From positions 1-33,197 of the forward strand of contig JADFPE010000017.1 in NCBI GenBank assembly GCA_022562495.1: 33,197 nt of DNA. Reading direction: 5' to 3'. Source of the DNA: Acidobacteriota bacterium. Its GTDB lineage: Bacteria > Acidobacteriota > Vicinamibacteria > Vicinamibacterales > UBA8438. Each line of letters starts with the position of its first letter. Position 1 is the stretch's first letter. Below are positions 1-33,197 of the stretch, piece after piece. Below the pieces are notes generated by a model. It did no database searches. It was given only the letters and a program-made list of their open reading frames with translations, and was not told where the DNA came from. The translations under genes and the position numbers were made by a program.

Positions 1-491
1 CCACCGAGCCAGTAGGGCACGAGCCCCCCGCTGATCGCGTTCAGCGCCGTCCCGCCCCCCATCACCGCGATGATGATGTAGGGCACCAGCAAGATCGCGA
101 GCAGGGCGAAGATCGCCGTGCCGATGTGCCCGCACTCCCACCGGTCGCGGAACATCTGCACCGGGGTCATGAACCCGTACAGCTTCCCCAGCGCCCACAA
201 CCGCGGACCCACCAGGAACAGGCTGACCGGAATGATCAGCGCCGACGCCGAGGCCATCAGCCCGAAGGTGACGATGCCGTTCGAGAACGCGTGACCCGCC
301 GACCCGAGGATGGTGAACGCCGTCATGTTGGTGCCAAACAGCGACAACAGGAACACCGTCGGCCCGAGCGATCGGCCGGCGAGAAAATAGTCCTCGGCAC
401 CGCCGCCGGCGCCGGACGCGCGGCGGAAGGCGAAGATGCCGATGTAGAGGACGACACCGAGATAGGCGAAGACGACGAGCGTGGGGATCAC
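1..491 (-). CDS. Sodium:solute symporter family protein (N-terminal part)
   Basis: This is the first 163 residues of a secondary transporter that couples uptake of a small solute to sodium; the rest lies beyond the window edge. The translation opens with a transmembrane segment ([17 protein letters not shown]). It then carries the family hallmark [12 protein letters not shown], further hydrophobic helices around [17 protein letters not shown], and [19 protein letters not shown] near the edge. I chose a GTG start because GGAGGA lies six bases upstream and because the start overlaps the stop of the DUF3311 gene (GTGA). That overlap implies translational coupling with the small membrane partner. 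The family (SSS) is clear. The substrate cannot be told from this part; pantothenate-, proline- and sugar-type symporters share this N-terminus. Confidence 0.85.
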
Positions 492-733
492 GAGCGCTCC
501 TCCGACGAGCGCGTCCGATCCGCGACCGTCCGCTCCAGCTCGACCGGCCAGGCGTAACGCACCAGCACCCACATGAGCCCGGTGATCGCCAGACACAGCA
601 CGACGTGGTAGACGAGCCCGATCGGCAGGAAGCCGAACACGAGCGGACGCGCCAGGTCGCGGAACCAGAAGTCCTGATGCGCGCCGTACAGCGCCAGCAC
701 CGCCAGCACGAGGAAGATCGATCGGCGGCTCAC
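488..733 (-). CDS. DUF3311-type small membrane protein, symporter partner
   Basis: This predicted inner-membrane protein of about 81 residues has two hydrophobic segments: [18 protein letters not shown] near the N-terminus and [20 protein letters not shown] in the middle. A charged tail rich in Arg, Glu and Ser follows. Small two-helix proteins of the DUF3311 type typically sit directly upstream of SSS symporters, and this gene does too. Its TGA overlaps the GTG of the symporter by four bases, so the two are very likely co-translated. The start is uncertain. GTG at 733 has GGGAG seven bases upstream; another in-frame GTG at 739 would add two residues. Its molecular role is not established; a stabilising or assembly role for the symporter is an inference. 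Confidence 0.75.
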
Positions 734-790
734 TGTCACGCTCCCATCGGTTTCACGACGCCCGATCCGAGAAGTGCCCTCACCGCGACC

Positions 791-808
791 CTCTCCCAGA
801 GGGGAGAG
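791..808. repeat. Short hairpin repeat downstream of the PQQ-propeller gene
   Basis: CTCTCCC and GGGAGAG form a perfect 7-bp stem around an AGAG loop. On the minus strand it is followed by a GGTGAGGGC motif. Hairpin-plus-GTGAGGGC units are, from memory, common intergenic repeats in many bacteria. A related unit lies at 5129-5172. There is no T-run, so intrinsic termination of the propeller gene is possible but not shown. Confidence 0.45.
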
Positions 809-837
809 AGACACACTGGAGTGCGTTCCACAGCAAC

Positions 838-2178
838 CTAGCTGCCTGAGCTGGTCCGTTCCCCGATCGCGTAGAGATAGGTCGTCGTGCGCAGGAAGAT
901 CTGCCCGTCGGAGACCGCGATCGAGCTGAGCACGTAGTCGTCCAGGTCGTTCTCGGCGAGCAGCTCGAACTCCGGCCCCGCCGTGAAGACACTGGTCAGC
1001 CCACTCTCGTTGGTGACGTAGATCTTGCCATCGGCGAGTACGGGTGACGCGCTGTAGGTGCCACGTCGCAACCGTTGAGGGCCGTAGATCTCCTCTCCGG
1101 TCTGGGCGTCCAGCACCCACACGATGCCCCGGTCGTTGACCACGTAGAAATACGTGCCGTCGGTCACCGGAGTCGGCACGTCCGGCCCGTTCTCGGTTGT
1201 CCACACCAAGTGTGACGTGGTCACGTCGCCGCGACCACCGGCCCTGAGCGCCAGCAACGGCCGGACCCGAGTAGGTGCATAGATCATCTCTCCGTGCACG
1301 ATTGGCGACGCGATGATCCGATACGCCCCGTTGTTCTGCGGGTTCAACCCATTGGCGCGCCACAGCTCCTGCCCGGTCTCCGTATCGTGCCCGGTGACCA
1401 CGTCGCCGCCGCTGATGACGATCTCTCGGGTCGAGCCATACTCGAGCAGCGCCGGGGTCGTGTAGGAGTCTGGAGATTCACGCCGGGCGTCGGTCAAGCG
1501 CTCGACGCGCCAGACGGTCTCCCCGGTGTGCCGGTCGATCCGCAGCACATAGGAGGGGTCGTCGGTCCGCATGCCATGAATGACCTGCACGAACAACGCG
1601 TCGTCGACCAGCAGCGGCGAGGAGGCGTAGCCCCAGTTCAGCCCGAACTGGCCATAAGCGGTCTGGATGTTGCGGCGCCACAGCTCGGTGCCGTCCACAT
1701 CGAACGCCGTCAACACCCCGGTCCCGGTCATCACGTAGACCTGCTCGCCGTTGGTCACCGGCGAGGGTGACGACATGTTCTGCTTCCGCTCTCGGTGGTC
1801 GCCGCCGCTCAGATGCCGCGTCCACAGCGTGTCGCCGGTATTGCGGTCCAGACACCTGAGGCTGATGTTCTCGCCGTCGGCGACGTTCAGGAAAATGCGC
1901 TCGCCCCAGATAATCGGCGTCGATCCGCTCCACGCCGGCATCTCCACCTTCCAGGCGATGTTCGTCTCGGTGTCCCACTCGGTCGGCAGGTTCGTCTCGG
2001 TGCTGACGCCGGTGCGAGCCGGGCCCCGCCAGTTCGGCCAGTTCTCACTCGCACCCGCCAGGGTCGGGGCCGCCACGATGCTCGCCAGCACCAGGATGCC
2101 CAGTCTCACGCCGATCCGCCGGCCGCGGGCCGTCCAACCGTAGCTGCAGCCGCGTCGCTGTGGTCGTCTTCCAGTCAC
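838..2178 (-). CDS. Exported PQQ-binding-like beta-propeller repeat protein
   Basis: This is a protein of about 446 residues in the PQQ/BamB-like beta-propeller superfamily, predicted to act outside the cytoplasm. After a basic N-terminus comes a hydrophobic export segment ([18 protein letters not shown]), followed by the [13 protein letters not shown] opening typical of secreted propeller proteins of Acidobacteria and Planctomycetes. Blade-like repeats recur, for example [56 protein letters not shown] and [14 protein letters not shown]. The GTG start has GGAGG seven bases upstream. A longer frame begins at 2217 but lacks such a site. Whether it binds PQQ or is only a scaffold cannot be decided, as I see no dehydrogenase heme domain. 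The stop codon lies inside a CTAG tetranucleotide. Confidence 0.9.
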
Positions 2179-2325
2179 ACTCGATCCTCCGCCGTCGGAA
2201 CGGCCATCGTACATCACCAGAGTGGACGCACCCCGAACAAGGGCCCGGCCCTAGAAACATAGACGACGGTAGGCATGTGACGTTTAGGACCAGAGCCGAC
2301 ACAGGTGGGCCATGCCGGGCAGGCG

Positions 2326-2412
2326 CTAGACATCTCCAAACATCGTGACGTCTGGATCCCAGGTTCCCGTCATGCCGCCGAGATGTCTAGCAGCCCCCGC
2401 GTAGCGGGGCTG
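2326..2412. repeat. Inverted repeat plus GC-rich hairpin in a 279-bp gap
   Basis: CTAGACATCTC (2326-2336) and GAGATGTCTAG (2380-2390) are a perfect 11-bp inverted repeat 43 bases apart. A second hairpin abuts it at 2391-2412: CAGCCCC and GGGGCTG around an eight-base loop containing CGTAG. The same GGGGC/CGTAG hairpin theme recurs near 22200. The block lies between the end of the spermidine-synthase-like gene and the start of the PQQ gene, both on the minus strand, and could act in termination. No T-run follows. I see no gene in 2179-2457. Confidence 0.55.
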
Positions 2413-2457
2413 TGAGAACAGCTCGTCTACCGCGAGCGAGGCTCCGCCTCGCCAGCG

Positions 2458-5064
2458 CTAGACGGGCTCGACGCCCCGCAGCAGCGCCTGCACCAGCGCC
2501 CGCTGAGGGGGGTCTCCCCCGACGGCCAGGGCACGCCGCCAGGCGTCGCGCGCGCGGCGCCGGTCACCGCGACGCTCGGCGATCTGGCCCAGGAGCTTCA
2601 ACCCCTCGAACGACGGCTCGAGCGCGAGCGCCCGTTCGCAGTGGTGCAGGGCCTCATCGTCACGCCCGGCGGTGAAGTAGGAGGCGGCCAGCTCGAACTC
2701 CGCCTCGGCCGGCGACCCGTCGCCGGTCAACAGGTCGAACGGCGCTGGCGGGTGTCGGTCGAGCTCGGCCCGGATGGCGGTGAGCCGATCCTGATAGAGG
2801 GTCCGCGGCGCGGCCAGCTCCAACCGCATGTTGTCGTCGGTGTTCAGCGCGGCACCTGCCGCGAACGCCGCCGTGCCACGTTCGTCGAGCCTCAGCTTCA
2901 CCAGCAGGTCGGCCGGGTACCGCACGAACGCCTCGGCGAGACTCGCCCGCACACCGGGGTCGGCGAACCGCCGGGTCATCTGGTCCAGCGAAAACGTGAT
3001 GGGGCGGTCCGATCCGAGCAGAATCAGGTCGCGGTCGTTGAACGCGACCACGTGCGGAAACACACTCCGGAACGTGGCCATCATCTCGCGGACCGAGTCC
3101 GCCGACATGCCGTACAGGTGAAACCACTGGGCGAACACACCGCCCGGGACCAGCCGCGATGCCGTCAGTTCGAAGAAGTCCCGCGTGAAGAGATTGGCGA
3201 CACCGGTGATCCAGGGGTTCGAGGGTTCGGAGATGATCACGTCGTAGGGCTCGACGTCGCGCCGCAGCTCGGCCCGAGCATCGCCGATGACCAGACGGAG
3301 CCGCGCGTCGTCGAGCGGGCGACCGTTGATCGATTCGAAGTAGCGGGACGCTTCGATGACGGCCGGCTCGATCTCGAACGCGTCGACCTCGCGCACCGGG
3401 TGGGTCAGCACCGCGCCAACGGTCATCCCGCTGCCGAACCCCACCACGGCGACCCGATCGACCCGCTCGGCGGCCATCAACGGCAGGTGCGCCAGCAGGG
3501 TCTGCGTCTCGATGTCACCGGCGCCGTTGGACGCATCGGTCTTGCCGTTGATCTTCAGCAGGACGTAGCGGTCGACCCGGTGGACCGCGACCGACGCGGT
3601 CGGGCCGTCGCGGTAGAACAGCAGCTCATGCGACGCCACCAGGTCGCGGATGCCCCGATCGTCGTTGTCGGTGTAGCCCGGGGCACCGTGATACAGACCA
3701 AAGCTGAGCCCGAGCTGGTGTGCACCACCGTCGAGCGCCAGAACCAGGATGACGGCCGCCACGAGTGCGCCGATGGTCTGGACGTGCGGTCCAGGCAGCC
3801 GGACGGTGGTCACGATCGCCAGTCCGAGCGCGACCAGCACCCCGACTTGCACCGACACGTTCAGCCCGACGCTCGCCAGCAGCAATCCGGACGCCACCAG
3901 CGCGCCGGTGGCCGAGCCGAGCAGGTTGGCGGCGTAGAGCGAGGAGACGACCGGTCGTGCGCCCACGCGGCCCGCCGCACTGACCACCACCGGCAACAGC
4001 GCACCAAGACACAGTGTGGCCGGCAGCATCAGGAGGGCCGCGAGCAGGAACTGCGCGCCGAAGAGCCCGGTGGTCCCACCGTCCACCCACCGATAGAGAT
4101 CGAGAAAGAGGAACGGCAGACGGCCCCCGACATACTGGCTGAGGAACGCCGCCCAGGCCGATCCGGCAAGCAACCACACCGCGCCCAGCATCGTCGCCGG
4201 GCGCCGCCGGACCCGGGCGGCCGCGAGCCAGGACCCGAGCGCGATGCCCACGAGGAAGGTGGACAGCATGATCGACACGCCGTAGACCGACGAGCCGTAC
4301 ACCATCGACAGCGTGCGGCTCCAGGCCATCTCGTAGACCATTGCGGTCGCGCCCGACACAGCCAGAATCAGGTAGAGCAGTCGCGGAACCGGTGCCGCCG
4401 TCACCGGTGGCCCGCCGGCGGCGCCGGCGGGCGCCACACTGGGCCGCTGTGACTCCGCGGGTGCCCACCACGACCGCCCCAGCCAGACGGCACCGCCGAC
4501 GAGCAGGTTGACCAGCGCCGTGATGACCAGCGTCCGCGACAGTCCGGCCAGCGGGAAGAGCAGGAAGACGGTCAGCAATGGGCCTGCGACACCCCCGGCC
4601 GTGTTGACCGCATAGAGCCAGCCGACCGTCGTCGCACGATGCGTCGTGCCCCGGTCGAGCACCCGGACCAGGACCGGCAGCGACGTCCCCATGGCCACGG
4701 TGGCCGGCAGCAACGCCAGCACCCCCAGCGCGAGCTGGAACCCTGGTGGCGCCAGATCGACCAGCCGCAGCACGAACGGTGTCGTCAGCGCGTAGAGACC
4801 GATCCAGGCCTCGAGCCCCGCGTACACCGTGAGTGGCGCCAGGCGCCGGATAGGGGCGCGTCCGGCACACCAGCTGCCGACCGCCATGCCCCCCATGAAG
4901 GCGCCGAGCACGACACCCATGGCCATCGGCGTCGTACCCAGCGACAGCAGCAGCAGACGGGCCCAGACGACCTCGAAGATGAGGGAGGTGGCGCCGGTCA
5001 CGAAAAAGGCGCACAGCAAGGCAGACGTCGCGTGCCGTGTTCTCACATTTGCACTTTTCGACAC
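2458..5064 (-). CDS. Fused MFS-like membrane / spermidine-synthase-like protein with C-terminal TPR
   Basis: This large protein (about 868 residues) has three parts. Residues about 10-440 form a membrane domain of many helices, opening with LLCAFFVTGATSLIFEVVWARLL, the hallmark of fused MFS/spermidine synthases. A Rossmann methyltransferase-like domain follows, with VVGFGSGMTVGAV (SAM or decarboxylated-SAM loop, about 535-550), the acidic DAFEIEPAV strand and ISEPSNPW (about 615), as in SpeE-type enzymes. The last 80 residues look like one or two TPR units (AASYFTAGRDDEALHHCERA). The start is uncertain: GTG at 5064 is used here; TTG at 5094 and GTG at 5046 are alternatives with equally weak ribosome sites. 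Fused proteins of this type are common, but their substrate is unknown. Polyamine synthesis should not be assumed. Confidence 0.85.
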   Translation of the reverse strand: MSKSANVRTRHATSALLCAFFVTGATSLIFEVVWARLLLLSLGTTPMAMGVVLGAFMGGMAVGSWCAGRAPIRRLAPLTVYAGLEAWIGLYALTTPFVLRLVDLAPPGFQLALGVLALLPATVAMGTSLPVLVRVLDRGTTHRATTVGWLYAVNTAGGVAGPLLTVFLLFPLAGLSRTLVITALVNLLVGGAVWLGRSWWAPAESQRPSVAPAGAAGGPPVTAAPVPRLLYLILAVSGATAMVYEMAWSRTLSMVYGSSVYGVSIMLSTFLVGIALGSWLAAARVRRRPATMLGAVWLLAGSAWAAFLSQYVGGRLPFLFLDLYRWVDGGTTGLFGAQFLLAALLMLPATLCLGALLPVVVSAAGRVGARPVVSSLYAANLLGSATGALVASGLLLASVGLNVSVQVGVLVALGLAIVTTVRLPGPHVQTIGALVAAVILVLALDGGAHQLGLSFGLYHGAPGYTDNDDRGIRDLVASHELLFYRDGPTASVAVHRVDRYVLLKINGKTDASNGAGDIETQTLLAHLPLMAAERVDRVAVVGFGSGMTVGAVLTHPVREVDAFEIEPAVIEASRYFESINGRPLDDARLRLVIGDARAELRRDVEPYDVIISEPSNPWITGVANLFTRDFFELTASRLVPGGVFAQWFHLYGMSADSVREMMATFRSVFPHVVAFNDRDLILLGSDRPITFSLDQMTRRFADPGVRASLAEAFVRYPADLLVKLRLDERGTAAFAAGAALNTDDNMRLELAAPRTLYQDRLTAIRAELDRHPPAPFDLLTGDGSPAEAEFELAASYFTAGRDDEALHHCERALALEPSFEGLKLLGQIAERRGDRRRARDAWRRALAVGGDPPQRALVQALLRGVEPV

Positions 5065-5128
5065 AACGTGGCCTGAGCTGTAGTCGTGCGCCAAGAAAAG
5101 CGCTCAGAGTTCTTCATCTCCCTCTGCC

Positions 5129-5172
5129 TGCCCTAAGCGCGTCGTCACAGGGGCAGACGGCTGGGGTGAGGG
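5129..5172. repeat. Hairpin plus GGTGAGGG repeat in the 5065-5194 gap
   Basis: TGCCC (5129-5133) pairs with GGGCA (5051-5055 of the same kilobase, that is 5151-5155), extended by one C-G pair. It is followed by GGGGTGAGGG. It resembles the unit at 791-808 in layout. It lies between the oligopeptidase stop and the membrane spermidine-synthase-like gene and may affect mRNA ends. Confidence 0.3.
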
Positions 5173-5194
5173 CCAGACCCGGTGAAGAGAGGTC

Positions 5195-7276
5195 TTACGC
5201 GAGGCCAGCCTCGGCGAGGAGGAACGCGTACTGCAGAGCGGTTTCGCGGTACTGACGGTAGCGGCCGGAGACGCCGCCGTGTCCGGCGTCCATGCTGGTC
5301 TTGAGCAACAACCGGTTCGTGTCAGTCTTCACCGCCCGGAGCTTCGCGACCCACTTCGCCGGCTCCCAGTACTGCACCTGCGAGTCGTGCAGCCCGGCCA
5401 GCACCAGCAGGCTCGGGTACTCCTTCGCCTCGACGTTGTCGTAGGGCGAATAGGCGAGGATGTCGTCGAAGGCGGCGCGCTCGTGCGGGTTGCCCCACTC
5501 GTCGTATTCGCCGGTCGTCAACGGGATGCTGTCGTCGAGCATCGTCGTCACGACATCGACGAACGGCACGTCCGCCACCGCGCCGGCGAACAGGTCCGGG
5601 CGCATGTTGATGACGGCGCCCACCAGCATCCCACCGGCGCTGCCACCCATGACGAACAGCCGCGCCGGGTTCGTGAACCGCTCGGCGACCAGGTGGTCCG
5701 CGCACGCGATGAAGTCGCTGAAGGTGTTCGGCTTGTTGGCCAGCCGACCGTCGTCATACCACCGGCGTCCGAGCTCCTGGCCTCCGCGCACGTGCGCGAT
5801 GGCAAACACGAACCCGCGGTCGAGCAGACTGAGCCGCGCCGAGTTGAACGTGGCATCTATGCTGATGCCATACGCGCCATACCCATACAGCAGCAGGGGG
5901 GTCGTCCCGTCACGCGCCGTCCCGACCCGGGAGACCAGTGAGATCGGGATCGACTCGCCATCGGGCGACGTCGCCGTCAGCCGCTCGGCCCGATACCGCG
6001 ACGGGTCGAAATCACCGAGCACCTCTTCCCGCTTCCGCAGCGTCCGCGTGCGGGTCACCATGTCGTAGTCGTAGGTCGAGACCGGTGTGGTCAGCGACTC
6101 GTAGCCGAACCGCAGCACCTGGGTATCCGCCTCGCGGTTGGTCGACAGATACGCGTCGTAGGTCGGCTCGTCGAATGCGATGTCGTGCGCGCCCTCCCCG
6201 ACCCAGGGGCGCACACGCAGGTGAATCAGCCCGCCGCGCCGCTCCTGGACCACCAGGTAGTCCGTGAACAGCTCGAACCGTCCCAGCAGGACATCCTCCC
6301 GGTGCGGAATCAGCTCGACCCACGCGTCCGGATCCAACTGCCCGTCGGCCGCTTCCATCAGCTTGAAATTCCGGGCGTCGCGGTTGGTGCGGATGTAGAA
6401 CCGGTCGCGGTAGTGGTCGAGGTGATACTCGTGGTCGCGTGCACGCGCCAGAAACACCGTGAACGAGCCGTCCGGCTCGTCGGCGTCCAGATACCGGTAT
6501 TCAGTGGAGACGGTCTGGTAGGACGCGATCAACAGATACCGCTTGGACCGGCTGTTCCCCACCTCGCAGTTGAACGTCTCGTCCAGCTCCTCATAGACCA
6601 GGGTGTCGTCTGTCTGCGAGGCGCCGAGCCGGTGGCGGTAGACCCGGCACCAACGCAGGGTCGCCGGGTCCTGGCGGGTGTAGAAGAGGGTCCGGCTGTC
6701 GTTGGCCCACACCAGGTTGCTCGTCACGCCAGTCAATTCGTCGCCGAGCGTCTTGCCGGTCGTCAGGTCCGTGATGCGGATGGTATGGACACGCCGGCCC
6801 TCGAGGTCGGTGGCGTAGGCGAGCAGACACTGGTCCGGGCTGACCTGGCGGCCCGACACCTGACAGAAGTCGTGGCCTTCGGCCAGCAGGTTGACGTCGA
6901 GCAGCACCTGCTCCGAGGGCCGGGATGAGGGGTGAGGGCTCTCGATCGGTCTGCGGCAGTAGATCGGGTACTCCCGGCCGTCCTCGTATCGGGTGTAGTA
7001 CGTGTAGTCCCCCTCCCGATAGGGCACCGACATGTCGGTCTGCTTGATCCGCCCCTTGATCTCGGCGAACAGCGTCTCTTGCAGCGCCTCGGTGGGCGCC
7101 ATGACCGCACGCGTGTGTTCGTTCTCCGCCTCCAGATAGGCGGTCACCTCCGGATTGTCCCGCTCGCGCAACCAGTAGTAGTCGTCGACGCGGACCACTC
7201 CGTGCGTTTCGATCCGCGTTGGCGCGATCCGGGCGCGGGGCGGCTCCGGTATGGTGCGCGATGTGGGTGGAGTCAC
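5195..7276 (-). CDS. ptrB: Oligopeptidase B-like S9A prolyl oligopeptidase family peptidase
   Basis: This serine peptidase of about 693 residues degrades short peptides; the oligopeptidase B branch cuts after basic residues. The N-terminal half is the seven-bladed propeller that gates the active site (VVRVDDYYWLRERDNPEV opens it). The C-terminal alpha/beta-hydrolase has YGYGAYG (oxyanion region) and GGSAGG with Ser546. The likely catalytic Asp631 is in GLHDSQV and His666 is in DAGHGG, so the triad is complete. No signal peptide is visible, so it is probably cytoplasmic. The start is uncertain: GTG at 7276 gives the family-typical start TPPTSRTIPEPPRA; a TTG at 7333 would add 19 unusual residues. 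It stands alone, separated from its neighbours by repeat-containing gaps. Confidence 0.92.
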   Translation of the reverse strand: MTPPTSRTIPEPPRARIAPTRIETHGVVRVDDYYWLRERDNPEVTAYLEAENEHTRAVMAPTEALQETLFAEIKGRIKQTDMSVPYREGDYTYYTRYEDGREYPIYCRRPIESPHPSSRPSEQVLLDVNLLAEGHDFCQVSGRQVSPDQCLLAYATDLEGRRVHTIRITDLTTGKTLGDELTGVTSNLVWANDSRTLFYTRQDPATLRWCRVYRHRLGASQTDDTLVYEELDETFNCEVGNSRSKRYLLIASYQTVSTEYRYLDADEPDGSFTVFLARARDHEYHLDHYRDRFYIRTNRDARNFKLMEAADGQLDPDAWVELIPHREDVLLGRFELFTDYLVVQERRGGLIHLRVRPWVGEGAHDIAFDEPTYDAYLSTNREADTQVLRFGYESLTTPVSTYDYDMVTRTRTLRKREEVLGDFDPSRYRAERLTATSPDGESIPISLVSRVGTARDGTTPLLLYGYGAYGISIDATFNSARLSLLDRGFVFAIAHVRGGQELGRRWYDDGRLANKPNTFSDFIACADHLVAERFTNPARLFVMGGSAGGMLVGAVINMRPDLFAGAVADVPFVDVVTTMLDDSIPLTTGEYDEWGNPHERAAFDDILAYSPYDNVEAKEYPSLLVLAGLHDSQVQYWEPAKWVAKLRAVKTDTNRLLLKTSMDAGHGGVSGRYRQYRETALQYAFLLAEAGLA

Positions 7277-7369
7277 GGGGTCTTGACCAGCGCTGCGGAC
7301 CGTCACACGAACGCTCGCTCGCGCCGCCTGCAACTCATCCGAATTCCCGCGCCAACGGCTCTGTCTGTC

Positions 7370-7452
7370 CGCCGGAGCCTGTGGCGAACACGGGAAGGGC
7401 CGTGTTGCTGTCAGCGGCCCTGCCTGCCCGCCGTCGCCGTGGCCAAGGCGGC
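7370..7452. repeat. Two copies of a 24-nt dispersed repeat (family III)
   Basis: In the 203-bp gap between the ABC permease and the oligopeptidase lie two same-orientation copies of a repeat of the form CGCCGAAGCCTTGGCGAAGG: 7370-7393 (diverged, one insertion) and 7429-7452 (19 of 24 matches to the copy at 20455-20478 on the other strand). Another copy is at 32987-33010. No gene is seen in this gap. Confidence 0.55.
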
Positions 7453-7479
7453 ACGGGCCTTGCCACAGGGGTTCTGACC

Positions 7480-10400
7480 CTACTCGGAACGCAGTGCCGC
7501 AAGCAGCGGCGACCTGACCGCCACCATGGTGGCCACGAGTGACGAGACCAGACCGGCGACGGCCACCGCCAGCAGCAAACCGCCCAGCGACATGATCGGA
7601 AACTGCCCGCCACGCTCGATCCAGGCCGGCGCAATCGCCACCAGCGCGCTGAGGGTGCCGGCGCCAAGCCCGCCGAACAGCAACAGCCCGTTCTCGACCA
7701 GCACCATCAGCGAGATGTGGCCGGTGTCGTACCCGACCGCGCGGAGCAGCGCCAGCTCCCGCCGACGCTCCAGCACGTTGCGCAGCAGCACCGTCCCCAG
7801 CCCGAGCGTGCCGAGCAGCAGCCCGAGCGCCCCCAGCGTCTGGAACGTCGCCAGATAGGTGTTCTCGACACGATGGAACGCGGCGAGCCGCTCCGGCGCG
7901 GAGGTGACGTCGAAGCCGAAATCGGCCAACCGGTCCTCGAGCGCCGCGGTCACCTCGGCGGCCTGGTCGGCCATGGCATCGACCAGAAAGAACCGGTAGC
8001 CCTCGTGCGCCGGGAACAGCCGGACAAAGTGCTGCTCGCCGATGATCAGCTCGCGCTGGAAGATGCTGTCCGACAGCGCCGCGACGATGCGCAACCGGAC
8101 CGGGTTGTCGCTGTCCCGGTGCAGGATGAAGTCGTCGCCCACCGACAGGTGCAGCGCATAGGCCAGCGACGTGGCGTCGGCTATTGTCGGCACCGCGCCG
8201 TCGTCGAACACCCGGTCGAGAAGCAGCCAGGGGTTCGCCTCCTCGGCCTCGGTGTCCGCCATCGTGCGCCCGAACCTGAAGCGGCCCTCGGCGACGAACG
8301 CGTCGTCGGGCGCCAGCAGCCGCGGGTCCTTGGCCTGATAGAGATTGAGACAGCTCGTGTCCTCACCGGGGCGCACACGGAAGCGGGCGTACGCGGCGTT
8401 GGCGAAGACCTCGTCGTCGAACGCCGATATCCCCAGCTCGGCCCGACCATCCTCGGAGGACAGGTCGAGCACGATCGGGAGCAGCGACTCGGCGAGCAGC
8501 GAGTACCCGCCGGTGCCGGACGAGCGGTCGGCCGTCACGTCGCCACCCGCCTTGTGGAACGCGTCGACCGCGACGATGATGAACGCCGCGAAGGCGATCA
8601 GCGTGATGCAGAGGACGGATCGGCCGGGTCGCGCGGTGGCGTTCCGGAGCCCAACGCGGGAGACAGACCAGGCGGTCGGCGCGGCGACGCCCCGCCGATC
8701 GTGCTGATGGAGCAGGACCCACGCCAGGGTGAGCAACGCCGCCAGCAACAGCAGCCCGGCACCGAAGAACCCGGCGGTGTCGCCGACGAACCCCGCGACG
8801 GTGGCGGCCAACACGATAAGCCCCGCCACGCCGAGCGCGGCCGGCGCACGCCGCGCGAGACCGGCCGCGCGCGACCCCTCCTCGCGGCGACCGGCGGCAT
8901 CGGGCAGCGACCCGCTGATCAGGGCGCGCGGGGTTGCCGCCGCGACCCCACGCAGCGTCCAGGCGATCGATCCCACCGCCGCCAGCATGCCACCCGCCAT
9001 GCCGGCTCCGAGCGCCCCCGGCGACACGTGGAGCGTCAACAGGGTCGTCCCCACCGCGTCGACCCACCAGGTGCGCAGTCCCCACATGATGAGCCCGGCG
9101 TACCCGACCGCGCCCGCCACCCCGAGGAGACTCCCGGCGAACGCCAGCACCGACCCTTCCGTCCAGAACAGCCGGCGGACCCGCGTCTGGTCGAACCCGA
9201 GCGCGCGCAGCGCCCCGATCTCGGTCAGCCGCTGTTCGACACCCAGCCGGAAGAACAGGCTGGCCAGCAGCAACGCCGACACCACGAGGAAGAAACTGAA
9301 GTAGGTGAAATACTCGCCGAAATCGGTCACCCCGGCCGCCGCCTCGAGAGCGAGCCCCCGCGCCGGATAGACGACGAAGCCAGCGGCCAGCGGGTCGAGC
9401 GCGGACCGCAGCGCGGCGCGATAGGCCTCGGCGACCGCCTCGGGTGGCCCCGTCGCCGGCACGACCCGCAACGAGGTGACCTGACCCCACCGCGACCGCC
9501 ACAGATCCTGCCCCGCCGCGAGCGGGAGAAACCCTTTCGCGGCGGTTCGGTACTCGTCCCAGTAGTCCTCGTCCTTCGGGCGGACCAGATCGAGGTCGAT
9601 CGGGAACGGCGGGTCCCAGTCCGACACGTTGGTCGCCTCGGTGATACCGGGATAGTCCGGGGCGAAATCCTGGTCGGCCGCCAGCCCCTCCAGCGGCACG
9701 ACCGCCGCGACCCGGAACTCCGCCTCCGCGGTCCGCAACACGCCCGCGTCCTCCCACAGGTAGTACTGGACCGAGATGACGTCCCCCGGCGCCGCCTGGA
9801 GGTCGTCAGCCGTCCAGTCGTTCAGCACGATGGGCGGCGGGTCGGTCCCGGTGGCGCCCAGGTCGACGTCATCCAGCTCGAACGCCGCAAGGTCGAGGGC
9901 GGTCAGCAATGAGTAAGGGGTGAGCCGGTCGCCGAACCGGATCTCGTTGGCCAGGTAGGTCAGGATCGGCTGGTCCGTCATACCGGCCGCGGCAGCCGCC
10001 GCCCGGGCCGCGGCGACAATGTCGTCCGACAGGAGCCCGGCCGCCGACTCGACCACGAGCTGGCCGCGCCCGTCCAGCACGCGCACCCGCACACCGAGGT
10101 CGTCCAGCCGCGTCTCCCCGCGGAGCGCGGCCTCGATTGCCGCCACCGCAGCCGGCGAATCTACGGCCGCGGCGTCGCCACCGCCGGTGCCAAGCAGGAT
10201 CGTATTGACCTGCCGGTCGAGCCCTAGATCCCGCTGCATCCGGCCGAGGCTGATGAACACGGCACGCGAAAGCCCCTGCTGCGGCCGGAACGAGAACTCG
10301 CCGAGATCGTCCGACGCCAGCACCTGCTGGATACGCAACCGCATCGTCCGCCCGAGATCGTCGCGCCGCCCGTGCAGCGAGCTGAGGGGGATGGCCGACG

Positions 10401-10881
10401 GCTTCTGGACGCGGACCAGCAGCGTGTCGTCCGCCACCGCTCCGAGCTCCCGCGCGAGCCCCGCACTGACCAGCACGGCGCCCGGCTCCGGAACCGGCCC
10501 AGCCTCGAGACCATGGAAGGTCCAGAACCGCTCGTCGACCCCGTACACCTGGATGCCGCCCGCCCGGCTGCCGGTCTCCTGATGGGTCGCAAACCCCTCG
10601 AGCGCGATCATCGGCACCGCGTCAGTCGCGGCGGCCTCCAGCGCGCCGGACGCCAGCAGGTCGTCGGCCAACGCCTCGCGGAAGAACAACCCGGAGGTGA
10701 CGACGTGGTCGACGCGGCCAAGCCGCAGCAGCGCCAGGTCGCGCAAGCTCGCCCGCACGGAGGCGCCGACCAGGAACGCGCCGGCGAGTACCGACACCGC
10801 GACACCGACACCGGCGATGACCGCAAGATTGGTGCGCCAGTAGTGGGTCAGACTGCGTCGGAGCAGGATGCCAAAAGTCAT
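7480..10881 (-). CDS. FtsX/MacB-type ABC transporter permease
   Basis: This inner-membrane permease of about 1133 residues has two FtsX-like blocks. An N-terminal helix (LAVIAGVGVAVSVLAGAFLVGA) is followed by a long periplasmic domain of about 480 residues. Next come helices around YFTYFSFFLVVSALLLASLFF, with the FtsX hallmark LTEIGALRALGFD just after. A second extracytoplasmic stretch leads to a terminal FtsX block (LELALLRAVGYD-like ERRRELALLRAVGYDTG). The ATG at 10881 overlaps the ATPase stop (ATGA), so I prefer it over a start 15 codons upstream that would run into the ATPase gene. Such type VII exporters act on lipoproteins, lipids or peptides by mechanotransmission. The substrate here is unknown. 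The pair forms an ATPase-permease operon with no visible membrane-fusion protein. Confidence 0.93.
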   Translation of the reverse strand: MTFGILLRRSLTHYWRTNLAVIAGVGVAVSVLAGAFLVGASVRASLRDLALLRLGRVDHVVTSGLFFREALADDLLASGALEAAATDAVPMIALEGFATHQETGSRAGGIQVYGVDERFWTFHGLEAGPVPEPGAVLVSAGLARELGAVADDTLLVRVQKPSAIPLSSLHGRRDDLGRTMRLRIQQVLASDDLGEFSFRPQQGLSRAVFISLGRMQRDLGLDRQVNTILLGTGGGDAAAVDSPAAVAAIEAALRGETRLDDLGVRVRVLDGRGQLVVESAAGLLSDDIVAAARAAAAAAGMTDQPILTYLANEIRFGDRLTPYSLLTALDLAAFELDDVDLGATGTDPPPIVLNDWTADDLQAAPGDVISVQYYLWEDAGVLRTAEAEFRVAAVVPLEGLAADQDFAPDYPGITEATNVSDWDPPFPIDLDLVRPKDEDYWDEYRTAAKGFLPLAAGQDLWRSRWGQVTSLRVVPATGPPEAVAEAYRAALRSALDPLAAGFVVYPARGLALEAAAGVTDFGEYFTYFSFFLVVSALLLASLFFRLGVEQRLTEIGALRALGFDQTRVRRLFWTEGSVLAFAGSLLGVAGAVGYAGLIMWGLRTWWVDAVGTTLLTLHVSPGALGAGMAGGMLAAVGSIAWTLRGVAAATPRALISGSLPDAAGRREEGSRAAGLARRAPAALGVAGLIVLAATVAGFVGDTAGFFGAGLLLLAALLTLAWVLLHQHDRRGVAAPTAWSVSRVGLRNATARPGRSVLCITLIAFAAFIIVAVDAFHKAGGDVTADRSSGTGGYSLLAESLLPIVLDLSSEDGRAELGISAFDDEVFANAAYARFRVRPGEDTSCLNLYQAKDPRLLAPDDAFVAEGRFRFGRTMADTEAEEANPWLLLDRVFDDGAVPTIADATSLAYALHLSVGDDFILHRDSDNPVRLRIVAALSDSIFQRELIIGEQHFVRLFPAHEGYRFFLVDAMADQAAEVTAALEDRLADFGFDVTSAPERLAAFHRVENTYLATFQTLGALGLLLGTLGLGTVLLRNVLERRRELALLRAVGYDTGHISLMVLVENGLLLFGGLGAGTLSALVAIAPAWIERGGQFPIMSLGGLLLAVAVAGLVSSLVATMVAVRSPLLAALRSE

Positions 10882-11543
10882 GCTCGTTCCAGCCGCTGCC
10901 CGACCAGCTCGAAGCGGATCGGACACTTCGCCGCCAACCCGGTGTTATGCGTCACCACCACGAGCACCGTCTCCTGCCGCTGGTGCAGGTCGAACAGCAT
11001 GGTAGCCACCACGTCGCCAGCGGCGTGGTCCAGGTTGCCGGTGGGCTCGTCACACAGCAGCAGCGGCGGCCGACGAATGAGCGCGCGTGCCAGCGCCACC
11101 CGCTGCCGCTCGCCGCCCGACAGCTCCGCCGGGCGATGGTCGAGCCGGTCGGCCAGACCGACCCGCTCGAGCAGGTCCCGGGCCCGGGCCGGCGCATCGG
11201 CGTCGCTGTCCCCCACCAGCGTCGGGATGAGCACGTTCTCGAGCACGGTGCACTGCGGCAGCAGCAGGTGGTCCTGGAACACGAACCCGACACGCCGGTT
11301 CCGGAACGCTGCCAGCTCGGTCGGCGGCAGCGTGAACGGGTCGACCCCGTCCAGGGTGACGGTGCCGGAGGTGGGTGGCTCGAGCGCACCGAGAATATAG
11401 AGCAGCGTGCTCTTCCCGCTGCCCGACGGCCCGACGATCGACGCGGCCTCGCCCGGCCGGAGCGACAGTGACAGCCCGGAGAGGATGTCGAGCGGCCCGC
11501 GTGGGGTCGGATACGACTTGGCGAGATGGGTGACTTCGAGCAC
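10878..11543 (-). CDS. LolD/MacB-type ABC transporter ATP-binding protein
   Basis: This 221-residue ATPase powers the permease encoded immediately downstream. It contains Walker A GPSGSGKST (38-46), Q-loop VGFVFQDHLLLP (about 85-96), signature LSGGERQR (141-148), Walker B LLLCDEPTG (161-169) and the H-loop VTHN near residue 197. This is the standard set for the LolD/MacB/FtsE subfamily. GTG is used as start with AGGG about seven bases upstream. The stop codon overlaps the permease start by four bases, indicating coupled translation. A GC-rich repeat block separates it from the aldehyde dehydrogenase gene upstream. Confidence 0.95.
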   Translation of the reverse strand: MLEVTHLAKSYPTPRGPLDILSGLSLSLRPGEAASIVGPSGSGKSTLLYILGALEPPTSGTVTLDGVDPFTLPPTELAAFRNRRVGFVFQDHLLLPQCTVLENVLIPTLVGDSDADAPARARDLLERVGLADRLDHRPAELSGGERQRVALARALIRRPPLLLCDEPTGNLDHAAGDVVATMLFDLHQRQETVLVVVTHNTGLAAKCPIRFELVGQRLERA

Positions 11544-11566
11544 TGGCGAACCCTAGTAGCGGCCAA

Positions 11567-11650
11567 GGCGCGCACGGCGCGCCTCGCGGGTGCGGAGTGG
11601 GGCTCTCGGGGCCCCGCGCAGCTCCCGCGGGGGTTCGGGGCGAAGCCCCG
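11567..11650 (-). repeat. GC-rich hairpin block, family II copy 1
   Basis: Read on the minus strand, this 84-bp block begins five bases after the aldehyde dehydrogenase stop with CGGGGCTTCGCCCCG, a perfect 6-bp stem. It continues through GAACCCC, GCGCGGGG and GAGCCCCACTCCGC to a GCGCGCC-rich end. The same series of motifs in the same order occurs on the plus strand at 15217-15302. The first hairpin may work as a terminator of the aldehyde dehydrogenase operon, though no T-run follows. Confidence 0.6.
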
Positions 11651-11655
11651 TCTAA

Positions 11656-13077
11656 TCATGCCCGCTGGAACGCTCGCGGCCGGAAGAGGAAGTCCACGAT
11701 GTTCCCCTCGTGCGGCTGGAGCCAGTTGAGCTTGATCGTCGGGACCGGCCCGATGTTCAGCCGGTCGATGTTGCGTGCATCGAGGAGCGCGCGGGTGAAG
11801 GCCGGATCCTCGGTGAGACCGGTCGCCACCAGGGTCGATCCGATCGCGCCGATCATCTTGTCCTGCGGACACTCCACGACCGTCACGAACGGATACATGT
11901 ACTCCTTCTTGGCTATCGCGGCCTCCGGCGACGCGCACCGGACCACCGTTGGACGGAGATAGTCACACCGCTCCTTCGACACGAGCCGGCCGCCCTCCTG
12001 ATGCTTGGCGGAGACCTCCTCGACTCCGTCCTCCTTCAAGGCGTTGTCGATGTCGGCCGAGATCGCGGCCGCCTGCCCCGGCACGGTGAACGCCGCCAGC
12101 GCCGCCTGTGGGTCATCGGGCGGCAACGGCGCGATCGGCCCCAGCCGCGCTGCCACCGCCTCGGCGATCTCGCGGGTGTGCCGGGGGGCCCAGATACCCG
12201 AACAGTTGATGCAGCTGCGTCCGCTGTTGACCAGGACACTGTCGACCATCAGGTCGAGATATTGCTCCCAGTCGTCGACCTGGTCCTCGCCGAACAGGAT
12301 CTTGCTGAAGCCCGGGCCATGCACCTGAACCGCGGGATTCGCGGCATACTGCTCAACAGTCGCCGTGCCCCCGAAGATGAGGCTGCGGGGGCAGCTGTTC
12401 AGCACCGCGGCCCCGACCTCGCCCATGCCGGGGTAGAGTGCGATCGCCTCACGCGGCACACCCGCCTCGAAGAACGCCTGCGACATCCGCCAGGGCGTCC
12501 AGGGCTCCTGGGGCCCAGGTTTGAGCACCAGGCCGATCTGCAGCGGGATGATCGGCAGCCACAGGCTGTGCACCCCGGGCGAGTTCGACGGCAGCACCAT
12601 GCCCAGCACCGGGGTGGTCGCCTGGTAGCTGCGCATCACCCCGTCCTCTTCCCCGTACCCGCGCGTGAGGATGTCCCAGTCGAGCTTACGGGTCAGCGAG
12701 GTGAGGACCTCGTCGAGGTGGTCGAGCACATACCGCAGCTTCTCCATGTTCATGCGGCACATGTGCTCGGGCAGTCCGGTCGTCGCCGACTGCTGGCGCA
12801 CGAACTCGGCCGGGGTCTGAGTGGCATCACCCAGCGGCAACTCAGCCGACGAGAAGAGCTCGGCACTCTTCTTGATCATCGCCAGCAGCTCGACGCACGG
12901 GATCTCCCGCAGCACGTTGCGGGCGCGGTCCGCTCCCTTGCGCAGGTCCCTGGCCACGATGCCCGGGTTGGCCTGACTGACCTCGGCCACCGGCTCGCCG
13001 GTCGCGAAGTGCTCGACCTTGGTGACCTCGAGACTCGTGTACGGGCGACCCCACCGGAGAATCGGAAAATGAATCAC
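11656..13077 (-). CDS. Aldehyde dehydrogenase superfamily protein, probably an acyl-thioester or acyl-adenylate reductase
   Basis: This 473-residue ALDH-fold enzyme binds NAD(P) and passes through a Cys-bound acyl intermediate. Visible motifs are PSNSPGVH (163-170), LKPGPQEPWTP with Lys186, FGGTAT (235-240) and NSGRSC with the likely nucleophile Cys289 (Cys292 follows). The position where hydrolytic ALDHs have the general base Glu (ELGG) reads HGPG (253-256). Loss of this Glu is typical of CoA-acylating members, which argues for acyl-to-aldehyde reduction rather than aldehyde oxidation. The opening MIHFPILRWGRPY and the neighbouring LuxE/EhpF-like gene recall the EhpF/EhpG pair of phenazine-derivative biosynthesis. 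The start is GTG with no clear ribosome site, but the N-terminus looks complete. It is the last gene of a four-gene minus-strand run. Confidence 0.88.
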   Translation of the reverse strand: MIHFPILRWGRPYTSLEVTKVEHFATGEPVAEVSQANPGIVARDLRKGADRARNVLREIPCVELLAMIKKSAELFSSAELPLGDATQTPAEFVRQQSATTGLPEHMCRMNMEKLRYVLDHLDEVLTSLTRKLDWDILTRGYGEEDGVMRSYQATTPVLGMVLPSNSPGVHSLWLPIIPLQIGLVLKPGPQEPWTPWRMSQAFFEAGVPREAIALYPGMGEVGAAVLNSCPRSLIFGGTATVEQYAANPAVQVHGPGFSKILFGEDQVDDWEQYLDLMVDSVLVNSGRSCINCSGIWAPRHTREIAEAVAARLGPIAPLPPDDPQAALAAFTVPGQAAAISADIDNALKEDGVEEVSAKHQEGGRLVSKERCDYLRPTVVRCASPEAAIAKKEYMYPFVTVVECPQDKMIGAIGSTLVATGLTEDPAFTRALLDARNIDRLNIGPVPTIKLNWLQPHEGNIVDFLFRPRAFQRA

Positions 13078-13120
13078 GGTTGTGTCGGTGCTCTACGTGC
13101 GAACGCGTGACGGACCGCCC

Positions 13121-13648
13121 CTACTCGACCGTGATGGAGATCGTCGTGCACAGGCCTTCCTGCGTCCGGTGCTCGTCGTCCCCAATCTGCAACGTCAGCG
13201 TGTGCTGCCCCGCCGGCAGCAACGTCTCGTATATCTTGGACCCGTCACCAAAGTGCACCCATGGATCGGCCTTCGGAATCTCCGCGCCGACCGGCAGGCA
13301 CTCGGTGTCGATGGCCACGTGATGATGGCCCATCCCCTCCCGCGGCGACTCGACCTCGGATGGCACCGGCGAGATGTTCAGATTCGACACGATGAACTCC
13401 ATCGCCACCGGGCTCGACACGGTCGCGCCGTCGGCCGGCGTCACGAACGACACCGACGGGGTCGTCGACGACCGATCCTCCATGGTGTCCGCCGACGCCG
13501 CAGCCGTCGGCTCCTCGACCATCGGCTCCTCGGCCATCGGCTCCGAATCCGCCTCGGGTGCGCCGCCTCCACAGGCGACGAGCCCTGTCGCCAGCATCAA
13601 CGCCAGCACGCCGGTCCACCCCTGCAATCCAGTCTTTACCGTTCTCAT
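13121..13648 (-). CDS. DUF4399 lipoprotein
   Basis: This is a 175-residue predicted lipoprotein. The signal peptide ends in the lipobox LVAC with Cys26, followed by a long acidic Ala/Glu/Pro linker (about 30-60). The rest is a DUF4399 domain: SFVTPADGATVSSP, the histidine-rich GMGHHHVAIDT, the segment VHFGDGS and a final LPAGQHTLTLQIGDDEH. The fold is probably an immunoglobulin-like beta sandwich (inference). The function is unknown; the HHH cluster could bind metal. ATG at 13648 has AGGAGGAG upstream. It lies 58 bases after the acyl-activating gene and 43 bases before the aldehyde dehydrogenase. A membrane-anchored partner between these two catalytic genes is odd and may only share their transcript. 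Confidence 0.88.
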   Translation of the reverse strand: MRTVKTGLQGWTGVLALMLATGLVACGGGAPEADSEPMAEEPMVEEPTAAASADTMEDRSSTTPSVSFVTPADGATVSSPVAMEFIVSNLNISPVPSEVESPREGMGHHHVAIDTECLPVGAEIPKADPWVHFGDGSKIYETLLPAGQHTLTLQIGDDEHRTQEGLCTTISITVE

Positions 13649-13706
13649 GGTGTTGTCTCCTCCTATGTTTCACGTTCTGCGGGCCGCCCGTCACCATCGG
13701 TAGCCC

Positions 13707-14795
13707 TCAGTACACCCCCACCGTCGTGGCAGAAGCCAGCCGGCTGAACGGCCGGACCCCGCTAACGCCGTCCCATGGGTACTGCCCGCACGCCGGCTCG
13801 CGCTCGCCCTCGTCCCGCTCCTGGAAACGCGGCACGAAGAACTCCTTCGTCAGCGTTGTCAACATCACCCGACCGGTTTCACCGTAGCCGACCACGCGCT
13901 CCGCATCGTCGGGGTCCACGACCTGGATGACCGCGCGCGGCTGTGGCGCGTAGTACGTGATCTTGTAGTCGTTCTCCGGACCGCTCGGCGGGCTCGCCGC
14001 CAGCCCCATCAGCGTGTTGCCGTAAGTCGGCGTCATGTAGATGCCGTCGAGCAGCTCCTCGTGCGCGAACCGGTTCCACTGCGGTGTGAACTCTGTGCCA
14101 CCGGCGAAGATGCCGGTGATACCGGCCTCCTTCAGGCTGGATCCGTCCTCTTCGAGTCGGTTGGCCAGCGATTCGAGTAGCTTCGGCGTGGTAAACATGC
14201 ACTTGATGTCGTGCCCGGCCGTCAGCACCGTGACCGCCTGGTCGATGACGTGATCCTGATACGCCTTCAGATGATCCATCCAGCCTTTCTTGATCAGCTT
14301 GATGACCCATCGGGGGTCGAGGTCCACACAAAAACAGATGCCGCCCCGATGCTGGGCCAGGTGCTCGACCGCCAGCCGAAGCCGGCGCGGACCGCTTGGC
14401 CCCAGCATGAGCCAGTCGCTGCCCTTCGGGAAATGCTCGTCAGGGAGCGTCTCGGAGAACAGCTCGTAGTCGATGCGGAAGTCCTCCTGCGCAACCCGAC
14501 TCTTCGGGATGCCGGTCGTGCCGCCCGTCTCGAAGACGAAGGTCGGCCGGTCAGCGTAGGCCTTGGGCACCCAGCGGCGCACCGGGCCACCACGGAGCCA
14601 CTCGTCCTCGAAATGCGGGAACTTCGCGAGGTCGGCGAAACCCGTGACCTCCCGGCGCGGATCCCACCCGGCCTGCCGGGCCCAGTCGAGCCAGAAAGGA
14701 CACCCTGTCGCGGGGTCGAAATGCCAGTCGATGACCTCGCGCACCCACGCGTCGAGCGTCGCGCCAGCCTCGGTTGCTGGACTCTCCGTACTCAT
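13707..14795 (-). CDS. LuxE/PaaK/EhpF-like acyl-activating enzyme
   Basis: This 362-residue protein of the ANL (acyl-adenylate-forming) superfamily is in the short form seen in LuxE acyl-protein synthetases and EhpF. The AMP/phosphate loop FETGGTTGIPKSR is at 88-100. Further family-like segments are FAGGTEFTPQ, MTPTYGNTLMG and the acceptor region VVGYGETGRVMLTTL. The large C-terminal lid domain of PaaK-type CoA ligases is reduced, in line with LuxE/EhpF. The expected reaction is ATP-dependent activation of a carboxylic acid; the partner aldehyde dehydrogenase two genes on could reduce the product. The substrate is unknown; aryl or polycyclic acids are possible by analogy with EhpF. ATG at 14795 has no strong ribosome site. 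It begins 35 bases after the pterin dehydratase stop. Confidence 0.85.
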   Translation of the reverse strand: MSTESPATEAGATLDAWVREVIDWHFDPATGCPFWLDWARQAGWDPRREVTGFADLAKFPHFEDEWLRGGPVRRWVPKAYADRPTFVFETGGTTGIPKSRVAQEDFRIDYELFSETLPDEHFPKGSDWLMLGPSGPRRLRLAVEHLAQHRGGICFCVDLDPRWVIKLIKKGWMDHLKAYQDHVIDQAVTVLTAGHDIKCMFTTPKLLESLANRLEEDGSSLKEAGITGIFAGGTEFTPQWNRFAHEELLDGIYMTPTYGNTLMGLAASPPSGPENDYKITYYAPQPRAVIQVVDPDDAERVVGYGETGRVMLTTLTKEFFVPRFQERDEGEREPACGQYPWDGVSGVRPFSRLASATTVGVY

Positions 14796-14830
14796 GAGCC
14801 AGTGATCTTACACCAGGCCAGGAGACAAGA

Positions 14831-15166
14831 TCAGGCCGACACGCATTGATCGGCCTTGGCGGCAAACACGAAATCGCTCTCGGTCAGGCCGTCGATCTTG
14901 TGGGTCCAGATCGTCACCTTCACCAGCCCCCACGTCAGAACGATGTCGGGATGATGGTCCTGCTCCTCGGCCATCTCTCCCACTCGGATCGTGAAATCCA
15001 GCGCTTGACGGAAGTCGTCGAATCGGTATTCCTTCTCGAGATGGTGACCATTGACCGCCTGCCAGCCACCACCCAGCTGCTGCTGATAGGTGGCCAGCTC
15101 GTCCCCCGTCAACGGCGGCACCCCACCCCGGCAGGGGACGCACTGCTTCGATGCCAGCTCGCTCAT
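14831..15166 (-). CDS. phhB: 4a-hydroxytetrahydrobiopterin dehydratase
   Basis: This 111-residue pterin-4a-carbinolamine dehydratase (PCD/DCoH) recycles the oxidised pterin made by aromatic amino acid hydroxylases. It has the conserved core EEQDHHPDIVLTWG with the catalytic His pair, and VTIWTHKIDGLTESDFVFAAK at the end, in the expected order and length. ATG at 15166 has GGAAGAA seven bases upstream; longer frames reach into the adjacent repeat block. It is the first gene of the minus-strand run that includes the acyl-activating enzyme and aldehyde dehydrogenase. No aromatic amino acid hydroxylase is visible nearby, so either the hydroxylase lies elsewhere or the enzyme has another role, such as in molybdopterin or folate chemistry. 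Confidence 0.93.
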   Translation of the reverse strand: MSELASKQCVPCRGGVPPLTGDELATYQQQLGGGWQAVNGHHLEKEYRFDDFRQALDFTIRVGEMAEEQDHHPDIVLTWGLVKVTIWTHKIDGLTESDFVFAAKADQCVSA

Positions 15167-15216
15167 TGTTTCTTCCATGGGGCTCCGCCCCAAACCCCGG
15201 CTCGGTCTTCCTCAGT

Positions 15217-15302
15217 CGGGGCTGCGCCCCGAACCCCACGCCGACGCTACGCGGGGACCCCACAGCCCCACTCCGCGCCGGCGGGGCGCGCACGTGCGCG
15301 CC
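15217..15302 (+). repeat. GC-rich hairpin block, family II copy 2
   Basis: This is an 86-bp block on the plus strand with the same motif order as 11567-11650 on the minus strand: CGGGGCTGCGCCCCG (perfect stem), GAACCCC, CGCGGGG, CAGCCCCACTCCGC and a GCGCGC-rich end. A partial extra hairpin (GGGGCTCCGCCCC) precedes it at 15179-15191. It fills the gap between the divergently transcribed pterin dehydratase and DUF6526 genes. Confidence 0.6.
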
Positions 15303-15332
15303 GTTACAACGCCGGACCAATGCCACACGTAT

Positions 15333-15338
15333 TATAGT
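15333..15338 (+). promoter_or_regulatory. Possible -10 element for the DUF6526 gene
   Basis: TATAGT matches five of six positions of the sigma-70 -10 consensus in an otherwise GC-rich gap, 46 bases before the DUF6526 start. No convincing -35 lies at the right distance, so this is weak. Confidence 0.3.
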
Positions 15339-15384
15339 GACCCGGACGATCGCCCCTACGTCGACACAACCGAGGAGGACCACA

Positions 15385-15822
15385 ATGGCCAACCAGGGAC
15401 AGAACTTCGCCAATCATACTCGCACCGTTGCGCCGTTTCACTACGTCGCCCTGCCGATCCTTCTCGCCAACTTCCTCTGGAGGGTGTGGAGTCTTTTCGA
15501 CGGCATCACGATCGACGCAAGCCTGAACCTGCTGCTCGCGGTGGCGTTGATCATCGTGGCACTGGTCGCCCGCACCTTCGCGCTAGGGGCGCAGGACCGT
15601 GTGATCCGCCTCGAGATGCGGCTGCGGATGCGGGAGCTGCTACCGGAGGACCTGCAGAGACGTATCAACGACTTCACGCCGACCCAGATGGTCGGCCTGA
15701 GGTTCGCCAGCGACGCCGAGCTGCCGGAGCTGGCGCGCAAGGTGCTGGACGAGAACATCACGAAAGCCACGCCGATCAAGAAGTTGGTCAAGGACTGGCA
15801 GGGCGACTATTTCCGGGTGTAG
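15385..15822 (+). CDS. DUF6526 family membrane protein
   Basis: This is a 145-residue protein. After a polar N-terminus (ANQGQNFANHTRTVAPFHYVA) come two hydrophobic segments, FHYVALPILLANFLWRVWSLF and LNLLLAVALIIVALVARTFA, so it is probably a two-helix inner-membrane protein. The rest is a charged cytoplasmic domain (RLEMRLRMRELLPEDLQ, FASDAELPELARKVL). This matches the DUF6526 family, whose function is unknown. The start is well supported by GAGGAGG seven bases upstream. It stands alone, divergent from the pterin dehydratase gene. Confidence 0.88.
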   Translation: MANQGQNFANHTRTVAPFHYVALPILLANFLWRVWSLFDGITIDASLNLLLAVALIIVALVARTFALGAQDRVIRLEMRLRMRELLPEDLQRRINDFTPTQMVGLRFASDAELPELARKVLDENITKATPIKKLVKDWQGDYFRV

Positions 15823-15884
15823 TGCTTCAACCGCTGTCTATGAGCGCCGTTCGCCCGCCCCCGATGTGAAAGACAAGCCGCGGC

Positions 15885-16013
15885 AGGGGGGTACCAGCCG
15901 TCGATCCAATCTGCCTCGCGCACGGGGCACAGCAACCGGAATACTTTCGACGGCTCTGCGACAAGTTGTTGCGTAAAAGTCCGTGAAACACGATTCGGCT
16001 GCGACACGCTCAT
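15885..16013 (-). pseudogene. Remnant of an SRPBCC-family gene (N-terminal about 43 codons)
   Basis: Reading on from the DUF427 stop, about 43 residues look like the start of an SRPBCC (polyketide-cyclase-like) protein: FTQQLVAEPSKVFRLLCPVR followed by EADWIDGW. The family then needs another 100 or more residues, but the frame turns into unrelated sequence and stops at 15807. The ATG overlaps the DUF427 stop by four bases (ATGA), which suggests that an intact DUF427-SRPBCC operon once existed. The loss of the rest is seen directly; the family assignment rests on a short stretch. Confidence 0.5.
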
Positions 16014-16330
16014 TGGTCTTGTGGCGTCCGCTGTTCACCCGGCTCGTCACCTTCTCGCACATCGACACCACGCCAGAACGCGATGTGGTTCTCTATCTGC
16101 GCGGCCGCCTCCTTGGGGTCTGGGTAGTACCATGCCGCATCCCGATTCTCTTCGCCCCCGACCACGACGCTGTAGTAATGGGCCGTACCCTTCCATGGGC
16201 ACACGCTTGTCGTCGGGCTCGGCTCGAGATGTTTCTTGTCGACGGAGTCTGCCGGAAAGTAGTGATTGCCTTCCACAACAACCGTGTGCTCGCTGTCGGC
16301 GATGATTTCGCCCTTCCAGAGTGCTTTCAT
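16010..16330 (-). CDS. DUF427 domain-containing protein
   Basis: This small protein of 106 residues is a single DUF427 domain: WKGEIIADSEHTVVVEGNHYFP, then SPTTSVCPWKGTAHYYSV, then AAWYYPDPKEAAAQIENHIAFW. These are the conserved blocks of the family in order, including the CPWKG core. The family is widespread; its biochemical role is not settled. ATG at 16330 has AAGGA seven bases upstream; a longer frame to 16414 lacks support. The stop overlaps the start of an SRPBCC remnant. The last dozen residues (GDEPGEQRTPQDQ) go beyond the usual domain end. Confidence 0.9.
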   Translation of the reverse strand: MKALWKGEIIADSEHTVVVEGNHYFPADSVDKKHLEPSPTTSVCPWKGTAHYYSVVVGGEENRDAAWYYPDPKEAAAQIENHIAFWRGVDVREGDEPGEQRTPQDQ

Positions 16331-16528
16331 CTTGCGTCCTTCATTCGTGCAACGGGTTGACGTTGTTCGTACGAGACCAACCTGGCAGCCCGAACCCTGA
16401 GCTCGGAGGTGCAACGTGCGGACCTTCTATGCATACCACATCAGCCGCAGCCCACGACCCAACCATGGTGTGCCTGCTCCTTTCGGTCGGATCCGCGTCA
16501 GGAGACCGATGGATTCGTCCGCCACACC

Positions 16529-16600
16529 TCAGTCGACCGTGGATTTGCCGAAGCTGAGCGCGTTGCCGGCGTGGTCGTGCAGCCCGCAGTCTCTCGTACC
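16529..16600 (-). pseudogene. Possible C-terminal remnant of a VOC (glyoxalase-like) gene
   Basis: The minus-strand frame YGTRDCGLHDHAGNALSFGK, ending in a stop at 16529, resembles the closing strand of vicinal-oxygen-chelate proteins (pattern YGxRDxxxxDPxGNxLxFG). Nothing upstream encodes the rest of such a protein, because the 166-bp element 16601-16766 abuts it exactly. This is either a gene cut by the element or a chance match. The rest of the 16331-16600 gap holds no gene I can support. Confidence 0.35.
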
Positions 16601-16766
16601 ATAACAGTCCATCGTGAAAGTCCCGCGTGGCACCGAGACCGGCCATACGCCCCGCTGACAAGGCACGATGAGGGAGAATACCGGCAGGATGTGACCGAGG
16701 AGCAACGCCGTCAGGCGGGATGCGGGGCTGGTCGAATGCAACGGATCTGTCACCACGGGCTGCTAG
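16601..16766 (-). mobile_element. 166-bp palindromic element, copy A
   Basis: On the minus strand the element opens CTAGCAGCCCGTGGTGACAG and closes with the near-complement ending GGACTGTTAT. It matches copy B (17590-17755) along its entire length, about three quarters identical by eye, with the same total length. Shared core segments include GTTGCTCCTCGGTC, CCGGTATTCTCCCTC and GCCTTGTCAGC. The two arms are imperfect inverted repeats, so the whole unit can fold into one long hairpin. It encodes no protein. This fits a MITE- or BIME-like unit. Its first bases supply the TAG stop of the SDR gene. Confidence 0.75.
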
Positions 16767-17563
16767 GGAGCCTCCGGCGGGGCCGCGAAGGCGTGGCGGC
16801 TCGACGTCAGCCACAAGCCGCCGTCCACGACGAGGGTGACGCCGGTGATGTATGACGCGGCCTTGGAGCACAGGAACAGCGCGGCGTCGCTGACATCCTT
16901 GATGAGACCGAGCCGCTGCAGCGGCGTCGTCTTCTCGGCCCGCTGCTTCGCGGCGTCATCGAGTAACCGCCGCACACCCTCGGTGTCGGCGATCGGCCCG
17001 GGGGCAATGCCGTTGACGCGGATGCCGTAGGGACCCCACTCAACCGCCAGGACGCGCGTCAGCGCGTCGACACCCGCCTTGGCCGCGGCGACATGCAACT
17101 GCGCCGGTGTGCCGAGGTAATGCAACGTAGCGCTGATGTTCAGCACGACTCCACCGTTCTTCTTCAGATGCGGCAGCACCGCCTTCGAGCAGTGAAACGT
17201 TCCCTTGAGATCAATGTCGACCACCGCGCCGAAGCCGTTCGGCGACAGCTGCTCCGCCAGACACAGGAAGTTGCCGGCGGCGCCATTGACCAGGATGTCG
17301 AGGCCGCCCAACTCCTCGACGGTCCGCGTGACGGCAGCCTCGACCGCCGCCGGATCCCGGACGTCGGCCGGCACGGCAACGGCACGGCGGCCCGTCGCCC
17401 GGATCTCATCGGCGGTCGGCGCCAGATGCTCCGCCGAGCGGCTCATGATCGCCACGTCGCAACCATGCGCGGCCAGCGCGAGCGCGATACCGCGGCAGAT
17501 GCCGGTGCCGCCCCCCGTGATCAACGCGGTGCGTCCGAACAACAGGTCTGCTTGAAAAGTCAT
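16763..17563 (-). CDS. 2,4-dienoyl-CoA reductase-like SDR family oxidoreductase
   Basis: This 266-residue short-chain dehydrogenase/reductase has the NADP loop TGGGTGI (16-22), NGAAGNFL (93-100), the strand VVLNISATLHYLG with Ser144, and VEWGPYGIRVNGIAPGPIADTEG. The last of these is typical of peroxisomal-type 2,4-dienoyl-CoA reductases (DECR2/PECR-like). The usual catalytic YxxxK Tyr is replaced by His157 with Lys162, as known in that branch. The expected role is NADPH-dependent reduction of an unsaturated acyl-CoA during fatty acid breakdown. ATG at 17563 has AGGGGG six bases upstream. The gene lies exactly between two inverted copies of a 166-bp element. Its stop codon is part of copy A, and copy B ends 26 bases before its start. 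Confidence 0.92.
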   Translation of the reverse strand: MTFQADLLFGRTALITGGGTGICRGIALALAAHGCDVAIMSRSAEHLAPTADEIRATGRRAVAVPADVRDPAAVEAAVTRTVEELGGLDILVNGAAGNFLCLAEQLSPNGFGAVVDIDLKGTFHCSKAVLPHLKKNGGVVLNISATLHYLGTPAQLHVAAAKAGVDALTRVLAVEWGPYGIRVNGIAPGPIADTEGVRRLLDDAAKQRAEKTTPLQRLGLIKDVSDAALFLCSKAASYITGVTLVVDGGLWLTSSRHAFAAPPEAP

Positions 17564-17589
17564 GTGCCCCCTGCTATCCCGAGTCGCCG

Positions 17590-17755
17590 CTCGCAGCCCG
17601 TGGTGAAAGCCCCGCTGCATTCGAACGGCGCTGCATCCCGGCTGCCGGCGTTGCTTCTCGGTCGAATACAGGCCGGTATTCTCCCTCGGCGCGCCTTGTC
17701 AGCCGGGCGCATCGCCATTCTCGGTGCGACGCGGGGTGTCACCACGGACTGCTAG
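17590..17755 (+). mobile_element. 166-bp palindromic element, copy B
   Basis: It opens CTCGCAGCCCGTGGTGAAAG and ends with the complement of CTAGCAGTCCGTGGTGACAC; these 20-bp ends match at 16 positions. The inverted match continues inward for roughly 60 bases per arm (CCCCGC, GGCG, TGC, CCCGGCTG blocks). The tip is a perfect hairpin, GAATAC-AGGCCG-GTATTC. Copy A lies in the opposite orientation downstream of the SDR gene. The remaining 17756-17913 has no supported gene; with this element it makes a 350-base gap. Confidence 0.75.
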
Positions 17756-17895
17756 ACAATGCGACCGGTCTTGCGCCTGCTCTCCGTTCTGACGTCTGCG
17801 TGTCCGCTCTGGGTGCTGGCCGCCAGCATCCTCGCACTCGTCCGCCCGACGCCGTTCACCTGGTGCAGCAGCCCCCTGATCACGATTGGGCTCGC

Positions 17896-17911
17896 CGGCC
17901 CAGGAGGGCCG
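17896..17911. terminator. Hairpin just after the DUF4202 stop
   Basis: CGGCCC and GGGCCG form a perfect 6-bp stem around AGGA, two bases beyond the DUF4202 stop codon on the minus strand. There is no T-run, so it is a candidate 3' stabiliser or weak terminator only. Confidence 0.35.
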
Positions 17912-17913
17912 TG

Positions 17914-18507
17914 CTACCGGTTGGCGATCGCTCGGGTGACCAGCGCGCGCAGGTCGGGCGCGAGGTCGAGCGCGAGCGCGGCGCGACGGCCGTTGTCGGA
18001 CATTTTCGGCCAGGTTTTGCGCAGCACACCGAGCAGCTTCTTGTCGTCGTGCTTGGGGACGAAATCGGACAGGTAGTGCTCGAGGAACACGAGACAGATC
18101 ACATCCTCGAGCAGCTGCACATCGGGATCGGTCTTCAACCGCTCCTTCCGCAGGAGCGATTCGACGCGCCCAACCGTGGCCTCGTCGTACCCAACCTCCC
18201 GCAGGATAGCGGCAGCGGTCGACGCGTGGAACCGCGCCAGATCGGTGCGCCACCGGCGATAGCCGTCCCGGCCCTCCGGGTAGTCGGTGCGGGAAATGGT
18301 CCAGCGGCGGATGTGCTGGCACCGGGCGGCCAGCCGGACCGTCTCGGGAGCGTCCGGACCGAACCGGTCGAGACAGGCGGTCATCCGACGGGCGTAAAGC
18401 AACTCCTTCGGCTGTTCCACGCCGTCGGCGACCCCGCGGTTGGGGTCCTCGCGGTTCGCCGCGTCGAAACGCTCGATCGCGCGGTCGAATTGTTCGGACG
18501 GCGGCAT
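17914..18507 (-). CDS. DUF4202 domain-containing protein
   Basis: This 197-residue soluble protein matches the DUF4202 family: FDRAIERFDAANREDPN at the start, ARCQHIRRWTISRTDYPEGRDGYRRWR in the middle and VICLVFLEHYLSDFVPKHDDKKL further on. The His/Arg/Asp-rich helices recall HD-type phosphohydrolases, but I do not see a full HD motif, so that is only a suggestion. The ATG at 18507 has GAGGAA seven bases upstream and is preferred to a TTG at 18525. It follows the Sat-CysC gene on the same strand. DUF4202 next to sulfate-activation genes is a recurring arrangement as far as I recall, which suggests a role in sulfate or PAPS metabolism. No biochemical function is established. Confidence 0.87.
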   Translation of the reverse strand: MPPSEQFDRAIERFDAANREDPNRGVADGVEQPKELLYARRMTACLDRFGPDAPETVRLAARCQHIRRWTISRTDYPEGRDGYRRWRTDLARFHASTAAAILREVGYDEATVGRVESLLRKERLKTDPDVQLLEDVICLVFLEHYLSDFVPKHDDKKLLGVLRKTWPKMSDNGRRAALALDLAPDLRALVTRAIANR

Positions 18508-18566
18508 CGGTTGTTCCTCGGACAAGCGTGCCCTGATGCTCGGCGGCCCCTTCTATCGAACTCAGC

Positions 18567-18580
18567 GGGCCTGCAGGCCC
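18567..18580. repeat. Perfect 14-bp palindrome between Sat-CysC and DUF4202
   Basis: GGGCCTGCAGGCCC lies 12 bases after the Sat-CysC stop. As a palindrome without a loop it may be an operator, a processing site or half of a weak terminator. The 84-base gap holds nothing else obvious. Confidence 0.4.
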
Positions 18581-18591
18581 TTGCTACCGTT

Positions 18592-20316
18592 TTACGCTTT
18601 CCCGGCGACGTAGCCTTCCTTCTCCAGATGCAGGATGATCTGCTGCGCTGCTTCTTCCGCGGTCAGATCGGCGGTGTCGATGGTGATCTCCGCGTCCTCC
18701 GGCGCCTCGTACGGATCCGAGATCCCGGTGAACTCCTTGATGATCCCGGCGCGCGCCTTGGCGTAGAGCCCTTTGCGATCCCGCTGCTCGCACACCTCGA
18801 GCGACGTGGCGACGTGGACGATCATGAACCCGCCGAGCGGCGCGATCATGGCGCGCACCTGCTTGCGGACGGCGTCGAACGGCGCGATCGGCGCACAGAT
18901 GGCAACCCCGCCGTTCTTGGTGATTTCGGAGGCGACATACCCGATCCGCCGGATGTTGATGTCGCGGTGCTCACGCGAGAACCCGAGCTCGGACGACAGG
19001 TTCTTGCGCACCAGGTCACCATCGAGCAGGGTCACGGGCCGGCCGCCCATCTCGAGCAGCTTGACCAGCAGCACGTTGGCGATCGTCGACTTACCCGACC
19101 CGGACAGCCCCGTGAACAGCAGCGTGAACCCCTGCAAGTGCCGGGGCGGATGGCTCCGCTTCAGCTCCTCGGCGACGGTCGGGAAGGTAAACCAGTCCGG
19201 AATCTCCTTCCCCTGGGCCAACCGGTCGCGCAGCTCGGTGCCTGACAGATTCAGCGTCCGTTTCCCTTCGGGCACCTCGTCGATCGGCATGTACGTGGCG
19301 GTGTCCTCGACGAACACCATCAGCTTGAACGGCACCATCGCGACACCGAGCTCCGTCTCGTGTGTGCGCAACAGCTCTTGCGCGTCGTACGGGCCGTAGA
19401 AGGGGGTGCCGCTCGAGTCGCTGCCCGGACCCGCATGGTCGCGACCCACGATCAGATGGGTACACCCGTGGTTCTTCCGGATGATCGCGTGCCACACCGC
19501 CTCGCGCGGACCGCCCATGCGCATCGCCAGCGGCAGCAGCGAGAGCATTGCGGTTTTCTGCGGATAGCGCGGCAACAACGCCTCGTAGCAGCGCACCCGG
19601 GTGTAGTGGTCGACATCGCCCGGCTTCGTCATGCCGACGACCGGGTGAATCAGCAGGTTCGCCTCGACCTCCTTGGAGGCGCGAAGCGTCAGCTCCTGAT
19701 GCGCCCGGTGCATCGGGTTTCGGGTCTGGAACGCGACCACCTTGGTCCACCCCAGCTTGGCGAACGTCGCCCGCAACTCGGCCGGCGTGTGTCGCAACTC
19801 CTTGTAGTCGTAATGTGAGACCGGCTGCAGTCCCTCGAGCCGACCGCCGACGTAGACCGACCCGGTGCGGTCGAGCAGATGCGCCACGCCGGGGTGCTCG
19901 TGGTTCGTGGTGCCGAACACCGCCTGGGCCTCCGCCTCGCGGTCCGGGCGCCACACGTCCTCGACGTGGAGCACGCCCAGCATGACGCCCTCGGCGTCGC
20001 GCAGCGCCAGGTGTGACCCGGTCGACAGCTTGTCCGCCGTCGCGTCCGGGATGTCGAGCATGATTGGAATCGGCCACAGCGTGCCGTCCGCGAGCCGCAT
20101 GTCGGCACAGACCGCGTCATGGTCTCTGGAGGTCATGAACCCGGTCAGCGGGGAGAACCCGCCGTTCAGCAGCAGCTCGAGATCGCAGAGCTGACGCGGG
20201 GTGACGTCGTGCGACACCCAGTCGCGCGACTCCGCCGTGATCTCCTCGGCGCGGGCCGAGCCGGCAAGCAGTTCGACGAGCGTCCCGCCGTGCGGGGCAA
20301 TGAGATGGTCTGACAA
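18592..20316 (-). CDS. Bifunctional sulfate adenylyltransferase / adenylylsulfate kinase
   Basis: This is a 574-residue fusion that turns sulfate into APS and then PAPS. The N-terminal ATP sulfurylase has QTRNPMHRAH (197-206) and GRDHAGPG (291-298). The C-terminal APS kinase has the P-loop GLSGSGKST (403-411), then DLVRKNLSSELGFSREHRDIN and the lid region DRKGLYAKARAG. This Sat-CysC order is known from single-chain enzymes in several phyla. I chose TTG at 20316 because AAGGAG lies eight bases upstream and the homologous region begins there; a longer frame to 20415 reads through non-conserved sequence. It precedes DUF4202, and CysQ lies upstream on the same strand. Its PAPS can feed the nearby sulfotransferase or reduction via APS. 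Confidence 0.96.
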   Translation of the reverse strand: MSDHLIAPHGGTLVELLAGSARAEEITAESRDWVSHDVTPRQLCDLELLLNGGFSPLTGFMTSRDHDAVCADMRLADGTLWPIPIMLDIPDATADKLSTGSHLALRDAEGVMLGVLHVEDVWRPDREAEAQAVFGTTNHEHPGVAHLLDRTGSVYVGGRLEGLQPVSHYDYKELRHTPAELRATFAKLGWTKVVAFQTRNPMHRAHQELTLRASKEVEANLLIHPVVGMTKPGDVDHYTRVRCYEALLPRYPQKTAMLSLLPLAMRMGGPREAVWHAIIRKNHGCTHLIVGRDHAGPGSDSSGTPFYGPYDAQELLRTHETELGVAMVPFKLMVFVEDTATYMPIDEVPEGKRTLNLSGTELRDRLAQGKEIPDWFTFPTVAEELKRSHPPRHLQGFTLLFTGLSGSGKSTIANVLLVKLLEMGGRPVTLLDGDLVRKNLSSELGFSREHRDINIRRIGYVASEITKNGGVAICAPIAPFDAVRKQVRAMIAPLGGFMIVHVATSLEVCEQRDRKGLYAKARAGIIKEFTGISDPYEAPEDAEITIDTADLTAEEAAQQIILHLEKEGYVAGKA

Positions 20317-20454
20317 CGTGATGACTCCTTGGCAATCCTGGCGGACCGAAGCAGCAGGTCCCGGTCTCCGGTGACGTATGAAGGATGGGCGAAACGGTGG
20401 AACCCGGACGAGCACGCCCGAGCCGTGCTGACAAGCGCTTCAATCTATCACGAT

Positions 20455-20478
20455 TCCGCCTTCGCCAAGGCTTCGGCG
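20455..20478 (+). repeat. 24-nt dispersed repeat, family III, in the 20317-20587 gap
   Basis: TCCGCCTTCGCCAAGGCTTC followed by GGCG. The same unit occurs at 32987-33010 (19 of 24 identical) and, inverted, at 7429-7452. In spurious translation it gives the peptide AFAKASADK, which I recall as frequent in environmental genomes. It sits upstream of Sat-CysC and on the minus strand supplies a TTGGCG that could act as a weak -35. The rest of this 271-base gap shows no gene. Confidence 0.6.
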
Positions 20479-20587
20479 GACAAGACCGCCCCCATCGAGC
20501 GGGTGTGCGGACACGGTCGGCGGGTTCTCAGCCACCGACCGGGAGCCGTTCGGATCACTCCGTTGACAACGAAGCCGGGCGAAGCCC

Positions 20588-21409
20588 TCAGGTCCCCTGC
20601 TGACTCCGGCCGTCTGCCGTCTGACTTCTTTCGTCATCCGGCAACGCATACGTCCCTGGTTTGAGCCCGATGACGAAGTTCGGGTTCTTCAACGATGGCT
20701 TGTTGTAGCGGAGCGTCCCCGGGTGGGGCTCGGGATACCCGGAATTACGATACACACAGTCGCCGGCGGCCACGTCCCACTCCATCGTCGGGCCGAGCCG
20801 CGGGTAGACGTCGGCGCGGCCGTCGGCCACCAGGCAGAACTTCAGGGAGCTACCGCTCTTGACCCGTTCGGCGATCGTGAACTGAGCGAGAAACCTGTCG
20901 AGGGCCGGGCTGGGGTGCGACCGGCTCTCCACGATACGCAGCGGCTCGGACGGGTCGGACAGGGTCGACCGGAGTCGTTGCGGCTGCCCGTCGCCCGCCC
21001 GCTTCCAGGCGCCCTCTCCCGCCCGCGCAAAGTACAGCAGGCCGGTCGCGGGCGCGACCACGACGCCGAGCACTGGCTCGCCCGCCTCGATCATGGCGAT
21101 GTTCACGGTGAACTCGTCAGTCCGCTTGAGAAATTCCTTGGTCCCGTCGAGCGGGTCGACGAGCCAGTAGCGCGACCACGCCCGCCGCACGTCGTAGGCC
21201 GGCAGCTCGTGCTCCTCGGACAGATACGGGATCGTGGGGTCCAGCCGCAGCAACCCGTCCCGGATGATCGCCTCCGCTGCCAGGTCCACGCCGGTCACCG
21301 GCGACCCGTCCGGTTTCTCCCTCACCCAGGTGTCCCGGGCCCGGTAGTGCCTCAGCACCACCTCCCCGGCACGCAGCGCCACCTCGTTGACCGCATCGAT
21401 CGTCACCAT
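20588..21409 (-). CDS. cysQ: 3'(2'),5'-bisphosphate nucleotidase
   Basis: This 273-residue enzyme of the inositol-monophosphatase superfamily hydrolyses PAP (and possibly PAPS), removing the inhibitory product of sulfotransferases. Metal-binding motifs are SEEHE (64-68), DPLDGTKEF (85-93) and EWDVAAGD near residue 215, as expected for CysQ. I chose ATG at 21409; longer frames would overlap the divergent sulfotransferase promoter. There is no clear ribosome site. A TTGCGG/TACACT pair upstream would place the transcript start three or four bases before the ATG. The last dozen residues (SQTADGRSQQG) are encoded by a CTTCTGACT-type tandem repeat, so the original C-terminus has probably been extended by repeat DNA. 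Confidence 0.94.
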   Translation of the reverse strand: MVTIDAVNEVALRAGEVVLRHYRARDTWVREKPDGSPVTGVDLAAEAIIRDGLLRLDPTIPYLSEEHELPAYDVRRAWSRYWLVDPLDGTKEFLKRTDEFTVNIAMIEAGEPVLGVVVAPATGLLYFARAGEGAWKRAGDGQPQRLRSTLSDPSEPLRIVESRSHPSPALDRFLAQFTIAERVKSGSSLKFCLVADGRADVYPRLGPTMEWDVAAGDCVYRNSGYPEPHPGTLRYNKPSLKNPNFVIGLKPGTYALPDDERSQTADGRSQQGT

Positions 21410-21419
21410 CGCGAGGCGC

Positions 21420-21449
21420 AGTGTAACGCCCGACCCTGATGAGCCGCAA
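21420..21449 (-). promoter_or_regulatory. Promoter-like pair for cysQ
   Basis: On the minus strand TTGCGG (21449-21444) and TACACT (21425-21420) are 18 bases apart, matching sigma-70 at four positions each. The implied start lies a few bases before the cysQ ATG. It is an inference from consensus only. Confidence 0.4.
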
Positions 21450-21470
21450 ATTGCCGGCGCCCGTGACGCC

Positions 21471-21499
21471 TTGACGCTCACTGGCCCATCGACTCAAAT
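21471..21499 (+). promoter_or_regulatory. Promoter-like pair for the sulfotransferase gene
   Basis: TTGACG (21471-21476) and TCAAAT (21494-21499) are separated by 17 bases. Transcription would begin at about 21506, directly at the GTG at 21507 used as start, which implies a leaderless message. The -35 is good (five of six); the -10 is moderate (four of six). Confidence 0.4.
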
Positions 21500-21506
21500 A
21501 GCTGCC

Positions 21507-22133
21507 GTGGCAGGGTTGCTGCACCGTCTCTTCGGTCGTGGGACGCCAGGTGTCGAGCAGTCGGTGGTCATCGTCTCGGGGCTGCCGCGCTCCGGGACGT
21601 CGATGCTGATGGGCATGCTCGCGGCCGGCGGGCTCGAAACGGTGGTCGACGGCATCCGCGAGGCGGATGACGACAATCCGAAGGGCTACCACGAGCTGGA
21701 ACTGGTCAAGGAGCTTGACAAGGGTGGGGACACGTCGTGGCTCGACGATGCACGCGGGAAGTGCCTGAAGGTCATCTCATTCCTCCTCCAGCACCTGCCG
21801 TCGACCCACCACTACAAGATCGTGTTCGTCCGGCGCAGCCTCCAGGAAGTGCTGGCGTCCCAGCGCACGATGCTCGAGCGCCGCGGCGAGTCGGGTGGCG
21901 ACGCCAGCGACGAGGAGATGGCGAAGATGTTCGCCGCCCACCTCACAAAGACGGAACGCCAGCTCGCCGCCCGGCCCAACTGCGAAGTGCTCTACGTCGA
22001 CCACCGCGCGACGCTGAACACCCCGCGCGAGGTGGCCGCCCAGGTCAGCCGGTTCCTCGGCGACCGCCTGGATGTCGAGAAGATGACCGCGGTGGTCGAC
22101 CAGCAGCTCTACCGCAACCGCACCACCCACTAG
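21507..22133 (+). CDS. Sulfotransferase family protein
   Basis: This 208-residue PAPS-dependent sulfotransferase-like protein carries the 5'-phosphosulfate loop GLPRSGTS (25-32). A 3'-phosphate-type segment VRRSLQEVLASQR (108-120) follows. The substrate pocket region is short, so the protein is at the small end of the family. It probably transfers sulfate from PAPS to a hydroxyl or amine of an unknown acceptor. It is divergent from cysQ and close to Sat-CysC, so the locus makes PAPS, uses it and clears PAP. The start is uncertain: GTG at 21507 fits a promoter just upstream; an open frame back to 21387 would overlap the start of cysQ. The TAG stop lies within the CTAG of a repeat element. Confidence 0.88.
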   Translation: MAGLLHRLFGRGTPGVEQSVVIVSGLPRSGTSMLMGMLAAGGLETVVDGIREADDDNPKGYHELELVKELDKGGDTSWLDDARGKCLKVISFLLQHLPSTHHYKIVFVRRSLQEVLASQRTMLERRGESGGDASDEEMAKMFAAHLTKTERQLAARPNCEVLYVDHRATLNTPREVAAQVSRFLGDRLDVEKMTAVVDQQLYRNRTTH

Positions 22134-22234
22134 CAGCCCGTGATGGTGGGATCGTGATATTCGCATTCGCTGTTCACGCCTCGAGGAGATGGCTCGGCCC
22201 CGGCGTAGCGGGGCCACGGAAACATGCGAGCTAG
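22130..22234 (+). repeat. CTAG-bounded repeat with the same end motif as the 166-bp elements
   Basis: It begins CTAGCAGCCCGTGATGGTG, sharing its first 13 bases with copies A and C, and ends in GAGCTAG. Inside is the hairpin GGCCCC-GGCGTAGC-GGGGCC (about 22196-22215), similar to the one at 2391-2412. The body otherwise differs from the 166-bp elements. The opening CTAG contains the sulfotransferase stop. The gap 22134-22313 has no other supported gene. Confidence 0.5.
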
Positions 22235-22313
22235 AGAAGCGACGTCCTGGGCCCGTCTCACAGCCCGTGGTGTGAGACGCCCCTTCGCGAGATCACCGAC
22301 GGTCGCCATCCGC

Positions 22314-24461
22314 GTGCGCCGACTGCTCTTTGCAAGCAGCCTTCTGGTCGGCGGTCTCCTGTCGACGCCCACGCCGGCCGAGGCCTATGTCGGCCCCGGC
22401 GCCGGCTTCGCGTTCGTCTCCTCGCTCTTCATCCTCCTGTTCACGATGGCCCTGGCAGTCGTGACACTGCTGACCTGGCCGATCCGCCTGGCCGTGCAGA
22501 AGATTCGCGGCAACCGGGCGCTGGCGGCCAGCCGGGTGAAACGCGTGATCGTGCTGGGGCTCGACGGGCAGGACCCGGAGCTGACCGAGCAGCTGATGGA
22601 CGAAGGCGTGCTGCCCAACTTCTCCAGGCTACGCCAACAAGGCAGCTTTCACCGACTGCGGACCACGCTGCTCGCCGAGTCGCCGGTCGCCTGGACGTCG
22701 TTCCAGACCGGCTGCAACCCGGGCAAGCACCGGATCTTCGACTTCCTGGTACCGAATCGGAAGTCACACCTCCCAGAGCTGTGCTCGGCGCGGGTGGCGC
22801 CGCCCAAACGGTCGCTGCCGCTGGGACCGTTCCGCATCCCCCTTGGCAAACCGCTGATCGAGGCGGGCCGGCGCAGCCAGCCCTTCTGGAAGATCCTTGG
22901 CGACCACGGCATCGTCAGCTCGATCCTGCGGGTGCCGATCACGTTCCCGGCCGAGAAATTCAACGGCACCCTGCTCTGCGCAATGAGCGTGCCGGACCTC
23001 AAGGGCAGTCAGGGCACGTACAGCTACTTCAGCAGCGACACCGCCGAGCGGCTCACGCTGACAAGCGGCGACCGGGTGCCGATCGAGTGGATGAACGGAG
23101 TGGCGCAGGGCGTCATCGCAGGGCCCGAGAACAGCCTGCGCAAGGATGGCGCCGAACTGCGGCTGCCCTTCGAGGTCCGCGCCGGTGCGAACGGCCATGC
23201 CGAGCTGCACCTCGACGGCGTGGTCCATCCGCTGAAACGGCGTGAGTACACCCCATGGATCACACTCGATTTCAAGGTGGGACTCGGGATGACGGTCACC
23301 GGCATCGTGCGGTTCTACCTGATCGAGACCACGCCGCATCTGAAGCTCTATATGACGCCGATCAACATCGACCCCGATCGACCGGCGTTGCCGATCTCGC
23401 ACCCGTTCACCTATGCGGTGTATCTGTCGAAGACCCAGGGACGCTTCGCGACACTCGGGCTAGCCGAGGACACCTCGGCGCTGAACGAGGGGGTCGTCGA
23501 TGAGGACGCCTTCCTCCAGCAGACCTATCTCATCCATGCGGAACGGGAACGGATGTTCTTCGACGCCCTCGACAAGACGTCGCGCGGCGCGGTGGTCTGC
23601 GTGTTCGACATCACCGACCGGCTGCAGCACATGTTCTTCCGACATCTCGACGAGCGACACCCGGCCAACCGGGGGCGCACGACGAAGCACAAGGACGCGA
23701 TCCGGAAGCTCTACATCGAGATGGACGCGCTGGTCGGTCGCACGCTGGAGGCGGTCGACGATGACACGGTACTGCTCGTCATGTCGGACCACGGGTTCAA
23801 GCCGTTCCGGCGTGGCGTCAATCTCAACACCTGGCTCTATCAGCACGGCTTCCTCGCGGTGACGGGGGACCGGCCGACCGGCGCCGACATGTTCGGCGAT
23901 GTCGACTGGTCGCGCACGAAGGCCTACGCCGTCGGCTTCGGCGGCATCTACCTGAACCTGCAGGGCCGCGAAACCGGGGGGATCGTGACGCCGGGTGATG
24001 ACGCGGATCAGGTGAGGCGGGAGATTCGCGATGGCCTGCGCGCCCTGGTCGACGAGGTGGAGAAGGTACAGCCGGTGCGCGAGGTCTACGACGCCAGGCA
24101 GGTCTACTCGGGCCCCTATGTGGCGGACGCGCCGGACCTGATTGTCGGGTTCCGGCCAGGCCACCGCGTCGGGTGGGCGTCGGTGACCGGCGGCATCAGT
24201 GACGAGGTGATCGAGGACAACACCCGCTATTGGAGCGGCGACCACAACTTCAACCCACCGGACGTGCCCGGCATGTTGTTCTCGAACCGCCCGATCGCCT
24301 CCGACGCTCCCGGCATCATGGACATCGGCCCGACGGTGCTCGACCTGTTCGGTGTCGCGATCCCCGCCTACTGCGATGGGCAGTCGCTGCTGCCGGCACC
24401 AGCGGCCAGCACCGGCGGCTCGCCGGTCGGCACCGGAACCGCGGGGACGGCGGCGTCATGA
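22314..24461 (+). CDS. Alkaline-phosphatase-superfamily (type I phosphodiesterase-like) membrane protein
   Basis: This protein of about 715 residues has an N-terminal signal-like helix (LLFASSLLVGGLL, ending PAEA before YVGPGAGF). A second hydrophobic segment follows (FVSSLFILLFTMALAVVTLLTW), so it is likely membrane-anchored with the enzyme domain after residue 75. The metal-site pattern of nucleotide-pyrophosphatase/phosphodiesterases is present: LGLDG (Asp84), ESPVAWTSFQTG with likely nucleophile Ser123, SDHGF (Asp492, His493) and SGDHN (His644). The substrate is unknown; phospho- or sulfo-esters of lipids or sugars are possible. I chose GTG at 22314 because it gives a clean signal peptide; an ATG at 22224 inside the repeat is also open. 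The stop overlaps the next gene (ATGA), indicating coupling. Confidence 0.85.
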   Translation: MRRLLFASSLLVGGLLSTPTPAEAYVGPGAGFAFVSSLFILLFTMALAVVTLLTWPIRLAVQKIRGNRALAASRVKRVIVLGLDGQDPELTEQLMDEGVLPNFSRLRQQGSFHRLRTTLLAESPVAWTSFQTGCNPGKHRIFDFLVPNRKSHLPELCSARVAPPKRSLPLGPFRIPLGKPLIEAGRRSQPFWKILGDHGIVSSILRVPITFPAEKFNGTLLCAMSVPDLKGSQGTYSYFSSDTAERLTLTSGDRVPIEWMNGVAQGVIAGPENSLRKDGAELRLPFEVRAGANGHAELHLDGVVHPLKRREYTPWITLDFKVGLGMTVTGIVRFYLIETTPHLKLYMTPINIDPDRPALPISHPFTYAVYLSKTQGRFATLGLAEDTSALNEGVVDEDAFLQQTYLIHAERERMFFDALDKTSRGAVVCVFDITDRLQHMFFRHLDERHPANRGRTTKHKDAIRKLYIEMDALVGRTLEAVDDDTVLLVMSDHGFKPFRRGVNLNTWLYQHGFLAVTGDRPTGADMFGDVDWSRTKAYAVGFGGIYLNLQGRETGGIVTPGDDADQVRREIRDGLRALVDEVEKVQPVREVYDARQVYSGPYVADAPDLIVGFRPGHRVGWASVTGGISDEVIEDNTRYWSGDHNFNPPDVPGMLFSNRPIASDAPGIMDIGPTVLDLFGVAIPAYCDGQSLLPAPAASTGGSPVGTGTAGTAAS

Positions 24462-26461
24462 GACGTGGGGCCCGCCGGGTCGGTCCGATCGCACTCCTTG
24501 CCCTGACTCTCGGGGCCGCCGGTTGCGACAGTGGCGCCGGCGGCAAGAAGGTGATCATCCTCGGCATCGACGGCATGGATCACGCGATGCTCGAGGCGTT
24601 CATCGCCGAGGGCCGGCTCCCCCACTTCGCGCGACTCGCCCGGGAGGGAGACTTCTCGCCGCTCCAGACGACGATGCCGCCGCTCAGCCCGGTGGCCTGG
24701 TCCACCTTCATCACCGGCATGGACCCGGGCGGGCACGGCATCTTCGACTTCCTGCATCGAGACCCCGAGACGATGCAACCGGTGGAACCGTTCTACACCA
24801 TCGGCCCTGTGGGCCGCAGCCTCACCCTCGGCTCCTGGGTGTTACCGCTGTCGGGCGGCGACCTCGGGCTGTATCGCCGCGGGCAGGCGTGGTGGGATCT
24901 GCTCGACGCCGCCGGCATCGAGACGACGATCTTCCGGATGCCGGTCAACTTCCCACCGGTCGAGACCGGCGGCCGCTCATTCGCCGGCATGGGCACACCG
25001 GACATCCTGGGTGGGCACGGCACCTATTCGTTCTTCACCGACTACCCGCCAGACGACATGGCGGCCATGACCGGTCGCATCGAGCTCGTCGAGGTGATCA
25101 ACTACCGGGTCGACGCCCAGCTGCACGGCCCACCCAACGCGTTCAGGCGCCTGCGGGTGAACTCCGGTGGCTTCGGCGGCGGCGACGTCGAGTACGAGAA
25201 CCCGGATCTCGTGGTGGACTTCGAGGTGCTGCTCGACCCCGACGCACCGGTGGCGAAGATCGTGGTCCAGGATACCGAGCTGGTGCTGAACGAAGGCGAG
25301 TGGAGCGACTGGGTCCGTATCGATTTCGAAGCGGTCCCCTTCCTCGTCGAGATCAGCGCGATCGGGCGCTTCTATCTGCAGGAAGTACGACCCGACTTCA
25401 AGCTATATGTCAGCCCGCTGCAGCTCAACCCGGAGGACCCAGCCATGCCGCTCTCGAACCCAGAGAGCTGGTCGGCCGACCTCTTCGACGCGCTGGGCCC
25501 GTTCTACACCCAGGAGCTGCCTGAAGACACGAAAGCGTTCACCGAAGGGATCTTCGATGGAGCCGAGTTCTGGGAGCAGTCGCAGTTCGTCTTCGGCGAG
25601 CGCCGGCGCGCGCTGGACCACTTCCTCGACACCTTCGAGGAGGGACTCCTGTTCTTCTACTTCTCGAGTGTCGACCAGGGCTCGCACATGCTGTACCACT
25701 TCGCCGACCCCGAGCACCCGCTTCACGAGCCGGACGAGCTGCTGCGGAACGGCATCCGCATGCTCTACGAAGAGATGGACGAGGCGCTTGGACGCGTGCT
25801 GGAGGTGGTAGACGAGGACACGACGCTCATCGTCATGTCGGACCACGGCTTCGCCCCGTTCTATTGGGGCGTCAACCTGAACACCTGGCTGCTCGAACAA
25901 GGCTACGTCACGCTGAAAGACCCGTCGCTGCAAGGCCGATCTCCGTTGTTCGTCAACGTGGACTGGTCCGGGACGCGCGCCTACGCGTTCGGGCTGAGCG
26001 GACTGTACGTCAACCTGCGCGGCCGGGAGCGTGACGGCATCGTCGAGCCGGGCGCGGAGTATGAGCGGCTGCTCGACGACCTCGAGCGCGATCTGCTGGC
26101 CATGCTCGACGACCGGACCGGAGCCAACCCGGTCAGCCTGGTCTACCGGACCTCCGAACGGTTCGTCGGCCCGCACCTGGATCGGGGTCCCGACATCATC
26201 GTCGGCTACAGCCGCGGCTATCGCAGCTCGTGGGAGAACCCGCTCGGCGAGTTCCCGAGAGAGGTCATCGTCGAGAACGACGCCCCGTGGAGCGGCGACC
26301 ACCAGAACGACTACAGGCTCGTACCGGGGGTGCTGCTGACGAACCAGCGGATCACGCTGGACGCGCCGGCCTTGTACGACCTCACCGTCGCGGTGCTCGA
26401 CGAGTTCGGGGTCGCGCCGCTACCGGAGATGATCGGGGAGGATACGCTTGCACCGCGCTGA
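24458..26461 (+). CDS. Alkaline-phosphatase-superfamily lipoprotein, paralogue of the preceding gene
   Basis: This 667-residue predicted lipoprotein has a signal peptide ending in GAAGC (Cys23). The catalytic domain matches the upstream protein along its length: LGIDGMDHAML (Asp38), LSPVAWSTFITG (likely nucleophile Ser77), MSDHGFAPFYWGVNLNTWL (Asp462, His463) and SGDHQ (His615). Shared blocks such as RGVNLNTWL/WGVNLNTWL and GIYLNLQGRE/GLYVNLRGRE show that the pair arose by duplication. It lacks the second membrane helix of its neighbour, so the two enzymes are anchored differently. ATG at 24458 overlaps the previous stop by four bases. A ribbon-helix-helix-like small gene and an Oxa1/EMC3-like gene follow on the same strand. 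The substrate is not deducible. Confidence 0.9.
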   Translation: MRRGARRVGPIALLALTLGAAGCDSGAGGKKVIILGIDGMDHAMLEAFIAEGRLPHFARLAREGDFSPLQTTMPPLSPVAWSTFITGMDPGGHGIFDFLHRDPETMQPVEPFYTIGPVGRSLTLGSWVLPLSGGDLGLYRRGQAWWDLLDAAGIETTIFRMPVNFPPVETGGRSFAGMGTPDILGGHGTYSFFTDYPPDDMAAMTGRIELVEVINYRVDAQLHGPPNAFRRLRVNSGGFGGGDVEYENPDLVVDFEVLLDPDAPVAKIVVQDTELVLNEGEWSDWVRIDFEAVPFLVEISAIGRFYLQEVRPDFKLYVSPLQLNPEDPAMPLSNPESWSADLFDALGPFYTQELPEDTKAFTEGIFDGAEFWEQSQFVFGERRRALDHFLDTFEEGLLFFYFSSVDQGSHMLYHFADPEHPLHEPDELLRNGIRMLYEEMDEALGRVLEVVDEDTTLIVMSDHGFAPFYWGVNLNTWLLEQGYVTLKDPSLQGRSPLFVNVDWSGTRAYAFGLSGLYVNLRGRERDGIVEPGAEYERLLDDLERDLLAMLDDRTGANPVSLVYRTSERFVGPHLDRGPDIIVGYSRGYRSSWENPLGEFPREVIVENDAPWSGDHQNDYRLVPGVLLTNQRITLDAPALYDLTVAVLDEFGVAPLPEMIGEDTLAPR

Positions 26462-26477
26462 CGCGCGGCGACCGATC

Positions 26478-26507
26478 GGCGTCGGGCGTCGGGCGTCGGG
26501 CGCTCGG
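26478..26507 (+). repeat. GGCGTCG tandem repeat
   Basis: Three perfect heptamers GGCGTCG (26478-26498) plus a degenerate fourth lie in the 108-base gap after the second phosphodiesterase-like gene. Confidence 0.7.
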
Positions 26508-26530
26508 AAAACGCTTTCGACGAGCGGGGG

Positions 26531-26557
26531 CCGTCTGCCTTCTGACTTCTGAGAGCA
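26531..26557 (+). repeat. CTTCTGA-type repeat upstream of the small RHH-like gene
   Basis: It reads CCGTCTGCCTTCTGACTTCT followed by GAGAGCA, ending 13 bases before the ATG at 26570. The end CTTCTGAGAGC is repeated in the same place before the next gene (see 26938-26976). Confidence 0.6.
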
Positions 26558-26569
26558 CCCGAGGCAATC

Positions 26570-26761
26570 ATGTTCGGATCCAAGGTAAAGATCGACACGG
26601 CGCTGCTCGAGAAGGCGACCCGTTATGCGGAGATCGCCGGCTACTCGACGGTCGAGGAGTTCATCAACCACGCGCTCGAGAAGGAGATCTCGCAGCTCGA
26701 AGGCGCCGACTCCGAGGAGGAGATCAAGAAGCGTCTCAAGGGGCTGGGGTATATCTCTTGA
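26570..26761 (+). CDS. Small ribbon-helix-helix-like protein
   Basis: This 63-residue protein begins with a strand (SKVKID) and continues with two helices separated by a turn (TALLEKATRYAEIAGY, then TVEEFINHALEKEIS), the layout of ribbon-helix-helix DNA-binding dimers. An acidic linker (GADSEEE) and the tail IKKRLKGLGYIS follow. That tail resembles the LxxLGYI ending of many bacterial sulfatases. It could therefore be a regulator or a small adaptor of the neighbouring enzymes. ATG at 26570 has GAGG six bases upstream. It lies 108 bases after the second phosphodiesterase-like gene and 223 bases before the membrane gene; both gaps are filled with tandem repeats. The fold call is by pattern, with no known function. 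Confidence 0.72.
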   Translation: MFGSKVKIDTALLEKATRYAEIAGYSTVEEFINHALEKEISQLEGADSEEEIKKRLKGLGYIS

Positions 26762-26772
26762 GTCAGCGCATT

Positions 26773-26797
26773 CAGCAGTCAGCAGTCAGCAGTCAGA
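26773..26797 (+). repeat. CAGCAGT tandem repeat
   Basis: Three perfect heptamers CAGCAGT plus CAGA. On the opposite strand this is CTGACTGCTG-type sequence, related to the CTTCTGA repeats nearby. It lies in the 223-base gap 26762-26984, where I see no gene. Confidence 0.65.
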
Positions 26798-26937
26798 CGC
26801 GGGCAGAAGGGCTTCGCCATCATCACGGTCCGTCTCGGCCCGCTCCTCTCCATCGGTGCAAAAGCGTCGTCGTCGGACGGCCCATCCTGGTTAGCGCGCC
26901 GTCGACTGATTCGAAGTTGGCGAAGCCGTCGGGCTTT

Positions 26938-26976
26938 CTTCTGCCTTCTGCCTCCGGACTTCTGCCTTCTGAGAGC
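26938..26976 (+). repeat. CTTCTGC/CTTCTGA repeat upstream of the Oxa1/EMC3-like gene
   Basis: Successive units CTTCTGC, CTTCTGC, CTCCGGA, CTTCTGC, CTTCTGA end in GAGAGC nine bases before the ATG at 26985. This is the same terminal block and nearly the same spacing as before the gene at 26570. Confidence 0.65.
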
Positions 26977-26984
26977 GAACGTTC

Positions 26985-27818
26985 ATGGTAGCGATCGTCA
27001 ACGCGATCAACGTCGTCCTGACACCGGTCTTCGACCTGATCTGCTGGCCATTCCGCGCGCTGGCGCCGATGTGGGCGCTGACGGCCATCTCGCTCGCCTC
27101 CGGCGTCCTGCTGGTCTGGCTGTTCGGGAAGACCTCCGACCAGAAACGCATCCGGGAAATCCGCGACCGCATCCGAGGCAACCTGATCGGAGTGCGGCTG
27201 TTTCAACACGACATCGGCGTCGTCCTGGCCCTGCAAGGCAGGATCTTCGGCGACACGTTCCGGTTCATGGGTCTGGCGCTCGTGCCCATGCTGATCATGA
27301 TCGTGCCGGTCACGCTGGTCATGACCCAGCTCAACCTGCGGTTCGCGGTCCGGCCGCTCGAAGCCGGCGAGTCGGTCCTCGTCAAGGCGCTGGTGTGGGA
27401 TGTGGCTGCGCTCGACCAACCGATCACGCTCGACGTGCCGGACGGCGTGACGGTGGAAACGCCGCCGGTGCGGATCCGGTCGACCCGCGAGATCGCCTGG
27501 CGTCTCCGTGTGGACCGTCCGGGCGACCACGCGCTGGTCGTGCGCATCGGCGACGAGACCCTCGAGAAGCGGCTCGTCGGCGGCACCCGGTGGGGTCCGG
27601 TCGTCCAGCGGCGAACCGGGCGCGGCCTGGTCGACACGCTGCTCTATCCGGGCGAGCCGCCGATCGCGGCCGGTCACAGCGTCGAGGCGGTCGAGATCAT
27701 CTACCCGCCACTCGAGCTCCGCATGCTCGGCATCGACGTAGACTGGCTCATCGCCTTCCTCGTGCTCTCGATGGTGTTCGGTTTTGCTTTCAAAGGAGTC
27801 CTGGGCGTCGAGGTGTGA
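26985..27818 (+). CDS. Membrane protein, tentatively Oxa1/EMC3-superfamily-like
   Basis: This 277-residue membrane protein has a hydrophobic N-terminus (IVNAINVVLTPVFDLICWPFRAL), a helix at about 28-48, a charged segment TSDQKRIREIRDRIRGN, then FRFMGLALVPMLIMIVPVTLVM (about 92-113). A soluble beta-rich region follows (120-250) and a last helix LIAFLVLSMVFGFAFKGVLG. The pattern of DQKRI-rich coiled coil, RLFQHDIGVVLALQ, ALVPMLIMIVP and RPLEAGE recalls the EMC3/DUF106 branch of the Oxa1/YidC insertases. It is not a canonical YidC, and this is a pattern-level call. ATG at 26985 follows a GAGAG motif. As the last of four co-oriented genes with two phosphodiesterase-like proteins it may help place or assemble them in the membrane (inference). 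Confidence 0.85.
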   Translation: MVAIVNAINVVLTPVFDLICWPFRALAPMWALTAISLASGVLLVWLFGKTSDQKRIREIRDRIRGNLIGVRLFQHDIGVVLALQGRIFGDTFRFMGLALVPMLIMIVPVTLVMTQLNLRFAVRPLEAGESVLVKALVWDVAALDQPITLDVPDGVTVETPPVRIRSTREIAWRLRVDRPGDHALVVRIGDETLEKRLVGGTRWGPVVQRRTGRGLVDTLLYPGEPPIAAGHSVEAVEIIYPPLELRMLGIDVDWLIAFLVLSMVFGFAFKGVLGVEV

Positions 27819-28043
27819 TGCCCCGGCCGGCGAGCGGGACTGCGGACCCGAACACCGGGCCACTCGGCTCAGCGCAGCAGCAGGTTGTTCGCTTGTCGCG
27901 GTCCGCTCGTTTCTAGATAGCAGCACCGTCGCCGGCATGGCATGCCGATCTGGCGCCCAGTACCGCAGGTCTCAAGCAAGCTCTGCGTGAGTCGTCGCTC
28001 TCGAGGCGGTGTGGGGACCGAACCCGACACAGAGGGGGAACTC

Positions 28044-29687
28044 ATGGCGAAGAACATCGTGCTCTGTTCGGATGGCACCGGGAACAAGGGTGGCTCCGGG
28101 TCGAACACCAATGTCTTCAAGATCTACAACGCGGTCAGGATCAACGACCTTGATCTCAGGGAGGAGCGGCGACAGGTCGTCTTCTATGACAACGGCGTCG
28201 GCACCTCCAAGAGCAAACTCGGCAAGGTACTCGGTGGTGCATTCGGTTGGGGCTTCCGTCAGAACGTGCGAGACCTCTACGAGTTTCTGGGCCGTCACTA
28301 TACCCACGGGGACCACATCTACATCTTTGGATTCAGTCGCGGCGCCGCCACTGTCCGGGCCTTCGCGGGGATGCTTCAACACTGCGGCCTCGTCATCAAG
28401 AATCCCCTTGACAAGCAGGACAAGCTCTATCGCAAAGAAGACGTGCTCGATGAGAAGCCCTTTCAGGATCGCATCGATGCCGCCATGCAGCACTATGTCG
28501 ACAGTGGAGGCAAACCGTCGGTCGCAGGGTTTTTCAAGGCCCTGGGTAGACTCTTCAAGAACGCTCCCAAGTTCAAGAACGAGCCAGAGGTCGAGATCGA
28601 GTTCATGGGAGTCTGGGACACCGTCGCCGCCCTTGGCGCCCCACAGATCCCGATTCTCGACGCGGTTCTGAATCTGCTCCGGCGACACCAGTTCTACAAC
28701 TACGAACCTGCGAGCTGCGTGAAGAACGTCTATCACGCCCTGGCGGTCGACGATGAGCGCGGAACATTCTGGCCGCTGGTGTGGAACGAAGCAGAGTTCA
28801 CGGGCGAAACGATTGAACAGGTGTGGTTCTCGGGAATGCACGCGAATATCGGTGGAGGATATCCCCGGGACGAGCTGGCGAACGTCACACTCGATTGGAT
28901 GATCGAGAAGCTCAACGAACATGGTGAGGCGCTGCGGGCCCGGCTGAGAGCCTCCCCGGGGGACACCAGCGCGCCCGCGGGGCTCCTGCTAAAGTCCACG
29001 GCGATGGCGGACGCGAAAGCCGACGCGAATCCACACGGAAAACTGCACGACTCGCGCGGCGGGTTCAAGATCTTCTATCGCTATCAGCCTCGTCCTATCC
29101 AGGACCGATGCGTTGAGAAGAAGGCCAAGATTCGCCTTCACACGTCGGTCCTCGATCGCATGGAGATGAGGACGGCCGGATATACACCAGGGAATCTGCC
29201 TGAGCCCGGGCAACTCGAGGTGGTCTTCACGGGCCCGGAGAATTTCCCCTCCTCCCCCAAGGCAGAGCAGCGCGCCGAGTACACCCGTGTTCGGGCCGGG
29301 CTTGCCCGTCTGAGGAAAAGCCGAATCATGTTGTACTGGACGTTCCTGTTGAGCACGGCGACTTTGGTTGGGGCGTCCGGTTTCGCGTGGCTGTTTCGGC
29401 CAGAGCTCTCACCTCCTGATTGTTGCTCACAGTCGGCCCTGTCAGCGAACGAGACATGGCGCGTAATGCACTGGTGGCTGGCACATCTCGAAGACGCTCT
29501 GCGCTATATCCTGCCGACGTTCTTTGACAACGCCATCACGTACCTCGTCATTCAGCATCCGGCGCGGCTTCTTGTCCTGGTCGTCTATGGTTTCGCACTG
29601 TTGCTCCTGCGCATGCTTTTTCAGAGCGCGATGGAAACACGAGAGGAACACGCACGAATCGAGATGCTCGCCGCACTGGGCCGATGA
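28044..29687 (+). CDS. DUF2235 (Tle1-like) alpha/beta hydrolase with C-terminal membrane helices
   Basis: This 547-residue protein has an N-terminal DUF2235 domain, the fold of type VI secretion phospholipases Tle1 and related hydrolases: KNIVLCSDGTGNK at the start, IFGFSRGAATVRAF with nucleophile Ser98, FMGVWDTVAALG with a likely Asp, and VWFSGMHANIGGGY with a likely His. After residue 425 come two hydrophobic segments (IMLYWTFLLSTATLVGASGFAWLF and LLVLVVYGFALLLLRMLF), so it is probably membrane-bound. A lipid ester is a plausible substrate. ATG at 28044 has a strong GAGGGGGA site. Codon use looks less GC-biased than that of its neighbours, hinting at transfer. No VgrG or immunity gene is seen. 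The 225-base gap before it holds no recognisable gene. Confidence 0.9.
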   Translation: MAKNIVLCSDGTGNKGGSGSNTNVFKIYNAVRINDLDLREERRQVVFYDNGVGTSKSKLGKVLGGAFGWGFRQNVRDLYEFLGRHYTHGDHIYIFGFSRGAATVRAFAGMLQHCGLVIKNPLDKQDKLYRKEDVLDEKPFQDRIDAAMQHYVDSGGKPSVAGFFKALGRLFKNAPKFKNEPEVEIEFMGVWDTVAALGAPQIPILDAVLNLLRRHQFYNYEPASCVKNVYHALAVDDERGTFWPLVWNEAEFTGETIEQVWFSGMHANIGGGYPRDELANVTLDWMIEKLNEHGEALRARLRASPGDTSAPAGLLLKSTAMADAKADANPHGKLHDSRGGFKIFYRYQPRPIQDRCVEKKAKIRLHTSVLDRMEMRTAGYTPGNLPEPGQLEVVFTGPENFPSSPKAEQRAEYTRVRAGLARLRKSRIMLYWTFLLSTATLVGASGFAWLFRPELSPPDCCSQSALSANETWRVMHWWLAHLEDALRYILPTFFDNAITYLVIQHPARLLVLVVYGFALLLLRMLFQSAMETREEHARIEMLAALGR

Positions 29688-30269
29688 GCAGCCGGGGCGT
29701 GAGACGGCGCCGCCAACCCCGGCTCGCCGTACCGGCGGTGCGGACCGGCGGCGCCGCCACACCCGTACCTCCTCCCGTGCACCGATTCATCGCCCTTGTG
29801 GCGTTGCTGGCCGGGTGCGCCGGCGCCCCGGAACCGCCCGCAACGCGACGGCTCATCGACCTCGTCGCAGGGCGTCGGTCGAGATCCGCGGCACCCCGTC
29901 CCCCACGGCTCCACCGCGCACGCTGGCGCTTCGACGACCCGGACGGCGATGACGAGCCGCTGGCCGGCTGGATGAACGAGGGCGGTGTCGCCGAGCTGGA
30001 CATTCGTGACGGCCGGCTGAGGGGCGAGACGACCGCCGTGTCGGCGATCGTGTTTGTCGTGTGGCACGACGAGCTGGACCTGCGTGACCGGCTGCATGCG
30101 GTCGACATCGAGCCGCGGGTCTCCGACGGCACGACCCTCGCAGTGGAAGTCTGTGGTGGCGCCGATCTGGACCTCGACAACGCACACGCCGACGAATCCT
30201 GGGCGCTGTCGGCCGACGTGCTCGAGCAGCGGCGCAGCCCGGGCTATCGGCGGGAGCGTGTGAAAGCGC

Positions 30270-30299
30270 TTGACGAGTCGCACCCCCGCGGGGTACAAC
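30270..30299 (+). promoter_or_regulatory. Sigma-70-like promoter of the cysteine-leader / sulfate-assimilation operon
   Basis: TTGACG (30270-30275, five of six matches) and TACAAC (30294-30299, four of six including the key first two bases) are 18 bases apart. The expected start, seven bases past the -10, is at about 30306. This is exactly a GTG in frame with the poly-Cys ORF, so the leader would be translated from a leaderless message. If the start were further upstream, the ATG at 30300 with GCGGGG before it could be used. Confidence 0.6.
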
Positions 30300-30389
30300 A
30301 TGAGCGTGTTGATCCTCCGCGTGCGAGCCTGCTGTTGCTGTTGTACGGTGGCCCTCTGGGCCCCCGAGCTGACGGTCGCGACGCGCTAG
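30300..30389 (+). CDS. Poly-cysteine leader peptide of a sulfate-assimilation attenuator
   Basis: This is a 29-codon ORF (ATG 30300; in-frame GTG 30306 gives 27) whose codons 11-15 are TGC TGT TGC TGT TGT, five cysteines in a row inside RVRACCCCCTV. Three of the five are TGT, unfavoured in such GC-rich DNA. Cysteine-poor cells would stall ribosomes here. Immediately after the Cys codons lies GGCCC-TCT-GGGCC (30350-30362), a perfect 5-bp hairpin. The codons themselves (TGTTGT, GGT) can pair with ACC and ACAACA at 30392-30400. CTCTGGGC (30354-30361) is partly complementary to the 5' arm of the terminator at 30433, a possible antiterminator. The ORF is out of frame with the broken lipoprotein gene that surrounds it. 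No similar length of Cys codons occurs elsewhere in the window. Confidence 0.72.
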   Translation: MSVLILRVRACCCCCTVALWAPELTVATR

Positions 30390-30432
30390 GTACCACAACA
30401 CCAGACTGACAGGAACGGCGCGAGAGACCAGA

Positions 30433-30466
30433 AGCCCGGGAGCAGACGCTCCCGGGCTTTTTTTTT
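30433..30466 (+). terminator. Strong intrinsic terminator (attenuator) before the cys operon
   Basis: AGCCCGGGAGC (30433-30443) and GCTCCCGGGCT (30448-30458) form a perfect 11-bp stem with loop AGAC, followed by nine T's (30458-30466). It lies 43 bases after the leader stop and 37 bases before the DUF2061 start. Unless bypassed, it would stop all transcription into DUF2061, cysH and the siroheme genes. It is the only hairpin with a T-run I found in the window. Confidence 0.9.
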
Positions 30467-30503
30467 GTGCTCTCCAGTTGGCACGGTCGGAGCCAAGGTC
30501 ACG

Positions 30504-30776
30504 ATGTTCGAAGAATCGGTGAAGCGCTCGGCGTTCAAGGCGATCTCGTGGCGCGTCCTCGCCACGTTGACCACGGCGCTGGTGGTCTACTTCATCACGG
30601 GCAGCACCGAATTCGCCGTGACGATCGGGCTGATCGAGGGCATCGCGAAGATCGGGCTGTACTATTTCCATGAGCGGCTCTGGAACCGGCTCGACGTCGG
30701 ACGCCGACCGGGCGGCCACCCAGCCGACGCCGCCACCGAACCGGCGCTGCCGTCGCCGAGCCAGGAACACGAATGA
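30504..30776 (+). CDS. DUF2061 domain-containing membrane protein
   Basis: This 90-residue protein has two hydrophobic segments and the DUF2061 core: KRSAFKAISWRVLATLTTALVVYFITGS, then IGLIEGIAKIGLYYFHERLW. It is probably a small inner-membrane protein. DUF2061 often occurs beside sulfate-assimilation genes, and here it is the first gene after the attenuator. Its TGA overlaps the cysH ATG by four bases. A role in sulfate or sulfite handling is inferred from context only; no function is established. ATG at 30504 has AAGG five bases upstream and GGAG slightly further away. A Pro/Ala/Glu-rich tail follows the conserved part. Confidence 0.9.
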   Translation: MFEESVKRSAFKAISWRVLATLTTALVVYFITGSTEFAVTIGLIEGIAKIGLYYFHERLWNRLDVGRRPGGHPADAATEPALPSPSQEHE

Positions 30777-31522
30777 CGCACACGCTGACTCGCCCCGAGA
30801 CGACACAGCTGGCTGAATCGGGCCGCGCGCTCGACACGGCGACCCCGCTCGAGATCCTGCGGTGGGCCGCCGACCGGTTCGGGTCACGGCTGACCTTCGC
30901 GACCGGGTTCGGCGCGGAGGGCTGCGTGTTGATCGACCTGATCGGGCGGCATCGTCTTCCGGTCGACATCTTCACGCTCGATACGGGGCTCCTGTTTCCG
31001 GAGACCTACGATCTCTGGCGGCGTCTCGAGCAACGATACGCGCTCACGATCCGCGATGTCCGTCCCGAGCGCACCGTCGACGAGCAGGCCGCGACGCACG
31101 GCGCAGAGCTCTGGACCCGCCACGCGGATCAGTGTTGCGAGATGCGCAAAGTCAGCCCGCTCGCGGCGGAGCTCAGCGGGTTCGACGCGTGGATCACCGC
31201 CATCCGGCGGGACCAGACCGCCGGCCGCGCCGACGCGCTCGCGGTCGAATGGGACCCCAAGTTCGGTCTTGGCAAGGTGAACCCGCTCGTCCGCTGGACC
31301 AAGAAGGAGGTCTGGTCTCATCTGCTCCGGAACGACGTGCCGTACAACCCGCTGCACGACCGCGGGTACCCGAGCATCGGATGTGTGCCCTGCACCAGCA
31401 CCGTGGCCGCGGGCGAGGACGACCGGGCGGGCCGCTGGCGTGGCGCGCCCAAGACCGAGTGCGGTCTTCATGCGCCGATGGTCGCCGCGCCACACGAGGC
31501 GAACGCCGGTCCGAGCGCCTGA
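30773..31522 (+). CDS. cysH: Thioredoxin-dependent adenylylsulfate (APS) reductase
   Basis: This 249-residue enzyme reduces activated sulfate to sulfite. It carries the four cysteines that bind a [4Fe-4S] cluster in APS reductases, Cys121-Cys122 (DQCCEMRKV) and Cys204/Cys207 (GCVPCTS). The catalytic Cys230 is in KTECGLH. The PP-loop-type nucleotide site starts near FATGFGAEG. The CC...CxxC set indicates APS rather than PAPS as substrate, so the kinase half of Sat-CysC is not needed for this branch. ATG overlaps the DUF2061 stop (ATGA). Electrons come from thioredoxin. The next genes supply siroheme, the cofactor of the sulfite reductase that would follow in the pathway. Confidence 0.96.
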   Translation: MTHTLTRPETTQLAESGRALDTATPLEILRWAADRFGSRLTFATGFGAEGCVLIDLIGRHRLPVDIFTLDTGLLFPETYDLWRRLEQRYALTIRDVRPERTVDEQAATHGAELWTRHADQCCEMRKVSPLAAELSGFDAWITAIRRDQTAGRADALAVEWDPKFGLGKVNPLVRWTKKEVWSHLLRNDVPYNPLHDRGYPSIGCVPCTSTVAAGEDDRAGRWRGAPKTECGLHAPMVAAPHEANAGPSA

Positions 31523-31567
31523 GCCTCGTCACGCCCGGGCACTCGCCGGCACCCCTGGGAGTCGTCC

Positions 31568-32140
31568 ATGAGCGCCGCTGCACATCTGTTCCCGGTGTTC
31601 CTGAAGCTGGCCGACCGTGCCGTCGTCATCGTCGGGGGCGGATCGGACGCAACCGCCAAGCTGAGCGCCGTGCTCGATGCCGGCGCCAGGGTCACCGTGG
31701 TCGCACCTGAGGTAACGCCGGAGATCGCCGGGAGCGGGGTGACGATACACCGCCGCCCCTTCGAGGCGTCCGACCTCGACGACGCGTGGCTGGCCGTGGC
31801 GGCCGCGCCACGCGCGGTCAACCGCGCCGTGGCGACGGCGGCCGAGACCCGGCGGGTCTTCGTCAATGCCGTGGACGACCCGGCGAACGCCAGCGTCTAT
31901 CTCGGAGGCGTGGTGCGGCGCGGCGGCGTGACGGTAGCGATTTCGACAGACGGCCGGGCGCCCGCGCTCGCCGGGCTGATCCGCCAGGCGCTCGAGAGGC
32001 TGCTGCCCGAGGAGGAGGTGGAGCGGTGGATGTCGGTCGCCCGGGACCAGCGCGCCGCGTGGGTCGCCACCGGCGTGCCGATCGATCAGCGGCGCCCGTT
32101 GCTCTTGCGCGCGCTGGCCGGTCTCTACGAAGATCGGTAG
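31568..32140 (+). CDS. Precorrin-2 dehydrogenase / sirohydrochlorin ferrochelatase
   Basis: This 190-residue protein corresponds to the N-terminal half of CysG (Met8-like). It oxidises precorrin-2 to sirohydrochlorin with NAD and inserts iron to give siroheme. The NAD loop reads VVIVGGGSDATAKL (19-32). Further conserved segments are VFVNAVDDPANASVYLGGVV, with the likely catalytic Asp, and VTVAISTDGRAPALAGLIRQALE. ATG at 31568 has GGGAG eight bases upstream. It follows cysH by 45 bases and precedes the SUMT gene by 13, so siroheme synthesis is split into two proteins instead of the fused CysG of enterobacteria. Confidence 0.94.
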   Translation: MSAAAHLFPVFLKLADRAVVIVGGGSDATAKLSAVLDAGARVTVVAPEVTPEIAGSGVTIHRRPFEASDLDDAWLAVAAAPRAVNRAVATAAETRRVFVNAVDDPANASVYLGGVVRRGGVTVAISTDGRAPALAGLIRQALERLLPEEEVERWMSVARDQRAAWVATGVPIDQRRPLLLRALAGLYEDR

Positions 32141-32153
32141 GCAGGCATCCGTG

Positions 32154-32975
32154 ATGACCAAGGGATTCGTCTCGCTCGTCGGCGCCGGCCCGGGCCACCC
32201 GGATCTGCTGACCGTGCAGGCGCTCGACCGCCTGCGGGCGGCCGACCTGGTGCTCTATGACGCGCTGGTCACCCCCGAGGTGGTCGCCCTCGCCGAGCGA
32301 GCGCAACGGTTCTTCGTGGGCAAGCGCGCCGGCCGCAAGTCGGTGCGTCAGGAGACGATCACCCGGGTCATGGTGCGGGCCGCGCGCCGGGGACGCCGTG
32401 TGGTCCGGCTGAAGTGCGGCGACCCGTATGTGCTCGGCCGCGGAGGCGAGGAAGCGATGGCGCTCCGAGCAGCCGGTGTCCCGTTCGAGGTGGTGCAGGG
32501 GCTCACGACGGCGGTTGCCGTGCCGGCGCTGGCCGGGATCCCGGTCACACACCGCGGTCTGGCCTCCGGGTTTGTCGTCGTCTCGGGGCACGACGAGTCG
32601 AGCTTCAGACCGATTCTGGGCTCGCTCGACCCGGGGACGCTGACGGTGATCGTACTGATGGGGCTGGCGCACCGCGGTGCGGTCGCGGCCTGTCTGATCG
32701 AGCGCGGGTGGCCATCCGAGACGGCCACCGCGGTTGTGTTCGCGGCGTCGACACCACGCGCGCGCACGTGGGTCGGCACCCTGGGACACCTGGGGACGGC
32801 CCCGGGCGCGACCGATGCCAACGAACCCGGCACGATCGTCATCGGGGACGTCGTCGATCTGCACGCGGTGCTCGCAGTCGGTGGTGACACCCCGCATCGC
32901 ATCGAGACCCCGCGCGAGACCCGCAGCGCGTGGCCAGTAGCAGGTGTGACGAAGGAGCAGATTGGCCGTCTGTGA
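32154..32975 (+). CDS. cobA: Uroporphyrinogen-III C-methyltransferase (SUMT)
   Basis: This 273-residue SAM-dependent enzyme methylates uroporphyrinogen III at C2 and C7 to precorrin-2, the substrate of the preceding gene product. Family motifs are VGAGPGHPDLLT (9-20), LKCGDPYVLGRGGEE near 83-97 and the VVQGLTTAVAVPALAGIPVTHRG region. ATG at 32154 is used; a GTG directly before it is also possible, with AGGCAGG upstream in either case. The last dozen residues (AGVTKEQIGRL) lie beyond the usual end of the family and run up to the repeat-rich gap, as in cysQ. It is the last gene of the attenuated sulfur operon in this window. Confidence 0.95.
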   Translation: MTKGFVSLVGAGPGHPDLLTVQALDRLRAADLVLYDALVTPEVVALAERAQRFFVGKRAGRKSVRQETITRVMVRAARRGRRVVRLKCGDPYVLGRGGEEAMALRAAGVPFEVVQGLTTAVAVPALAGIPVTHRGLASGFVVVSGHDESSFRPILGSLDPGTLTVIVLMGLAHRGAVAACLIERGWPSETATAVVFAASTPRARTWVGTLGHLGTAPGATDANEPGTIVIGDVVDLHAVLAVGGDTPHRIETPRETRSAWPVAGVTKEQIGRL

Positions 32976-32986
32976 CTGAGGCACCG

Positions 32987-33010
32987 TCCGCCTCCACCAA
33001 AGTGTCGGCG
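32987..33010 (+). repeat. 24-nt dispersed repeat, family III
   Basis: TCCGCCTCCACCAAAGTGTC followed by GGCG, 19 of 24 identical to 20455-20478. It begins 11 bases after the SUMT stop and continues into AGACTTGGCCATAGCCGGCG. Confidence 0.6.
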
Positions 33011-33055
33011 AGACTTGGCCATAGCCGGCGTGTGAACGGACCGGGCGGCGGTTGG

Positions 33056-33158
33056 CGCAAGCAGGGCGGATGCAGTGCCCGTCGGCAGGCTCAGGGCGTC
33101 CCGAGTGCGTCGAGGGGCGCCGGCCGAATGCAGCGGGACGTTCACCACGGGCTGCTAG
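33056..33158 (-). mobile_element. 166-bp element, copy C: truncated and interrupted
   Basis: On the minus strand it opens with CTAGCAGCCCGTGGTGA at 33158 and follows copy B to CGGCG (33118). It is then split by 42 bases (33076-33117) before CTGCATCC (33075-33068) resumes the match, which fades near 33056. The 42-base insert contains GCCCTGAGCCTGCCGACGGG followed by C, a variant of a short repeat I recall from many bacterial genomes. The gap 32976-33197 therefore consists almost wholly of nested repeats, with no supported gene. Confidence 0.6.
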
Positions 33159-33197
33159 GCGCAACGACGCGTGGAGCTGGTACGCGCGTGCGTCCTG

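Follow-up and report, generated by a model that had tools for sequence, protein, structure and literature searches.

Gene content, setting, and conservation of the cassette

In the window, by which we mean the whole stretch of 33,197 nucleotides analyzed here, four open reading frames on the + strand make up a cassette. Two encode phosphodiesterases of the AlkP superfamily (PF01663), PDE1 (22314-24461; Pfam, 1.3e-24) and its paralogue PDE2 (24458-26461; Pfam, 3.2e-31), the latter a predicted lipoprotein with a lipobox at Cys23. The stop codon of PDE1 overlaps the ATG of PDE2 in an ATGA at positions 24458-24461, confirming the coupling noticed in a preliminary description of this DNA. The other two encode S63 (26570-26761), a 63-residue ribbon-helix-helix (RHH) protein with a C-terminal helix and tail, and M277 (26985-27818), a membrane protein of the Oxa1 superfamily resembling the archaeal YidC/EMC3/TMCO1 type. 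Directly upstream of PDE1 lies a gene for a small soluble sulfotransferase (ST; Sulfotransfer_3, PF13469, 5.2e-8; 21387-22133, + strand), and divergent from it are genes for CysQ, a 3'(2'),5'-bisphosphate nucleotidase for PAP removal (20588-21481, - strand; TIGR01331, 5.4e-79), and for a bifunctional ATP sulfurylase/APS kinase for PAPS synthesis (18592-20415, - strand; NF004040, 1.9e-276). Elsewhere in the window a CysH-like ORF (30773-31522) and a siroheme-type ORF (31568-32975), both read as sulfate-assimilation genes, are conserved in relatives. The genome that supplied the window is fragmentary, and its near relatives are titled Acidobacteria or Vicinamibacterales.

Scanning 84,980 species genomes with a profile of S63 returned 234 relatives, and the locus counts that follow rest on the best 80 of these 234, a locus being testable for a partner gene where its flank was long enough to show it. 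M277 stood alongside S63 in 74/74 testable loci, PDE1 was nearby in 57/58, and PDE2 in 65/69, with four loci lacking PDE2 between PDE1 and S63. A sulfotransferase gene was found near the cassette in 46 of the 58 testable loci, 34 of these 46 carrying it on the opposite strand, in keeping with the link to the upstream sulfotransferase that had been suggested; several of the loci that lack PDE2, or that belong to the 12/58 without a nearby ST, carry an extra AlkP gene upstream instead. Genome-wide presence gave the same picture. Among 60 relatives, S63 and M277 were each present in 15 to 16, the same genomes, the sole discordant one (G023) having an M277 gene cut by a contig end. Among 297 acidobacterial genomes with a completeness of at least 90%, S63 occurred in 76/76 genomes with a real M277; a 77th M277 match (G070) covers the Ig-like part only, within a 1592-residue frame, and in the six genomes with S63 but no M277 the matches are weak paralogues. 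Co-occurrence of S63 and M277 is far above chance and the four genes are a deeply conserved unit: far from co-occurring rarely, they are linked almost without exception, including in the 297-genome sample, which bears out the cassette as first described.

The titles of the best 80 of the 234 S63 loci name Acidobacteria, Verrucomicrobia, Gemmatimonadetes, Sumerlaeota, Omnitrophota, Schekmanbacteria, and Aminicenantes, these phylum titles being the depositors' own; at least one of them, the 'Cyanobacteria' of L123, belongs to a locus that coincides with G051, a genome from the same order as the window. The neighborhood comparison had been proposed for Acidobacteria and Planctomycetes; the former are among the titles, and no planctomycete title occurs among these best 80 loci. 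At two loci (L142 and L146) the gene order is permuted with all four genes kept, and at another (L144) S63 is in tandem. No relatives of S63 were found in viral contigs, on which ground a viral origin was rejected. Beyond the sulfotransferase and sulfate-activation genes, no further flanking genes were conserved across phyla in 32 compared loci.

Active sites, folds, and predicted topology of the PDEs and M277

PDE1 and PDE2 scored 87.9 and 109.6 bits against PF01663 (Phosphodiest; cut-off, 23), and their metal sites are complete (D84, D435, H439, D492, H493, and H644 in PDE1; D38, D406, H410, D462, H463, and H615 in PDE2), each residue being 99-100% conserved across 61 PDE1 and 69 PDE2 homologues, in which a putative nucleophile Ser is 95-97% conserved. 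Both the paralogy with complete metal motifs and the different anchors proposed for the two enzymes were upheld. They do not score as formylglycine sulfatases: both fall below the cut-off of the sulfatase family PF00884 (13.1 and 16.3 bits versus 25), and the active-site segment reads SPVAW and not C/S-x-P-x-R. The N terminus of PDE1 runs from a signal-peptide-like segment through AYVGPGAG into a hydrophobic, putatively transmembrane (TM) segment, and the GPGAG motif, also seen as AYIGPGAG, was found near the N terminus in 61/61 homologues. The stretch after this segment is basic, with a mean net charge of +4.4 in 30 residues over the 61 homologues. Under the positive-inside rule, this charge bias predicts a catalytic domain of PDE1 that faces the cytoplasm, which is more likely than the location in the envelope initially envisaged. 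PDE2 carries a lipobox (...LGAAGC), shared by most of its homologues, a few of which have a Tat-like motif (L065, L096, L126) and others a plain signal; these lipobox, Tat, or Sec-type signals indicate that PDE2 is exported, and it is predicted to be periplasmic.

PDE1 and PDE2 share their fold family and a complete two-metal site with AlkP type I phosphodiesterases and nucleotide pyrophosphatases (PF01663), but differ in that the two paralogues are predicted to lie across the membrane from each other; phmmer returned no close solved structure for PDE2, or for the P460 subfamily considered below. The affinity of PF01663, which takes in nucleotide pyrophosphatases, raises the possibility that both are broad nucleotide pyrophosphatases or phosphodiesterases that scavenge phosphate or nucleotides, or that clear APS, PAPS, or PAP. 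The neighborhood would then reflect general sulfur or phosphorus metabolism, to which the conserved CysH-like and siroheme-type ORFs of the same window would belong, rather than the making of a sulfated envelope molecule. We consider this improbable: the recurrent partner is a sulfotransferase (46/58) and not just assimilation genes, flanking genes are not conserved among the 32 compared loci outside the window's family, and scavenging would need neither a dedicated membrane protein nor an adaptor.

Searched alone, M277 gave no significant Pfam or NCBIfam match. A profile of 45 M277 homologues matched MJ0480 of M. jannaschii (5C8J, archaeal YidC) with an E value of 4.7e-11 over TM1-hairpin-TM2, the last TM aligning in order as a second stretch that is non-significant by itself, and 8/45 homologues matched PF01956 (EMC3_TMCO1; best, 3.8e-7), in agreement with the Oxa1/EMC3-like protein of the preliminary description. 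The AlphaFold2 model (pLDDT 95) has helices at residues 28-50, 53-72, 77-120, and 254-268 as well as a beta domain at about 125-250, with strands at 130-252, and includes a three-TM core with a helical hairpin predicted to be cytoplasmic. Foldseek returned Ig-like (filamin) domains only, from a domain inserted between TM2 and TM3 (27348-27734, + strand; AlphaFold2 strands and Foldseek). Its place corresponds to h4h5 of the Oxa1 fold, the most variable position of Oxa1 proteins (PMC8675477). By profile, M277 belongs, as a bacterial representative, to the archaeal YidC/EMC3/TMCO1 branch of the Oxa1 superfamily, and it carries an inserted Ig-like domain. It resembles archaeal YidC (MJ0480/Ylp1, DUF106), EMC3, and TMCO1 in its three core TMs and cytoplasmic hairpin, and shares with archaeal YidC a polar residue in H1 and an interfacial Trp where H5 begins (PMC8675477), but differs in being bacterial, in being extra to YidC, and in its Ig-like domain of ~130 residues at h4h5; two accounts of the branch count archaeal and eukaryotic members only (PMC8675477, PMC8887752).

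No hmmscan match to 60KD_IMP (PF02096) was found in M277 or its homologues, and canonical YidC (PF02096) is present in 14/16 M277 genomes, so that M277 is an additional Oxa1-superfamily protein, and we rejected it as a YidC replacement; PF02096 was not found in the window's own genome or in one relative (G011), both highly fragmented assemblies. This coexistence would leave M277 free to specialize, and together with its superfamily membership by profile and the N terminus of PDE1 (signal-like segment, AYIGPGAG, and TM), conserved in 61/61 homologues, it fits a dedicated insertase or chaperone for the system's own membrane proteins, such as PDE1 with its unusual N-terminal hairpin, in which case the PDEs would be clients and the sulfotransferase link incidental. 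Such a role seems improbable, however, because it leaves S63, the shared tail, and the recurring PAPS genes unexplained, and because the Ig-like domain occupies the place of the YidC h4h5 element.

S63, the LGY tail, and sulfate-activating enzymes

S63 likewise gave no significant Pfam or NCBIfam match by itself, and its profile found only chance calmodulin and designed-protein matches in the PDB. Its AlphaFold2 model (pLDDT 92) shows an extended N terminus, helices at residues 10-23 and 28-41, and a third helix at 49-59, arranged as an RHH fold (residues 1-41) followed by a C-terminal helix and tail (residues 47-63; DSEEEIKKRLKGLGYIS) whose end reads ...EEEIKKRLKGLGYIS. Foldseek ranked NikR first (rmsd, 1.6 over 42 residues; prob, 0.99; E value, 0.33), followed by ParD, Arc, and FitA, the tiny size of the protein accounting for the weak E values. 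Pfam RHH_1 was matched by 17/44 homologues (best, 3.3e-4), with PSK_trans_fac also weakly matched. As modeled, S63 is an RHH protein with an LGYI tail, which agrees with the RHH-like character first proposed and with the structure prediction suggested for it. In the tail (26708-26758, + strand), the GLGYIS end is near-invariant and L56, G58, L59, G60, and Y61 are invariant across 44 homologues.

The tail had been called sulfatase-like; it is present as described but is not sulfatase-specific or S63-specific, as it also ends APS kinases, sulfatases, and members of one subfamily of PDEs. A DNA pattern, L..LGY[ILVMF]x-stop, searched in 60 relatives, gave 29 matches outside S63 in the 16 S63-positive genomes and 6 in the 44 genomes without S63, and the reversed control gave 16 matches in all 60. 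Of the matches that were read out, most are the C-terminal ends (LRSLGYxR) of large ORFs resembling sulfatases, several of which have lipoprotein-like signals, and given such tails on exported sulfatases, a single cytosolic docking partner cannot explain all bearers. APS kinases occur in three forms, with a canonical end, with the tail added (many enzymes), and with an RHH-like domain plus tail added; this third form was seen in nine genomes, which represent three families. That the tail is merely the canonical C terminus of APS kinases was rejected, since solved enzymes end where the tailed enzyme, 200 residues long, has reached residue 173-178 (about 22-27 residues earlier) and untailed APS kinases are present in related genomes.

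Among the AlkP-type enzymes, the tail is absent from PDE1 (0/61 homologues) and PDE2 (0/69). In the P460 subfamily it is present in cis in 3/31 loci (L159, L167, and L168), none of which has an RHH+tail neighbor within the DNA covered. Of the tail-less P460 enzymes in the other 28 loci, 23 are encoded no more than 1.5 kb from an RHH+tail gene and two more have only a tailed APS kinase nearby (Fisher p about 0.01, with loci counted as if unrelated). Given this complementarity, tail-less PDE1 and PDE2, and a tailed S63, the most economical reading is a tail that would dock, whether in cis or in trans, on enzymes of the AlkP fold or on their assembly, with S63 supplying it to PDE1 and PDE2.

DNA binding is the usual function of an RHH, and a serious rival, if on balance an unlikely one, is that S63 is an ordinary repressor autoregulating its operon, with a tail that senses the level or state of a partner enzyme much as the C terminus of ParD or FitA binds the toxin. 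It accords with the structural neighbors of S63 (NikR, ParD, Arc, and FitA), the weak RHH_1 and PSK_trans_fac matches in many homologues, the presence of basic K5 and K7 in what would be the beta strand, and a small RHH gene always lying within the operon. The fusion of RHH and tail to APS kinase in nine genomes, however, suits enzyme assembly better, and APS kinases and P460 PDEs bear the tail without an RHH. S63 shares with RHH regulators and antitoxins (CopG/Arc/MetJ; NikR, ParD, and FitA) the core, small size, and a C-terminal extension as a possible binding site for a partner, but differs in its near-invariant GLGYIS end common to enzymes, the APS kinase fusions, and its constant AlkP and M277 partners.

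PAPS-pathway genes were detected by a conservative search in 13 of the best 80 of the 234 loci. One operon (L121) reads RHH+tail, Sat, CysC, PDE, PDE1, PDE2, S63, M277, and another (L139) reads RHH+tail, PDE, a sulfotransferase-like ORF, CysC, a PHP-type ORF, PDE, and a sulfatase-like ORF, the three ORF names in the latter coming from reading the sequence. The sulfotransferase and PAPS genes suggest that the cassette handles a sulfated molecule, which would probably be linked to a lipid or a glycan. With PAPS-dependent sulfation clusters (Sat/CysC, sulfotransferase, and PAP phosphatase) it has in common a sulfotransferase near most loci and PAPS genes in some; the AlkP pair, S63, and M277 are absent from those found in the open-access literature, where we also found nothing on the tail, the cassette, or the IGPGAG motif.

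A putative sulfation-linked membrane assembly

We tentatively propose, as a plausible reading, that the cassette encodes a transmembrane phosphodiesterase complex linked to sulfation, in which S63 and M277 would hold the parts together. ST would use PAPS in the cytoplasm, and the cassette proteins would form one inner-membrane assembly linked to PAPS-dependent sulfation, in which PDE1 on the cytoplasmic face and PDE2 in the periplasm, as metal-dependent AlkP-fold phosphodiesterases, would act on the same lipid- or glycan-linked product both prior to and following its passage across the membrane. M277 may be the platform, and possibly the conduit, between them, with its hairpin in the cytoplasm and its Ig-like domain in the periplasm. 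S63 would be a cytoplasmic RHH-dimer adaptor and not primarily a transcription factor, its LGYI tail docking onto tail-less AlkP enzymes, sulfate-activating enzymes, or both. Gene linkage, folds and families, complete metal sites, the shared tail with its fusions, and the cis/trans complementarity in P460 point this way; weighing against it are the usual DNA binding of RHH proteins, the tailed exported sulfatases, and the loci without PDE2 (four) or ST (12/58). A more doubtful extension is a trans-membrane sulfation machine, in which a mobile RHH+LGYI-tail adaptor would gather sulfate-activating and AlkP enzymes on an EMC3/TMCO1-type protein that joins PDE1 and PDE2.

What is new is the system, as every part belongs to a known superfamily. 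A constant module, spread over several phyla by title and including two proteins unnamed by Pfam and NCBIfam, suggests a basic envelope process that has seemingly gone unstudied. If the assignment of M277 is true, an EMC3/TMCO1-type Oxa1 protein would exist in bacteria as a second, specialized copy, which bears on the diversification of the superfamily. A short C-terminal peptide that moves from enzyme to enzyme within a single pathway, whether in cis, in trans, or fused to an RHH domain, is a candidate docking code for a sulfate-activation metabolon. Other RHH proteins of the phylum end in LGYF, LGYL, or LGYID and are encoded beside soluble AlkP-type PDEs or sulfate-activation genes.

Genes flanking the cassette downstream and upstream

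Immediately 3' of M277, the Oxa1-superfamily membrane protein, the window encodes a T6SS Tle1-like hydrolase on the plus strand (28041-29687; PF09994, 9.2e-75), which locus comparison found in the closest relatives only. The next plus-strand ORF (29684-30409) was compared with locus L018 of genome G002, where the counterpart is a sulfatase-like lipoprotein of ~800 residues ending in LRSLGYLR. The window ORF aligns to the N-terminal part only of this protein, and ~2 kb corresponding to the catalytic part and tail is absent relative to L018.

Farther from the cassette, the minus strand holds two ORFs (11656-14795), one of which reads from sequence as an acyl reductase-like protein and the other as an AMP-ligase-like protein. 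Three loci from other families, L078, L093, and L102, likewise have the ligase-like protein next to their cassettes. In six loci (L065, L096, L114, L121, L122, and L126), an additional soluble AlkP-type phosphodiesterase of ~430 residues lies directly 5' of PDE1, and these loci have no nearby sulfotransferase gene.

N-terminal motif of PDE1

Between the signal-like segment and the transmembrane segment, the N-terminus of PDE1 carries an AY[IV]GPGAG motif (window 22383-22406). A search of open-access papers found no mention of IGPGAG; GPGAG itself is present in all PDE1 homologues (61/61).

Tandem S63 genes and LGY tails on other proteins

Locus L144 carries tandem genes for the small RHH protein S63 between PDE2 and M277 (6187-6642, minus strand), one RHH bearing the LGY tail and the other lacking it, which suggests that heterodimers are possible. 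In nine genomes (L197-L204 and L206), an RHH-like domain with the LGY tail is fused to APS kinase. Separately, one contig (L163; C298 of G039) holds three distinct large ORFs ending in LRALGYVR, LKSLGYVR, and LRSLGYLR.
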